A stretch of DNA of 64,000 nt from Streptococcus infantarius subsp. infantarius ATCC BAA-102 (GTDB taxonomy: Bacteria; Bacillota; Bacilli; Lactobacillales; Streptococcaceae). The position numbers were made by a program, and so were the translations under genes. The first letter of the stretch is position 1, and every line of letters starts with the position of its first letter. Location of the stretch: assembly GCF_000154985.1 (NCBI RefSeq), contig NZ_DS572687.1, positions 24,084 through 88,083 of the forward strand, read 5' to 3'. Shown one piece after another: positions 1-64,000 of this stretch. The notes beneath the pieces are model-generated. The model saw nothing but the letters and a program-made list of their open reading frames with translations. It ran no database searches and was not told where the DNA came from.

Positions 1-113
1 TTTGCTAATAAAATTACTGTCAAAATAGAATGCGGCAGCGAATAAGCCACACTAACCAGAAAATTTGATAGTAAAAAAACTAATGTGTTCCTTTTTATAC
101 TTAAACTTTCCAT
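1..113 (-). CDS. MFS-type membrane transporter, N-terminal fragment (cut by window edge)
   Basis: An open frame begins with ATG at 113 on the minus strand and runs off the left edge, giving 37 codons. It starts MESLSIKRNT and continues into a hydrophobic stretch (residues 11-37) that looks like the first membrane segment of a major facilitator superfamily exporter. A G-rich purine tract lies just upstream of the ATG. Related streptococci carry an LmrP-like MFS gene in the mutL-ruvA-tag neighbourhood, which is why this family is suggested. With only the first helix visible, the family call is inference and the substrate is unknown. Confidence 0.45.
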   Translation of the reverse strand, partial: MESLSIKRNTLVFLLSNFLVSVAYSLPHSILTVILLA

Positions 114-206
114 ATCCCCCACCAATCCTTCACAGAATTTTCTTTACAAAATACCTTATTTCACTAATACTGTCAAGATGTTTTACAGATAATTGACAAG
201 AGTGTC

Positions 207-236
207 AAAAAAAGCCACCTGACACTATCAGATGAC
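207..236 (-). terminator. Rho-independent terminator after tag
   Basis: Read on the minus strand, a 9-bp stem with two G-T pairs (GTCATCTGA / TCAGGTGGC, 5-nt loop) is followed by seven T. The stem includes part of the tag stop codon, so it ends the mutL-ruvA-tag transcript. Confidence 0.8.
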
Positions 237-793
237 TAAATTGATTTAAAATCACAATCTACTTCATGGTCATTTACCAAACCTGCTGCCTGAAGAAAAG
301 AATAAACACAAACAGGACCTACAAATTTAAAGCCACGTTTTTTTAAATCCTTAGAAAGATTTTCAGATAAAGGCGTGCTAGCTGGAAAATTCGCGTAATC
401 CTCCACCTTATTTACGATAGGAGCGTAACCACCCCAACGCCAAAGATACTCATCAAAAGAGCCAAACTCTTTCTGAATCTTGATAAAAGCTTTAGCATTT
501 GTACGTGTCGCATAAATCTTACGACGATTTCGAACGATTGCTGGATTTTGAAGAAGAACCTCAAGTTCATCATCAGACATCTGCGCTACCTTTGCCACAT
601 CATAATCATAGAAGGCTTGGTTAAATGAGGCGCGTTTATTAAGAATGGTCCCCCACGAAAGACCAGCTTGATAAGTTTCAAGGCACAAAAGTTCAAACAA
701 TGCTTGATCATCATGCAATGGTTTTCCCCACTCCGTATCGTGGTAAGCAACATATAAAGGATTACTTTCCTTTACCCAACTACAACGTTTCAT
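236..793 (-). CDS. tag: DNA-3-methyladenine glycosylase I
   Basis: Base-excision repair enzyme that removes 3-methyladenine from alkylated DNA. The protein has the Tag hallmarks: an N-terminal Cys near CSWVKES, His in VAYHDTEWG, the QAGLSW segment, and the C-terminal NDHEVDC His/Cys pair that completes the structural zinc site in characterised Tag proteins. The start is set at 793 (MKRCSW): an AGGAG lies 9 nt upstream of that ATG, whereas the in-frame ATG at 802 directly abuts the AGGAG and could not use it. Length is about 185 aa, normal for the family. It is the last gene after mutL and ruvA, 29 nt downstream of ruvA, so it is probably co-transcribed with them. Confidence 0.95.
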   Translation of the reverse strand: MKRCSWVKESNPLYVAYHDTEWGKPLHDDQALFELLCLETYQAGLSWGTILNKRASFNQAFYDYDVAKVAQMSDDELEVLLQNPAIVRNRRKIYATRTNAKAFIKIQKEFGSFDEYLWRWGGYAPIVNKVEDYANFPASTPLSENLSKDLKKRGFKFVGPVCVYSFLQAAGLVNDHEVDCDFKSI

Positions 794-822
794 GTGAAAC
801 ATCTCCTAAAATTCCTTGATTC

Positions 823-1416
823 TTAGCCTTTCATCAGCATCTTAAGGCTTGATTTGATGTATTGTTCTGCTGTTTCATTTGTGCCTTCAAAGAACTTACG
901 AATTTTCTTAAGCTCTGCTGCTTTGTAGCCAAGTGCCAAAAGAGCTTCCATGGCTTCTTCAAGCTGCTCGTTTGCTGCCGCTTTGGTCTGAGAAACTTTG
1001 CCATTTTCCACAGAAACATCGACGAATTTTCCTGCCAAATCCAATACCATTTGTTGGGCAGTCTTTTTCCCGATTTTCGGAAATTTCATCAAGTATTTGA
1101 TGTCGCTTGTGTCGATAGCATTGACCAAACCTTCATTATCATCCACTGCGATAATAGCTAGCGCAGTTGTAGGACCAATCCCAGAAACTGAAATCAGATT
1201 AAGAAAAACAGCCTTTTCGTCTTCAGTATGAAAGCCAAACAAAAGTTGAGCATCTTCACGAATTACTTGATGAAGGTAGACTTGGATATCCTGATTCATC
1301 AAATCTGAAAAGCTGTAAGGATTAGCAACATTGACAATATAGCCTAATCCCCCTACTTCAATGACAATGTATTTCGCAGTAATTTTAGTTAATTTTCCTT
1401 TGATATAATCGTACAT
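823..1416 (-). CDS. ruvA: Holliday junction ATP-dependent DNA helicase subunit RuvA
   Basis: RuvA tetramers bind Holliday junctions and load the RuvB motor for branch migration. The 197-residue protein has the expected three parts: an N-terminal OB-fold ([12 protein letters not shown] onward), helix-hairpin-helix motifs around residues 75-125 ([11 protein letters not shown] and [11 protein letters not shown]), and a C-terminal helical domain that contacts RuvB after a variable linker (about residues 135-150). The start codon directly abuts the mutL stop codon, indicating one transcript and likely translational coupling. Nothing unusual is seen. Confidence 0.96.
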
Positions 1417-3357
1417 TTAGTATTTTCCTAACTCTCTTAAACTTGTGTGATTTTCTTGAATACGACGGAACATTTTTTCCATGTCTGACTTGGTAAAATT
1501 AACAAGTACTGGACGTCCGTGTGGGCAGTTATAAGGGTTCTTACATTGAGATAATTGAACAATGAGTTGTCGGGCTGAATAGTCATCAAGTGTATGGTTA
1601 GCCTTGATTGATCGTTTACATGACATCATAATCGCTAACTCAGCGCGGTATTTCTTGACAGAAACTCCATTGGTCAACAGCAACATGTCGCACATTTCAT
1701 AAACAGCTGTCTCAATCTCCTCTTCCTTCATCCAAATAGGATGCTCGCGAAGGATAAAAGTATTATTGCCGTATGGTTCTAAATTAATGCCAACTTGCTT
1801 TAGAAGCTCCATTTTTTCTTGAATTTTGATGAAATCTGCCCCAGAAAACTCAAATAGATATGGCATCAGCAACTGTTGTAATGAATCATCAACTTCGCCA
1901 ATTTTGTCACGATAATACTCATACTTGACACGTTCCTGAGCCGCATGCTGGTCAATGATATAAAGCCCACCATTGCCTTGCGCAAAAAGATAAGTGCCGT
2001 GCATTTGCCCAAAGTACTCTAACTCAGGGAAAGTAGAAACTTCCTCCTTATCAAGACTTTCAATCATGCGATTGATTTTCGTTTTATTTTTAAAATCAAG
2101 ATCATCATGCTCATCATACGCTTGACCTGCCAATGAACGCTGTGCATACCTAACTGAAGATTGCTTGTCAACTTGCTTGACAGCTTTGTCAACCTCATTA
2201 AATAACTGCGCTGGCTCTTCTTCAACCGTATCTGATTTCACAAAGAAATCGTGACGTTCCTTATCATAGTAAAGGTTGGTTTGTTTTAAAGGCAGACTCG
2301 TTTGCTGAGGTTTTGAAAAACCTCGAGTACTTGACTTAGCTAGATTTTCAAGAGCATCTGGAATCAAATCTTGCTCACGCAAACTCTCTGCAATAGCTGA
2401 GCTAATTAAGCCCATGAGTTCTTTTTCTTTTGAGATACGAACTTCTTGTTTAGTTGGGTGAACATTGACATCGGCAAGATAAGGGTCGATTTGAATGTCA
2501 ATGACCGCAATTGGGAAACGACCAACCATCAATTTTGATCCATAACCATCCAAAATCGCACGGTTGAGCAAGAAGTTTTTGATGTAGCGACCATTAATTA
2601 AAATGGTAATGTAATTGCGATTTGCACGCGTCAATTCTGGTAAACTAATATAACCTGAGACTTCAAAATCAAGGTCAGCATTTGAGATTTCAATCATTTT
2701 CTTAGCTGTATTTAAACCGTAAATACCAGCGATGGCTTGACGCAAATCACCTGTCCCAGAAGTCGTTGTCATTTGACGACCATCATTAATCAAAGTAAAG
2801 GCAATTTCTGGGTGAGCTAGGCTCAAGCGATTAACCACATCAACGATATGAGCCAACTCTGATTGCAAGCTCTTCATATATTTGAGACGAGCAGGAGTGT
2901 TGTAAAAAAGATTTTCAACGGTAATTTTTGTCCCGACAGGTGTTGAAATTGCTTCTTGTCGCTCAATCTCGCCCCCCTTTGCCACTAAAAGCGTTCCATA
3001 GTGTTCATCAGCAGTCGCTGTTTTCACTGTAAAGTGGCTAATTGAGGCAATGGAAGGAATGGCCTCACCGCGGAATCCCAAAGTTCTGATACGAAAAAGG
3101 TCAGCTTGGCTTTTAATCTTACTTGTAGCATGGCGATGCAAACTTAAAGCCACATCCTCTTGAGAAATTCCCTCACCATTATCAGTGACTTGAATATTCT
3201 TAAGACCTGATTCTTCAATCTCGATGGTAATCTGACTACTTCCAGCATCAATCGAATTTTCAACCAATTCTTTAACCACACTGGCCGGTCGTTCAATCAC
3301 TTCACCTGCAGCAATCTGGTTGGCCAAAACCTCTGGCAACTCAATAATTTTGCTCAT
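1417..3357 (-). CDS. mutL: DNA mismatch repair protein MutL
   Basis: Mismatch-repair ATPase and nicking endonuclease acting after MutS. The GHKL ATPase motifs are visible near the N-terminus: [27 protein letters not shown] and [12 protein letters not shown]. The C-terminal half carries the metal-binding endonuclease motif DQHA-x2-E-x4-E ([12 protein letters not shown]) plus SCKRSIKA and CPHGRP, as in MutL proteins of bacteria that lack MutH. The linker between is acidic and lysine-rich. Length of 646 aa is typical. It is separated from mutS by a terminator, so it probably has its own promoter; a TATAAT sits at 3427-3432 on the minus strand. It heads mutL-ruvA-tag. Confidence 0.97.
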
Positions 3358-3440
3358 AATTTATCTGATAGAATGCAGTTTTGAAGCGGCATTCCTTTTC
3401 CTTTCATTCAGGATTGTTTACCTTTAATTATAACACAAAG

Positions 3441-3469
3441 TAAAAAGGCAATCTGCTTTTAGATTGCCT
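3441..3469 (-). terminator. Rho-independent terminator after mutS
   Basis: A perfect 9-bp stem (AGGCAATCT / AGATTGCCT, 6-nt loop) is followed on the minus strand by a T-run. It separates the argR-ylbF-mutS transcript from mutL. A possible mutL -10 (TATAAT, 3427-3432) lies immediately downstream. Confidence 0.8.
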
Positions 3470-3476
3470 CTTACTT

Positions 3477-6044
3477 TTATAACATGTTTTTCAATTCATA
3501 AATGACATTCATAGCTTGCATTGGTGTTAGATTCATCAAGTCCACTTTTTTAAGAGCTTCAATCACTTCTTGGTTACTTGAGTCATCTGCAAATAAGCTA
3601 AGCTGCTCTGCAACAGGTTCTGCCGCTTCTGTCTTCACTTGAGTTTTCTCTTCAGTTTCTGCTGTCAAATGAAGCTGCGCAGCACCTGATTCGAGATTGG
3701 TTAAAATACTATTTGCTCGTTGCAACAAATCTTCTGGCAAACCTGCAATTTTCGCAACGTGAATACCATAAGATTTGTCAGCTGGTCCTTCTGCGATTTT
3801 ATGAAGGAAAGTCACATCACCATTACGTTCAAGCGTTGCAACATGGACGTTGACAAGGTGTGTCAAGGCAGTTGACAGCGATGTCAACTCATGATAATGG
3901 GTCGCAAACATGGTCTTAGCACGAATGTGATCGTGGATATACTCAATAATAGATTGTGCTAAAGCCATTCCATCGTAAGTTGCTGTCCCGCGTCCCAATT
4001 CATCAAAGAGAATCAAAGATTTTTCACTGGCTCGTTTGATGGCTTGGTTGGCTTCCATCATTTCCACCATAAAGGTTGATTGACCTGAAATCAAATCATC
4101 CGCCGCACCAATACGTGTGAAAATCGCATCAAAAACGGGAAGACTGACACTCTCAGCAGCAACGTATGACCCCATCTGCGCCATGATAACCGTCAAAGCT
4201 AACTGACGCATATAAGTTGACTTACCACTCATATTTGGACCAGTAATCAGCTGAATATTAGTATTTCTGCCAAATGTGATGGTATTTGGGATATATTCTT
4301 GCGTACCCATGACTTTTTCAACAACCGCATGGCGACCTTTTTCAATCTTTATTTCATGGCTATCATTAAAGCTTGGACGAACATAATGGTTGTTTTCCGC
4401 AACCACTGCCAAACTTTGCAGAACATCGACTGTAGAAATAGCTTTTGCCAAATCTTGCAGACGTGAAATATAACGTTCCACCTGTGCGCGAACGCGCATG
4501 AAAATATCGTATTCCAGACTCGCTGATTGCTCACGCGCCTCAAGCATTTCACCTTCAATTTTAGCTAATTCTGCCGTACCAAAACGCTCTGAATTCTTCA
4601 AAGTTGCTTTACGGAAGAAGTAATCTGGCACCAAAGAAAGGTTAGAATTTGTTACATGGAAATAGTAACCATCTTTTTTATTGTAATCAATTTTTAGGTT
4701 TGTAATACCACTTGCCGCACGTTCTTTGGCTTCAATCTCAGCAATCCAGCTTGTCCCTTCGCGCATGACTTTACGATATTTGTCCAAAGTCTCATCAAAA
4801 CCAGTTCTGATAATACTTCCTTCCGTAATCACTGCTTGAGCATCTGGGTCAATAGCAGAGCTAATCAATGACTCTAGCTCTGGTAAAGTGTCAATGCTGT
4901 TGACAAGCTTGTCAAGGTAAGGACTATCAAAAGATTCCAAGATAGCTTTAATAGTTGGCACTTGTCCCAAAGTGTGACCAAGTTGAAGCAAATCTTTTGG
5001 ATTGGCTTTTCCAAATGACACACGACTAGCCAAACGCTCAATATCATAAACGCCTTTTAGACTGTCCGTCAAATCACTACGTTCAAAGAAGTTGTCTAAG
5101 AAAACTTGGACAATATTTTGGCGTTCCTCAATTTGTTCTTGATTAACCAATGGACGATCAATCCAGTTACGCAACAAACGCATCCCCATAGCCGTCTTAG
5201 TTTCATCAAGCAACCAGTAAAGACTACCGTGCTTCTTGCTTGTGCGGGCATTTTCTAGTAAATCAAGACTTGATTTTGTCGTATAAGACATTTGAAGATA
5301 GTCTTTGATTTCATAGTGAACCAGCTTTTGCAGGTGACTGAGTTCACGTTTTTGTGTCGTATGAACGTATTGAAGTAATTTTTCAGCAGCAGAAATCTCT
5401 AACGCTGTTAAATTCAGGTCAATCAAATGCACATCTTCATAGCGCTCTTGCTCAAACGATAATAAGAGATTGAGTTGTTTAACCAAGCTGTGTTGCTCAT
5501 CTTCAGAAAGGTCATAACCAACCACGATTTCACGAGCCTTGAGGTTTAAAATCTCACTTTTTAGGCTTGTAAAATCAGACAAACTTGTCGCGTAAAACTC
5601 ACCCGTTGACACATCCATATAAGCCAAACCAAAGTTTTTGCCATCAGAATCAATAGCTACCAAGAAATTATTAGCATTATCTGGCTTAGAAGAATCAACC
5701 GCTGTCCCTGGTGTAATCACCTGAACGACTTCACGCTTAACCACACCAACTGCCTGCTTCGGATCTTCCATCTGCTCAGCAATGGCAACCTTATACCCCA
5801 TCTCAACTAAGACATCAATGTATTGTTGGGCTGAATGATAAGGAACACCAGCCATTGGAATAGGATTGTCAGCATTTTTATTACGACTAGTTAAACTAAT
5901 CTCTAAAATCTGTGCCGCCTTAACAGCATCCTCATAAAATAGTTCGTAAAAGTCTCCCATGCGGAAAAGTAAAAAAGCATCTGGATAGTCTTTTTTGACA
6001 TCCAAATACTGTTGCATGCCTGGAGAAATTTTATCTTTTGCCAT
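3477..6044 (-). CDS. mutS: DNA mismatch repair protein MutS
   Basis: Mismatch-recognition ATPase. The N-terminal mismatch-binding motif is seen as [11 protein letters not shown] (F-x-E type), and the C-terminal ATPase has Walker [13 protein letters not shown], Walker B with [12 protein letters not shown], and the [10 protein letters not shown] segment. The 855 residues match the long MutS1 family rather than MutS2, and no Smr domain is present. A GAGGAG precedes the ATG. The start overlaps the end of the upstream YlbF-family gene by 14 nt, so argR, the ylbF-like gene and mutS form one operon ending at the terminator at 3441-3469. Confidence 0.97.
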
Positions 6045-6384
6045 TACTTAACTCCTCGTTAATTTTCGTTTCCAAGCTATTTGTAATATATTGAACTAGG
6101 TCACTGGCATCCTGCATTTTTGCACGATAATCTTTGACAATTGGAAGGTCTGATAGTTCTTCTTGCAACTGGTCAGCTTGCTCACCAGCTTTTTTCTCAG
6201 CGTGCGCTTTATCAATCTTGTGAAAAAGCACAGCCTCCTGCTGATAAGCCTTCATATCTTTGATCAATTCTTCTAGTTCTGGAAAGTCCTTTATTTTTTC
6301 TTCAGCCTTTTGAAATTCGATGACGCTATCATGCTTTTTTATGACTTCTAGCAATCGTTCTACGGCTTCTTCATAGTTGCTCAT
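6031..6384 (-). CDS. YlbF/YmcA family protein
   Basis: A 117-residue, highly charged, mostly helical protein (many E, K, D and Q; no Cys). It resembles the YlbF/YmcA (DUF964) family. In Bacillus subtilis YlbF, YmcA and YaaT form a complex that affects mRNA processing by RNase Y as well as competence, sporulation and biofilm. Streptococcal members commonly sit between argR and mutS, as here. It overlaps argR by 4 nt (ATGA) and mutS by 14 nt, so it is translationally coupled to both. The role in this organism is inferred from family only. Confidence 0.8.
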
Positions 6385-6818
6385 AAGCCTGTTGACAAGT
6401 CACTTTCAAAGGCTTTTGCTGTTTCTTCATCTTTACAAATGACCAACAAAGTATCAGCGCCAGCCACAGTTCCTAAAATTTCAGCGATATCGCTGCTGTC
6501 AATCAAGTTGGCTAAAACATCAGCTTCCCCAAGATTAGTATGAAGCACAAGCATGAAACCAGCACGAGCCACTTTCAAAATATATGAGCGAATGTTAGCT
6601 CCAAAAGTGGTCTCTGACGTTTCAGACAAACTGTAATAAAGTTTTCCAGAAGCATCGCGCAATTTCAACAGTCCAATTTCACGAAGGTCACGTGACAAGG
6701 TCGCTTGAGTGACGTTAATGCCTTCTTCCTGCAAATGTCGCTTGATTTCCTCTTGTGTGCCGATATGGCCTGATTGAATCAAACGTTTGATTCGATTTTG
6801 ACGTTCTATTTTATTCAT
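6381..6818 (-). CDS. argR: Arginine repressor ArgR/AhrC family
   Basis: Arginine-responsive transcription factor. Residues 1-65 form the winged-helix DNA-binding domain, with the characteristic recognition segment [18 protein letters not shown]. The C-terminal domain carries the oligomerisation and arginine-binding signature [12 protein letters not shown]. Length (145 aa) is standard. AAAGGGAAAG precedes the ATG. It is divergent from argS with a 189-bp shared intergenic region. Streptococci often carry several ArgR paralogues, so whether this one controls arginine genes or local genes cannot be told from the sequence. Confidence 0.94.
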
Positions 6819-6851
6819 TTAACTTTCCCTTTGTGTATATTTATCCTTAAA

Positions 6852-6880
6852 ATTATACCAAAAAAATGGAATTTTTTCAC
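6852..6880 (-). promoter_or_regulatory. Putative promoter of argR-ylbF-mutS
   Basis: Minus strand: -10 TATAAT (6852-6857), 17-bp spacer, -35 GTGAAA (6875-6880, 4/6 match). It lies about 35-60 bp upstream of the argR start codon. Confidence 0.5.
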
Positions 6881-7007
6881 CTTTCCTTGGGCTATCTTCC
6901 TTATAAAGTCTTAATTTTTACTCCTTCAAACGTTTTCTTGTCACTTGCCTCGTTTATTTCTTATTTTTATGTTAAAATAATGTGACTAACTAATTTAGGA
7001 GAAAATC

Positions 7008-8699
7008 ATGGATACTAAACGTACAATTGCAGAACGCATTCACACTATTGTTCCAGAATTAGACCAAGAACAAATTGTTAATCTGCTTGAAGTGCCAAAA
7101 AATTCTGATATGGGGGACCTTGCCTTTCCAGCATTCTCATTGGCTCGAATCCTTCGTAAAGCACCACAAATGATTGCAGCAGAAATTGCTGAAAAAATGG
7201 ACACAGCTGGTTTTGAAAAAATCGAAGCTGTTGGACCATACATCAACTTCTTCCTTGACAAAAAAAGCATCTCTGCTGATGTCCTAGGGCAAGTTATCGC
7301 AAACGGAAGCGACTACGCTAGCCAGGATGAAGGACACGGCCGCAATGTTGCTATCGATATGTCTAGTCCAAACATCGCTAAACCATTCTCAATTGGACAC
7401 CTTCGTTCAACTGTTATCGGTGATAGCTTGGCTAACATTTTTGAAAAACTTGGTTATAAAGCTGTTAAAATCAACCACCTCGGTGACTGGGGTAAACAAT
7501 TCGGTATGTTGATTGTTGCCTACAAAAAATGGGGTGACGAAGAAGCTGTTAAAGCTCATCCAATCGACGAACTCTTGAAACTTTACGTTCGTATCAACGC
7601 TGAAGCTGAAACTAAACCAGAACTTGATGAAGAAGCTCGCGAATGGTTCCGTAAATTGGAAGCAGGCGACGAAGAAGCTATCTCACTATGGCAATGGTTC
7701 CGTGACGAAAGTCTTGTAGAATTCAACCGCCTTTACAATGAACTTGGTGTTTCATTTGATAGCTTTAACGGTGAAGCTTTCTACAATGACAAAATGGATG
7801 AAGTTGTCGATATCTTGACTGAAAAAGGCCTTCTTGAAGAATCTCAAGGTGCTCAAGTTGTTAACCTTGAAAAATACGGTATCGAACACCCAGCATTGAT
7901 TAAAAAATCTGATGGTGCAACACTTTACATCACACGTGACTTGGCTGCCGCTCTTTACCGCAAACGTACTTATGACTTTGCCAAAGCTATCTACGTTGTT
8001 GGTAACGAACAATCAGCTCACTTCAAACAATTGAAAGCCGTTCTTAACGAAATGGACTTTGAATGGAATGAAGACATCACTCACGTGCCATTTGGTCTTG
8101 TTACTAAAGAAGGTAAAAAACTTTCAACTCGCAAAGGTAACGTTATCCTTCTTGAACCAACAATCGCTGAAGCTGTTAAACGAGCTGAAGATCAAATCAA
8201 CGCTAAAAACCCTAACCTTGCTGATAAAGAAGCTATTGCTCATGCTGTCGGTGTCGGCGCTATCAAATTCTACGATTTGAAAACAGACCGCTTGAACGGT
8301 TACGACTTCGACCTTGACGCTATGGTATCATTTGAAGGTGAAACTGGACCTTACGTGCAATACGCTCACGCTCGTATCCAATCAATCCTTCGTAAAGCCA
8401 AGTTTACACCATCTGTAAACGACGTTTACAGCCTTGATGATGCTGAAAGCTGGGAAATTGTGAAACTTATCCAAGACTTCCCACGCATTATCAAACGTGC
8501 AGCTGACAACTTTGAACCATCAATCATTGCAAAATTCGCTATCAGCCTTGCACAAAGCTTCAACAAATACTACGCACACACACGTATCCTTGACGAAAGT
8601 CCAGAACGTGACAGCCGTCTAGCCCTCAGCTACGCAACTGCTACAGTTCTTAAAGAAGCACTTCGTCTTCTTGGCGTTGAAGCACCAAACGAAATGTAA
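7008..8699 (+). CDS. argS: Arginyl-tRNA synthetase
   Basis: Class I aminoacyl-tRNA synthetase charging tRNA-Arg. The N-terminal additional domain (residues 1-110) is followed by the HIGH-type signature [16 protein letters not shown]. The catalytic core continues to [12 protein letters not shown], which occupies the KMSKS position, and the C-terminal DALR anticodon-binding domain contains [11 protein letters not shown]. The length of 563 aa is normal. AGGAG lies 6 nt upstream of the ATG. Codon use is strongly biased to highly-expressed-type codons. It ends at a clear terminator (8724-8753). No T-box is visible in the leader. Confidence 0.97.
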
Positions 8700-8723
8700 T
8701 CATTTCTGACAATATATAAAAAA

Positions 8724-8753
8724 GAGAGTTGGAATCTGTCCACTCTCTTTTTT
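8724..8753 (+). terminator. Rho-independent terminator after argS
   Basis: GAGAGT-T-GG pairs with CCACTCTC (one bulged T, 7-nt loop) and is followed by six T on the plus strand. Confidence 0.85.
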
Positions 8754-8813
8754 CTTGATCTTTTTGAGCTAAAATAATAAACTATTGCCATAATCATAAA
8801 GGAGATTTTTATT

Positions 8814-9112
8814 ATGACAAGGGAAAATCATCTCATGGAATTGCTCGGTAAAGCTTATGCTAGCTTACCTGATAGCGAACCGAACCTCTAAAAGCAGACA
8901 TCTTTGCACTTGCTAAAGATTTGGAAAAAAACGAACACGATCAACTAGCACGTACCAAACTGGCTCATGCCATTTCTATGTATTTGCTAACGCATAAACT
9001 CAAGACATCACCTGAAATTACAGCACTTTACAAAGAAATTGCTGACAGCCCTGAAAAATATAAAGGTCATGCCGCTACTGCTATTATGCTAGGCAGCCTC
9101 TTTCATCCATAG
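8814..9112 (+). pseudogene. Bacteriocin immunity protein (EntA-immunity type), frameshifted
   Basis: A ribosome binding site (AGGAG) and ATG at 8814 open a frame that reads MTRENHLMELLGKAYASLPD and stops at 8889-8891. The rest continues in another frame (EPLKADIFALAKDLEKN onward) to the stop at 9110-9112. The break sits on a tandem 5-bp duplication, GAACC at 8877-8881 repeated at 8882-8886; removing one copy restores a single frame of about 97 residues. The reconstructed protein is a small helical cytosolic protein resembling the enterocin A immunity family, which protects a producer or bystander from class II bacteriocins. No bacteriocin structural gene is adjacent. Lesion is seen directly; family call is moderate. 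Confidence 0.75.
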
Positions 9113-9114
9113 TC

Positions 9115-9142
9115 AAAAAGACCATTTTAACGGTCTTTTTTT
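9115..9142 (+). terminator. Bidirectional terminator between immunity pseudogene and esterase
   Basis: Stem AAAAGACC / GGTCTTTT with a loop of 8 nt, flanked by A-runs and T-runs on both sides. It serves both the plus-strand pseudogene and the convergent minus-strand esterase. Confidence 0.7.
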
Positions 9143-10559
9143 ACGCTTTCTTCTGGTCATTTAACCAATCAAAGATATTGTGATAGGTTTTCCCTGAGAC
9201 TTTAGTTGTGCTTGTGCCGCCTTTTCCTTTATTACTTGGAGAAAAGCCTGATAAGTCTTTCGCACTTTTGATAGCAGAGGCATCCTGCACCCCTGACACT
9301 TGGTCTTTAAAGAAATAAATCCAAGACAAATGCCCAATGTAAGAGACACCTTGCATGTCTGTTCCCTCGACACTTTCAAAGTAAGAAAACCACTTGTTCT
9401 CAGCTCCACTATCTAGCAAAGTCTTATAAATAGGCAATGAATAATCCTTTGGATTGACAATAGTGTCATTGGCTGCGTGAATAAACCACATTGGTGTCTC
9501 TTTTAACGCTAGCATTTTTTCCTCATCAAAATAAAGGGCATCTTTACGAATGAAGCTATTAGAAAAAGGTGAAGTGGCGTATGAACCGTCAGCGTTTCTC
9601 TCATATTGATAATAAGAATAGGCTGCCGCTTGAGGAACTAGAGCCGCAAAATAACCAGGATTTGAAATAGCAAGATTAATCGTCATGTAGCCACCATTTG
9701 AACAACCTGCTAGGTAAATGCGATTGGTATCCACAGCAGGCGTACTCGCAACATAATTTTTGATGATATCCATCAGAATCTCTGTGTAACACGAATCGCC
9801 AGCGCCAGCACCATTGTTCCCATCGCCCTCATCCATCCAATATGTTGGGGTTTGAACCGCTAAAACATAAAGTCCTTTTTGATCATTTATTGAAAAATGC
9901 GATTGAATCTCAGGTCTTGCAAGAGCTACAACTTCATTTCCAAGAAGGGTAATGTCCGTGTCTACCCCACCTTCACCTTGACCATGCAACCAGATTAACA
10001 AAGGAAAACTTTCTCCCGATTTTAAGTGCTTAGGTTCGTAAGCCACATAATGAAGGGTGAGTTTTTCTGTTTGCTTCGTTAATGGATTGAGGTAAGTCCC
10101 AGAATAAAAGCCACGCTTATTAAAGACATCAGTATCAGGTGATAGACGGTTATGAATAATATCATAGCTTCCAGATAGTTCAGCCACTTCACCGTCACAA
10201 ATTACCTCTAATCCATTTATAGTAACTGGATAATCTTCCAACCAAGTGTTATGCAAGGTTTCTAGATTGTAATAAAATGGACAAGCTATAGCTGCATTTT
10301 TCTGATTATCAAAAGTCACTGGCATTTTGATAACTAGATACTCACTGGCACTGCTGACTTCTTGTCCCTTATCATCTGACAAGTACACTCTACTAATCTG
10401 ACGTTCTTTACCTGCAGTCCTGACTAGGAGCTTATCAGCAACAACTCCTGACACTTTATGCGTTAACTGTACCAAAAGTTTTGGAACACCTGGTCCACAT
10501 TCATAACCTTTAATAATCATGGAAACTTTGGCAATTGTGATATTAATTCTTTTTGCCAT
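9141..10559 (-). CDS. Alpha/beta-hydrolase esterase with N-terminal Ig-like domain
   Basis: A 472-residue serine hydrolase. The first ~150 residues look like the beta-sandwich (EstA Ig-like) domain found in front of some esterases: ITIAKVSMIIKGYECG starts it. The catalytic domain shows the oxyanion segment LLIWLHGQGEGG, nucleophile elbow GCSNGG (Ser), an acid in HAANDTIVNP and the catalytic His in YIGHLSW. No signal peptide is evident, so it should be cytosolic. This architecture is shared with esterases acting on plant-derived or xylan side-chain esters, but the substrate is not determined. AGGAG precedes the ATG. A near-perfect cre site overlaps the likely -10, suggesting carbon catabolite control. 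Confidence 0.75.
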   Translation of the reverse strand: MAKRINITIAKVSMIIKGYECGPGVPKLLVQLTHKVSGVVADKLLVRTAGKERQISRVYLSDDKGQEVSSASEYLVIKMPVTFDNQKNAAIACPFYYNLETLHNTWLEDYPVTINGLEVICDGEVAELSGSYDIIHNRLSPDTDVFNKRGFYSGTYLNPLTKQTEKLTLHYVAYEPKHLKSGESFPLLIWLHGQGEGGVDTDITLLGNEVVALARPEIQSHFSINDQKGLYVLAVQTPTYWMDEGDGNNGAGAGDSCYTEILMDIIKNYVASTPAVDTNRIYLAGCSNGGYMTINLAISNPGYFAALVPQAAAYSYYQYERNADGSYATSPFSNSFIRKDALYFDEEKMLALKETPMWFIHAANDTIVNPKDYSLPIYKTLLDSGAENKWFSYFESVEGTDMQGVSYIGHLSWIYFFKDQVSGVQDASAIKSAKDLSGFSPSNKGKGGTSTTKVSGKTYHNIFDWLNDQKKA

Positions 10560-10579
10560 CTCAAATCACTCCTATGCAT

Positions 10580-10593
10580 TGTAATCGTTTTCT
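10580..10593 (-). promoter_or_regulatory. Candidate cre (CcpA) site over esterase promoter
   Basis: The plus-strand 14-mer starting at 10580 (TGTAATCGTTTTCT) matches the cre consensus TGWAANCGNTNWCA at 13 of 14 positions. It overlaps a possible minus-strand -10 (TACAAT, 10578-10583) just upstream of the esterase start, the position expected for CcpA repression. Confidence 0.6.
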
Positions 10594-10626
10594 TTAGTTT
10601 ATGAATTTTCCGCACTTATGTCAATC

Positions 10627-10660
10627 AAAAAAAAGACGGGTGAAATCACCTCGTCTTTTT
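10627..10660 (-). terminator. Terminator after aspS-yitT-yitT
   Basis: AAAGACG-GGTG pairs with CACC-T-CGTCTTT around a 4-nt loop, with T-runs on both sides, so it can act in either direction. Confidence 0.8.
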
Positions 10661-10662
10661 GA

Positions 10663-11529
10663 CTATTTATCGTAGTTGTTTCTTCTGATTTTAAAGTCAG
10701 AAGAAACAACTTCGTCAACATCTATAATGGAAATAAAAGCATCTGGATCCAAATCAGCCATGATAGCTTTGACATTACGAACTTCACCTGGATTCAAAAC
10801 AACGTACAAGATATTTTTTTCATTTCCTGAGTAAGCCCCTTGTCCATTTAGGTAAGTGACACCACGGTTAATACCATTCAAAATAGCATCCGCAGCTTCT
10901 TGCGATTTTTGGGTAATGATAATCATACCACGTACTGTATAACCACCATTTTGCACAATTGTTAGCACTTGGCTGTACACAAAACTTGCTACCAAAGTGT
11001 AAAGCATGTGTTGCAAATCAATGTAAACAAGTGACGCTGTCAATACAAGGGCATCCACAAATAGAAGCGTTTGACCTAATTTAAAGCCAAATTTTTCCTC
11101 AATCACGCGTCCAATGATATCTGTACCACCTGTCGTTGCACCATATCGAAAAACCAGTCCACTACCTGCACCAGCAAATAAACCAGCAACAACAGCAACC
11201 AACATCATGTCATTTTGTAACACAATTTTCACTGGTACTTGTTGCCAAAACCAGATAAAGAAGGAAAGTAAAACTGTCCCATAAATGGTCAAAGCTAATG
11301 ATTTTCGCCCCAAAACTCTAGCTCCCATGATAAACAAAGGAATATTTAAAATGAGAGAAGTATAAGCTGGGTCAATTTTATAAAGCGCATGGATAATCAA
11401 GGTTACCCCTGCAACTCCACCTTCAGCAAGAGCGTTTGCCATATTAAATTTAACAAAACCAAAGGTATACATTGCTACACCAAGAGCAATCAACAATAAA
11501 CTTCGTACTTGTCTAAGCTTTTGAGCCAT
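10663..11529 (-). CDS. YitT family membrane protein (DUF161/DUF2179)
   Basis: A 288-residue protein with five to six hydrophobic segments in the first ~200 residues (DUF161) and a soluble C-terminal DUF2179 domain that contains GINRGVTYLNGQGAYSG and ends DVDEVVSSDF. Members of the family also contain the GGTDIIG motif seen here in YGATTGGTDIIGRV. The family is widespread in Firmicutes, but its transport or signalling role is not settled. AGGAGG precedes the ATG. It lies 44 nt downstream of a second YitT protein that is coupled to aspS, so all three likely share a transcript ending at 10627. Confidence 0.85.
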   Translation of the reverse strand: MAQKLRQVRSLLLIALGVAMYTFGFVKFNMANALAEGGVAGVTLIIHALYKIDPAYTSLILNIPLFIMGARVLGRKSLALTIYGTVLLSFFIWFWQQVPVKIVLQNDMMLVAVVAGLFAGAGSGLVFRYGATTGGTDIIGRVIEEKFGFKLGQTLLFVDALVLTASLVYIDLQHMLYTLVASFVYSQVLTIVQNGGYTVRGMIIITQKSQEAADAILNGINRGVTYLNGQGAYSGNEKNILYVVLNPGEVRNVKAIMADLDPDAFISIIDVDEVVSSDFKIRRNNYDK

Positions 11530-11573
11530 ATTACACTCCTCCTAAAACTAATTATAGGAAATTAATCAAAAGG

Positions 11574-12512
11574 TTAGTCATCAACAAAACGTCCAATAAT
11601 ATGAACATTTTCAGCAACCGAAACAAAGGCCTTAGGATCTGTTTTCCTCATCAAATATCTGAAATCATTGTACTCTTCACGAGTAATAATAGCTAGCAGA
11701 ACTGCTTTCTTTTCATGATTGTAAGTTCCCTCAGCATTATTTATCTGTGTCGCTCCACGATGAAGTTTAGTGTGAATCATAGCGATAACTTTTTCTGGGC
11801 AGCTGGTTACAATCATTGCCTGCATTTTCTTTTGTTTTGTGAAAATCGCATTCGTCACACGACTTGAGACGAAAATAGTCACCATTGAGTAAAGGGCATA
11901 CTGCCAACCAAATAGGATGCCCGCAAAAATCATGATGACGCCATTTACCACAAGGGAAATACTTCCGACATCACGTCCCGTTTTTTTACGAATGGTCAAG
12001 CTGACAATGTCAGTACCACCACTAGAAATACGTGATTTCAAACTAAATCCAACCCCAGTACCCATAACCAAACCACCAAAAATAGCATTGACAAGTGGAT
12101 CCGCTGTTAGCGTAATCTCTGGAACAATTTGGATGAAGAATGAACTCATAGAAACTGTAATCAGAGTAAAAACGGTAAATTTATGACCAATTTTATACCA
12201 AGCCAAGATTAATAGCGGCAAATTAATGGCATAAAAAACGATAGAAATCGGTAATCTAAAACCAATCAAACGCTCGCTAATCGCTGACAAAACCTGTGCC
12301 AAACCAGTTGCGCCACTTGAATAGACATGTCCTGGTTGGAAGAAGAAGTTTACCGCGATAGCTGAAAGCAAACCATAAAAAAGAGAAGCGGAAATTTTTT
12401 CCGCGTACTTCTCTCTTGAAATGCTTTGCATCGTTTTTAAAAGGCCATATTTCTTAGCCCAACGGCTAACGATATACTTTGTTTTCTTTTTTAAAGATGC
12501 TTTTTTAATCAT
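11574..12512 (-). CDS. YitT family membrane protein (DUF161/DUF2179)
   Basis: A 312-residue paralogue of the next gene, with a longer basic cytosolic N-terminus ([12 protein letters not shown]) before the first membrane segment. It has the family motif SSGGTDIVSLTI in the membrane domain and a C-terminal DUF2179 domain with LHRGATQINNAEGTY. The start overlaps the aspS stop by one base (TAATG). No good Shine-Dalgarno is visible, so translation probably depends on ribosomes finishing aspS. A later in-frame ATG (codon 28) also lacks a binding site. Function beyond family membership is unknown. Confidence 0.85.
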   Translation of the reverse strand: MIKKASLKKKTKYIVSRWAKKYGLLKTMQSISREKYAEKISASLFYGLLSAIAVNFFFQPGHVYSSGATGLAQVLSAISERLIGFRLPISIVFYAINLPLLILAWYKIGHKFTVFTLITVSMSSFFIQIVPEITLTADPLVNAIFGGLVMGTGVGFSLKSRISSGGTDIVSLTIRKKTGRDVGSISLVVNGVIMIFAGILFGWQYALYSMVTIFVSSRVTNAIFTKQKKMQAMIVTSCPEKVIAMIHTKLHRGATQINNAEGTYNHEKKAVLLAIITREEYNDFRYLMRKTDPKAFVSVAENVHIIGRFVDD

Positions 12513-14260
12513 TAGTTATTAGTTTTAGTTGCTAAGGCCAATTCTTCTAATTGTTTGTCTGAAACAAGGCTAGGTGCTTGTGTCATTGGGTCAGTTGCTT
12601 TGTTATTTTTAGGGAAGGCAATAACTTCACGAATGTTGTCTTCACCAGCAAGAAGCATAACGAAACGGTCAAGACCGATAGCAAGTCCACCGTGTGGTGG
12701 GAATCCGTAATTCATAGCTTCTAGCAAGAAACCAAATTGGTCAGCTGCTTCTTCAGCTGTAAAGCCAAGAGCTTTGAACATACGTTCTTGCAATTCACGT
12801 TGGTTGATACGTAGGCTACCACCACCGAGTTCATAACCGTTAAGAACGATATCGTATGCAACAGCACGAACTTTAGCAAGGTCACCTTCTAATTCGTGAG
12901 CTGATTCTTCAGTCGGCAATGTGAATGGGTGGTGAGCAGACATGTAACGCCCTTCTTCTTCAGACCACTCAAACATTGGCCAATCAACAACCCAAAGGAA
13001 GTTGAATTTAGAGTTGTCAACCATATCAAGTTCTTTAGCGATACGTGTACGAAGTGCACCAAGTGTGTTGTTAGCTACTTCAAGTGTATCAGCAACGAAA
13101 AGTACCAAATCATTGTCTTCAAGTTGTAAACTTGCTGTCAACTTATCTTCAATACTTGTCAAGAATTTGGCAACAGGTCCGTTAAGAGAACCATCAGTAA
13201 ATTTAACCCAAGCAAGACCTTTGGCACCAAATTGTTTCGCGAATTCTGTTAATTTATCAATGTTCTTACGTGAATATTTGTCTGCGTTACCTTTAACAAC
13301 GATAGCTTTTACAACTGGAGCTTGTGAGAAGACTTTGAAGTCAACATCCTTGACAACTTCTGTCAAGTCTTGTAAAAGCATTTCGAAACGAGTATCAGGT
13401 TTATCTGAACCGTAGTTGTTCATTGCATCATCATAAGACATACGTGGGAATGGCAATGTAACGTCGATTCCTTTAGTATCTTTCATGACTTTAGCAATCA
13501 TTCCTTCAGTGATATCTTGGATATCTTTATCTGACAAGAATGAAGTTTCCATATCGACCTGTGTAAATTCAGGTTGACGGTCACCACGCAAGTCTTCATC
13601 ACGGAAACATTTAACGATTTGATAGTAGCGGTCGAAACCAGCGTTCATCAACAATTGTTTTGTGATTTGTGGACTTTGTGGCAAAGCGTAGAAATGACCT
13701 TGGTTCACACGGCTTGGTACCAAGTAGTCACGCGCACCTTCTGGAGTAGATTTTGTCAACATTGGTGTTTCAACATCAATAAACTCTAAACCATCCAAGT
13801 AGTTACGGATTGAGTGAGTAACTTTTGCACGTAATTTGAAGTTATTAAGCATTTTTGGACGACGAAGATCCAAGTAACGGTAACGAAGACGGTTATCATC
13901 ACTAACTTCCACATCATCTTTGATTTCAAATGGTGTTGTTTTAGCGGTGTTCAAAACTATCAATGCTGATACTTTCAATTCAACAGCACCAGTTGGCAAG
14001 TTAGTGTTTTCTTGTTCACGTTGTGCAACGACACCAGTTACTTCGATAACAAATTCGTTACGAAGGCTTTCTGCAGTTGCCATAACATCACTTGAAACTT
14101 TCTCTGGGTTGATGACTAATTGCATGATACCTTCGCGGTCACGAAGATCGATGAAAATAAGTCCACCGAGGTCACGACGACGTCCGACCCAACCTTTTAG
14201 AGTAATTTCTTGGCCAATATGTTCGCTGCGAACACGACCAGCATACATTGTACGTTTCAT
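12512..14260 (-). CDS. aspS: Aspartyl-tRNA synthetase
   Basis: Class II synthetase charging tRNA-Asp. The 582-residue protein has the N-terminal OB-fold anticodon-binding domain (residues 1-105, [19 protein letters not shown]), the class II motif 2 region ([16 protein letters not shown]), the bacterial GAD insertion domain (about residues 280-410), and motif 3 ([15 protein letters not shown]). This is the bacterial-type AspRS. GGAG precedes the ATG. A terminator separates it from the upstream hisS; a TATAAT at 14301-14306 on the minus strand could be its own -10. It is translationally linked to a downstream YitT gene. Confidence 0.97.
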
Positions 14261-14316
14261 TTGATATGATTCTCCGTTTTAAATTTATTCATTCCCATCT
14301 ATTATAGCAAAAAGCA

Positions 14317-14346
14317 AAGAAAAACCCCACCCATGTGGGGGAGTTT
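14317..14346 (-). terminator. Terminator between hisS and aspS
   Basis: CCCCAC-CCAT-GTGGGG stem-loop flanked by A-rich and T-rich arms on both sides. On the minus strand it is followed by a T-run and should end the hisS transcript. Confidence 0.75.
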
Positions 14347-14415
14347 TTCAAATTCTTTTCTCATTAAGCCTTTTCATTAACAAAGAGCTCATAACTTTTT
14401 GCAAAGATTGCTTTC

Positions 14416-15693
14416 TTAGCTTAATTTAGCAAGGATTTCTGCAAAGTTTGTTTCGATATCTGCAAAGCTGACTGAAACTTCTTCACGTGTTTTATTATTT
14501 TTAACAGTGACTTGACCTGCTTCAATTTCGCTTTCACCTAATGTGATGACTGTTTTAGCATTGAAAGCGTCAGCTGATTTGAATTGTGCTTTAATCTTGC
14601 GTCCAAGGTAATCACGTTCAGCTGAGAAGCCTTGGTTACGGATAGCTTGTACCAATTCCAAAGCTTTAATGTTAGCACCTTGTCCCAAGACAGCGATGTA
14701 GGCGTCCATTTCTTTTTCAACTGGTAATTCAATACCTTGTTTGTCCAAGATAAGAAGCAAACGTTCAAGACCAAGTCCAAAACCAAATCCAGGTGTTTCT
14801 GGTCCGTCAAAGTATTCAACAAGGCTATCGTAGCGACCACCTGCACAGATTGTCAACTCAGATTTATCAACAGTTGTGATGAATTCAAAGATAGTGTGGT
14901 TGTAGTAGTCAAGTCCACGAACCATATTAGTATCAATTACATATGGGATGTTAAGTGTTTCAAGCATTTCACGCACGGCATCAAAGTGAGCTTGACTTTC
15001 TTCATCAAGGTAATCAAGGATTGATGGTGCATTTTCAACAGCTACTTTATCTTCTTTTTCTTTTGAGTCAAGAACACGAAGTGGGTTTTCATCCAAACGA
15101 CGTTGGCTATCTGCTGACAATTTGTCACGCATAGGTGTCAAATAATCAATCAAAGCTTGACGGTAAGCAGCACGGCTAGCAGCACTTCCTAGAGTGTTCA
15201 AGTGAAGTGTCACATCTTTAATACCCAATGTTTGGAACAATTGGTAAGCCATAGCGATTGTTTCAACGTCTGTAGCTGGATTTGCTGAACCAAAGCACTC
15301 AACACCGACTTGGTGGAATTCACGTAAACGACCAGCTTGTGGACGTTCGTAACGGAACATTGAGCCAATGTAGTACATTTTAACTGGTTTTTGAACTTCT
15401 GGTGCAAATAATTTATTTTCCACAAAAGAACGAACCACTGGCGCTGTTCCTTCTGGACGCAAAGTGATATGGCGGTCACCTTTATCATGGAAATCATACA
15501 TTTCTTTTGTTACGATATCAGTTGTATCACCGACTGAACGACTGATAACTTCATAATGTTCGAACATTGGTGTACGAATTTCACTGTAGTTATATTTTTT
15601 GAAGGTTTCACGTGCAACAGCTTCGATATATTGCCATTTAGCGCTTTCGCTAGGTAAAATATCTTGTGTTCCTTTAGGTTTTTGTAATTTCAT
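14416..15693 (-). CDS. hisS: Histidyl-tRNA synthetase
   Basis: Class II synthetase charging tRNA-His. Signatures: motif 1 region with [10 protein letters not shown] and [11 protein letters not shown], motif 2 [16 protein letters not shown], the histidine-binding signature [12 protein letters not shown], motif 3 [15 protein letters not shown], and the C-terminal anticodon-binding domain (about residues 325-425). The 425 aa length is standard. It is divergent from rpmF, the usual arrangement in streptococci. No T-box element or clear Shine-Dalgarno is visible upstream; the ATG at 15693 is nevertheless the conserved start ([11 protein letters not shown]). Confidence 0.97.
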
Positions 15694-15895
15694 AAATAAG
15701 ATATACCGGCACCAAATTTTTGCAAATTCAGCCCATTAATTCCTTTCTACTATTGTAGCTATTCAATCACTCTTTATTTTATCATAAAAAGGGCAGCTAA
15801 AGAAGAAGGGACTATTTATTTTTCGTATTTTATTAAATCCAAACTCGCCTGAAAACGTTAAATTGCCAACTTTTTCAATTTTTTTGTCAAGTAAC

Positions 15896-15924
15896 TTTAC
15901 TTTACAAAAAAGATATGTTATTAT
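15896..15924 (+). promoter_or_regulatory. Putative promoter of rpmF-rpmG
   Basis: -35 TTTACT (15896-15901), 17-bp spacer, -10 TATTAT (15919-15924), about 58 nt before the rpmF ATG. The 15694-15895 stretch between hisS and this promoter shows no gene. Confidence 0.5.
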
Positions 15925-15981
15925 GTTAAAGTTGATTCAAAATCAAGAACAAATTAAAAATATTATCGGAGGAAATAAAAC

Positions 15982-16158
15982 ATGGCAGTACCTGCACGTC
16001 ACACTTCAAAAGCGAAGAAAAACAAACGTCGTACACACTACAAATTGACTGCTCCATCAGTTAAATTTGACGAAACTACTGGAGATTACTCACGTTCTCA
16101 CCGTGTATCACTTAAAGGATACTACAAAGGACGTAAAATCGCTAAGGCAGCTAAATAA
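15982..16158 (+). CDS. rpmF: 50S ribosomal protein L32
   Basis: A 58-residue basic protein beginning [17 protein letters not shown], the conserved L32 start, with the [17 protein letters not shown] core. It contains no cysteine, so it is the zinc-independent (C-) form usual in streptococci. GGAGG lies 8 nt upstream of the ATG. It is followed after 15 nt by rpmG in a two-gene operon. Confidence 0.96.
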
Positions 16159-16173
16159 TAGAAGGGAGATACC

Positions 16174-16323
16174 ATGCGCGTAAATATTACACTTGAACAC
16201 AAAGAATCTGGTGAACGCTTGTACCTTACTTCAAAAAACAAACGTAACACTCCAGACCGTCTTCAATTGAAAAAATACTCACCAAAATTGCGTAAACACG
16301 TAATCTTTACTGAAGTTAAATAA
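16174..16323 (+). CDS. rpmG: 50S ribosomal protein L33
   Basis: A 49-residue protein ([20 protein letters not shown]) typical of L33. No cysteines are present, so this is the C- form that does not bind zinc. AAGGGAG precedes the ATG. The 3' end of rpmG is a recognised integration site for some streptococcal integrative elements, which matters here because element debris begins just downstream. It is followed by a strong terminator at 16462-16496. Confidence 0.96.
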
Positions 16324-16461
16324 ATAGGTCATTACACGTCAGTTGACGTTTAAAACCTTGATTTTATGCGATTATTGATTTTTTTAATTTCAGTATATTG
16401 CATTAAAAATCAACCAAATGACTACATTTTTTGTGAAATAAAATTAGAAATTTGAATATTC

Positions 16462-16496
16462 AAAAACACCCTAGCAATAATGCTAGGGTGTTTTTT
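16462..16496 (+). terminator. Rho-independent terminator after rpmG
   Basis: Perfect 11-bp stem (ACACCCTAGCA / TGCTAGGGTGT) with a 4-nt loop, followed by T6. It lies 140 nt past the rpmG stop; nothing gene-like was seen in between. Confidence 0.88.
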
Positions 16497-16584
16497 ATTT
16501 GAAAGATACAGCATATAAAGTAATTTAGTACTTTTTTCAACCTTCACTAATCTAATAGAATATGTCTTAGTGGATCCGCATAAT

Positions 16585-17349
16585 CTAATAACTTTTGATA
16601 AGTAGGTAGTTGAGAATCATCAAAACTTCTAATAATTCAAAACCACTTGAAGAAAACAAATACAACAAAAAGTGATTGTCATATTCAGTTAATAGATATG
16701 CCTCAAAATCTGTGCCAAACAATTCCCTATATTCTGCTAATGTTCCAAACCAATACTGCAAATTCTTGTTAATTATCTTTAACATTTTATCAAATGCTAT
16801 TGCTTCATCAGTATAAAAACGAAATGGGAAAAATAATAATAAATTCTTTTGGGTTTCCATCGTTTTTAATGTATTAAGGATATCATAGTCATGGATATCT
16901 TCAGAACTTATATTTTCTTCTTCGTTACGTATCAAAAGTAAATCATTTAATTTCTTATCTTTAAATAAATTATGAAGCCAAGTCATTTTCTGACTTTCTC
17001 TCGTTCTTGCATTACCATAACCAATACCCATTATAGTTTTTTTAATTGAATTACTTGTTAATCTCAACGCTTTACAACAAGATGGTGAAACTAATAACTT
17101 AAAATCTATACTATACTCAATAGAGATGGCATCACATTCTCCATTACTTTCCTTGACTGGCTTTTGATATAAATTATACTTCGATTTCCCTTGAAAATAT
17201 TTAGAACGATTAAGAAACTCCAATAAAAACAACTAGTAATTGGAATCTTCTTCATTCTTAACAAAATTGTTCAACACAACCGCTGCTTGAATTGTTTCAA
17301 CTCCCCATTTAGCATCATCCACTACACTAATAACCTCATTCTCTAAATT
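16585..17349 (-). pseudogene. Unknown protein gene interrupted by a nonsense codon and lacking its start
   Basis: One minus-strand frame runs from 17349 to the stop at 16585 but is broken by TAG at 17233-17235. Upstream of the TAG it reads ENEVISVVDDAKWGVETIQ and so on, without any ATG before an earlier stop at 17350-17352. Downstream it reads 215 residues with only TTG available as a start (17232), directly abutting the TAG and without a Shine-Dalgarno. The simplest reading is a single gene with CAG to TAG and a lost 5' end. The protein is not recognised. A segment ECDAISIEYSIDFK has acidic-acidic-lysine spacing seen in some nucleases, which is only a hint. Base composition is AT-rich like the neighbouring accessory genes. 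Confidence 0.55.
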
Positions 17350-17696
17350 TTATCTTACTTATTATTTTATCACTAATGTAACTGCTTTTAATAGATTTAT
17401 AAAAAGATAGACGAAACCCTTTATATCAGCTTTTGAAACGTTAGAAATTCAAAAAATCTATCATAGGAAAATTCGCTATCTTTTTTCAATTGAAATTCAT
17501 ATAATTAAAGTGGCAAGATTTAAATCTTGTAATTTTATTTTTTTAGTTAAAATTGATGCGCATCAAATGAACAGATTGAAACAAAATACAGTTATATGCA
17601 AAAACAGCTGTATCTAAAAAGTTTTTATCACTTGTTTGGTGCGCTTTTTGTGCTGCTTTCGTTTCTTTCTGTTCTTTGAACAAGAACAGGACAAAA
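17350..17696. other. Gene-free spacer with two inverted repeats
   Basis: About 350 bp without a supported gene. It contains a 14-bp perfect palindrome TTGATGCGCATCAA (17553-17566) and, directly ahead of the next gene, a dyad CTGTTCTT-N5-AAGAACAG (17669-17689). Both may be operators for the neighbouring HTH gene. Confidence 0.5.
17669..17689 (+). promoter_or_regulatory. Inverted repeat just upstream of HTH gene
   Basis: CTGTTCTT / AAGAACAG, perfect 8-bp arms around 5 nt, ending 7 nt before the ATG at 17697. It overlaps the ribosome-binding region, so it could be an autoregulatory operator or an RNA hairpin limiting translation. Confidence 0.5.
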
Positions 17697-18189
17697 ATGA
17701 CATATACAAAATTAATAGCATCAATTTACTGTAAAATTTTAGGTAAAACAATTAAAAATAAGTTAAAAGAAGCGAATATTTTGCAAAATCAGATTTGTTA
17801 CACTGATACTGATGAAGAGACTGTATTGCTTTCTGAAACATCGGTTTGTCAAATTTTAAATGGTAATCGAAACATAACTTACAATGCTGCTCTTGCTTTT
17901 CAAGAAACGCTTAATTATCGCACACCAAAGATTCTTTTTTATACAAGATGATTCTTTTAAAATTAAGTTGCTAATTCAATTAGTGACACTTATTTTAATA
18001 GACTCTAACTTTAATAACACGTTTTTACGACAAAATTTAAGTCAAAAAATCGACGGATTTTCTGAAAAAAATATTCAAAATTTTATTCAATCTCACAAAA
18101 AAATATTTCTCACTTCTCTTTCAAATTTTTTCCCTGATTTTTTAGAAGAAGAAACTTCTTACGAAGTTGCTGAAAAAATAGCTGATTGA
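17697..18189 (+). pseudogene. XRE-like HTH protein with single-base frameshift
   Basis: The first frame (ATG 17697, stop 17949-17951) gives 84 residues including an XRE-type helix-turn-helix: LSETSVCQILNGNRNITYNAALAF. It ends right after a run of six T (17935-17940). A second frame continues without interruption to 18189 (IQDDSFKIKLL onward, ending ETSYEVAEKIAD). Deleting one T from the run joins them into one plausible protein of 163 residues. An alternative TTG start at 17676 falls within a dyad and has no binding site. Such regulators are common in integrative elements and the gene lies next to other element debris. Inactivation, phase variation or a sequencing error are all possible. Confidence 0.6.
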
Positions 18190-18247
18190 TTTTCTGAGTT
18201 TGCTTGCTTAATATCACAACTGTGAAATTCATTGAAATATAATATCT

Positions 18248-19687
18248 TTAGTAGTCTTGACAGTCATATTCCATCTCCAATTCTTGATAGATATAATATC
18301 TCAAAACTTCTTGAAGAAGTAATTTGGTTTCATACATTTCATTAATATCTGTAATTAATTCTGAATATTTTTCTTTTGAATCTCCGTGAGTAAAATAATT
18401 ACGTGTATCAACTAATTTTTTTATTAGTAGTTCTTTATCTCTATCTGAAAAAATTTTATCTTGATTAACTTCATCTATTGAATCAAATAAATTTTTCAAA
18501 CGTTCAGCAAGCCTTGGCTCCTTTTTTTTAGTTTTTAGCCTACCTCTAAATTTTTTTCCAAATTCTTCTAAAATATGTGTATTTATAAAATCAATCAAAG
18601 ATTGTCTAGCCATTTCTTCATCATCAGATAAACATTGTGGAATTTCAAAGTTTTTAAAATTCCTAGAGTAAACTTCTAAATTCCTAATAGTATCAACTAG
18701 TTGATCTTCCAAGTATAAATTACCATGAAGATTCTTTGAAAATTGTCTTACTATAAATTCAAGTTCCTCGGATTTATCAAACCATTGATTTAAAATTTGT
18801 TCAAAATTACCTCCTAATTTCCTCAAAGAAATATCTTGCTGAGAATTTATTTTCCATTTTTTTAACTTTCTGTCATGCTGCACAAAGAATTTTCCTGTTA
18901 TAAGCGGTAACCGTTTATCTTCTACCATTTTGTAATGAACAAGAAATCCAATATTAGTAAAAGATAATGGTATATTTGATAAAATCTCAATAAAATCTTT
19001 AAATTTACGCGAAGCTTGGTAATATTCATCAAAACATCTTCTATCTGAATCAGCTGAGGTAAGTTTGATAAAATAGTCACTTCTAAAAAATTTAGTTGTA
19101 AATGAAGAATGTAAAGTCGCTGTATCTTCAAAATTCATTTTCAAGGATTCTATTAACACATTTGTTGATTGATATTCATCTACTGCACTTTCAAAAACAG
19201 TTTTGTTTTCACTAGATTTGATAGTCACCAATGATTTATCAATCCATTCCTCAATATGTTCGAAACTAAATTTATACATATCGATTTCTTCACGATTCAA
19301 TTTATTAAGCAAATCTTTGAAAGCTTTCGAACTACCATCAAAATTTTCAAGTTCTTGATAAAAGACTTTATAAATTTTAAAATTCTTCACCCTATATTTA
19401 GTTATAGGAAATCCTGGATATGATAAGTTGGACATTGGTTCACCATAAGTATTTAAAATTAAAACTTCACCATTATTTGAAAATCCATATATTTTTTCCA
19501 AATACTTACTAAAACCGAATGGGTTTCCCTCTTCTTCAAACTCACCAAATAATTCTAGTACAATTTCTCTTGGCGAATAATGTAAAATACCACTTAAGTT
19601 ATTCTTGTTTGCAATATCATCAGGAGATTCTGAAAAATAACCTTTTATTTTAAACTCCTTATCCCAACTATAATCTTTAAATTTCAT
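18248..19687 (-). CDS. ApeA-like HEPN-domain anti-phage protein
   Basis: A 479-residue intact protein. The N-terminal part (GYFSESPDD, then SGILHYSPREIVLELFG) fits the ApeA N-terminal domain, a beta-rich domain, and the C-terminal ~150 residues are helical with the HEPN ribonuclease motif R-x4-H (RNYFTH, residues about 429-434). ApeA proteins are single-gene abortive-type phage defences in which the HEPN domain is thought to cleave RNA after infection is sensed. AAAGGAT precedes the ATG; a TATAAT at 19800-19805 on the minus strand may be the -10. The gene is AT-rich and flanked by broken mobile-element genes, consistent with horizontal transfer. Family call is strong, activity is inference. 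Confidence 0.8.
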   Translation of the reverse strand: MKFKDYSWDKEFKIKGYFSESPDDIANKNNLSGILHYSPREIVLELFGEFEEEGNPFGFSKYLEKIYGFSNNGEVLILNTYGEPMSNLSYPGFPITKYRVKNFKIYKVFYQELENFDGSSKAFKDLLNKLNREEIDMYKFSFEHIEEWIDKSLVTIKSSENKTVFESAVDEYQSTNVLIESLKMNFEDTATLHSSFTTKFFRSDYFIKLTSADSDRRCFDEYYQASRKFKDFIEILSNIPLSFTNIGFLVHYKMVEDKRLPLITGKFFVQHDRKLKKWKINSQQDISLRKLGGNFEQILNQWFDKSEELEFIVRQFSKNLHGNLYLEDQLVDTIRNLEVYSRNFKNFEIPQCLSDDEEMARQSLIDFINTHILEEFGKKFRGRLKTKKKEPRLAERLKNLFDSIDEVNQDKIFSDRDKELLIKKLVDTRNYFTHGDSKEKYSELITDINEMYETKLLLQEVLRYYIYQELEMEYDCQDY

Positions 19688-19870
19688 ATTATCCTTTCTA
19701 ATAGCTTTTCAGAACTCTTTCATGACACTACTTTTTACATTAGTAATCACTATAAAATATACATTTCAACAAATACTATTTTTAAACATCAGTACTGATA
19801 TTATACTCCAATTATCAAATTTCTATCAATGGAACTTCCTTATGTGTAGCTAACTCATATCACAATTATG

Positions 19871-19905
19871 AAAATAGACTGTCAGAAATTCTGACAGTCT
19901 ATTTT
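19871..19905. repeat. 35-bp perfect inverted repeat (17-bp arms)
   Basis: Arms AAAATAGACTGTCAGAA (19871-19887) and its exact complement (19889-19905) flank a single A. It lies between the divergent ApeA and integrative-element genes. The A/T ends make it look like a bidirectional terminator, but there are no converging genes here. Confidence 0.75.
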
Positions 19906-19968
19906 GTCAAAACCAGATAAACTAAAAGTATTCTTAGCTAAGACAAGAAAATTTACGAGGTAAAAATT

Positions 19969-20283
19969 ATGAAAACAAATAACCGAAAAATTGGATATTC
20001 TTCTAATACCGCCAATAATTATATTGACAACAAGCAAGCAATCTATTTCTTAAGTACTGAACTTGAACAACAAATTAGATTTGAAAATGGACAACCAACC
20101 CGCGAAATCATCGCCTACAAATCTTGGTTTTCTCAAAAGGGACTACCGCCATTTCAAGTGAAATTTGAATCTGAAGTGGTGCTTCCAGCTTATATGGCAA
20201 TGGTAGAGTTTGATAAATTGGAAGCCTGTGAAGTGGGCTATAATGTCTATTTCCGTGCAAGTGGTATCAAGGAGATAAAATAA
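19969..20283 (+). CDS. Small conserved integrative-element protein
   Basis: A 104-residue protein without membrane segment or signal peptide. It starts MKTNNRKIGYSSNTANNY and has a conserved-looking segment KSWFSQKGLPPFQVKFE. GAGGT lies upstream of the ATG. Its TAA overlaps the ATG of the following FtsK-like gene, an arrangement typical of the first genes in streptococcal integrative and mobilisable elements. Its molecular role is not known. It appears intact, but its operon partner is truncated, so it may be functionless here. Confidence 0.6.
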   Translation: MKTNNRKIGYSSNTANNYIDNKQAIYFLSTELEQQIRFENGQPTREIIAYKSWFSQKGLPPFQVKFESEVVLPAYMAMVEFDKLEACEVGYNVYFRASGIKEIK

Positions 20284-20771
20284 TGGCCAGCAAGGAGATA
20301 TCCCAGTATCTGCTCCAAAGTCTCGATATGGGACTTGGAGCTCTCATGCAGGGGGAAACAAGTTATACAAACAGTTTTGATATTAAAATTATGTCTAATG
20401 GCTTTCTGTTTATTCCTCGCTTACCAGCAGGCTATATCATTGATGATGACCTTTATCAGAAAATTTTTCTAATCGCTAATGCTGCTCTTTATCCACGTTA
20501 TACCCTATTAAAGCAAAATTCAGCCTATTTTATGGCGCTTGATACAGATGATATTCACGTTCAGCGTGGTCTCTTCTTTCCGTGGAAAAAAGGAGTTTCC
20601 GAACGTCTTATCATCTCAGATTTAGAGGAATTTTCAAAAAAGCAAGAAAAAGATATCCTTCCAATTATGAAAAATCTCACTCTAAAATTTAACAAATTGA
20701 CATCTCTAGCTATTGCTGGCAATAGTGGCTCTGGGAAATTATATGCGCTTACTTCTTTTCTGAGTTTATAG
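20283..20771 (+). pseudogene. FtsK/SpoIIIE-like element ATPase, truncated after Walker A
   Basis: The frame begins with AAGGAG and ATG overlapping the previous stop. It gives 162 residues starting MASKEISQYLLQSLDMGLGA and reaches the Walker A loop AGNSGSGK before ending. Proteins of this type, which act as coupling or DNA-translocating ATPases in integrative elements, normally continue for several hundred residues. From about 20757 the sequence matches the orfA end of the IS3-family element found elsewhere in this window, so the 3' part was lost by an IS-associated deletion. The last codons (FLSL) are already IS sequence. Start, N-terminus and junction are seen directly; the family is inferred from the Walker A context. 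Confidence 0.7.
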
Positions 20772-20857
20772 ATGCCTAGTTTATCTTCATAAGTTAATTT
20801 CATACAAAAAGCACCCCAATCGTTAGATTTTGTGTCTAACTTTTGGGGTACGGTTCA
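20757..20857 (-). mobile_element. Relic of IS3-family element (orfA end only)
   Basis: Roughly 100 bp matching the right end of the IS copy at 26784-28224. It encodes the first codons of orfA on the minus strand (MKLTYEDKLGIYKLRK) and ends in the terminal segment TCTAACTTTTGGGGT. The IS body is missing: the left side joins straight into the FtsK-like gene. Confidence 0.8.
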
Positions 20858-20996
20858 ATTTTCAAGCGTTTTTTCTTTTTGCCAAATAAGATATATTGCA
20901 CGGTATTTCAATTCAAACTCTATCTTTTTCTTAATTGATTTCTGTTCATACTGAGCCAAGTCAACTTAATCATGATTAAATAATAGTAATTATATC

Positions 20997-21266
20997 TTAT
21001 CTAATACTTTTCCTGTAATTAATATACTCGGTTAATGTCATAATTGACAAATTTCCAGATTTATCTTCAACAATATACAAATCATTTAGACCTTCATTGC
21101 TATTGTTATCGAGAATACATTTTGCTTCGATAATTTTTTCTATGGACTCTTGTAGTCCATAGTTAGGAATATCGCATGGCACTTCTAGATATATTGTTCC
21201 TTTATCGGTATTAGATTTAATGGTCAGTTTAACAGGTTTTTCATTTTGTTTAGCATCAAGTATCAC
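20997..21266 (-). CDS. Hypothetical protein
   Basis: An 89-residue protein with a GTG start (21266) reading MILDAKQNEKPVKLTIKSN. It overlaps the 3' end of the upstream broken frame by 11 nt, which suggests the two were a coupled pair. It looks like a small soluble alpha/beta protein with many charged residues and no recognisable motif. No Shine-Dalgarno of its own is clear. I do not recognise it; pairs of small coupled genes can be toxin-antitoxin or immunity modules, but nothing here shows that. Confidence 0.45.
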   Translation of the reverse strand: MILDAKQNEKPVKLTIKSNTDKGTIYLEVPCDIPNYGLQESIEKIIEAKCILDNNSNEGLNDLYIVEDKSGNLSIMTLTEYINYRKSIR

Positions 21267-21516
21267 TACGTTCTTTTTTTATTTTAGAAATAATCTTAAT
21301 AATATCTTTCAAAATATCTACACATAGAGCTATTTTAAGTTCATTTAAAAAGTCATTATTAACCAATATCTCAATAAAAGAATAAAACGAAGCTTGAATC
21401 TGATCATCCCTAAGGAAAGCAACTTCAATATCATTACTTTTTAATCGTTCTTAAATTTCTAACTGTTCGTCAACTGTAAAAAGATCTGGAGCTTTAATTA
21501 GTATTCCCTTTGTCAT
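21256..21516 (-). pseudogene. Hypothetical small protein with internal stop
   Basis: From ATG at 21516 the frame reads MTKGILIKAPDLFTVDEQLEI, then TAA at 21451-21453 (codon 22), and continues in the same frame ERLKSNDIEVAFLRDDQIQ to a stop at 21256-21258. A CAA to TAA change would explain it. The full product would have been 86 residues. It overlaps the next gene's GTG by 11 nt. Function unknown. Confidence 0.6.
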
Positions 21517-21575
21517 AAATACCCTTCCTTAGATTAATTAAATAGAACTAATGTCTAATTATCAATATTAATACT

Positions 21576-22457
21576 CTATTCTTTCATGCCTGAAAACACT
21601 TCGATATGGTTCCCTAGTATTTTTATATCTACTGGAAGATTATCCGACTTATCTCCATCAACATCTGACTCTAACTTAACCTCTGAAGAAATCCTAATAT
21701 TACGCGCTTTGATATATTCGATATTATCGTTACCTACTAGATCCCCTTTTAACAAATCTGGGATAGTCGATAGTTTAGAAATGATAGTTGCATCTTTTAA
21801 AATCAAGATATTTCCATATCCATCTGTATTTTCATCAAATAGTTTTTTGTCTGCATAGTAATTAGATAGAAGAACTAAGACCTGACTAGCTTCACCTTCA
21901 TAATTGCCATTTTCGCTTTCAATACGAACATTAAATACATCGTCTTCCACAACGGACTTCATCGTATTGATTGCATATGCAAAGATACCGTACTTTGTTT
22001 TATCTTCAATATTAACGTTATGAATAGCTTCTGGTAAAGATCCAACACTAAAAATATAGCCAAAATAATTTTGATTAGCTTTTCCAATATCAATGGTTTT
22101 AGTAAAATTGAAATCAAGTTCTTCTATCGCTTGATCAATACTTTGGTTGATCTCTAAAAGCTTTGTGATTAGATTACCAGTTCCACCAGGAATAATACCA
22201 AGTTTTGGAATGTGATTTTTTTCAGCAATCCCTGAAATAACCTCATTTACAGTACCGTCCCCACCAAAAACAATTACTGCATCATATTTTTCTTGAGAGG
22301 CCCTTTCAGCAAATTGAGTTGCATCTTTGGCTTTTTGCGTAATCTTAGTTTCAACATAATCAAAATACTTTTTAGCCTTATTCTCCAGGCTCTCTTTATA
22401 ATCTAATGCTGTTTCTCCTCCAGAAGTTGGATTAATAATTATCATTACTTTTTTCAT
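21576..22457 (-). CDS. Diacylglycerol/lipid kinase family protein (YegS/BmrU type)
   Basis: A 293-residue ATP-dependent lipid kinase-like protein. It begins with INPTSGG and contains the nucleotide-binding motif VFGGDGTVNEVISG and the IPGGTGN loop, the hallmarks of the DagK-type catalytic domain; the C-terminal part is the beta-rich YegS-like domain. AGGAG lies upstream of the ATG. Members phosphorylate diacylglycerol or related lipids; which substrate is used here is not known. It follows a DUF389 membrane protein by 76 nt on the same strand, and both sit beside an envelope-stress operon, suggesting a membrane-lipid role. Confidence 0.85.
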   Translation of the reverse strand: MKKVMIIINPTSGGETALDYKESLENKAKKYFDYVETKITQKAKDATQFAERASQEKYDAVIVFGGDGTVNEVISGIAEKNHIPKLGIIPGGTGNLITKLLEINQSIDQAIEELDFNFTKTIDIGKANQNYFGYIFSVGSLPEAIHNVNIEDKTKYGIFAYAINTMKSVVEDDVFNVRIESENGNYEGEASQVLVLLSNYYADKKLFDENTDGYGNILILKDATIISKLSTIPDLLKGDLVGNDNIEYIKARNIRISSEVKLESDVDGDKSDNLPVDIKILGNHIEVFSGMKE

Positions 22458-22533
22458 TGATATTTTCTCCTATGGACTACTAGTGACAATACTTTTCAAC
22501 GATTTCTTATGCTTATCAAATTAATATCTCACA

Positions 22534-23586
22534 TTACTTGTTGTTATTTGAGGATTCTTTATACTTATCCTTTTCTATTTGTTGAAGATCATCATCATTT
22601 TTATATTGAATGATGTAGTCGACTAATTCTTTTTCAGTTAATCTATCATTTGTTAATTGTGAAACCTGAATCGAGATATTTTTCAAACCATATTCATTTT
22701 GTTTGTTAATGATACTTTGTAACTCAGATTCTGAAAGATACTTACCTGAAATGGTTAGCTTTAGTGTATTGTTTTCTTTACTATATTTCTTTTTCAAAAT
22801 AGTATGGTTTTCAAATTGATCAGATAGATAATTATTGATAGACTCATTGATTAGTGTATCTCTAACTAAGGTAGTTGCAGAAGCCAAACTTGGAATAATA
22901 AGAACAAGCGAGACTAAAATTAATATTTTTCGCATTTTAGAGGCTTCACGATTATGTTTAAAATAAGGATTTTTAACCATCATCACATTAGTGCCGATAT
23001 ATGTAGCAATCATAATAAAACTGCAGTTAATGGAGAACAAATATGACGCCCCTATCATATACTCAAGATTTCCTGTGGCAATAGAATACCCCACGGTACA
23101 AACGGGTGGCATAAGAGCAGTTGCAATGGCGACACCAGGAACAATGTTATTAGCTTCTTTCTTTCGTGCTCCAATAATGCCGGCTAATCCACCGACGAAT
23201 GCGATTACAACGTCCCAAATTGTGGGCGAAGTTCTAGCAATAATTTCCGTACTTGCGTAAGAAATGGGCGAAAGTAAAAAATAAAGTGTAGAGGCTAAAA
23301 GGCTTACTGCAACTTGAATAAAAAGAACTTTAAACGATTTTTTGAGAAGTTCTGTATCTAATATTGCTAACGCAAAACCTACTCCAAGGATAGGTGTCAT
23401 CAATGGAGAAATCAACATTGCCCCTATGATTGTTGGAATAGAATTCATATTCAAACCAATAGATGCAATCAACATCGCACACAATAAAGTGGTTAAGTCA
23501 CTTTTTGATAATTCTAAATCCTCATAGATTTTTTCCCTAAATTCAATTAAAGAATGAAGTTTATCATCCTTCAAAATTTTTTCCAT
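22534..23586 (-). CDS. DUF389 (TIGR00341) integral membrane protein
   Basis: A 350-residue protein with about six membrane segments between residues 30 and 235, including the family-typical LLCAMLIASIGLNMNSIPTI, GAMLISPLMTPILGVG and GLAGIIGARKKE loops. The C-terminal ~110 residues are soluble and charged. The family is widespread but uncharacterised. AGGGAG precedes the ATG. It lies upstream of a lipid kinase and next to Asp23/Gls24-type stress genes, and may belong to the same envelope-stress response, which is inference from location. Confidence 0.8.
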   Translation of the reverse strand: MEKILKDDKLHSLIEFREKIYEDLELSKSDLTTLLCAMLIASIGLNMNSIPTIIGAMLISPLMTPILGVGFALAILDTELLKKSFKVLFIQVAVSLLASTLYFLLSPISYASTEIIARTSPTIWDVVIAFVGGLAGIIGARKKEANNIVPGVAIATALMPPVCTVGYSIATGNLEYMIGASYLFSINCSFIMIATYIGTNVMMVKNPYFKHNREASKMRKILILVSLVLIIPSLASATTLVRDTLINESINNYLSDQFENHTILKKKYSKENNTLKLTISGKYLSESELQSIINKQNEYGLKNISIQVSQLTNDRLTEKELVDYIIQYKNDDDLQQIEKDKYKESSNNNK

Positions 23587-23628
23587 AACAGTACTCCCTC
23601 TTTGTTAGTATAGTCACTTTTTAAGAAG

Positions 23629-24119
23629 TTAATCGGTATCATTTGATCTCTTTTGTAAGGAAAGGATTTCCTGAAGAAATAACTTTTTAGCTTCATCCTC
23701 TGATGATGTTTCTAAATCGTCAATCATTATTTTTGCAACTTCTTTACGAGAGCTTGTTCCATATTCTTCTTTCAATTCATAATCAATTCTCTCCTCAAAA
23801 TTGGTATAAGGATAATGACCAAGTAGTGCATTGATACGTTGATCAAATTCATAATTAATCCACCACTTCTCAAACAATTCTTTGAAAGCTTGCAAATCTG
23901 GTTCAGAATCCCATAGGGGTAATGCATCCATAAAACCAATTTTATATCCATTAACTTATGAGCATAAACCAACGCCTCATCCTTATTAATTTTGGCCAAT
24001 TCCTAACGCATTTCAAGCAAATCTTTGTCTGCAAAGAGTCGTTCAAAACCCTCAAGCTGTTTACTAAATTCGTCTAATTTAGTGTAATCCTGACGATTCA
24101 ATGTTTCTCTAATATCCAT
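23629..24119 (-). pseudogene. Unknown ~160-aa protein gene with nonsense and frameshift lesions
   Basis: A start at 24119 gives MDIRETLNRQDYTKLDEFSK up to a TAG at 24003-24005. The same frame resumes directly (ELAKINKDEALVYAHKLMDI) and then shifts at an A4 tract (23940-23943); one extra A would connect it to the last frame, MDALPLWDSEPDLQAF to the stop at 23629. Two independent lesions make inactivation credible rather than a single base-calling error. The product is charged, helical and without membrane segments. I do not recognise the family. It lies directly upstream of the DUF389 gene. Confidence 0.6.
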
Positions 24120-24531
24120 AATTATCTGCTTTTTGAATTTTAAACTCCTACTGAAAATAACACAGTATCCTGTGTATGATTTAGGCTTTTCATTGGATGA
24201 TACTTCATAAAGAAAAAGTATGTAATTGTTTATATATTTCAATTATACATTTTATTTCCACTTTCGTCACTCTCGCTTCTTAGGGAGTTTTTTTAACGTT
24301 TTAATTAACTAAAAATCTTATGGATATACCAACATAATCAAATGTTTTATTGATGAATCATTTAATTATCAGAATGGTCTGATAATAATAACTATATATT
24401 TAGAGTATTTACAAAACTGTTCAAAAAACTACAAGAATCATAACATAAAATACTTATAAATCTATGCAATCATTTGCAAAAGCGATTGATGCTTTTTATT
24501 CTATTTTTTTTTGTAAACGAAAACATTTTAA

Positions 24532-24569
24532 TTGACTTATCATTTTGGTTGACTTATACTGTTGTCAAC
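24532..24569 (+). promoter_or_regulatory. Promoter of envelope-stress operon with overlapping operator-like dyad
   Basis: -35 TTGACT (24532-24537), 17-bp spacer, -10 TATACT (24555-24560). A dyad GTTGAC-N10-GTCAAC (24548-24553 and 24564-24569) brackets the -10, a position suited to a repressor. Confidence 0.7.
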
Positions 24570-24582
24570 AGGTATATCTAAC

Positions 24583-24609
24583 ATTAATCTTATGATTGTT
24601 AAGATTAAT
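24583..24609 (+). repeat. Perfect 10-bp inverted repeat in leader
   Basis: ATTAATCTTA / TAAGATTAAT with a 7-nt loop, about 23 bp downstream of the -10, so it would form a hairpin near the 5' end of the transcript. Confidence 0.7.
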
Positions 24610-24639
24610 ATAAAAATGTTTTAGCTAAAATATAACTCT

Positions 24640-24669
24640 TTAGATTATTTGATTTTCCAAATAATCTAA
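24640..24669 (+). repeat. Perfect 12-bp inverted repeat in leader
   Basis: TTAGATTATTTG / CAAATAATCTAA around a 6-nt loop, ending 16 nt before the ribosome binding site of the first gene. No T-run follows, so it is not a standard terminator. Confidence 0.7.
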
Positions 24670-24699
24670 CTTTCCACAATTTAGAAAGGGGAAGACATT

Positions 24700-24939
24700 A
24701 TGCTTTGGGCTATTATCGTAGGAGGACTTATCGGTCTTATTGCAGGTGGAATCACTAAAAAGGGAGATTCCATGGGAATAATCGCTAATATTATTGCAGG
24801 TTTAGTCGGTTCATCTGTTGGACAATCACTTTTCGGTGCATGGGGACCTAGTCTAGCTGGAATGGCATTAATTCCATCAATCTTAGGAGCGGTTATTGTT
24901 GTTTCAGTAGTATCATTTTTCCTAGGGAGAAAAGATTGA
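24700..24939 (+). CDS. GlsB/YeaQ/YmgE family stress-response membrane protein
   Basis: A 79-residue very hydrophobic protein with three glycine-rich membrane segments: MLWAIIVGGLIGLIAG, IIANIIAGLVGSSVG and SILGAVIVVSVVSFFLG. This fits the small transglycosylase-associated or GlsB family, often found with Asp23/Gls24 proteins in Gram-positives. AAAGGGG precedes the ATG. It is the first gene of a five-gene plus-strand set (GlsB, AmaP, DUF2273, Asp23, CsbD). Its exact function is unknown. Confidence 0.85.
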   Translation: MLWAIIVGGLIGLIAGGITKKGDSMGIIANIIAGLVGSSVGQSLFGAWGPSLAGMALIPSILGAVIVVSVVSFFLGRKD

Positions 24940-25001
24940 ACTTGAACCTTTCTTGACAGGAATAGATTAAAATTCAAATTCTATTGATGAAAGGATTCAA
25001 T

Positions 25002-25568
25002 ATGTCAAAAAACAAAAAAATATTTTACCTTATTTTATGTATTATAATCTTGACAATTTTGATTCCTATTTTACTAGATTATCTTAAATTCAGTGGCTTA
25101 GGACTTCATTTAGTTGGTTGGAATAAAAATTCCTTTTTAGAATTTTATCTTTCAAGATATATTTTCTGGGGTGCTCTAGTACTTTCAGCTGTAGTGTTGT
25201 TTCTAATGCTTGTTACACTCTTTTATCCTAAACAATATTTAGAGATTCAGTTACCTGATGTCGATGGGAACCTAAAATTAAAAAATTCAGCTATTGAAGG
25301 ATTTGTACGTTGTGTGGTTGCTAATCACAATTTTATAAAGGATCCTACTATTAAGGTAGACTGTCGTAAGAATAAATGTTTAGTTCACGTAGAAGGACAA
25401 ATGCTTCCATCAGACAACATTATTAAACGAACTCAAATAATTAAAGATGAGATAGCTGATGGATTGAAACAGTTTTTTGGAATGAATCATCGTGTAAAAC
25501 TGTATATTTCTGTAAAAGAATACAAGCCTAAACCACCACGTAAAAAAACTGTTAGTCGTGTAAAGTAA
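25002..25568 (+). CDS. amaP: Alkaline-shock response membrane anchor protein AmaP
   Basis: AmaP-type protein with two membrane helices near the N-terminus (about residues 7-25 and 52-72) and a cytosolic part with LPDVDGNLKLKNSAIEGFV, the segment shared with Asp23 domains, and a basic tail. In staphylococci AmaP tethers Asp23 to the membrane. The start is set at 25002 (MSKNKK) because AAAGGA lies just upstream; the longer frame begins with TTG and has no binding site. It is followed by DUF2273 and Asp23 genes, the conserved order for this module. Confidence 0.85.
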   Translation: MSKNKKIFYLILCIIILTILIPILLDYLKFSGLGLHLVGWNKNSFLEFYLSRYIFWGALVLSAVVLFLMLVTLFYPKQYLEIQLPDVDGNLKLKNSAIEGFVRCVVANHNFIKDPTIKVDCRKNKCLVHVEGQMLPSDNIIKRTQIIKDEIADGLKQFFGMNHRVKLYISVKEYKPKPPRKKTVSRVK

Positions 25569-25580
25569 GGAAGTAAAAAA

Positions 25581-25751
25581 ATGGAATGGTTTAAAAAATA
25601 CCAATATCTATTTCTTTCCGGATTGGCGGGTGCTATCTTAGCGTGCTTCATCCTATCCTATGGTTTTTTTAAGACTTTATTTGTCTTGATTTGCGCCACT
25701 CTAGGAGTTGGAATTGGATATTATATTCAACAAAAACAATTATTTAAATAG
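25581..25751 (+). CDS. DUF2273 small membrane protein
   Basis: A 56-residue protein, MEWFKKYQYLFLSGLAGAI onward, with two membrane segments joined by a short loop around FFKTLF. It lies 12 nt after amaP and 14 nt before the Asp23 gene. Small proteins of this type are consistently encoded between AmaP and Asp23. AAGGAAG precedes the ATG. Confidence 0.8.
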   Translation: MEWFKKYQYLFLSGLAGAILACFILSYGFFKTLFVLICATLGVGIGYYIQQKQLFK

Positions 25752-25765
25752 TAAAGGTGATTTAT

Positions 25766-26335
25766 ATGTCAAATGTAGAACAAAAAGTAAAAGAAGTAAA
25801 AGAAGTAAAAGGCGAATTGACCTATGAAGATAAAGTCATTCAAAAAATTATTGGTCTTTCTTTAGAAAATGTTCCAGGTTTACTGGATATTGATGGCGGC
25901 TTTTTCTCAAAACTAACTGGAAAACTTATCAATACTGATAACGTTGCAAGCGGAGTCAATGTGGAAGTCGGTAAAAAGCAAGTTGCTGTTGATTTGAACG
26001 TAATTGTCGAATATCAAAAGAATATTCCTGAATTATACAAGAAAATCAAAGAGATTGTTGTTTCAGAAATTTCTAATATGACTAATTTGGAAGTAGTTGA
26101 AGTTAATGTAGATGTTGTTGATATCAAGACTAAAGAGCAACATGAAGCAGACTCAGTAAGCCTGCAAGATCGAGCAACTGGAGTTGTTGAATCAACAAGT
26201 AAATTTACTTCCGATAAGTTTGAAAGCGCAAAAGAGGGATTGAGTGATGGCTTCTCAGCTGCAAAGGAAAAAGTTAGTGAAGGTGTTGGAACTGTCTCTG
26301 AAGCGACAGCTAAAGCAGAACCAAGAGTTCACTAA
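25766..26335 (+). CDS. Asp23/Gls24 family envelope stress protein
   Basis: A 189-residue soluble protein. Residues 15-125 form the Asp23 domain (LTYEDKVIQKIIGLSLENVPG, split here at its core, through VEVNVDVVDIKT). The C-terminal 60 residues are a charged, Ala/Ser/Glu/Lys-rich extension that may be flexible. Asp23/Gls24 proteins accumulate under cell-wall, alkaline or bile stress and are held at the membrane by AmaP. The start is set at 25766 (MSNVEQK) with AAAGGTGA just upstream; the upstream GTG overlaps that binding site. Confidence 0.88.
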   Translation: MSNVEQKVKEVKEVKGELTYEDKVIQKIIGLSLENVPGLLDIDGGFFSKLTGKLINTDNVASGVNVEVGKKQVAVDLNVIVEYQKNIPELYKKIKEIVVSEISNMTNLEVVEVNVDVVDIKTKEQHEADSVSLQDRATGVVESTSKFTSDKFESAKEGLSDGFSAAKEKVSEGVGTVSEATAKAEPRVH

Positions 26336-26407
26336 ATTCTTTTATGCCTAAAAAAGTTTAAAAACGTTCATTTTCAATAATCTAATTTCCCAATGGAGGA
26401 TAACACT

Positions 26408-26611
26408 ATGTCAGTAGAAGAAAAATTTAATCAAGCTAAAGGTACTATTAAAGAAGGTATCGGAAAAGTAACTGATGATAAAAAAACTGAAAAAGAAGGA
26501 GCTGCTGAAAAAGTAGTTTCAAAAGTTAAAGAAGTTGCCGAAGATACCAAAGAGGCTGTTGAAGGGGGTATTGAAGGCGTTAAAAATATGGTTAAAAAAG
26601 ACGATAAATAA
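26408..26611 (+). CDS. CsbD family stress protein
   Basis: A 67-residue very hydrophilic protein ([20 protein letters not shown]) with the CsbD-type repeated K/E/A/T pattern. GGAGG lies 9 nt upstream of ATG 26408; the ATG at 26393 overlaps that site and is therefore rejected. It is the last of the envelope-stress set and may be read through from the upstream genes. Confidence 0.85.
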
Positions 26612-26813
26612 TTCTAAAATCGATTGATTTTTCACTTAAAACATGGAAATTACTCTACAAGAAATTTAAGGTTGTTTTACTCCTAACTACTCACTTTTAA
26701 AACAACACCAAAAACTATGACAAATCCCTAACATTACATTATTACTCAGGTGAAAAATCAGCTTTCTTTAGTTTAATTTGATATGTACTGACCCCCAAAA
26801 GTTGGACACTTAA

Positions 26814-27722
26814 TTATGATAAGGATTTAGTTCTGTATTGCACAGGACTGAGTCCTTTTAATTTTGCCTTGATACGTTTATTATTTTAATAAAAAATATA
26901 ATCTGTAATGGCTTGTTCCAGCTTGTCAAGCGACTTAAGAGTCTTTTCATAACCGTAAAACATCTCAGATTTTAAGATGCCAAAGAAAGACTCTATTATC
27001 CCATTATCTGGGCTATTCTCTTTCCTAGACATAGACGGACGGATTCCCTTGGATGCCAAAAAATCATGATAAGACTCATGTTGATATTGCCACCATTGAT
27101 CGCTGTGAAGAATAGTCCATCTGTAAGAGTCAGCTGGAAAGGCTTTTTTAAGCATGGTTTGGACCTGTTTTAAATCAGGTGAGCGTGATAAGGTAAAGTC
27201 AATAATCTCACTATTGTAGTCATCAAGAATAGGAGATAAGTAGAGCTTCTCCTTAATGTTTGGTAGAGCGAATTCAGTGAAATCTGTATAACATTTCTCA
27301 TAAGGCTTAGTCTCTTCAAACTGAAGTTGAATTAGTTTATCAGCTCTTTCCCCAATCTCTCCCTTGTAAGACGAGTATTTACGCTTACAACGAGTACGAG
27401 TAGCGAGTCCCATGACTGTCATTAACCGTTGAACCTTCTTATGATTGATAACAAATCCACGATTTCTTAGTTCTAAATGAATACGACGGTAACCATAGTT
27501 ACCCTTATAGTCAACGTAAATGGTTTGAATCATCTCTTTGACTTTCTCATCTTTATTAGCTCTATTAAACCGTTTCAACTGATAATAGTTGGTAGAGCGA
27601 GCTAGCTTAGCGGTTTTCAGTAAGAGGTCTAATCGAAATCCTCCTGAGACCAGTTCTCTAACTGTCTCCGCCTTTTGCGCTGTAAGGCCTCGTCCCTCAA
27701 GCATAATTCTCTCAACTTTTTT
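26814..27722 (-). pseudogene. IS3-family transposase OrfB, nonsense-truncated
   Basis: DDE integrase of the IS3 type: the HTH_21-like segment (MIQTIYVDYKGNYGYRR), first Asp in CYTDFTEFALP, second Asp in HSDQWWQYQ and Glu in NGIIESFFG. The frame stops at TAA 26886-26888 after DYIFY, where the other copy reads TAC and continues YNNKRIK; about 20 residues are cut off. The second-Asp motif also differs from the usual HSDQGWQYQ. The encoded product is probably inactive. Confidence 0.8.
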
Positions 27723-28166
27723 AGATAAGCATTCTCCGTTCTAAAACGTTCATTCTCTTCAAAAACACGTTCTAGTTCAGTTATCTCTTCCCATTTTTCT
27801 TGGGTTTACGTCCCATCTTACTTGGTCTCCCTCTTGTTTTCTCAACAATAGTATACCTGTTTTTCTTGTATTGTGCTATCCAATTTGTGAGTATAGACAC
27901 TGGTGGGGAAGAGCATAATCAAGCGATACAGTGAGCTGAGATTGGCCTTCAATAAGAACTTTATTAATGATTTCCTGCTCTAAGTCTGGAGAATAATAGT
28001 TATTTTTACCTTTTCTAACCACTTCAACGCCATGTCTCTCCATAAGCCGTACCATGTATTTAAGATTGGAGAGACACACACCGTACTTTCGACTAATATA
28101 AGACTAGAAAAGGCTGTCCTGTCTTAACTGATATATTTCGAGTTTATCTTCATAACTTAATTTCAT
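27629..28166 (-). pseudogene. IS3-family OrfA, multiply disrupted
   Basis: Starts MKLSYEDKLEIYQLRQDS and hits TAG at 28104-28106 (codon 21). The same frame resumes (SYISRKYGVCLSNLKYM), is shifted by extra bases near 27885-27900 after LDYALP, and is disrupted again after MGRKPKK near 27790. OrfA normally supplies the DNA-binding helix-turn-helix and leucine zipper. Confidence 0.8.
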
Positions 28167-28244
28167 ACAAAAACACCCCAATTGTTAGATTTTTTTCTGT
28201 CTAACTTTTGGGGTGCAGGTCACAATGCGATACCTTTTATTTTA

Positions 28245-28598
28245 TTAAAATAAAAATGTTAACAAAGCTAAAATAGCTAGGCCACCTTGCTTAAGTATGA
28301 TTTTTTTATCAGCCGTCAAGCTACCATAAATTGCTGACAAAATAACGTTCAAAAGAAAAATAACCACAATACTAATATTTTCTGTAAAGATACCGTAAAG
28401 TAAAAATACCGCAATCAAGCCATTGTAAACACCTTGATTTTTAAATAAAATACTTACAGACTCACGTTTTAACTCTTCTTGCGGTAGTCCAAAAACACGC
28501 GCTGTCGCAGGTGATTGTGTTGCAACTGTTTCTAAATACATAATATAAAAATGTTCCAAAGCAACCAATAATGACAAAATAATAGTAATAAGTGACAT
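28245..28598 (-). CDS. DUF1304 family membrane protein
   Basis: A 117-residue protein with four predicted membrane segments, starting MSLITIILSLLVALEHFYIM. The HFYIMYLETVATQ and NQGVYNGLIAVFL segments are typical of the DUF1304 family, which has no established function. Its promoter region holds a striking dyad (28627-28650) nearly identical to one upstream of the sugar-uptake gene at 54226, implying a common regulator. Confidence 0.82.
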   Translation of the reverse strand: MSLITIILSLLVALEHFYIMYLETVATQSPATARVFGLPQEELKRESVSILFKNQGVYNGLIAVFLLYGIFTENISIVVIFLLNVILSAIYGSLTADKKIILKQGGLAILALLTFLF

Positions 28599-28626
28599 CG
28601 TTTTCTCAATCTAAATAGCAAATTAA

Positions 28627-28655
28627 TTATTTACATCGCTGTAAATATATTGTAA
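28627..28655 (-). promoter_or_regulatory. DUF1304 promoter with shared operator-like dyad
   Basis: On the minus strand: -35 TTTACA (28650-28655), 17-bp spacer, -10 TAAATA. Within spacer and -10 lies ATTTACA-N4-TGTAAAT (28629-28646). The 24 bp at 28627-28650 match those at 54266-54289 at 21 positions. Confidence 0.65.
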
Positions 28656-28763
28656 AAAAAGGCTGTCTTAATCAGCATTCTCTAGTTAACTCTTTAAGTG
28701 TATAAAAGTTTCCTTCGTTTTTCAAATAATCTGATTGTAAAAACTGAGAACATCGTTTACAGC

Positions 28764-28810
28764 AAAAAAAGATTGAAGAAATTGTCCAAAATGAACGTTT
28801 TCCTCAATCT
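28764..28810 (-). terminator. Terminator after YhgE/Pip gene
   Basis: AGATTGAGGAAA pairs with TTTCTTCAATCT (one mismatch) across a 17-20 nt loop, followed by T7 on the minus strand. Confidence 0.65.
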
Positions 28811-28817
28811 AGTAATC

Positions 28818-31145
28818 TTAATTTCCTGTTTTTGGTTGTCTGTAAATGATAAGTCCAAATATCATGAAAGCAACAAGGAATGCTGAAAGAACACCGACTT
28901 GTGTACCAATTGAACCTGTCATCGAAATGGTTTGACGTAAACCTGTTACAATGTAAGTCATTGGCATATATGGGTGAACAACTTGGAAGAACTTAGGACT
29001 AAGCTCGATTGGATATGAACCACCTGCAGAACCGACTTGAAGTAATAACATAACAAGCGAAAGGAATGAACCGTAACGATTATCCCAACCAACTAGAGCC
29101 GTTACAAGAGCCATTAATGTCCAACCACCTAAGATGATAAGGAAGATTGTTCTCCATTCATAGTTGGCCTCAAATCCAAGGAATTGAATAGCACCATACA
29201 ATACTAATGAACCAACAGTTGAAATCAATCCATTAATAAAGAGTTTTTGTTTGGCCCATTCAAAACGATTTTTCACTGGGCGTCCTGACAATGAGCTGGC
29301 AAAGATAACGTTCGTTGAAAGGGCAACTACCATAAGTGATACCGCAATCATGTAAGGTGCCATACCAATACCATTTACTTTCACGTTATCATTGTCTGTT
29401 TCTTTTGTTGATACAGGATTGGAAACCAACTTGGCGTTCTTATTTGTTACAGAAACAAGTGATAATTGCTTACTTGCATCTGTAAGTGAAGAGGACAATG
29501 TTGAAAGACCGCTTGTCAAGGTTGTCAAGCCACTTGTCAATGTGCCACTGCCAGCAGCTAACTGACTTGAACCAGAAGCTAATGCTTCTGCACCAGATTG
29601 CAATTGAGAAGCACCACTTGTTAGCTGAGTATTATTAGCAACCAATTGGTTAGCACCAGAAGCGATTTGCGAGACAGCGTTTGTATAGGTTGTTGCCCCT
29701 GTCAACAATTCATTTGCACCACTACTTAATTTTGTGTTAAGCGTTGAGACTCCTGAAGCGATTTGACTACTTCCAGGAACAAGTTGTGTAGTGGTAACTG
29801 TATTAACCTTAGTTAAACCAGCAGATAATTTTGTTAAAGCTGCAACAGATCCAGGTAAAGCAATATTTGATTGGCTTGCAATTTGTGAAACTCCCGCCTG
29901 CAATTCGGTTACCTTACTTGATAAAGGTGATAACGCTGTTAAAGAAGCCTTCATTGTTTGAACATCTGTTAAAATTTGCTGTGCTTGTTGACTAACACTG
30001 TTTCCTGAAGTATTTAATGCATTAACCAGTTCAGCCTGCTGACTTGCATCTAAACTTTGGTAAGCAGCTGTTGCTTGAATAGCAGCTAATCTGTCTGAAC
30101 TATCCTTTTCTTCTGCCTTCAAAATTCCCTGAGCTTGTGAAGCAATATCACTTAAAACAGTCGAAATTTGTGTGATACCAACATTAGTAGAAATCTCAGA
30201 AACTGAAGCATTTAATTGTTGAATTCCAGCATTTAATTGAGGTAAACCTGAAATTAATGACTGAATATTTGCAGATTCTTCTGCTGAAAGTGTTGTAGAG
30301 GTTGCCAGTTGCTGTAAACCATCTGTTAAACTATTAGCCCCATCAACTAGTCGTTGTACTTGTGTAGAACTTTCTTTTAGCTGAGCGATACCACTGATAA
30401 GAGCCACTGAGTTACTATTTAATTCATTTGCACCACTCGCCAAAGTGGATACTCCATTTGTATAAGTTGTCAAGCCGCTTGAAAGTGTTGCTGTTCCGTC
30501 TGCTAAAGTTTGGCTGCCTGATGCTGCTGTGTTGAGATTATCTGTAATGGTTTGACTACCAGATTCAAGCTGTTGGCTTCCCGAGAGCAATTCATTGCCA
30601 CCGTCACTTGCTTCTTGTAAACCATCTTGTAAACTAGACATGCTCTTGAATACAGCTTTTGTATAAGTTTCTGTGATATTTTCAGAAACAGTATCTTTAA
30701 GCTTGGTCATCGCAGATTCGCTCATTTTAGAAGCGACAAAGCTACGTCCAGCTGTTGTTTGATACTTAATGTTTAATTTCTTCGGATTATCCGTTAATAA
30801 GCTAGAGGCTTTCTCTGACAAATCTTCTGGTAATGTGATAACCATGTAGTAATCGCCATCCTTTAAACCTTTATCAGCTTTTTTCTGGCTGACAAAGTGA
30901 TAATCAAGGGCTTTATTTTTAGACATACTGTCTACCATGTCATCACCGATTGTCAATGTTTTATCATTTAGCGTTGCTGACTTATCCTCGTTAACAACTG
31001 CCACTGGCAAATTCTCTACATTCCCATAAGGGTCCCACATAGAGCCTAAGAATGACAAGTTATAAAGAGCTGGAATAAGCGCAACCCCAATCATTGTTAC
31101 CCAAAGTTTGGGACTTTTAATAAGTGCTTTTAATTCTTCTAACAT
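28818..31145 (-). CDS. YhgE/Pip family membrane protein
   Basis: About 775 residues. An N-terminal membrane helix (GVALIPALYNLSFLGSMW) is followed by an extracytoplasmic region rich in Ser/Ala/Gly/Thr repeats of the type LASGANEL, LTSGASQL and LASGSSQLA (about residues 200-560), and five to six C-terminal membrane helices that resemble an ABC-2 permease. Homologues include phage infection protein Pip of lactococci and secretion-linked EsaA-like proteins. The start is set at 31145, since TTAGGAG lies directly upstream and the longer start at 31175 would read through it. It is divergent from a TetR regulator with paired operators. Confidence 0.85.
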   Translation of the reverse strand: MLEELKALIKSPKLWVTMIGVALIPALYNLSFLGSMWDPYGNVENLPVAVVNEDKSATLNDKTLTIGDDMVDSMSKNKALDYHFVSQKKADKGLKDGDYYMVITLPEDLSEKASSLLTDNPKKLNIKYQTTAGRSFVASKMSESAMTKLKDTVSENITETYTKAVFKSMSSLQDGLQEASDGGNELLSGSQQLESGSQTITDNLNTAASGSQTLADGTATLSSGLTTYTNGVSTLASGANELNSNSVALISGIAQLKESSTQVQRLVDGANSLTDGLQQLATSTTLSAEESANIQSLISGLPQLNAGIQQLNASVSEISTNVGITQISTVLSDIASQAQGILKAEEKDSSDRLAAIQATAAYQSLDASQQAELVNALNTSGNSVSQQAQQILTDVQTMKASLTALSPLSSKVTELQAGVSQIASQSNIALPGSVAALTKLSAGLTKVNTVTTTQLVPGSSQIASGVSTLNTKLSSGANELLTGATTYTNAVSQIASGANQLVANNTQLTSGASQLQSGAEALASGSSQLAAGSGTLTSGLTTLTSGLSTLSSSLTDASKQLSLVSVTNKNAKLVSNPVSTKETDNDNVKVNGIGMAPYMIAVSLMVVALSTNVIFASSLSGRPVKNRFEWAKQKLFINGLISTVGSLVLYGAIQFLGFEANYEWRTIFLIILGGWTLMALVTALVGWDNRYGSFLSLVMLLLQVGSAGGSYPIELSPKFFQVVHPYMPMTYIVTGLRQTISMTGSIGTQVGVLSAFLVAFMIFGLIIYRQPKTGN

Positions 31146-31157
31146 ATTTTCTCCTAA

Positions 31158-31176
31158 TTTAGACACACTGTTCAAA
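31158..31176. promoter_or_regulatory. TetR-type operator O1 between yhgE and tetR
   Basis: TTTAGACA-CAC-TGTTCAAA, an imperfect dyad (6 of 8 arm positions). It sits downstream of the yhgE -10 and covers TAGACA (31160-31165), a likely -35 for tetR. Confidence 0.6.
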
Positions 31177-31192
31177 AATTATGATAAAATAT

Positions 31193-31220
31193 ATTATACA
31201 AGGATATGAAATAATTTCAA
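31193..31220 (-). promoter_or_regulatory. Promoter of YhgE/Pip gene
   Basis: -10 TATAAT (31193-31198), 16-bp spacer, -35 TTGAAA (31215-31220) on the minus strand. Confidence 0.65.
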
Positions 31221-31235
31221 GACAAAAGAAGGAGA

Positions 31236-31256
31236 TTTTGGACACTCTGTCTAAAA
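31236..31256. promoter_or_regulatory. TetR-type operator O2 near tetR start
   Basis: TTTTGGACA-CTC-TGTCTAAAA, arms match at 8 of 9 positions. A further half-site GTGTTCAAAA follows at 31257-31266. The arms share the GACA/TGTC core with O1. Confidence 0.65.
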
Positions 31257-31276
31257 GTGTTCAAAAGAAATTGTTT

Positions 31277-31813
31277 ATGGCACATGACAACCGCAAAGCA
31301 AACACTAAGAGGGCTATTCAAGAAGCTATGGTTAGCCTCCTAAAAACAGAAAGTTTTGATGATATTACAACGATTAAGTTGGCTAAAGAAGCTGGTATTA
31401 GCCGTTCTAGCTTCTACACTCATTACAAGGATAAATTTGAGTTGATTGATTCTTGCCAACAAACGCTCTTTAATCAGGTTGAATACATTTTTGAAAAGCA
31501 CGAAGATAATAAAGCTCAAGCCTTTTTAGAAATTTTTGAATTTCTAAAACGTGAGCAGCTCTTATCTGCCTTGATTTCAGCTAACGGAACTCGTGAATTC
31601 CAAGCTTTTATCACTAATAAAGTACGTATTTTCATTAATACTGATTTACAAGACCGTTTTGGCCGTGATGAATTAAGTCCTGTTGAGAGAGAATACAGCA
31701 GTATTTACTTCGCCTATGCCTTTTTCGGCCTTTGCCAATCCTGGATTGCTAAAGGTAAAAAAGAATCACCATGCCAAATGACTAATCTCATCCTGAAACT
31801 TTTGCCGCTTTAA
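31277..31813 (+). CDS. TetR/AcrR family transcriptional regulator
   Basis: About 178 residues from ATG 31277 (MAHDNRKANTK). The N-terminal HTH is clear: TTIKLAKEAGISRSSFYTHY, and the C-terminal helical domain resembles the streptococcal YhgE-linked TetR regulators. Upstream in-frame starts were rejected: ATG 31181 lies inside the promoter region, and TTG 31238 is only 3 nt past an AGGAG, though it remains possible. No strong Shine-Dalgarno precedes 31277. It almost certainly represses itself and the divergent YhgE/Pip gene through the two dyads in the intergenic region; the inducer is unknown. Confidence 0.85.
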   Translation: MAHDNRKANTKRAIQEAMVSLLKTESFDDITTIKLAKEAGISRSSFYTHYKDKFELIDSCQQTLFNQVEYIFEKHEDNKAQAFLEIFEFLKREQLLSALISANGTREFQAFITNKVRIFINTDLQDRFGRDELSPVEREYSSIYFAYAFFGLCQSWIAKGKKESPCQMTNLILKLLPL

Positions 31814-31816
31814 CAG

Positions 31817-31841
31817 AAACCACCATAAAGGTGGCTTTTTT
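31817..31841 (+). terminator. Terminator after tetR
   Basis: CCACC-ATAAA-GGTGG stem-loop followed by C and T6 on the plus strand. Confidence 0.75.
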
Positions 31842-31856
31842 ATATTCAATAAGAAA

Positions 31857-31884
31857 ACAAAAAACCACGGAAAACCGTGGTTTT
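31857..31884 (-). terminator. Terminator after rpsD
   Basis: Perfect AAAACCACGG / CCGTGGTTTT stem with 4-nt loop; T-run on the minus strand. Convergent with the tetR terminator. Confidence 0.8.
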
Positions 31885-31906
31885 AAATACTTCAATAAAC
31901 AGTGAA

Positions 31907-32518
31907 TTAAAGCATTTTGTTGTAGTATTCAACGATAAGAGCTTCGTTGATTTCTGGGTTGATTTCGTCGCGTTCTGGAAGACGAGTCAATGAACCTTCA
32001 AGTTTTTCAGCGTCGAATGATACGAATGCTGGACGCCCAAGAGTAGCTTCAACAGCTTCAAGGATAGCAGGTACTTTAGCTGATTTTTCGCGAACTGAGA
32101 TAACTTGACCTGGAGTTACGCGATATGAAGGGATATCAACACGTTTACCATCAACAAGGATGTGACCGTGGTTAACGAATTGACGAGCTTGACGACGAGT
32201 AGTTGCAAGACCTAGACGGTAAACAACGTTGTCAAGACGACGTTCCAAAAGAACCATAAAGTTGAAACCAAGAGTTCCACCTTTAACTTTAGTAGCTTGT
32301 ACGAACAAGTTACGGAATTGTTTTTCACCTACACCGTAAGTGAAACGAAGTTTTTGTTTTTCAGCCAATTGCAAACCGTATTCAGAAAGTTTGCTACGGT
32401 TGTTAGGACCGTGTTGACCTGGCACGTAGTTACGACGTGCTAATTCTTTACCTGAACCTGTAAGAGACAAGCCAAGGCGACGAGATTGTTTCCATGATGG
32501 ACCTGTATAACGTGACAT
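31907..32518 (-). CDS. rpsD: 30S ribosomal protein S4
   Basis: Primary 16S rRNA-binding protein of the small subunit. The 203-residue sequence starts [16 protein letters not shown] and includes the S4 RNA-binding domain with [20 protein letters not shown] and [19 protein letters not shown] precedes the ATG. It is transcribed alone from a promoter whose -35 lies in the veg terminator, with a ~190-nt structured leader that could be the site of S4 autoregulation, as known for rpsD in other Firmicutes. Confidence 0.97.
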
Positions 32519-32716
32519 TTAAAATGTCCTCCTATAAAATAAAAATTTTGTAGGAAATAACAATTTAGAGAATCCTGATTCGTGCAGGTGACTTTCATCT
32601 AAACAGCCAAGATTACTTTTCCGACTTCTAGAAGCTTTTCTATAGAAAGAAAAACTATAGAAGAGCCAACTGTTGACGAGCTTCATACTCTCCCGCTATT
32701 ATTTCACACGGAATTT
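32519..32716 (-). promoter_or_regulatory. Putative structured rpsD leader
   Basis: About 190 nt between promoter and start codon. It contains several self-complementary segments, such as CTTCTATAG...CTATAGAAAAG and GCTTCTAGAAGTC. Autogenous S4 control acts through such leaders in Bacillus; whether this one is homologous cannot be told by eye. Confidence 0.4.
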
Positions 32717-32745
32717 AGTTTAACATAAAAAAAAGGCTCTGTAAA
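32717..32745 (-). promoter_or_regulatory. rpsD promoter embedded in upstream terminator
   Basis: -35 TTTACA (32740-32745, in the loop of the veg terminator), 17-bp spacer, -10 TAAACT (32717-32722). Confidence 0.55.
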
Positions 32746-32752
32746 GCCTTTT
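32727..32752 (-). terminator. Terminator after veg
   Basis: AAAAGGCT / AGCCTTTT stem with 6-nt loop, followed by a T-run on the minus strand. Confidence 0.8.
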
Positions 32753-32774
32753 GTATGTTAATTCTTAGATAAAA

Positions 32775-33047
32775 TTAATCAAAATAACGAATCAATGTTT
32801 TTTCAGTTAAAATGTCTGAATAAGTGTATGATTCAACGTATGAATTATTAATCGCACCTGGAACATCAGAGTTTTCATTGTATTCAACGATAAACAATGA
32901 TGGGTAAACTTCAGTCAAACGACCAATTTTATTTTTTTCGCGTTTACGACCATTTTCGAGTGTCAATTCAACCAATTGACCTTCGTGGGCTTTAATATCT
33001 TCTTTGATTTTTTTCATTTTTGCTACATCTGCAAATGCATCACTCAT
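32775..33047 (-). CDS. veg: Veg family protein
   Basis: A 90-residue small protein starting MSDAFADVAKMKKIKEDIKA with the conserved GRKREKNKIGRLTEVYPSLF core and an aromatic C-terminus. Veg in Bacillus subtilis stimulates biofilm genes; its streptococcal homologue is commonly found next to dnaC/rplI, as here. AAGGAG lies 11 nt upstream. It follows dnaC by 33 nt and ends at its own terminator. Confidence 0.85.
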   Translation of the reverse strand: MSDAFADVAKMKKIKEDIKAHEGQLVELTLENGRKREKNKIGRLTEVYPSLFIVEYNENSDVPGAINNSYVESYTYSDILTEKTLIRYFD

Positions 33048-33080
33048 CTTATCGTTTGCTCCTTATAAAAGTTTTTTTGC

Positions 33081-34442
33081 TTAACGCTCTTCAAATTGCG
33101 CAATACTAGAGAATTTATTATATTCCTTTTGAAAGATTAATTTCACCGTTCCACGCGCACCTGAACGGTTTTTCTCTAAGATAACTTCAATCGTATTATC
33201 CTCAACAGCATCATCGCTTTCTTCACCTTCACGACGATAATAATCATCACGGTATAAGAAAGCTACAATATCCGCATCCTGCTCGATAGATCCAGATTCA
33301 CGAATATCTGACAAAACTGGTCGTTTATCTTGACGTTGTTCAACACCACGAGACAACTGACTCAAGGCAATAACAGGAACCTTCAATTCCTTAGCCAAAA
33401 TCTTCAATTGACGAGAAATATCAGAAACCTCTTGTTGACGGTTCTCAGGACGTATCCCTGTAATCAACTGAAGATAGTCAATTACAATCAAACCAAGACC
33501 ACCTTCGACCTCTTGAGACAACTTGCGGGCACGTGCACGAATTTCAGTAATCTTGATACCAGGCGTATCGTCAATATAGATTGGTGCATCAGCCAAAGCT
33601 CCCTGAGCAATGGTAATGTTATTCCATTCTTGATCGGTTAGCTGACCAGTTCTAAGGTTGTGAGAATCAACCATCCCTTCAGCAGCCAACATACGGTCAA
33701 CCAAACTTTCAGCACCCATTTCCAGAGAGAAGATAGCTACAGGTCTATTTTGCTTAGTCCCAACATTTTGAGCAATGTTCAAAGCAAAGGCTGTTTTCCC
33801 GACGGCTGGACGGGCAGCTAGAATAACTAACTGATCTGGATGTAAACCTGTCGTAATCTTATCCAAATCACGAAATCCTGTTGGTAAACCAGTAACATCA
33901 CTCGTTTGACGTGAACGAATTTCCAAGTTTTCGTAGTTAACTTTCAAGACATCCGAAATCTTACGGAAACCACTACGGTTGCTGTGCTCATTAATTTCAA
34001 TAAGTGCTTTTTCAGCCCCCGCAATGACATCTTCTGAATCAGTTGCCCCTTCATAAGCAAGGTTTACAGTCTCTGTCAACCTAGAGATGATATTACGCAA
34101 CATTGCTTTTTCAGCAACAATCTTAGCATAATATTCAGCATTGGCACTTGTCGGTACACTGTTGACCAATTCAACAATATAAGACAAACCACCAATATTT
34201 TGTAAGTCTCCTTGGTCATCAAGAATCGTTCTTACAGTCGTTGCATCGATAGCCTCATTACGATCACTCAAAGTAATCATAGCTTTAAAAATTACGCGGT
34301 GCGAGTATTTGTAAAAGTCATCTGGGCTAACAAATTCACGAACAGTAATGAGTTTATCTGGCGAGATAAAAATAGAACCTAAGACAGATTGCTCTGCTAA
34401 TAAATCCTGTGGCTGAACTCTCAATTCTGGCTCTTCTGCCAA
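33081..34442 (-). CDS. dnaC: Replicative DNA helicase
   Basis: DnaB-type hexameric helicase (called DnaC in Firmicutes) of the replication fork. N-terminal DnaB domain (ELRVQPQDLLAEQSVLGSIF), then RecA-like ATPase with Walker A ARPAVGKTAFAL, VIDYLQL Walker B and SQLSRGVEQR. The start is taken as TTG at 34442 (MAEEPELRVQPQD): GGGGAGGTG lies 6 nt upstream and this matches the conserved streptococcal N-terminus. The longer frame from TTG 34469 would run through that binding site. 453 aa. Follows rplI by 33 nt. Confidence 0.95.
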   Translation of the reverse strand: MAEEPELRVQPQDLLAEQSVLGSIFISPDKLITVREFVSPDDFYKYSHRVIFKAMITLSDRNEAIDATTVRTILDDQGDLQNIGGLSYIVELVNSVPTSANAEYYAKIVAEKAMLRNIISRLTETVNLAYEGATDSEDVIAGAEKALIEINEHSNRSGFRKISDVLKVNYENLEIRSRQTSDVTGLPTGFRDLDKITTGLHPDQLVILAARPAVGKTAFALNIAQNVGTKQNRPVAIFSLEMGAESLVDRMLAAEGMVDSHNLRTGQLTDQEWNNITIAQGALADAPIYIDDTPGIKITEIRARARKLSQEVEGGLGLIVIDYLQLITGIRPENRQQEVSDISRQLKILAKELKVPVIALSQLSRGVEQRQDKRPVLSDIRESGSIEQDADIVAFLYRDDYYRREGEESDDAVEDNTIEVILEKNRSGARGTVKLIFQKEYNKFSSIAQFEER

Positions 34443-34475
34443 TTTTTTCACCTCCCCTAATAAGCTCAAATATTA

Positions 34476-34928
34476 TTATGCTTCTTTAATATTTAATTTG
34501 ATTTCAGCAGTAACTTCTTTATGTAATTTCACAGGTACTTCAACAGAACCAATTGCACGAATTGGATGATCCAAATTAATCGCGCGTTTGTTGATTTTTA
34601 GACCAAATTGTTTTGATAATTCTTCAACAATTTTCTTAGCAGTAATTGAACCAAATGTACGTCCATCAGGTCCAACTTTTTCAGTAAACTTAACAACAGT
34701 TTCTTCTTTTTCAAGCTCAGCTTTAAGAGCTTTAGCTTCAGCCAAGACTTCAGCTTGAGCTTTTTCTTCTGATTTTTGTTTACCTTTTAGTTCACCAATC
34801 GCTTGGTTAGTAGCTTCTTTTGCAAGATTTTTCTTAATCAAAAAGTTTTGAGCATATCCTGTTGGAACTTCTTTGATTTCGCCTTTTTTACCTTTTCCTT
34901 TAACATCTGCTAGAAAAATTACTTTCAT
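34476..34928 (-). CDS. rplI: 50S ribosomal protein L9
   Basis: 150-residue ribosomal protein with the conserved start [17 protein letters not shown] and the [15 protein letters not shown] segment, a long central helix rich in K/E, and the C-terminal rRNA-binding domain. GGAGG precedes the ATG, which overlaps the gdpP stop by 4 nt. It is translated from the same transcript as gdpP upstream and dnaC downstream. Confidence 0.96.
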
Positions 34929-36904
34929 CTCTCTGCCTCCATATTTTCTCTTAAATCATTTTCAATCACATCAAGTAAAGCACTCTCTGCTTGGCTCACT
35001 GACATATTTTCCAACTGACATGCAGCTAGGGTAAAGTGACCACCACCACCGAGTTCTTCCATCATGCGCTGAACATTAATCTTACTACGACTACGCGCTG
35101 AAATAGCAACTTTATTTGGAGCAACTTGCACCAAAACAAATGTCGCCTCAATACCAGCTAAAGATAGCATGGTATCAGCCGCCTTACTAGCAACCACTTT
35201 ACTATAATTGACACCATCACGCCCGCTAGCAATGATAATGTTATCGTAAATTTTTCGGCCTCTAAGGATTAATTCATTAACCAATCGATATTCCTCAAAA
35301 TCCGTTTGAGAAATATTTTGAATTTCAATACTATCACTTCCGTGAGCTCGAAGATAACTTGCAACATCAAATGTTCGACTTGTAACGCTTGCTGAGAAAT
35401 TCTTTGTATCAAGCATAATACCTGCCATCAAGACACTCGCTTGAATTTTACTCAAACGCTTCTTAGCATTCTGGAATTGAATCAATTCTGTAACTAACTC
35501 ACTAGCACTGCTTGCTCCACTTTCAATGAAAGTGAGAACAGCATTTTCTGGGAAGTTCTCATCACGACGATGATGGTCTACAACAATCACATCTGTAAAC
35601 TTATTGTAAAGCTTTTGCGATAAGGTCAAATCAATCTTAGAATGATCGACCATAATTAACAATGAGCGTTCTGTCATCATTGACATCGCCTGCTTAATAG
35701 TAATAAGTCGTGTCTTAGCATCTTCTTGCAATCTTTTAACAGCACGCGTAATATCAGGACTCATCTCATCTGGATTGTATACAACATAAGATTCTTTGTT
35801 GATATTACTTGCGAAAAATTGCATCCCTACAGCTGAACCAAGAGCATCCATATCAATATTACGGTGACCAACCACAAAGACACGGTCAACACCTTTGATA
35901 TGGTCTGAGATAGCTGTCATCATGGCACGTGTACGCGTACGTGTACGCTTGACGGTAGATACTGAGCCACCACCAAAATATAATGGTTTCTTATGCTCGT
36001 CGTTTTCACAAATAACAACCTGATCACCACCACGAACAAGTGCTGTATTCAAATTCTGCAAAGCTACTTGTCCAATTTGTTGGTGATTGTCATCACCATA
36101 AGAAATACCCATACTAAGCGTTAATGGCAAATTATGTTCTTCTTTAGCTTGTTTTCGAAAAGCTTCCAAAACATCAAATTTATCGTCAATCAAACTACTC
36201 AACACAGCATAATCTGTAAAAAAGTAGAAACGGTCCATGTTGACACGACGATAAAAAATATTTTTTGACTTTGTAAAATTCGAAATAAAGTTGGCGATGA
36301 AGCTATTGATTTGTGAAATCTCAGCGTCTGATAAATCATCTGTCACATCATCATAGTTGTCGATGGAAATAATCCCAATAACTGGACGTAAAAAGGCCGC
36401 ATCCCCCAACTGACGATTTCCCATAGATGTATCAAAGAAATAGAAAATCCCAGTTGAAGAATCGATGTAAGATGAGTACTTATTGCCATTTAACTCAAAT
36501 GTCTGAGTGGCGTCCCCTTCTCGCTTAGCCCCAATAATTCTACGAATGACATCATCCTCAAACTCTCCTTCTTCACTAGTGAAAATGAGCTCTGCGTATG
36601 GATTGAACCATTCTACCTCATTTGTTTCTTGATCAAACTGAACAACCCCTACTGGCATTTGTTCCAACAAGTGTTTTAAACCAACTTCTGTTTGGTTGTT
36701 TAATAATTCAATTTGTTCAAGTTCCGATAACTCGTAATTTTCTTTTTGGTAGTAAAGCAAAGCTACAAGTAAAGAAAGCGCTAAAAAGATTGCAGCTAAA
36801 ATAGCTGACTCCGTCTGAAAAAGTTTGACACAGATAGCCAAGATGCCAAATAAAATAAGGCCAATCATGACTAAGTGGATAGTTGCAAATCGAAATCTTT
36901 TCAT
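34925..36904 (-). CDS. gdpP: Cyclic-di-AMP phosphodiesterase GdpP
   Basis: Membrane enzyme that hydrolyses c-di-AMP and so tunes osmolyte uptake, wall homeostasis and beta-lactam tolerance. Two N-terminal membrane helices (about residues 7-50), a PAS-like domain (75-160), a degenerate GGDEF domain (175-305), and a DHH/DHHA1 catalytic region with [23 protein letters not shown] and the late [10 protein letters not shown]. The 659 aa length is normal. AAGAGG precedes the ATG and an extended -10 (TGGTATAAT) lies at 36926-36934. It is first of gdpP-rplI-dnaC-veg. Confidence 0.95.
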
Positions 36905-36925
36905 TGGTTAACCTCTTAGCTTATA

Positions 36926-36934
36926 ATTATACCA
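36926..36934 (-). promoter_or_regulatory. Extended -10 promoter of gdpP operon
   Basis: TGGTATAAT on the minus strand, 22-30 bp upstream of the gdpP start. No convincing -35 is visible, which fits an extended -10 element. Confidence 0.5.
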
Positions 36935-36963
36935 TAAAATAGGCTTAATTTATAGTAGGAAAG

Positions 36964-36997
36964 CAGAAAAGCAACCCCAGTTAATAAGGGTTGCTTT
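36964..36997 (-). terminator. Terminator after mnmG
   Basis: Perfect AAAGCAACCC / GGGTTGCTTT stem with a 10-nt loop; T-rich on both sides. Confidence 0.8.
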
Positions 36998-37019
36998 CTT
37001 GTTTTAATGATACTTAATC

Positions 37020-38918
37020 TTATTGGTTACGATGGTGGTTTTGTTTACCTTCCAAGTAAACCATCAAGATAGAAATATCAGCTGGGTTAACCCCTGAAAT
37101 ACGGCTTGCTTGTCCGATAGTTTCAGGATTAATTTTCTTGAATTTTTGACGAGCTTCTGTCGCAATAGAATCGATATCATCCCAGTCAATATTAGCAGGG
37201 ATGCGTTTTTCTTCCATGCGTTTCATTTTAGCCACTTGATCAAGTGCTTTGTTGATGTAACCTTCGTATTTGATTTCAGTTTCCAAAAGTTCAACTACTT
37301 TGCTATCCAGTTTTTCTTCCGCAGGACCGACAAAACTTGTTGCAATTTCATAATTGATTTCTGGACGACGCATGAATTCTTTAGCTGTCAAGGCGTCTGT
37401 CAATGGTTTGAAACCAAGTGCTTCAATACGTGCATTAGTTTCCTTGATAGGCTTGATTTTAAGACTTGACAGTCTTGTCAACTCCTTGTCAAATTGACGT
37501 TTACGGTTCAAGTAACGTTCATAGCGTTCTTCATCAACCAAACCAACACGGTGACCAATTTCAGTCAAACGCATATCAGCATTATCATGACGCAAAATCA
37601 AACGATATTCTGCACGACTTGTCAACAAACGATAAGGTTCCAAAGTTCCTTTTGTTACCAAGTCATCAATCATAACACCAATGTAAGCATCACTACGTTT
37701 TAGAATCATTTCTGGTTTACCTTGAACTTTAAGAGCGGCATTGATACCAGCAACAATCCCTTGTCCTGCAGCTTCTTCATAACCTGAAGTACCATTAGTT
37801 TGACCTGCGGTAAAAAGTCCAGAAATTTTCTTAGTTTCAAGTGTTGCACGCAATTGGTGTGGCAAAACGATATCATACTCAATCGCATAACCTGTACGCA
37901 TCATTTCAGCATTTTCAAGCCCTTTAATTGAGTGAACCAATTCTTTTTGAACATCCTCAGGAAGACTTGTTGACAATCCTTGAATGTACACTTCTTCAGT
38001 TTCACGTCCTTCTGGTTCTAGGAAAAGTTGGTGACGTTCTTTATCTGCAAAACGAACAATTTTATCTTCGATAGATGGGCAATAACGAGGACCGACACCT
38101 TTAACAATACCTGAGAACATTGGGGCACGATAAAGGTTTTTATTGATAATATCGTGGCTTGTTTGGTTAGTATATGTCAACCAGCAAGGAATTTGATCTT
38201 TGAGATAATCTTCATCATTTGACATGAATGAGAAATGATTTGGTTTTTCATCACCTGGTTGAATTTCTGTTTCGTCATAATTGATAGAACTTGCTTTAAC
38301 GCGTGGTGGTGTTCCTGTTTTGAATCGACCAATTTCAAGACCAAGTTCTTTTAAGTTATCAGCAAGTCCGATAGAAGCCAAGCTGTTATTAGGACCAGAT
38401 GAATATTTGAGTTCTCCTAAAATGATTTCTCCACGAAGAGCTGTACCAGTTGTGATAACGACAGCTTTAGCTGAAAATTTTTGATTAGTAGCTGTGCGAA
38501 CACCAACAACTTTTCCATCTTCAACTAAAACTTCTTCAATCATTGACTGACGTAATGTCAAATTCTCTTGCTGTTCAACAGTATGCTTCATTGTACGAGA
38601 GTAAAGCGCCTTATCAGCTTGTGCACGAAGAGCACGTACAGCAGGACCTTTACCAGTATTAAGCATTTTCATTTGGATGTAAGTCTTGTCAATGTTCTTA
38701 CCCATTTCTCCACCAAGAGCATCGATTTCACGAACGACGATACCTTTGGCAGAACCTCCGATAGCAGGGTTACATGGCATAAAGGATAACATTTCCAAAT
38801 TGATTGTTGCGAGCATTGTTTTACAACCCATACGAGCTGCAGCTAAACTAGCTTCTACACCAGCATGCCCAGCACCAACAACAATTACATCATAATTTTC
38901 AGCAAATTCATGTGTCAT
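37020..38918 (-). CDS. mnmG: tRNA uridine-5-carboxymethylaminomethyl modification enzyme MnmG (GidA)
   Basis: FAD-dependent partner of MnmE that modifies the wobble uridine U34. The FAD-binding Rossmann loop [15 protein letters not shown] is at residues 13-27, followed by [11 protein letters not shown], the insertion domains, the [18 protein letters not shown] motif, and the C-terminal helical domain that binds MnmE ([15 protein letters not shown]). Length 632 aa is standard. No strong Shine-Dalgarno is seen ahead of the ATG. It is transcribed alone and ends at 36964. Confidence 0.96.
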
Positions 38919-39064
38919 GATTCAATTACAATATCAAGTAAACCTTTGCCATTCTTTTTATCAAATTAAAATAATCAAAAGATTAGCTAAGCTACTCAAA
39001 GCATTCCTTTCCAAATATAAAATACGATTAGTAAAACAAAAAAACGATCAAAACCCTCGAAAAC

Positions 39065-39087
39065 TGTGCGACAAAAACGCACAATTC
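39065..39087 (-). terminator. Possible weak terminator upstream of mnmG
   Basis: TGTGCG / CGCACA stem with a 7-nt loop followed on the minus strand by GTTTTC. It could end the mnmA and isomerase-pseudogene transcript. The T-run is short. Confidence 0.4.
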
Positions 39088-39139
39088 TCATGAGCTTTGA
39101 CCATCATGATTATTGTTATGATTATTGTATCAAATTAAG

Positions 39140-39778
39140 TTAAATTGTCAATTTAATCGCCGATAATTTTTCGAGCAATAGTTGATTTTTCCCATTAGTC
39201 ATAAGATAGTTATAAAAACTTTCTCGACATAAGATTTTTCGGAGAAGGTTTTGATCGAGTTGATCTAGGATATCACTAAAAGAGCGTTTGGTGATAGTCG
39301 CTAACTTAACCAAGTTGTCAGCGTCTTGCCGTTTACGTTTAGCTTCTTCTTTTGGATATCCACAACCGAACTCATCTTCAAATAACTTATCTAGAGTGTA
39401 CTGTAAATTTAGCTCACCTGACCACCCAAAATTTAAGCCTAATGGCAAAGAAACAACATTGCCATTATTAATACGACCAAAAAGATAAGCATCTTGTGGT
39501 GTTTGAATAAAGCCACAACACAAGCCAGGTAAACTATTACAAGCAAGCATCATCCCTTGACCAGATGAACAACCAGTCACCACAAAATCTAGACTTTGTG
39601 TTTCAATCAACAAGCTTACCATAACAGCCACTTCAACATATGAAAAGTTTGCTGCTTTATTTGGGAACATTCCAAAGTTAACAACTTCGTGTAGTCACTT
39701 TACAGCTTTCTGCACTGATTGAAACAAGAGGTCATTTATATCTGACCTTGTACTCGCTTGAATAACTCCCACTCTCAT
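39140..39778 (-). pseudogene. RpiB/LacA/LacB-family sugar-phosphate isomerase with nonsense codon
   Basis: From ATG 39778 with AGGAG upstream the frame reads MRVGVIQASTRSDINDLLF and hits TGA at 39695-39697 (codon 28). The same frame continues LHEVVNFGMFPNKAANFS and includes the catalytic-loop signature VTGCSSGQGMMLACN, then NFGWSGELNLQYTLDKLF, to the stop at 39140. The full-length product would be about 212 residues, normal for this streptococcal RpiB-like family. A downstream ATG (39670) could make a fragment lacking the N-terminal strand, but that is unlikely to be functional. It lies just downstream of mnmA. Confidence 0.75.
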
Positions 39779-39842
39779 AAGATAATCTCCTAGCATCATT
39801 CCCAAAAGTAAACCTGTCAACTTATCTTTACACCTTTGTCAA

Positions 39843-41105
<1,263 letters not shown>

Positions 41106-41163
41106 TTAGACTTATTTTTAAATCTTTTTCTCATTTTCTATGAAAGTAAATGATTTATTATCG

Positions 41164-41192
41164 TTTACCCATTTCCTTTCCTTTGTTATAAT
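41164..41192 (+). promoter_or_regulatory. Promoter of sdhB-sdhA
   Basis: -35 TTTACC (41164-41169), 17-bp spacer, -10 TATAAT (41187-41192), about 30 bp upstream of the sdhB start. Confidence 0.65.
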
Positions 41193-41222
41193 AAGTAAGC
41201 ATAGATTCTAGAAGGAGTAGAT

Positions 41223-41894
41223 ATGAAAAATCTAAAATTCCAATCCGTCTTTGATATTATCGGACCTGTTATGATTGGCCCATCAAGCAGCCACACTGCT
41301 GGTGCTGTTCGTATTGGAAAAATTGTTAACTCTATTTTCGGAGAAATTCCTGATTCCGTAACATTTCATTTATATAATTCATTTGCTAAAACTTACCGTG
41401 GACACGGAACTGATAAAGCACTCGTTGCTGGTATCCTAGGAATGGATACTGACAATCCAGATATTAAAAATTCATTAGAAAACGCTTACCAAAAAGGGGT
41501 ACGCATTTATTGGGATATTTTAAAGGACAGTAATGCCCCTCACCCAAATACTGCTAAGATTACCGTTGAAAAAGGGGATAAAAGCATGAGTATCACAGGT
41601 GTATCAATTGGTGGAGGAAATATTGAAGTTACTGAACTCAATGGCTTCTCTGTTTCTCTTAAAATGAATACCCCTACTCTTATTATCGTTCACCAAGATA
41701 TTCCTGGTATGATTGCTAAAGTAACAGATATTCTTTCTGAACACAATATCAACATTGCTCAAATGAATGTGACCCGCGAACGCGCTGGGGAAAAAGCCAT
41801 TATGATTATCGAAGTTGACTCACGTGATTGTCATAAAGCTGTGGAACAAATCCAGCACATTCCGCACCTACACAATGTCAATTTCTTTGACTAG
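41223..41894 (+). CDS. sdhB: L-serine ammonia-lyase, iron-sulfur-dependent, beta subunit
   Basis: Subunit of the two-part Fe-S serine dehydratase that converts L-serine to pyruvate and ammonia. The N-terminal beta domain has SVFDIIGPVMIGPSSSHTAGA; the C-terminal ~75 residues are an ACT domain (LIIVHQDIPGMIAKVTDIL), probably allosteric. 223 aa. GAAGGAG precedes the ATG. It is 11 nt upstream of sdhA in a two-gene operon. Confidence 0.93.
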   Translation: MKNLKFQSVFDIIGPVMIGPSSSHTAGAVRIGKIVNSIFGEIPDSVTFHLYNSFAKTYRGHGTDKALVAGILGMDTDNPDIKNSLENAYQKGVRIYWDILKDSNAPHPNTAKITVEKGDKSMSITGVSIGGGNIEVTELNGFSVSLKMNTPTLIIVHQDIPGMIAKVTDILSEHNINIAQMNVTRERAGEKAIMIIEVDSRDCHKAVEQIQHIPHLHNVNFFD

Positions 41895-41905
41895 AAAGGA
41901 AAAGA

Positions 41906-42778
41906 ATGTTTTATTCTATTAAAGAATTAGTTGAACAAGCCGATAAAGACTTTAACGGCAATATTGCTGAGCTAATGATTTCCACAGAAACAGAATTGAA
42001 CGGACGTAGCCGTGATGAAATTTTTCATATCATGAAGAAAAATCTTCAAGTCATGAAAAATTCTGTTACTGATGGACTCACTCCTAGTAAATCAATTAGT
42101 GGACTGACAGGCGGAGACGCTGTCAAGATGGATGCCTACTTAAAATCAGGTAAAACCTTGTCTGATACAACCATTTTAACAGCTGTCCGAAACGCAATTG
42201 CTGTCAACGAACTAAACGCCAAAATGGGGCTTGTCTGTGCAACTCCAACAGCAGGCTCTGCTGGATGCTTACCTGCTGTCTTAACAACGGCTATTGATAA
42301 ATTAAACCTCTCTGAAGAAGAGCAGTTAGAGTTCTTATTCACTGCTGGTGCCTTTGGACTGGTTATCGGAAATAACGCTTCTATTTCCGGTGCTGAAGGG
42401 GGCTGTCAAGCCGAAGTCGGGTCTGCTTCAGCCATGAGCGCAGCAGCTCTTGTTAAAGCTGCTGGAGGCTCTGCATACCAAGCTAGTCAAGCTGTGGCCT
42501 TCGTCATCAAAAATATGCTAGGTTTGATCTGTGACCCTGTCGCTGGTCTTGTCGAGGTTCCTTGTGTCAAACGTAACGCACTTGGATCTAGTTTTGCCTT
42601 AGTTGCCGCTGATATGGCACTGGCTGGCATTAAATCACAAATTCCAGTTGATGAAGTTGTTGATGCCATGTACCAAGTAGGATCTAGTTTACCAACAGCC
42701 TTTCGAGAGACTGCTGAAGGTGGTTTAGCAGCCACACCTACTGGTCGTCGCTTACAAGCTAAAATCTTTGGTGAATAG
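41906..42778 (+). CDS. sdhA: L-serine ammonia-lyase, iron-sulfur-dependent, alpha subunit
   Basis: Catalytic subunit carrying the 4Fe-4S cluster. Three cysteines sit in the conserved contexts GSAGCLPAV, GGCQAEVGSASAMSAA and GLVEVPCVKRNA. Length 290 aa matches free-standing alpha subunits. AGAAAGGA precedes the ATG. An 18-bp perfect palindrome follows the stop (42782-42799). Confidence 0.94.
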   Translation: MFYSIKELVEQADKDFNGNIAELMISTETELNGRSRDEIFHIMKKNLQVMKNSVTDGLTPSKSISGLTGGDAVKMDAYLKSGKTLSDTTILTAVRNAIAVNELNAKMGLVCATPTAGSAGCLPAVLTTAIDKLNLSEEEQLEFLFTAGAFGLVIGNNASISGAEGGCQAEVGSASAMSAAALVKAAGGSAYQASQAVAFVIKNMLGLICDPVAGLVEVPCVKRNALGSSFALVAADMALAGIKSQIPVDEVVDAMYQVGSSLPTAFRETAEGGLAATPTGRRLQAKIFGE

Positions 42779-42781
42779 ACG

Positions 42782-42799
42782 ATAGTATTCGAATACTAT
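42782..42799. repeat. 18-bp perfect palindrome
   Basis: ATAGTATTCGAATACTAT, immediately after the sdhA stop and about 70 bp before the HAD gene. There is no loop and no T-run, so a standard terminator is unlikely. Confidence 0.65.
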
Positions 42800-42866
42800 T
42801 TGTTTGGTTCCTTGCTAATTGACGTATTTATCAATCATTGTTGACAAAATTTACAGGAGAGTAAAC

Positions 42867-43502
42867 ATGAAATCTATCTTGTTTGACCTTGATGGAACAC
42901 TAGTAAATTCAAGTTCTGGTATTAAAGCAGCATTTAATTATGCCTTTGAAAAGTTACAACTACCTTTACAAACTGACAAACAATTGTCAACATTTATCGG
43001 ACCACCTCTAGAAGTCACTTTCGGTCATTATTTTGAGCAAGCTGACGAGGTTAATCATGCTATCAAAACCTTTAGAGATTACTATGGTGAAAAAGGAGTC
43101 CACCAAGTCTCTCTTTACACTGGTATCGCAGAAGCTCTACAAGAATTAAATGATTTAAATTACTCACTATTTGTTACCACAAGTAAGCACCAACCTATGG
43201 CTAACTTGATGTTAACAGAGCTTGGTATTATTTCACACTTTAAAAAAGTCTATGGGTCTACTCCCGAGCACTTCCACAAAGCTGATGTAATTAAGGCCTG
43301 TCTAACGGAACAAGGCATTCAAGCGCATGAAGCTGTTATCATCGGCGATACAAAGTTTGATATGATTGGTGGACAAAAAACAGGAGTTCGAAGACTTGGG
43401 GTAACCTGGGGATTTGGTAGCTTAGAAAGTTTACAAGAACATGGAGCAGAAAGTATCTGTCACCATCCATACGATATTAAAAAAGCACTATCATCTTTAT
43501 AG
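42867..43502 (+). CDS. HAD-family hydrolase, phosphoglycolate phosphatase-like
   Basis: A 211-residue haloacid dehalogenase-type phosphatase. Motif I FDLDGTLVNSS is at residues 5-15, motif II in FVTTSKHQP, motif III Lys around HFHKADV, and motif IV VIIGDTKFDMIGG. The cap domain is the small helical Gph/PhoE-type. Start set at 42867 because ACAGGAGAG lies upstream; the longer TTG-type frame has no such site. The substrate cannot be told from sequence. The stop falls inside the loop of a bidirectional terminator. Confidence 0.85.
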   Translation: MKSILFDLDGTLVNSSSGIKAAFNYAFEKLQLPLQTDKQLSTFIGPPLEVTFGHYFEQADEVNHAIKTFRDYYGEKGVHQVSLYTGIAEALQELNDLNYSLFVTTSKHQPMANLMLTELGIISHFKKVYGSTPEHFHKADVIKACLTEQGIQAHEAVIIGDTKFDMIGGQKTGVRRLGVTWGFGSLESLQEHGAESICHHPYDIKKALSSL

Positions 43503-43519
43503 GATGATTAGTGCTTTTT
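43480..43519. terminator. Bidirectional terminator between HAD and SLT genes
   Basis: AAAAGCACTA-TCATC pairs with GATGA-TTAGTGCTTTT, with A-runs and T-runs on either side. Serves the convergent genes at 43502 and 43531. Confidence 0.85.
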
Positions 43520-43530
43520 CTTCTATTAAA

Positions 43531-44199
43531 TTAGTATCCCCAAGCTGACAGTCCTTGAGTATTGTAAACTTTAATTGCTGTTGCAATTTGATCTTGAACT
43601 GTTGCAGTTGATCCCCAACCTGGCATAGTCTGGAATAAACCAGATGCTCCTGAAGCATTGGCAACCGTTGGATCTCCATTAGATTCACGTGCAATGATAA
43701 CTTCCCAAGTTGATTGTGGAACACCTGTTGCAGCAGCCATTTGGGCAGCAGCATCTGAACCAACAGCACCTGCTGTATTACCATTTGAAGCTACTGATGG
43801 TGCCGTTTGGGATGTCGTTGAAGATGGTGTAGTTGCTGCAGCTACAGTCGTTGTATTATCATTAGCTGGAGCAACCTCAGCATAACTTGATTCTGATTCT
43901 TGAACCTCTTCGGTAGAAGATGCCTCAACTTCTTCAGTTTCTTCTGATGAGCTACTGCTAGACTCTTCTGATTCTGCTGTAGTTGAACTGATACTTGTTG
44001 ATGACACTTCAGAGCTTTCAGAACTTGTTGACACAGCTTTCGCAGCTCCTGCCTCTGAACGAGTTGTAATAGTTTCTGCGAATGCTTCTATTTTTGGAAT
44101 AAGGACAACAACCATCGCTACAACTAAAATAGCTCCAAGGATGCTGACAATAATATTTCTAATTTTTCTATGTTTTGCTTTAGTAATCCTACTATACAT
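43531..44199 (-). CDS. Membrane-anchored lytic transglycosylase-like protein
   Basis: A short basic cytosolic N-terminus ([15 protein letters not shown]), one membrane helix (about residues 15-37), a long Ser/Thr/Glu/Ala-rich extracytoplasmic spacer (about 45-145), and a C-terminal SLT-type domain with the catalytic-Glu context [11 protein letters not shown] and [10 protein letters not shown], ending in LSAWGY. It should act on peptidoglycan outside the membrane. The start is set at 44199; a Shine-Dalgarno AGAGG is 14 nt upstream, which is far. The alternative ATG (44241) lies in the likely -10 region. An upstream motif (44272-44289) is shared with the next muralytic gene. Confidence 0.8.
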
Positions 44200-44237
44200 G
44201 TTAAATAAATATACCTCTCTAGAACTCCTGTTTCCTA

Positions 44238-44289
44238 TCATATAATTTATTTATTACTCGCAGATTGAAAATATGTTAAAAATATTACA
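44238..44289 (-). promoter_or_regulatory. SLT-gene promoter with shared upstream motif
   Basis: Possible -10 TATGAT (44238-44243) and upstream TGTAATATTTTTAACATA (minus strand, 44272-44289). No good -35 lies between, suggesting activator dependence; the motif begins with TGTAAT as WalR/VicR half-sites do. Confidence 0.55.
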
Positions 44290-44352
44290 GAGATATTGAA
44301 ATTAACCTCGTTTTTACTATGAAAACGCTAAAATTCAAGCTTTTGTAGACAT

Positions 44353-44383
44353 AAAAAAGCTTGAAGATAAATTCTTCAAGCTT
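44353..44383 (-). terminator. Terminator after LysM gene
   Basis: Perfect 11-bp AAGCTTGAAGA / TCTTCAAGCTT stem with 5-nt loop and T6 on the minus strand. Confidence 0.85.
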
Positions 44384-44448
44384 ATCTATCTAATACTGGT
44401 AATTCGCTAAATAGTAAATAATATTAACTCTAAGAAAAGTCTCTTATC

Positions 44449-45039
44449 TTAGTACCAACCGTTGGCATTCCAGAATGCGAGGGCTGCTGACCATGAACCG
44501 TAACGTCCTGCTACGTATGAATCGGCAACGCGTTCTTGGTTTTCAGCTGACAAGTCACCATTTAGGTATGACATTGTCAATTGGTAACGACCATAGTATT
44601 GACCGTTTTGAGCTGTGTAGCTACCGCTTGATTCGCGTTGAGCAATGATTTCTTTAGCTTGAGCGTCTGAAGTACCCAAGTTTGATGAGTAAGAAGTAGT
44701 TGTTGTTTCAGCTGGTGCTGCTGCCACTGTTGCTGGAGCTGGTGCTGCTTCTACAGCTGCAGTTTCAGTTGTAGTTGCTGCTGGCGCAGTAGCTTCTGAA
44801 TCTAGTTCCAAGATTTGACCTACAGTGATGAAGTCAACGTTAGCGATTTGGTTAGTTGAAGCCAATTTTTCAACTGTAGTGTTGTAAGTTACAGCAATTT
44901 TAGAAAGTGTATCACCTGATTTTACTGTGTATGAATCAGCGTTAGCAACTGCTGGGGCAATAAGTGCTGCTGCTGCTGCTACACCGGCAAGACCAAGTTT
45001 AATAGATTTCGATTTAGTTTTAAAAATATTTGTTTGCAT
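44449..45039 (-). CDS. Secreted LysM peptidoglycan hydrolase-like (Apf/transglycosylase) protein
   Basis: 196 residues. A signal peptide with basic start and Ala-rich core ([20 protein letters not shown], cleavage after ANA about residue 34) is followed by a LysM domain ([20 protein letters not shown], split at residue 56), an Ala/Thr/Pro-rich linker, and a C-terminal transglycosylase-like domain with [16 protein letters not shown] and YYGRYQL ending AFWNANGWY. This architecture is shared with aggregation-promoting factor and related wall hydrolases. AAGGAG precedes the ATG. Its promoter carries the same motif as the SLT gene downstream, at the same distance, suggesting joint control. Confidence 0.87.
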
Positions 45040-45079
45040 TATATGCTCCTTTTTTGTTTCAAAAATTAGTACAGACTAT

Positions 45080-45132
45080 ATAATACAGACTTAATGTTAC
45101 TCTGGCTTTAGAGTTATATTAAAAATATTACA
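45080..45132 (-). promoter_or_regulatory. LysM-gene promoter with shared upstream motif
   Basis: -10 TATTAT (45080-45085) and TGTAATATTTTTAATATA (minus strand, 45115-45132), matching 17 of 18 positions of the motif at 44272-44289. No good -35 is present. Near the -10 the segment AGTCTGTA occurs twice in direct orientation (45073-45094 region). Confidence 0.55.
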
Positions 45133-45154
45133 ATTAGATTCTTATAATATAAAG

Positions 45155-45179
45155 AAAACGCCTACAGATTAGACGTTTT
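45155..45179 (-). terminator. Terminator after ecfT operon
   Basis: AAAACG...CGTTTT stem with an inner CT/AG pair and T-rich tail on the minus strand; it overlaps the end of ecfT. Confidence 0.6.
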
Positions 45180-45975
45180 AGCTTTCTTTAAGATAAAATA
45201 AGAGAATTCCTAAAATTATGACAAGCAAAATGGTCACTGAATCTTTGATTTTCCATTGTAAAATTCGGTATTTTGTACGCCCATCTCCACCTTGATAGCC
45301 ACGTGCTTCCATGGCAAGAGCCAAAGCATCCGCACGTTTAAAGCTTGAAGCAAAGAGCGGAATAAGGATTGGAATGATTGATTTAACCTTTTGAATGAGA
45401 TTTCCTTCACCAAAATCAACCCCACGCGCTCGCTGAGCTTTCATAATACGTGTCGTATCATCCATCAATGTTGGGACAAAACGTAAACTCAAAGACAGCA
45501 TTAAGCCGATTTCGTGAGCAGGAATCTTAAAACGAACAAATGGTTTCAACAATGACTCCACAGCATCAGCAAGGCTTAAAGGCGTTGTCGTCAAGGTTAA
45601 TAGCGTTGAAAAGAAGATAATCAAAACAAAACGCATGAAAATTAATATTGCTTGATTAAACCCGTAGCTAGTAATTTTCAAAATACCAAATTGGAAATAG
45701 GTCTCACCACCGTGTGTAAAGAACATTTGAAATAAGGTCGTGAATAAAATAATTCCAATCATCGGACGAACTCCCTTTAAGAAGAAGCTAAGTTTTATCT
45801 TCGATAAGAAGACAACTCCTAAAGTAAAAGCAATCATCAATAGATTGGTCACAAGGTTATTGGCCCAAAAAACAATGATAATGTATAAAATCATTGAAAG
45901 AAGTTTACTACGAGGGTCTAGACGATGAATTAAGGAATCTCCAGGTACATAACGACCAAGTATTAATTTATCCAT
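45178..45975 (-). CDS. ecfT: ECF transporter transmembrane protein EcfT
   Basis: T-component of the energy-coupling-factor vitamin transporter, linking the ATPases to exchangeable S-components. A 265-residue protein with about six membrane segments and the two coupling-helix motifs ARG ([10 protein letters not shown] and [10 protein letters not shown]), which contact the ATPases. It begins with [20 protein letters not shown], a conserved start. GAGGTGG precedes the ATG, which overlaps the ecfA2 end by 8 nt. It is the last gene of the operon. Confidence 0.95.
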
Positions 45976-46810
45976 GTTTCACCACCTCTGCAAATTCTTC
46001 TATAGTAATTGGTAAAGCATCTAAATGTAAGCCGCGTTTGACAAGTTGCTGAGCGAATTTCGTAATTTTAGGAACACCAAGTTGTTTACTTTCAAGAAAT
46101 GCGACATCTTGGAAGACTTCTTTAGGATAACCTGAGCGAACCAATTTACCACCTTCAAGAACATTAACATAATCAGCATAATTGGCAACATCATCCATTA
46201 AATGAGTTACTAAAACAATTGTCATGCCATTTTGATGCAGTTCTTTAAATAAAGTCATCAATTCACGGCGTCCTTTAGGGTCTAGGCCAGCTGTCGGTTC
46301 ATCTAGAACCAAAACCTCTGGTTCCATGGCTAGAATCCCAGCAATAGCCACACGACGCATTTGACCACCAGATAGCTCAAAAGGATTCTTTTCAAAAAAT
46401 TCTTCATGAATTCCTACCATGGCAAGTTTTTCACGCGCTAACTGTTCAGCTTCTTCTATAGAAACACCAAAATTTTGTGGTCCAAATGCCACATCCTTAA
46501 GAACTGTTTCCTCAAAAAGCTGACTTTCAGGAAATTGAAAGACCAGTCCAACCTTTTTACGGACGGGTTTTATTTCCTTATTTTTTGAGTTTGCCGTAAT
46601 CTTAATATCATCAACAATAACAGCCCCTTCTGTAGGGACGTTAAGACCATTCAAAAGTTGCATGATTGTTGACTTACCTGACCCAGTGTGGCCGATAAAG
46701 GCTGTATATGAGCCTTCTTTTATAGTAAGATTAATGTCAAAAAGGGCACGCCCTTCAAAAGGTGTCCCCGCTTGATATGTATAATTTACGCCTTCAAGAG
46801 TAATTCCCAT
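45968..46810 (-). CDS. ecfA2: ECF transporter ATP-binding protein EcfA2
   Basis: ATPase subunit with Walker [13 protein letters not shown], signature [16 protein letters not shown] and Walker [14 protein letters not shown]. It pairs with EcfA1 and EcfT. 280 aa. It overlaps ecfA1 upstream by 25 nt and ecfT downstream by 8 nt, so all three are tightly coupled. The Shine-Dalgarno is weak, consistent with translation coupled to ecfA1. Confidence 0.95.
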
Positions 46811-47625
46811 AACTGATCTTCTAATTCCTTTTCCGTAAGATAATTCTCTGTAAATTCAAACCCTCTGTCTTTTAAAGTAGAGATAAGATTGGCTGAAAAA
46901 GGAATATCCAATCCCAAAGTCAATAATTCTTCTCCTCTTGCAAAAAGTTCGCGTGGAGTTGAACTTGACTCAACTTTTCCTTTTTTCATGACTAAGACAC
47001 GATCACTAAGCACAACCTCATCCAAATCATGAGTGATAGACACAACGGTCATATTATATTGATCACGAATCTCTTTGATTGTTTGAATTAATTCTAAGCG
47101 TCCTTCTGGATCAAGCATACTAGTCGCTTCATCCAAAATAATAATATTAGGATGCATAGCAATAGCACCTGCAATAGCCACACGTTGTTTTTGTCCACCT
47201 GACAAACGAGCTGGTTCACGATCAGCAAAAGCTGACATGCCAACTAATTCAAGGGCTTCTTTGACACGTGCTTGCATCTCTTCTAATGGAATTCCCTTGT
47301 TTTCTAACCCAAATGCGACATCGTCTTCAACTGTCGCACCAACAAATTGGTTATCTGGATTTTGAAAAACCATTCCAATTTTATGACGAATGTTCCACAC
47401 GTTTTCTTCAGTTAAGAGTTCTCCCTCAACAAAGATTTGACCTGATTCAGCTGCTAAAAGCCCATCAATTAAGCGAACTGTGGTTGATTTTCCTGAACCA
47501 TTATGGCCAATAATGGACAACCATTCTCCCTGTTTCACGTGAAACGATAAATCATCTAAGGTGTAATGTTCTTGATGATCAGTATATTTGAATTTTAAAT
47601 GTTTGACGTCAATACTATTTGTCAT
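46786..47625 (-). CDS. ecfA1: ECF transporter ATP-binding protein EcfA1
   Basis: First ATPase of the ECF module: Walker [14 protein letters not shown], signature [14 protein letters not shown] and Walker [14 protein letters not shown]. 279 aa. AAGGACA precedes the ATG. Its start overlaps the pgsA stop by 4 nt (ATGA). The pgsA-ecfA1-ecfA2-ecfT order is standard for streptococci. Confidence 0.95.
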
Positions 47626-48176
47626 TTAAATGTGTCCTTAAAGAGGAATCTTGCCCCTTTGAAATAATCATATCCTGAGTAAATTGTGAAAATCAAAGCG
47701 ACATAAAGCAAAAGTGTTCCAATCATTGAAAAATGCAAAAGTAAGAAAATAATTGAAAACATTTGAGTAAAAGTTTTGATTTTACCAGGCATAGCAGCTG
47801 CTAAAACTGTTCCACCATTTTCAACAAGTAGTAAACGAAGACCAGTTACTGCTAACTCACGACAAATAATAATCGCAGCAATCCACGCAGGAACCATTCC
47901 CAATTCAACTAACATAATAAACGCTGTCATCACTAACATTTTATCAGCCAATGGATCAGCAAATTTACCAAAGTTTGTAACAACTTGCCATTTTCTTGCA
48001 AGGTATCCATCTAAGTAGTCTGTAATACTTGCTAGCGCAAAAACAACTGCTGCAACAGCATGTCCAGCTACGCTATTCCAGATACAAAGAATCAAGATAA
48101 ATACTGGAATCAAAACAATGCGACCTAATGTTAACAAATTAGGGATGTTTTCTTTTTTTGTAAAATTGATTTTCAT
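47622..48176 (-). CDS. pgsA: CDP-diacylglycerol-glycerol-3-phosphate 3-phosphatidyltransferase
   Basis: Makes phosphatidylglycerol phosphate from CDP-diacylglycerol and glycerol-3-phosphate. The 184-residue membrane protein contains the CDP-alcohol phosphotransferase motif D-G-x2-A-R-x8-G-x3-D-x3-D (DYLDGYLARKWQVV then GKFADPLAD). AAGGTAGG precedes the ATG. It follows rodZ by 12 nt. Confidence 0.95.
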   Translation of the reverse strand: MKINFTKKENIPNLLTLGRIVLIPVFILILCIWNSVAGHAVAAVVFALASITDYLDGYLARKWQVVTNFGKFADPLADKMLVMTAFIMLVELGMVPAWIAAIIICRELAVTGLRLLLVENGGTVLAAAMPGKIKTFTQMFSIIFLLLHFSMIGTLLLYVALIFTIYSGYDYFKGARFLFKDTFK

Positions 48177-48188
48177 TTTCCTACCTTA

Positions 48189-49127
48189 TTATTGAATATT
48201 AATTGTAATGTAACTTAATGTTGTACTTGTCAAAGCTGATGTATCTACCGCTTGACCATTGATTGAAACGTTAACACCTGCAGTGACTCCTAGTGTAATC
48301 ACAGATGTTTTTGTACCTGCAGGAAGGGTTGCTGAATAACTTGAAACTCCTGTTGAAGAAAGAAGTGTTCCTGCGTCACCAGCTTCTGAATTACTTACAG
48401 AAACCCAACTGCTATCAGCACCAGCTAAGCTGATGTCAACTGTCAAACTATCTGTAACATTTGATAGATTAACCGTTAAATTGCTTCCGCCTCCTTCAGT
48501 TTCCATCTTCAATGATTTTTCTTCAGATGAAGAAGATTCACTGGTTGATGAACTTTCTGGAGTTGATGAGCTACTTGATGATGAACTATGAACAACAGAG
48601 TAGCTTGGTTTTACTTGATTGCTATCACTTTGAAGCTGTGTCCAAGTGACAAATGAAACAAAAGCTAAAATTCCTAAAGCAACTAAGCAAAGCAGAATAA
48701 TCGGAAGATAAGTTGCTGTTTTTTCTGAACTTTTATAACGACTTGAACGTGAACCAACACCAAAATCATCTGTTTGTTCAGGTTTAGGTTTAGAAACTGA
48801 AACTGGAGCTGTTTTAGCTACTTTTTTATGACTCGGTACGATTGTAATTTGCTCATCCTCAGCAACCACTGGTGCTGTTTCAATACTTGATGCAAATATT
48901 TGTGCTCGATAGCGCTTTAATAGTTCTGCTGCATCTACATCTACCAATTCCGCATATTGTTGAAGATAAGTTTCAACTTCATCTTTAGGAATTAATTTAA
49001 ATTTTTCTAACTCTAATGCTAAAAGATGTGGTGAAGGAATTGCTGTTTTTTCTTCAACATCTTCTAGTGTCAAGTTTTTGGCAACTCGACCTTTTCTTAA
49101 GATTTCACCAATCGTTTCTTCTCTCAT
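48189..49127 (-). CDS. rodZ: RodZ-type helix-turn-helix membrane protein
   Basis: A 312-residue bitopic protein: cytosolic HTH_25 domain (residues 5-75, EILRKGRVAKNLTLEDVEEK), a Lys/Pro-rich linker, one membrane helix (about residues 135-155), a Ser/Thr/Glu-rich external linker and a C-terminal DUF4115-type beta domain. RodZ connects the cytoskeleton or elongasome with the wall machinery. AAAGGA precedes the ATG. It sits between the M16 genes and pgsA, the usual position in streptococci. Confidence 0.9.
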   Translation of the reverse strand: MREETIGEILRKGRVAKNLTLEDVEEKTAIPSPHLLALELEKFKLIPKDEVETYLQQYAELVDVDAAELLKRYRAQIFASSIETAPVVAEDEQITIVPSHKKVAKTAPVSVSKPKPEQTDDFGVGSRSSRYKSSEKTATYLPIILLCLVALGILAFVSFVTWTQLQSDSNQVKPSYSVVHSSSSSSSSTPESSSTSESSSSEEKSLKMETEGGGSNLTVNLSNVTDSLTVDISLAGADSSWVSVSNSEAGDAGTLLSSTGVSSYSATLPAGTKTSVITLGVTAGVNVSINGQAVDTSALTSTTLSYITINIQ

Positions 49128-49192
49128 ACAAGGTTTCCTTTAATAAAATATAATCAAATTTATTATAGCAAATTTTAATAAGTATTTCGATT

Positions 49193-50482
49193 TTATTTTG
49201 GAAGGATTGTGAATTCTGTCGCGTCTGATTGAATTAAGAAATCATTTCCTCTTTTAAGAACTTCTTCAAAACTTAAAGTCTTTAGTAGTTTAGGCACCGA
49301 TAAATAAGTTTCCTCATCAGCAAGATGATTGATAAATTGCGCTGAAAGGTTATCAATTGAATCTAGACTCTTGAAAAAGTCTCCATACAATTCTTTTTTA
49401 ACAATTTCAAAATGCTCTTCTGACAAATCTTCCAAATCACTAGACATTGCTACTTTACTTAAATATTGTCGCAGATTCGTTGCCATAGCAATCGGTACTG
49501 AAGTATCTAGAGAAATAATCAAGAATTGGAAATTTTGATAAACTTCAATCTCAAAATCAAATGAGTCATCAATCTGACCACTCTCATAAAGTTCTTGATA
49601 ACGTCTTGAAGTCCAACCCAAAATCATCGCAAAAAATAATCTCAAGGCTAATTCTTGACGCAAGGTAGATTCTCCTTCTGATAAAGCAGAGCCTCTTAAG
49701 CCAATAGCTAGTTTAGGTTGTGTCACTTCCATTTGAACCGATGCCTTCGGCACAACAGATTCGTAAGCCAATTCTTGACGCTCAAGATGATGAGCTGTCT
49801 TATTTTTTCCTTTTTGACTTTCTTGAATTTGCTTAAAGATATCATCCTTATCAAAATTGCCAACAACTAAGAGTGTCATCTCCTGTGGAGAATAAAAGAC
49901 ATCATGATTTTCTTTCAAGTTCGCTACTGAAATATTGGCAATACTTTCTTGAGTTCCAGCAATATCTTGAGCAAGAGCCGTTTTAGGATATAAATTTTCA
50001 AGAATTCCTTGATAAAGTCGATAATCCGCATCATCTTGATACATGTCAATCTCTTGACCGATAATCGATTTTTCTCGCTCAATTGACTCATCTGTAAAGG
50101 CAGTATCTGCCACAAAATGCTGCAACAAGTCTAAGTTTTCATTTAAATGATCTACCGTTGAAAAATAAAAACATGTTTTGTCAAAGGTTGTAAAGGCATT
50201 ACTGTTGGCACCGGCATTTGTAAATAGCTCTGAAACATCTTGACCATCTTCCAATTCAAACAACTTATGTTCTAGAAAATGAGCAATCCCCTTCTCATAG
50301 CATTTTTCACTTTTATCTAGTGTAAACTTATTGTCAAGGGAGCCAAAATTAACAACCAACATCCCACAAGACTCTTGAAAATCAGTCTTAGGAATCAAAA
50401 AAACTTTCAATCCATTTTCCAGTACAGCAGTATACAAAGTTTCACCAATTTCAGGGAAAACTTTTTCAACTAATTTTGTCAC
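49193..50482 (-). CDS. M16 family metallopeptidase (YmfH-like), with active-site motif
   Basis: A 429-residue pitrilysin-family protein with the inverted zinc motif HFLEH (GIAHFLEHKLFE) near residue 70 and the downstream Glu region, as in active M16 enzymes. A GTG start at 50482 is preceded by GGAGGGAAAG and directly follows the stop of its partner gene. The pair YmfF/YmfH is conserved in Firmicutes; in Bacillus the genes are linked to modification of elongation factor P. The protein lacks a signal peptide. Natural substrates in streptococci are not established. Confidence 0.87.
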   Translation of the reverse strand: MTKLVEKVFPEIGETLYTAVLENGLKVFLIPKTDFQESCGMLVVNFGSLDNKFTLDKSEKCYEKGIAHFLEHKLFELEDGQDVSELFTNAGANSNAFTTFDKTCFYFSTVDHLNENLDLLQHFVADTAFTDESIEREKSIIGQEIDMYQDDADYRLYQGILENLYPKTALAQDIAGTQESIANISVANLKENHDVFYSPQEMTLLVVGNFDKDDIFKQIQESQKGKNKTAHHLERQELAYESVVPKASVQMEVTQPKLAIGLRGSALSEGESTLRQELALRLFFAMILGWTSRRYQELYESGQIDDSFDFEIEVYQNFQFLIISLDTSVPIAMATNLRQYLSKVAMSSDLEDLSEEHFEIVKKELYGDFFKSLDSIDNLSAQFINHLADEETYLSVPKLLKTLSFEEVLKRGNDFLIQSDATEFTILPK

Positions 50483-51727
50483 TTACTTTCCCTCCAAAAA
50501 ATACAGTGCTTGCAGTTTAATCTTTCTAGTTAGTTGCATCACATCAGCTTTACTAACCTTGTCAATGTTGTCAATCATATCGTCAACGCTGTAATGATTC
50601 TTCAAATATTGACCGTTGTAACTACGCTCGATTAATACTTTTGGAGAGTCTCCTGCCAATCTTAAATTGACTTGTAACATTTTCTTCGTTTGTTTAAGAA
50701 GGGCTTCTGAAAAGCGACCTACCTTAATCGTTGAAAATTGTTTGTTAATTAATTGCATCGCTCGATTGCGATTCTTCTTGTCAATACCAGCGTAAACATT
50801 CAGTAAACCTGTAAAGATATCAAAATGACTTCCGATAGTATAAGCAAGTCCTTCTTTCTCACGAACCTCTGTAAATAAACGAGAATGAGCAAAGCCTCCA
50901 AACAAACCATTAAAGACAAGAAGTGTAAAGTAATCCTTGTCACCATATCTAGTTGGGAAAGAATAACCTAACTGCAAAACAGACTGATTAACTTCTCTGA
51001 CTTCTAATTTTTCTTGAACAATGTTGCTAAATTCTTGTTGGTAGTCAAATACTAAATCTTTTTGACGGTCTTCAAAAGGAAATCGATTGAACAATTGTAA
51101 CATGCGATAGTCATCAAACTCTCCCAATAAAAAGATGTCCAAGCGATCCTCACGAAGCATTTTCTGAAACTCTTGAAAAGCCGTGTAAGAATTTTCAGCA
51201 ACTGCTAATTCAGCTGTCCCATATTTTGATGTTTGAAAAGCTGGGTTCGTAAAGAAAAGTTTTTTAAGACCTAGCTCACTACTATAAAAACTATCATCCT
51301 TATCAGCTTTTAAATAATTAATTAAGTTCGCTTGCTCAAGCTCAAATAATTTAGACTGATATTGCTCAACTGTTACAAGCGGTGAGAAAAGAACTTGATA
51401 TAAAAATTCAATCACTTCTTCCAAGAGATTCTCTGTAGTCATCACATACTGATTCTTCATGAAAGTTAGTTCAATATCAACAATATGAACCAATCCCTTA
51501 GTTGATACCTTGGTTGACAAAGTCGCTCCATAAAGGCTTGCCAAACGCTCTCTAAAACGCTGTGCAGTCGGGTATTTCTCATTAGCTGTTGCTAAAATCT
51601 GCGCCACCAAAACACGTCTGGCTACCGTTTTTTGGCTGAACTCTCCTGAAAACCGAAAGGTAATGTGGTTCATTTTGAATTTCTCATTTTTGATTAGATG
51701 TAACTCAACACCATCAACTATTTTCAT
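50483..51727 (-). CDS. M16 family protein (YmfF-like), lacking active-site motif
   Basis: 414 residues with the two-domain M16 fold: first half with RFSGEFSQKTVARRVLVA, second half with AHSRLFTEVREKEGLAYT. The HxxEH zinc motif expected near the N-terminus is missing, so this is the non-catalytic partner of the downstream peptidase, as in other two-subunit M16 proteins. AAGGAA precedes the ATG. It heads the operon ymfF-ymfH-rodZ-pgsA-ecfA1-ecfA2-ecfT; a TATAAT at 51763-51768 on the minus strand is a possible -10. Confidence 0.87.
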   Translation of the reverse strand: MKIVDGVELHLIKNEKFKMNHITFRFSGEFSQKTVARRVLVAQILATANEKYPTAQRFRERLASLYGATLSTKVSTKGLVHIVDIELTFMKNQYVMTTENLLEEVIEFLYQVLFSPLVTVEQYQSKLFELEQANLINYLKADKDDSFYSSELGLKKLFFTNPAFQTSKYGTAELAVAENSYTAFQEFQKMLREDRLDIFLLGEFDDYRMLQLFNRFPFEDRQKDLVFDYQQEFSNIVQEKLEVREVNQSVLQLGYSFPTRYGDKDYFTLLVFNGLFGGFAHSRLFTEVREKEGLAYTIGSHFDIFTGLLNVYAGIDKKNRNRAMQLINKQFSTIKVGRFSEALLKQTKKMLQVNLRLAGDSPKVLIERSYNGQYLKNHYSVDDMIDNIDKVSKADVMQLTRKIKLQALYFLEGK

Positions 51728-51762
51728 TACAAATTCCTTACTAAAACACTTTATTAGCTAAA

Positions 51763-51786
51763 ATTATACCACGTTTATGTTATAAT
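51763..51786. promoter_or_regulatory. Divergent -10 elements of ymfF and yaaA-recF
   Basis: TATAAT on the minus strand (51763-51768) for the M16 operon and TATAAT on the plus strand (51781-51786) for the S4-domain gene. No strong -35 elements are visible. Confidence 0.45.
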
Positions 51787-51813
51787 TACTTGAATTATAA
51801 AATGGAGAAAACG

Positions 51814-52197
51814 ATGGAATACAAATTATTTGATGACTATATTACCTTACAAGCTTTATTAAAAGAACTAGGTATTATCCAAAGCGGTGGAGCTATTAAA
51901 GCCTATTTAGCAGAAACAACCGTTCTCTTCAACGGCGAAGGCGAAAAACGTCGCGGTAAAAAAATTCGTCTCGGTGATGTTGTAAGCATTCCAGAAGATG
52001 GTATCACTATCGATATTATCGCACCAACAGACGAAGAAAAGAAAGAACATCTTGAAGCCTTAGCTGAAAAAGCTCGTGTTGCTGCTATCGTTAAAGAATT
52101 AAACGCTAAAAATAAAAAAGATAAGAAACAAAATCAAGCGAAAAAACAAGCGAAGCCAACTAAAGAACGTAAACCCGTTCGCTTCCCAGGAACTTAA
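51814..52197 (+). CDS. yaaA: S4 domain-containing protein YaaA
   Basis: 127-residue protein with an S4 RNA-binding domain in the first 75 residues ([20 protein letters not shown] then [13 protein letters not shown]) and a Lys-rich tail. The start is 51814 (MEYKLFDDY) with GGAG upstream; the frame's earlier TTG has no site. Homologues sit directly before recF in many Firmicutes and probably bind ribosomal RNA. The recF start lies 2 nt after its stop. Confidence 0.9.
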
Positions 52198-52199
52198 GC

Positions 52200-53294
52200 A
52201 TGTGGATTCAAAAAATAGCCTTAAAAAATTATCGCAATTATTTAACCAATGAGCTTGAATTTTCTCCCAGGCTAAATGTCTTTATCGGGAAAAATGCTCA
52301 AGGAAAAACAAATTTCTTAGAAGCTATTTATTTCTTATCTTTAACACGTAGCCACCGCACACGTTCCGATAAAGAGCTGATTCACTTTCAAGAAAAAGAA
52401 CTCCGCGTCTCAGGTATTCTGCAACGCTCAAGTGGGACAGTTCCTTTGGAAATCAATCTATCAAGTAAAGGACGAGTCACTAAAGTTAATCACCTCAAAC
52501 AAGCGAAATTATCTGACTATATCGGAGTGATGACAGTCGTCTTATTTGCACCTGAGGATTTACAACTTATCAAAGGAGCACCTAGTCTCCGTCGCAAGTT
52601 TATTGACATTGATTTAGGGCAAATCAAGCCGGTCTACCTCTCTGATTTGTCTAATTACAATCATGTTCTTAAACAACGTAACACTTACCTAAAAACCGCT
52701 GAAAAAGTTGACATCGACTTTTTAGCAGTCCTTGATGAGCAATTAGCTGATTTTGGTAGCCGCGTCATGGAACATCGCTTAGATTTCGTCTCTAATCTCG
52801 AAAAAGCAGCCGACCGCTATCACTATGCCATCTCTAATGGCCTAGAACATTTTAAAATTCGCTATCTATCATCTGTGCCATTCCAAGAAAAAAGCGAAAT
52901 CAAAGAATACTTCTTAAAAACATTGGAAAAGAATCGCAAACGTGATATCTTCAAAAAAAATACTGGCGCTGGACCTCATCGTGATGATTTAGAATTTTTC
53001 ATCAACGATATGCCTGCCAATTTTGGTAGCCAAGGACAACACCGAAGTTTGATTTTATCTCTTAAAATGGCTGAAATTGAACTCATTAAGAATGTTACTG
53101 GTGATTTTCCAATTCTACTTCTCGATGATGTCATGAGTGAACTAGATAACTACCGACAAACAGAATTGTTAAAAATGATTATTGCTGAAAATGTTCAAAC
53201 CTTTATCACAACGACAAGTCTTGAACACCTTTCAAAACTTCCAGAAGAGTTGAAAATTTTCACTGTTAATCAAGGAACTATTGAAGAAAACTAA
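52200..53294 (+). CDS. recF: DNA replication and repair protein RecF
   Basis: SMC-like ATPase acting with RecO and RecR in loading RecA at gaps. N-terminal Walker [14 protein letters not shown], signature region [17 protein letters not shown] and Walker [12 protein letters not shown]. 364 aa. AGGAAC precedes the ATG. Co-transcribed with yaaA; ends at a bidirectional terminator. Confidence 0.96.
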
Positions 53295-53320
53295 AAAAGC
53301 TGGCCTAAGCCAGCTTTTTT
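53293..53320. terminator. Bidirectional terminator between recF and sugar-uptake gene
   Basis: AAAAAA-GCTGGC-CTAA-GCCAGC-TTTTTT, nearly symmetric. Serves convergent genes ending at 53294 and 53360. Confidence 0.88.
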
Positions 53321-53359
53321 GTGTGTTTACAACTGAATTGACAATGTTGTCAATGATAA

Positions 53360-54226
53360 TTAGTAAGATTTAACAATTCCTAGTAATACAGCTCCAAGAA
53401 CAAAGCATGCAATACCAATTACCAACCAACGCATTTCTTTACGTGTTTTAGTTTCACCCAAGAAGAGGATACCACCCATAATAGAAATGATAACACCAAG
53501 TTGTGAGAAACTAAAGGCAATAGCAAGACCTGCTTTAGCAGCAGCAAGAAGCATGAAGATGTTACCAACACCCCACATCAAACCAACGATAGCATTTTTG
53601 ATAACAACTGTTTCAAATTTAACGTTAAATTTCATAAACATTACAGCACCTAAAACCATACCTACAGCCATTGGGAAGATAACAGCTAAAGCATCGAATT
53701 TCATGATGTTGTTAAATAGAATAGTGTAAGAAAGGTAACCAACTGTTGAGTAAGTCAAAGCACGGAAACCTTTACCAAAGTCAGTAAGTTCGCTAGTTTC
53801 AACTTTTTCAGCATCTCGTTTACTTGTGAAATAGAATCCGATAACCAAAAGAAGCAAAGCAATAATACCAAGTGTGTATTGAACTGGTTTGCTCCATTCA
53901 CCAAATACAATGGCACCAATCAAGCTACCAAATACAAGTTGTGCTCCACTTGACAATGGGTTACCTACTGAAACACCCATGTATTGCATTGCACGGAATT
54001 GGCCGTTTTGTCCCATAGACCAAAGCATACCACCGATGATTCCGACAACCCAAAGTGTTACTGACATTTCTGGTTGAACAAACAACCATACAACAAAAGC
54101 AAATAAAAGTGCCCCTAAAGTCATTCCTAATGTTTGTTGATCTGGTTTACCTCCAATTTTGTTGCTGACAAACCCGATACTTCCCCATGCTACCATGGGA
54201 ATTAATGCAAATAAAATACCCTGCAT
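53360..54226 (-). CDS. GRP family sugar uptake protein (GlcU/RbsU type)
   Basis: 288-residue protein with ten predicted membrane helices in two homologous halves, matching the glucose/ribose porter family of the drug/metabolite superfamily. It starts MQGILFALIPMVAWGSIGFV and contains MGVSVGNPLSSGAQLVFG. GlcU is a proton-linked glucose uptake protein in other Firmicutes; the substrate here is unproven. AAAGGAG precedes the ATG. The leader carries a dyad shared with the DUF1304 gene and a cre-like site. Confidence 0.82.
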   Translation of the reverse strand: MQGILFALIPMVAWGSIGFVSNKIGGKPDQQTLGMTLGALLFAFVVWLFVQPEMSVTLWVVGIIGGMLWSMGQNGQFRAMQYMGVSVGNPLSSGAQLVFGSLIGAIVFGEWSKPVQYTLGIIALLLLVIGFYFTSKRDAEKVETSELTDFGKGFRALTYSTVGYLSYTILFNNIMKFDALAVIFPMAVGMVLGAVMFMKFNVKFETVVIKNAIVGLMWGVGNIFMLLAAAKAGLAIAFSFSQLGVIISIMGGILFLGETKTRKEMRWLVIGIACFVLGAVLLGIVKSY

Positions 54227-54265
54227 TTTTTCTCCTTTACGATATGTTTTACAGATTAGTAAACG

Positions 54266-54289
54266 TTATTTACATTGTTGTAAATATAT
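54266..54289 (-). promoter_or_regulatory. Operator-like dyad in sugar-uptake promoter
   Basis: ATTTACA-N4-TGTAAAT core, overlapping a probable minus-strand -10 (TAAATA, 54267-54272). The 24 bp match 28627-28650 at 21 positions and have the same placement relative to the -10. Confidence 0.65.
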
Positions 54290-54309
54290 AATTAATCATT
54301 CGCTATTTA

Positions 54310-54325
54310 TGAAAACGCTTTTTCA
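54310..54325 (-). promoter_or_regulatory. Candidate cre site upstream of sugar-uptake gene
   Basis: TGAAAACGCTTTTTCA, close to streptococcal cre sequences. It lies upstream of the -35 region, so the effect could be activation rather than repression. Confidence 0.45.
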
Positions 54326-54412
54326 GAAAAGTAAAAGAAAATTTCATGTTTTTTTTGCGAACATAGTTACATATTCTATCATAAAACCTACTATTTTGTA
54401 AAGGCCTACACA

Positions 54413-54451
54413 AAAAAATCTCTGATAAGTTTGAAAACTCATCAGAGATTT
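54413..54451 (-). terminator. Terminator after guaB
   Basis: AAATCTCTGATGAGT pairs with ACTTATCAGAGATTT (one mismatch) around 6 nt; T-run on the minus strand. Confidence 0.85.
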
Positions 54452-54472
54452 AACGATTAACCTCAGTTTATC

Positions 54473-56048
<1,576 letters not shown>

Positions 56049-56139
56049 TAAATTAAATTCAATTTTTTCCAAAAATTCTTTCCTATATTAGACTGATGAT
56101 TTTTGCAATTCTCATTTAAAACAAATGTTGTTATCTACC

Positions 56140-56169
56140 AAAAAACTCCAAGACATCGCCTCAGAGTTC
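56140..56169 (-). terminator. Terminator after trpS
   Basis: AACTC...GAGTT stem with additional inner pairs, followed by T6 on the minus strand. Confidence 0.65.
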
Positions 56170-56177
56170 TGTTTATT

Positions 56178-57209
<1,032 letters not shown>

Positions 57210-57230
57210 TCAAAATTAATTTCAAAAGTA

Positions 57231-57452
57231 AAAAATAGCCCCACGTAGTTAAACTACGTGAGGGCGTTGTCAATACGCGGTACCACCTCAATTGATAGAA
57301 CTAGCCTACCATCTCTTACCACTATATAAAAATTTACACGGTTCATGTAAAGATTATTCTCTTTTACCATCAGCCCATTCATGTAAGCTTACTACTGATT
57401 CACAGCACCATCAGCTCTCTAAAAGTACGCGTTTACATTACTCTTCTGAATC
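57231..57452 (-). promoter_or_regulatory. T-box leader (Trp specifier) of trpS
   Basis: The T-box core TGGTACCGCG lies at 57276-57285 on the minus strand, followed by the terminator stem CACGTAGTT / AACTACGTG (57231-57265) and a T-run. Upstream lie stem I features, with TGG in the specifier position (ATGAATGGGC). It binds tRNA-Trp; uncharged tRNA favours the antiterminator. Confidence 0.92.
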
Positions 57453-57458
57453 TTCTTC

Positions 57459-57487
57459 ATTTTATGAAATTCTGGGTTATTTGTCAA
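57459..57487 (-). promoter_or_regulatory. Promoter of T-box-trpS
   Basis: -35 TTGACA (57482-57487), 17-bp spacer, -10 TAAAAT (57459-57464) on the minus strand, starting transcription just before the T-box. Confidence 0.8.
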
Positions 57488-57604
57488 GTTTGTACAGCAT
57501 TTTGAGCTCCTTTATGCCCGAAGAATAATTATACATTTTGTATTTTAATTAAATTAGAAAGATTAAAACCAGCATTTTCCAAACACTCCTTTTGCCCAAA
57601 AATC

Positions 57605-57633
57605 TTGACGTTAAGCTGCTTCTTTGCCATAAT
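57605..57633 (+). promoter_or_regulatory. Promoter of third YitT gene
   Basis: -35 TTGACG (57605-57610), 17-bp spacer, -10 CATAAT (57628-57633), followed by a short leader. Confidence 0.65.
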
Positions 57634-57670
57634 ATAATCGTTTGTTTTATTATAAAAAAGAGGATTAACT

Positions 57671-58543
57671 ATGAAAAAAAGACTGATTGATTTTGCACTC
57701 GTAACTGCAGGAGCTTTTATTGCCGCTGTTGGCTTCAATTGCTTTTTTCTTGAAAATCATATTGCATCTGGTGGTGTGGTCGGCCTAGCGGTCAGCTTAA
57801 AAGCTCTATTTGGCTGGAATCCTGGTAATTTTGTTATGATTACTAACGTTCCTTTATTGTTAGCTTGTTGGCTTTTCCTTGGAAAAGAAACTTTCTTCAA
57901 AACCATTTATGGGTCATGGATTTATTCTATTTTTGTCAAATTGACAGAAAATCTACCAAATCTGACTCATAATCCGCTACTAGCTGCTCTGTTTGGAGCT
58001 ATTATCTGTGGTTTTGGTTTAGGGGTTGTTTTCTGGGGGAATTCTTCAACTGGTGGTACTGGTATCATCACCCAAATTCTCCATAAATACACACCGCTTC
58101 CTTTAGCAGTAGCCATGACGATTGTCGATGGCTGTAGTGTTGCTATGGGATTTATTGCTTTTGATCCTGATACAGTAATGTATTCGATTATTGCCTTACT
58201 CGTTATTGGATACGTGGTAAATAGCATGCAAATCGGTGTTACTTCATCTCGTAACTTGATAATTATTTCACCTAAAAATGACTTGATCAAAAACTATATT
58301 TCAACAGAAGCTGACCGTGGTGTCACTGAAATCCCTGTTACTGGTGGTTTTTCTGGCGACCGTCAAACTATGTTAATGACAACCGTTTCTCGCCAAGAAG
58401 TCCCTCGTTTAGAAAAAAATATTCAAAAAATCGATGAAGCTGCCTTTATCGTTGTGATGCCCGCTACACAAGTTATGGGGCGTGGTTTCAGCCTTAAAAA
58501 ATACTACAAGCTCAACGAAAAAGACGCCATTTTACCAATGTAA
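57671..58543 (+). CDS. YitT family membrane protein (DUF161/DUF2179)
   Basis: A 290-residue member of the same family as the proteins at 10663 and 11574, on the opposite strand and 45 kb away. Membrane part starts MKKRLIDFALVTAGAFIAAV and has SSTGGTGIITQIL; C-terminal DUF2179 has EADRGVTEIPVTGGFSG. Aspartate of the usual GGTDI motif is replaced by Gly here (GGTGI). AGAGGA precedes the ATG. Function unknown. Confidence 0.87.
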   Translation: MKKRLIDFALVTAGAFIAAVGFNCFFLENHIASGGVVGLAVSLKALFGWNPGNFVMITNVPLLLACWLFLGKETFFKTIYGSWIYSIFVKLTENLPNLTHNPLLAALFGAIICGFGLGVVFWGNSSTGGTGIITQILHKYTPLPLAVAMTIVDGCSVAMGFIAFDPDTVMYSIIALLVIGYVVNSMQIGVTSSRNLIIISPKNDLIKNYISTEADRGVTEIPVTGGFSGDRQTMLMTTVSRQEVPRLEKNIQKIDEAAFIVVMPATQVMGRGFSLKKYYKLNEKDAILPM

Positions 58544-58557
58544 TCCAAACGTAACTC

Positions 58558-58594
58558 AAAGCCCCACTTCTCTAATTGAAAATTGGGGCTTTTT
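58558..58594 (+). terminator. Terminator after third YitT gene
   Basis: AAAGCCCCA / TGGGGCTTT stem with a longer AT-rich loop, then T-run on the plus strand. Confidence 0.8.
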
Positions 58595-58636
58595 CATGTA
58601 CAATGAGCTTATAGATAAATAATATGAGGTGAAAAA

Positions 58637-60259
58637 TTGCTTACAGTTTCTGATGTATCACTACGTTTCAGCGATAGAAAACTGTTTGATGAGGTTAACA
58701 TCAACTTTACAGCTGGAAATACCTATGGTTTAATCGGTGCCAACGGTGCAGGAAAATCTACATTTTTAAAAATCTTGGCAGGAGATATTGAACCAACAAC
58801 AGGTCATATTTCCCTTGGTCCAGACGAACGTCTATCTGTTCTTCGTCAAAATCACTTTGACTACGAAGAAGAACGTGCGATTGATGTCGTTATCATGGGG
58901 AATGAACGCCTTTACAATATCATGAAAGAAAAAGACGCTATCTACATGAAACCTGACTTTTCAGATGAAGATGGTGTCCGCGCAGCAGAATTAGAAAGTG
59001 AATTCGCTGAACTTGGCGGTTGGGAAGCTGAGAGTGAAGCTTCACAATTGCTCCAAAACCTTAATATTCCAGAAGACCTTCACTACCAAAACATGAGCGA
59101 ACTTGCTAATGGTGACAAGGTGAAAGTCCTTCTTGCCAAAGCTCTTTTTGGTAAACCAGATGTTCTTCTTCTTGACGAACCAACCAATGGGCTTGATATC
59201 CAATCAATTACTTGGTTAGAAGATTTCTTGATTGACTTTGAAAATACAGTCATCGTCGTATCCCATGACCGTCACTTCTTGAACAAAGTATGTACACATA
59301 TGGCTGACCTTGATTTTGGTAAAATCAAACTTTACGTCGGTAACTATGACTTCTGGAAACAATCATCTGAACTTGCTGCTCGCCTGCAAGCTGACCGTAA
59401 CGCTAAAGCAGAAGAAAAAATCAAAGAATTGCAAGAATTCGTTGCTCGCTTCTCTGCCAACGCTTCTAAATCAAAACAAGCTACTTCTCGTAAGAAAATG
59501 CTTGATAAAATCGAACTTGAAGAAATTGTCCCATCAAGTCGTAAATACCCATTCATCAACTTCAAAGCTGAGCGTGAACTTGGTAAGGACCTTCTAACAG
59601 TCGAAAACTTGTCTGTTAAAATCGATGGTGAGACTGTTCTCGATAATATCAGCTTTATCCTACGTCCAGGTGATAAAACAGCCTTCATCGGACAAAACGA
59701 TATTCAAACAACAGCTCTTATTCGTGCATTGATGGATGATATCGAATACGAAGGAACTATCAAATGGGGTGTTACAACAAGTCGCTCTTACCTTCCAAAA
59801 GATAACTCACGTGATTTTGCTTCAGGTGAATCAATCCTTGAATGGCTTCGTCAATTTGCTTCTAAAGAAGAAGACGATAACACATTCCTTCGTGGATTCC
59901 TAGGTCGCATGCTCTTCTCTGGAGATGAAGTTAACAAATCAGTTAGCGTTCTTTCAGGGGGAGAAAAAGTGCGCGTGATGCTTTCTAAATTGATGCTTCT
60001 CAAATCAAACGTTCTTGTCCTTGATGACCCAACTAACCACTTAGACTTGGAATCAATCTCAAGCTTGAATGATGGCTTGAAAGACTTCAAAGAATCTATC
60101 ATCTTTGCGAGTCACGACCACGAGTTCATCCAAACACTTGCCAACCACATCGTTGTCATTTCTAAAAATGGGGTGATTGACCGTATCGATGAAACTTACG
60201 ATGAATTCCTTGAAAATGAAGAAGTTCAAGCAAAAGTTAAAGAGCTTTGGAAAGACTAA
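58637..60259 (+). CDS. ABC-F family ATPase (YbiT/YkpA-like)
   Basis: 540-residue soluble protein with two ABC domains and no membrane segments, typical of ABC-F ribosome-associated factors. Domain 1 has Walker A GANGAGKSTFLK and Walker B VLLLDEPTNGLD, but a degenerate signature (SELANGDKVKV). Domain 2 has the signature LSGGEKVRVML and LVLDDPTNHLD, but its Walker A is degenerate (GQNDIQTTALI, no GKT/S). So one composite ATP site looks complete and the other does not. A TTG start at 58637 has GAGGTG upstream. Role in translation or resistance cannot be told. Confidence 0.9.
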   Translation: MLTVSDVSLRFSDRKLFDEVNINFTAGNTYGLIGANGAGKSTFLKILAGDIEPTTGHISLGPDERLSVLRQNHFDYEEERAIDVVIMGNERLYNIMKEKDAIYMKPDFSDEDGVRAAELESEFAELGGWEAESEASQLLQNLNIPEDLHYQNMSELANGDKVKVLLAKALFGKPDVLLLDEPTNGLDIQSITWLEDFLIDFENTVIVVSHDRHFLNKVCTHMADLDFGKIKLYVGNYDFWKQSSELAARLQADRNAKAEEKIKELQEFVARFSANASKSKQATSRKKMLDKIELEEIVPSSRKYPFINFKAERELGKDLLTVENLSVKIDGETVLDNISFILRPGDKTAFIGQNDIQTTALIRALMDDIEYEGTIKWGVTTSRSYLPKDNSRDFASGESILEWLRQFASKEEDDNTFLRGFLGRMLFSGDEVNKSVSVLSGGEKVRVMLSKLMLLKSNVLVLDDPTNHLDLESISSLNDGLKDFKESIIFASHDHEFIQTLANHIVVISKNGVIDRIDETYDEFLENEEVQAKVKELWKD

Positions 60260-60322
60260 TCATCATGTCGTAATCTAAAAATGACATGACCATATTTTAC
60301 ATTTTTACATTATAGAAAAGAA

Positions 60323-60350
60323 ACAGGTTGGGATTATTATCTCAACCTGT
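60323..60350 (+). terminator. Hairpin between ABC-F and YfhO genes
   Basis: ACAGGTTGGGAT pairs with ATCTCAACCTGT (one mismatch) around 4 nt. It is followed by CTTACT, not a T-run, and ends 12 nt before the YfhO start, so it may be a weak terminator or a translational control hairpin. Confidence 0.5.
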
Positions 60351-60362
60351 CTTACTAACATT

Positions 60363-62939
60363 ATGAAACTAAAATCTTTTAAACTAACAAATAACACCAT
60401 TTACTACCTAACAGCATTCTTCTTGCCTTTCGTGATTTTATTTCTAGCCCTTTTGGCTGAAAATATTTCCTTTAATGGTGAGACAACTATTTTAGCTAGT
60501 GATGGCTTTCACCAATACGTTATTTTCGCTGAAAATTTACGAAATATTTTACACGGTTCAGACAGTCTATTTTATACCTTTACCAGTGGGCTGGGATTAA
60601 ATTTTTATGCTTTAATCAGCTATTATCTTGGTAGTTTCTTCTCACCTTTTGTCTACTTCTTTAGCTTAAAAAGCATGCCCGATGCCATTTATCTCTTTAC
60701 CCTGCTAAAAGTTGCTTGCATGGGATTAACTAGCTTTCATAGCCTACGCCAACTGTATCCAAAGGTATTAAAACCATTTACCGTTATCCTCTCAAGCTCA
60801 TATGCGCTGATGAGCTTTGCTATTAGCCAGATTGAGATTAATATGTGGCTGGATGTTTTCATCCTTTTGCCGCTCATTATTCTAGGACTTAACCGATTAC
60901 TAAATCAGAAAAAATTCATCTTATACTACCTTACTTTAACCATTCTCTTTATTCAAAATTACTACTTTGGTTATATGGTTGCTATTTTCCTTGTGCTTTA
61001 TTTTCTTGTTCAAATCAGCAAGGAAAGCCACTGGAAAATAAGGGGACGTCAATTTGTAGATTTTACAGTAGTGTCAATCTTAGCTGGGTTATCTAGCTGT
61101 GTCATGCTGCTACCTACTTACTTGGACCTGTCAACACACGGTGAGAAATTCTCTACCTTTACAGAATGGTTTACAGAAAATTCGTGGTTCCTAGACTTGT
61201 TTGCCAAAAACTTTGTTGGTGCTTATGACACAACAAAATTTGGCTCAATTCCTATGATTTATGTAGGGATTTTCCCGCTAATCTTAGCTATTATCTTCTT
61301 TACCATCAAGTCAATCAAATGGCAAACACGTTTAGCTTATGGTATTGTTTTACTACTCATTATTGCTAGTTTTTACCTTGAACCATTAGATTTAATGTGG
61401 CAAGGAATGCACTCACCAAATATGTTTCTGCACCGTTATTCTTGGGCATTTTCACTAATGGTGATTCTTTTGGCCGCAGAAACGTTGTCACGTCTCAAAA
61501 AATTAACTGTTAAGCATTACCTTATTGGTATTGTTCCACTAGGGCTTGGCTTTTTAACTACGGTACTGCTCAAAAATCATTATCAATTTTTAGAAGCACC
61601 ACAAATCATTATCACCTTTTCTTTCTTAGCTGCTTACACCATTATATTAATTAGCTACGCTAAGCAGTATTTAACATTTAATTTATTCATTAGCTTTACA
61701 GTTCTCTTTACAGTATTTGAAACTTCACTTAACACCTATTATCAAATTACAGCCCTAAATAGCGAATGGGTCTTTCCTTCTCGGCAAAGTTATGAGCTTA
61801 ATTTGACAGATACTGAAAAACTCATTCAAAAAAGTCAAAAACTAAACACGACATTTTATCGTACCGAGGAGCTTCTTCCTCAAACAGGTAATGACAGCAT
61901 GAAATACAATTATCATGGTATTTCTCAGTTCTCATCTATTCGAAACACGATATCCAGCAGCACGCTTGATCGACTTGGCTTTAAGTCAACTGGAACAAAT
62001 CTAAACCTTCGTTATCAAAATAATACCTTGCTAATGGATAGTTTATTTGCTGTCAAATACAATCTTTCAGAAACTGATGTCAACAAATTTGGGTTCCATT
62101 ACCTTGATAACTCTGGTAATACATCACTATATGAAAATCAATACGCTAGCCAATTAGCAATTCTAACCAATGGGCTGTACAAAGATGTTGACTTCAGTGT
62201 CAACACGCTTGACAACCAAACTAACTGGATGAACAATCTCACTGGCTTATCTGAAAAATACTTCACGCGTGTGCCCTCCCAATTATCAGGAGGAGCTAAT
62301 ATTCTAAATGGTCGTGTAACCACTAGTAATGACGGACAATTAAATTCGCATGCTGATTATAACCTTACTGTCGCTCCTAATACGCAACTTTATATCAGCG
62401 TTCCAAATATCACCTTCTCTAATGAAAATAGCCAGAAGGTCCAAATTACTGTCAATGGTAAAACGGCAGAATATACAACTGATAATGCCTACACTTTCTT
62501 TGATCTTGGATATTTTGAAGATAGTCAAACTTTGCATGTTACTCTTTCATTCCCTGAAAATAACCAAGTATCCTTTAACCAACCAAACTTTTATGCCTTA
62601 GATACGACAAGCTATCAAAAGGCTATGGAAATCATTAATCGCCAAAAGGTTAAAGTTACTACCAATAAAAACACTGTAACAGCTACCTACAAAGCCGACA
62701 AGGCTTCATCACTCTTATTTACTATTCCATACGATAAAGGTTGGACAGCTACTCAAAATGGCCAAAAAATCACTTTATCAAAAGCTCAAGACGGCTTTAT
62801 GAAAGTTGACGTCAAGTCTGGAAAAGGCAAAGTCGTTCTGACTTATCTGCCTACAGGCTTTAAAGAAGGAACAATGTTATCATCAGTTGGACTCCTCCTA
62901 TTTATCTGTTACAATATCGCCAGAAAACAAAAAAAATAA
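60363..62939 (+). CDS. YfhO family membrane protein
   Basis: 858 residues. About a dozen membrane helices occupy residues 14-460, and a long extracytoplasmic C-terminal part ends in a last helix (MLSSVGLLLFICYNIA). The region just after the first helix contains SDGFHQYVIFAENLR, characteristic of this GT-C-like family. YfhO proteins in other Gram-positives glycosylate lipoteichoic acid or other wall polymers. No Shine-Dalgarno is visible before the ATG, and a hairpin lies immediately upstream. An IS3 element follows 10-15 nt after the stop, so the 3' flank has been altered. Confidence 0.88.
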   Translation: MKLKSFKLTNNTIYYLTAFFLPFVILFLALLAENISFNGETTILASDGFHQYVIFAENLRNILHGSDSLFYTFTSGLGLNFYALISYYLGSFFSPFVYFFSLKSMPDAIYLFTLLKVACMGLTSFHSLRQLYPKVLKPFTVILSSSYALMSFAISQIEINMWLDVFILLPLIILGLNRLLNQKKFILYYLTLTILFIQNYYFGYMVAIFLVLYFLVQISKESHWKIRGRQFVDFTVVSILAGLSSCVMLLPTYLDLSTHGEKFSTFTEWFTENSWFLDLFAKNFVGAYDTTKFGSIPMIYVGIFPLILAIIFFTIKSIKWQTRLAYGIVLLLIIASFYLEPLDLMWQGMHSPNMFLHRYSWAFSLMVILLAAETLSRLKKLTVKHYLIGIVPLGLGFLTTVLLKNHYQFLEAPQIIITFSFLAAYTIILISYAKQYLTFNLFISFTVLFTVFETSLNTYYQITALNSEWVFPSRQSYELNLTDTEKLIQKSQKLNTTFYRTEELLPQTGNDSMKYNYHGISQFSSIRNTISSSTLDRLGFKSTGTNLNLRYQNNTLLMDSLFAVKYNLSETDVNKFGFHYLDNSGNTSLYENQYASQLAILTNGLYKDVDFSVNTLDNQTNWMNNLTGLSEKYFTRVPSQLSGGANILNGRVTTSNDGQLNSHADYNLTVAPNTQLYISVPNITFSNENSQKVQITVNGKTAEYTTDNAYTFFDLGYFEDSQTLHVTLSFPENNQVSFNQPNFYALDTTSYQKAMEIINRQKVKVTTNKNTVTATYKADKASSLLFTIPYDKGWTATQNGQKITLSKAQDGFMKVDVKSGKGKVVLTYLPTGFKEGTMLSSVGLLLFICYNIARKQKK

Positions 62940-62982
62940 AAAGTATCCAAGGTGTACTGACCCCAAAAAGTTGGACAATAAA

Positions 62983-63891
62983 TTATTGAAAGGATTTAGT
63001 TCTGTATTGCACAGGACTGAGTCCTTTTAATTTTGTCTTGATACGTTTATTGTTGTAATAAAAAATATAATCCGTAATGGCTTGTTCTAGCTTATCAAGC
63101 GACTTAAAAGTCTTTTCATAACCGTAAAACATCTCAGACTTTAAGATGCCAAAGAAGGACTCCATCATGCCATTATCTGGACTATTTCCCTTGCGTGACA
63201 TAGATGGACGAATCCCTTTGGATGCCAAGAAATCATGATAAGACTGGTGTTGATATTGCCACCCTTGGTCGCTGTGAAGAATAGTTCCTTGGTAAGAGGT
63301 AGCCGGAAATGCTCTTTTAAGCATGGTTTGAACCTGTTTTAAATCAGGTGAGCGTGACAAGGTGAATTCAATAATCTCACTATTGTATCCATCAAGAACA
63401 GGGGATAAATAGAGTTTCTCTCTAATATTTGGTAAAGCGAATTCAGTGACATCCGTATAACACTTCTCATAAGGCTTAGCCCCTTCAAACTGACGTTGAA
63501 TTAGATTATCAGCTTTCTTCCCAATCTCTCCCTTGTAAGACGAGTATTTACGCTTACAACGAGTACGAGCAGCGAGTCCCATGAGTTTCATTAACCGTTG
63601 AACCTTCTTATGATTGATAACAAATCCTCGGTTTCTTAGTTCTAAATAAATACGACGGTATCCATAATTGCCTTTATGGTCAACGTAAATGGTTTGAATC
63701 ATCTCTTTGACCTTCTTATCTTTCTTAGCTCTATTAAACCGTTTCAACTGATAATAATAAGTAGAACGAGCTAGCTTAGCGGTTTTTAGTAAGAGGTCTA
63801 ATCGAAATCCTCCTGAGACCAGTTCTCTAACTGTTTCCGCCTTTTGCGCTGTAAGGCTTCGTCCCTCAAGCGCAATTCCCTCAACTTTTTT
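62983..63891 (-). CDS. IS3-family transposase OrfB (produced by frameshifting from OrfA)
   Basis: DDE recombinase. The frame is open from the slippery heptamer A AAA AAG (63885-63891) to the stop at 62983: EGIALEGRSLTAQKAETVREL, then the HTH_21 segment IYVDHKGNYGYRRIYLELRN, first Asp in CYTDVTEFALP, second Asp in HSDQGWQYQ, Glu in NGMMESFFG, and a full C-terminus (YYNNKRIKTKLKG). There is no good independent start upstream; an ATG at 63747 (MKRFNRAKK) is later than the usual OrfB start, so an OrfAB fusion by -1 frameshifting is expected. Confidence 0.88.
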   Translation of the reverse strand, partial: KKVEGIALEGRSLTAQKAETVRELVSGGFRLDLLLKTAKLARSTYYYQLKRFNRAKKDKKVKEMIQTIYVDHKGNYGYRRIYLELRNRGFVINHKKVQRLMKLMGLAARTRCKRKYSSYKGEIGKKADNLIQRQFEGAKPYEKCYTDVTEFALPNIREKLYLSPVLDGYNSEIIEFTLSRSPDLKQVQTMLKRAFPATSYQGTILHSDQGWQYQHQSYHDFLASKGIRPSMSRKGNSPDNGMMESFFGILKSEMFYGYEKTFKSLDKLEQAITDYIFYYNNKRIKTKLKGLSPVQYRTKSFQ

Positions 63892-64000
63892 AGATAAGCT
63901 ACCTCGGTACGCAGACGCTCATTCTCTTCCAGAATATGTTCTAGCTCAGTCATTTCTTTACAAGTTTTCTTTGGTTTACGTCCCATCTTACTCGGTCTCC
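63798..64000 (-). CDS. IS3-family transposase OrfA, C-terminal part (cut by window edge)
   Basis: Frame open from the window edge: [20 protein letters not shown], then HILEENERLRTEVAYLKKLRE with a leucine-zipper-like pattern, ending DEALQRKRRKQLENWSQEDFD at 63798. OrfA supplies DNA binding and, through slippage at AAAAAAG (63885-63891), the N-terminus of the OrfAB transposase. The N-terminal part lies outside the window. Confidence 0.85.
   Translation of the reverse strand, partial: RPSKMGRKPKKTCKEMTELEHILEENERLRTEVAYLKKLRELRLRDEALQRKRRKQLENWSQEDFD

Follow-up and report, generated by a model that had tools for sequence, protein, structure and literature searches.

The 64,000-nucleotide stretch of Streptococcus infantarius subsp. 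infantarius ATCC BAA-102 analyzed here (the window) harbors an intact 479-codon gene on the minus strand at 18248 to 19687, denoted apeA. As judged from its sequence, the encoded protein is ApeA-type and belongs to a family already catalogued as candidate phage-defense systems. The gene lies amid the debris of an integrative mobilizable element (IME), into which it was apparently added as ≈1.6 kb of cargo that has outlasted its carrier. What is new here is the identification of this carrier as an IME, including comparison with an empty site, and the finding that a neighboring gene, c2, is missing from the window copy.

Domain composition and family of the ApeA-type protein

The open reading frame is intact, as the initial annotation had it, with an ATG start and no internal stop; to this we add the strand. 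An ApeA-type N-terminus and a C-terminal HEPN domain with an RNYFTH motif had been proposed from the letters of the sequence, and both are borne out by Pfam. ApeA_NTD1 (PF18862) matches residues 14 to 302 (18782–19648, minus strand) with 64.2 bits against a curated cut-off of 25.5, covering positions 2 to 271 of the 271-position profile, and HEPN_Apea (PF18739) matches residues 333 to 475 (18263–18691, minus strand) with 82.5 bits against 24.4, covering 3 to 135 of 136. The HEPN-type motif R429-x4-H434 is encoded at 18386–18403 (minus strand). In an alignment of 16 rows, 15 of them distinct and the window protein included, R429, H434, and the adjacent G435 are invariant in every row, as are N336-L337-E338 and R342-N343-F344. 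Two domains in this order with an R-x4-H motif in one polypeptide are the arrangement of ApeA, which, as a pairing of HEPN_Apea with ApeA_NTD1, was reportedly found to be antiphage by Gao et al. in 2020. The family itself was named in a 2013 survey of HEPN domains, in a part of which it is listed as "Bacteria > Archaea."

The closest catalogued system is PDC-S58, the PADLOC model of which (PDLC05045) matches at full length with 734.3 bits (residues 1–478 aligned to 1–479 of 480); we found no difference between model and protein, and PDC-S58 is itself only a candidate system. Three relatives, denoted L042, L050, and L062, score 764, 701, and 560 bits against the same model. Two PADLOC Cas13-ApeA models also match, within residues 286 to 473 (191.6 bits over 286–472), and a search of NCBIfam with the 479-residue protein returned no match. 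PDC-S58 is tabulated for Streptococcus thermophilus ST55 (Table 3, PMC11514479), and the methods passage of that S. thermophilus study which lists the systems cloned leaves it out. The suggestion that a streptococcal ApeA would be unusual is therefore not supported: the type is already catalogued and occurs in streptococci, so the gene as such carries little novelty.

Consistent with this, apeA matches are found in 14 of 284 Streptococcus genomes. Seven of these are full-length open copies of 75 to 76% identity and three are full-length copies of 44 to 47% (G116, G199, and G211); the remaining four genomes have only broken or partial copies, comprising two of 75 to 76% that are interrupted or truncated (G076 and G271) and two fragments (G034 and G035). 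Across Lactobacillales, 13 of 395 genomes match, two of which are streptococci (G015 and G108), and PF18862 is present in two genomes among 249 sampled from the phylum and in none of 14 control genomes. Seven plasmid records also match: four from Enterococcus (21–29% identity), two at 25% (a Bacillus and a Priestia record), and one from Limosilactobacillus fermentum (68%), in which the reading frame is broken; the phage records searched gave no match. One enterococcal plasmid relative (L062, 8001–9509) has IS1216-type transposase genes on either side, and a chloramphenicol-resistance gene lies a few kb away.

A monomer model of the protein has a mean pLDDT of 58. It is helical at residues 391 to 470 (block pLDDT 70–92), with most residues elsewhere below 70, and R429-x4-H434 ends a predicted helix spanning residues 415 to 434. 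Foldseek with the model gave no match at E ≤ 0.001, and no HEPN chain was recognized among the 50 matches listed in each fold search with this model of mean pLDDT 58; a profile search for a relative of solved structure likewise found none.

The apeA start codon is preceded by a Shine-Dalgarno-like AGAAAGGA (19692–19699, minus strand), and this or a similar site also stands ahead of the start in the eight relatives examined. A promoter-like TTGATA-18-TATAAT (19800–19829, minus strand; 11 of 12 consensus matches) lies 113 to 142 bases upstream; it is the best of 32 promoter-like sites in this AT-rich region, for which shuffling also predicts 32.0 sites. The G+C content of apeA is 26.9%, compared with 36.1 to 41.2% over window positions 1 to 16000, taken in sixteen 1-kb bins. 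Ten relatives are equally AT-rich (27.0–29.5%), which makes low G+C a trait of the family.

A decayed IME around apeA

The patch around apeA is, by homology of its genes, a decayed IME, in which apeA is the sole large intact gene between ≈16.5 and 21.5 kb. It follows two genes at 15982 to 16323 that we take, from their sequences, to be rpmF and rpmG, the latter (16174–16323, plus strand) encoding ribosomal protein L33 and representing an ICE/IME insertion target. The 24-nt 3' end of rpmG occurs as a single copy in the window. In S. salivarius, rpmG is described as an ICE/IME target (PMC7563491), and the nearest genome compared (G001; 43% of sampled words in common) carries ≈14.6 kb at the same place, at whose boundaries 17 nt of the rpmG end are repeated.

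To the left of apeA lie the remnant of a phrog_4170-like gene (16585–17232, minus strand; PHROGs, 121 bits), with an in-frame stop upstream, and the frameshifted HTH-type IME regulator gene c5 (17676–18225, plus strand), two frames of which match positions 8395 to 8880 of a streptococcal locus denoted L057; in the L057 relative, HTH_3 scores 21.1 bits, under the 23-bit cut-off. To the right are the intact IME gene c6 (19969–20283, plus strand) and the tcpA-like coupling-protein gene c7 (20283–20771, plus strand), in which homology ends at 20757 to 20764, leaving 162 codons versus 359 in L057, or just under half of tcpA. Further right is a degenerate relative of a 174-residue gene (20997–21516, minus strand), assigned by homology to the gene 3' of c2 in three streptococci. 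The claim that apeA is the only large intact gene here thus stands, but not that every other element gene is broken, since c6, at 104 residues, matches the length of its nearest relatives (104 and 107; two more have 130 and 88). The truncated tcpA abuts a repeat at 20778–20849, the second copy of which (28141–28214) is 91% identical; similar stretches occur in many of 40 streptococcal genomes compared.

The window genes c5, c6, and c7 match three consecutive genes of L057, where the order is c5, c6, tcpA-like c7, c67, a PF01719 Rep protein, DUF3173, and a tyrosine integrase, beside ebfC. Streptococcal IMEs that combine a Rel_PF01719 relaxase with TcpA are described as class 2 in PMC5357655, and it is such an element in L057 that the c5-c6-c7 run resembles. 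Relative to it, the window retains only a broken c5, c6, and under half of tcpA, and adjoins rpmG rather than ebfC. No integrase or relaxase was found among window ORFs at 12 to 26 kb (ORF list, with a Pfam scan of 10 and a PHROGs scan of 7), and a search of the window that tolerated up to three mismatches found no copy of the 18-bp ebfC repeat; the integrase, relaxase, and two attachment repeats that together mark a functional IME are not present as a set.

The position of apeA in this backbone is best read against L091, a locus of another streptococcus (G218) in which c5 and c6 are adjacent with no apeA between them. Window positions 18129 to 18219 align with L091 13126 to 13218 (E 4e-5) and 19854 to 20757 with L091 13207 to 14123 (E 5e-93), and the two arms meet in L091, with 12 bases in common, where apeA sits in the window, which identifies apeA as ≈1.63 kb of DNA added to the IME backbone. 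A 17-nt direct repeat brackets the insertion, with one copy at its left edge (18211–18227) and the other at 19857–19873; alone, this repeat does not exceed what shuffled flanks give, and its position agrees with the empty site in L091. L057 has the same gene order without apeA, across a wider unaligned stretch. The L091 element itself (8993–17531) bears an integrase, lies between two 18-bp ebfC repeats (at 8993 and 17514), and carries c2 and no apeA as cargo; it is partly decayed, with c5, c7, and c67 shortened or split. S. minor has a 3-kb stretch framed by this 18-bp repeat at ebfC, a site where IMEs are known to insert, and the only ORFs of at least 60 residues in that stretch are c2 and apeA. 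An ApeA-type gene in Streptococcus would thus represent IME cargo outliving its carrier.

Residence within an IME backbone and, in S. minor, between IME-site repeats would also suit a HEPN protein that works for the mobile element and not for its host, either as an addiction toxin or by attacking rival elements, and PMC7563491 discusses Abi cargo that behaves as a toxin–antitoxin system. We regard this as improbable, given that no antitoxin-like gene was recognized in the ORF lists beside the window copy or the 44 to 47% group, and that apeA has outlasted the mobility genes of the element.

Selection on apeA

The proposal that the gene is kept by selection is upheld by its substitution pattern. 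Nei-Gojobori counts give dN/dS ratios of 0.185 to 0.258 against the seven 75 to 76% relatives, from which we conclude that apeA has been retained by selection; against three relatives of 43 to 46% identity the ratios are 0.362 to 0.443, at high pS (0.60–0.65). The three distances among the window copy, L041, and L042 place ≈0.33 synonymous and ≈0.09 nonsynonymous changes per site on the window's own branch, a ratio of 0.27 that is somewhat above those of the L041 and L042 branches. In a neutral simulation, none of 1000 apeA copies was stop-free at 0.1 substitutions per site; set against ≈0.33 on its own branch, this argues that apeA was under selection during most of that time.

These comparisons bear on whether apeA has recently been silenced and owes its intact frame to chance while its surroundings decay. 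The adjacent element genes are indeed broken, relatives are broken or partial in 4 of the 14 matching genomes, and a very recent loss of function is compatible with the simulation, in which 7.6% of copies are still stop-free at 0.02 substitutions per site. Weighed against the low long-term dN/dS and a reading frame that stayed free of stops while its own branch gathered an estimated 0.33 synonymous changes per site, recent silencing has, in our judgment, little chance of being correct.

The c2 neighbor and a proposed mode of action

All seven intact 75 to 76% relatives of apeA are preceded, 69 to 82 bases upstream and on the same strand, by c2, a gene of ≈376 codons, which also precedes the interrupted copy in G076; in G108, the c2 product is cut to 189 residues beside an intact apeA. 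Full-length c2 is found at L042 10431 to 11561 and in ten further rows (one with an internal stop), besides the truncated one in G108. Pfam scans of two c2 proteins gave nothing above cut-off. The protein is helical, with two Cys-x2-Cys pairs in a zinc-ribbon-like C-terminus, and this end in one of the two proteins weakly matches PADLOC PDC-M14A (21.8 bits, E 5e-5). Among the 284 Streptococcus genomes, c2 is found in 14, eight with apeA and six without (two of the six being short fragments); with apeA also in 14, the overlap of eight has a hypergeometric P of 8e-9. A 41% relative of c2 (G306, L114) has in its vicinity a gene with weak similarity to tcpA.

In the window, tblastn with eight c2 proteins gave a best E of 0.098, at 51.7 kb, with no match in 19688 to 19968 and one chance match (E 1.3) within apeA. 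Also lacking c2 alongside apeA are the 44 to 47% group (G116, G199, and G211) and the enterococcal relatives examined. In a tree, the window copy falls outside the seven c2-paired copies with moderate support (84/84), a placement that allows either loss of c2 in the window lineage or its later gain elsewhere.

A copy without the gene found beside seven intact relatives might be an incomplete system. If apeA and upstream c2 form a two-gene system, the window copy would be a nonfunctional or altered orphan that lost c2 or never had it, as the constant pairing in the 75 to 76% group, the co-occurrence statistic, and the want of any window match below E 0.098 might suggest. We nevertheless hold this to be rather unlikely: apeA is intact beside a truncated c2 in G108, 6 of the 14 genomes with c2 gave no match to apeA, the more distant relatives examined do without c2, the window gene combines a low dN/dS with a promoter-like site of its own, and its branching outside the paired copies means that c2 may be a later addition. 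Copies with and without c2 provide a natural comparison for whether ApeA acts alone.

We consider it likely that the window protein is a sensor-switched, abortive HEPN RNase that was borne by an IME and kept by selection after the element decayed; the domains, motif, conservation, selection, and insertion are observed, and RNase activity, dimerization, trigger, and defense are extrapolated from the family. HEPN RNases work as dimers through an R-x4-6-H motif. On this model, the β-rich N-terminal domain (residues 14–302) would keep the C-terminal HEPN domain inactive and free it upon detecting a molecule that arises during phage infection, possibly short DNA breakdown products, whereupon two HEPN domains would pair to form the R-x4-H active site and cut cellular RNA, halting phage production by abortive infection. 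Deoxydinucleotides that activate ApeA figure in the title of a preprint cited by PMC13405049. The gene would have arrived as ≈1.6-kb cargo of a Rep-type-relaxase/TcpA IME, which would then have lost its integrase, relaxase, and ends while apeA stayed under selection. In favor of this sensor-switched RNase are the Pfam and PADLOC matches, the invariant motif, the helical 391–470 segment, low dN/dS, insertion into an IME, and the enterococcal plasmid relatives; against it stand the lack of a Foldseek match or solved relative, low pLDDT outside residues 391 to 470, the absence of c2 beside the window copy, and the frequent decay of relatives.

The 174-residue gene (L089 10941–11465) lies 3' of c2 in G135, G263, and G180, with a 17-nt gap in G135 and G263, and is broken in G180; degenerate copies are present in the window, as described above, and in G001. 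A 53% relative in G176 (L116) is found among type I restriction genes. A broader idea, which we regard as rather improbable, is that ebfC-type streptococcal IMEs may shuttle exchangeable defense pieces (c2 with apeA, c2 with the 174-residue gene, c2 with neither in an IME, or apeA alone), with c2 as a putative modulator of ApeA and other effectors and the window as a c2-independent natural variant. Elsewhere in the window, Rfam matches on the minus strand correspond to the sRNA Spd-sr37 (39051–39115) and a T-box leader (57257–57463).
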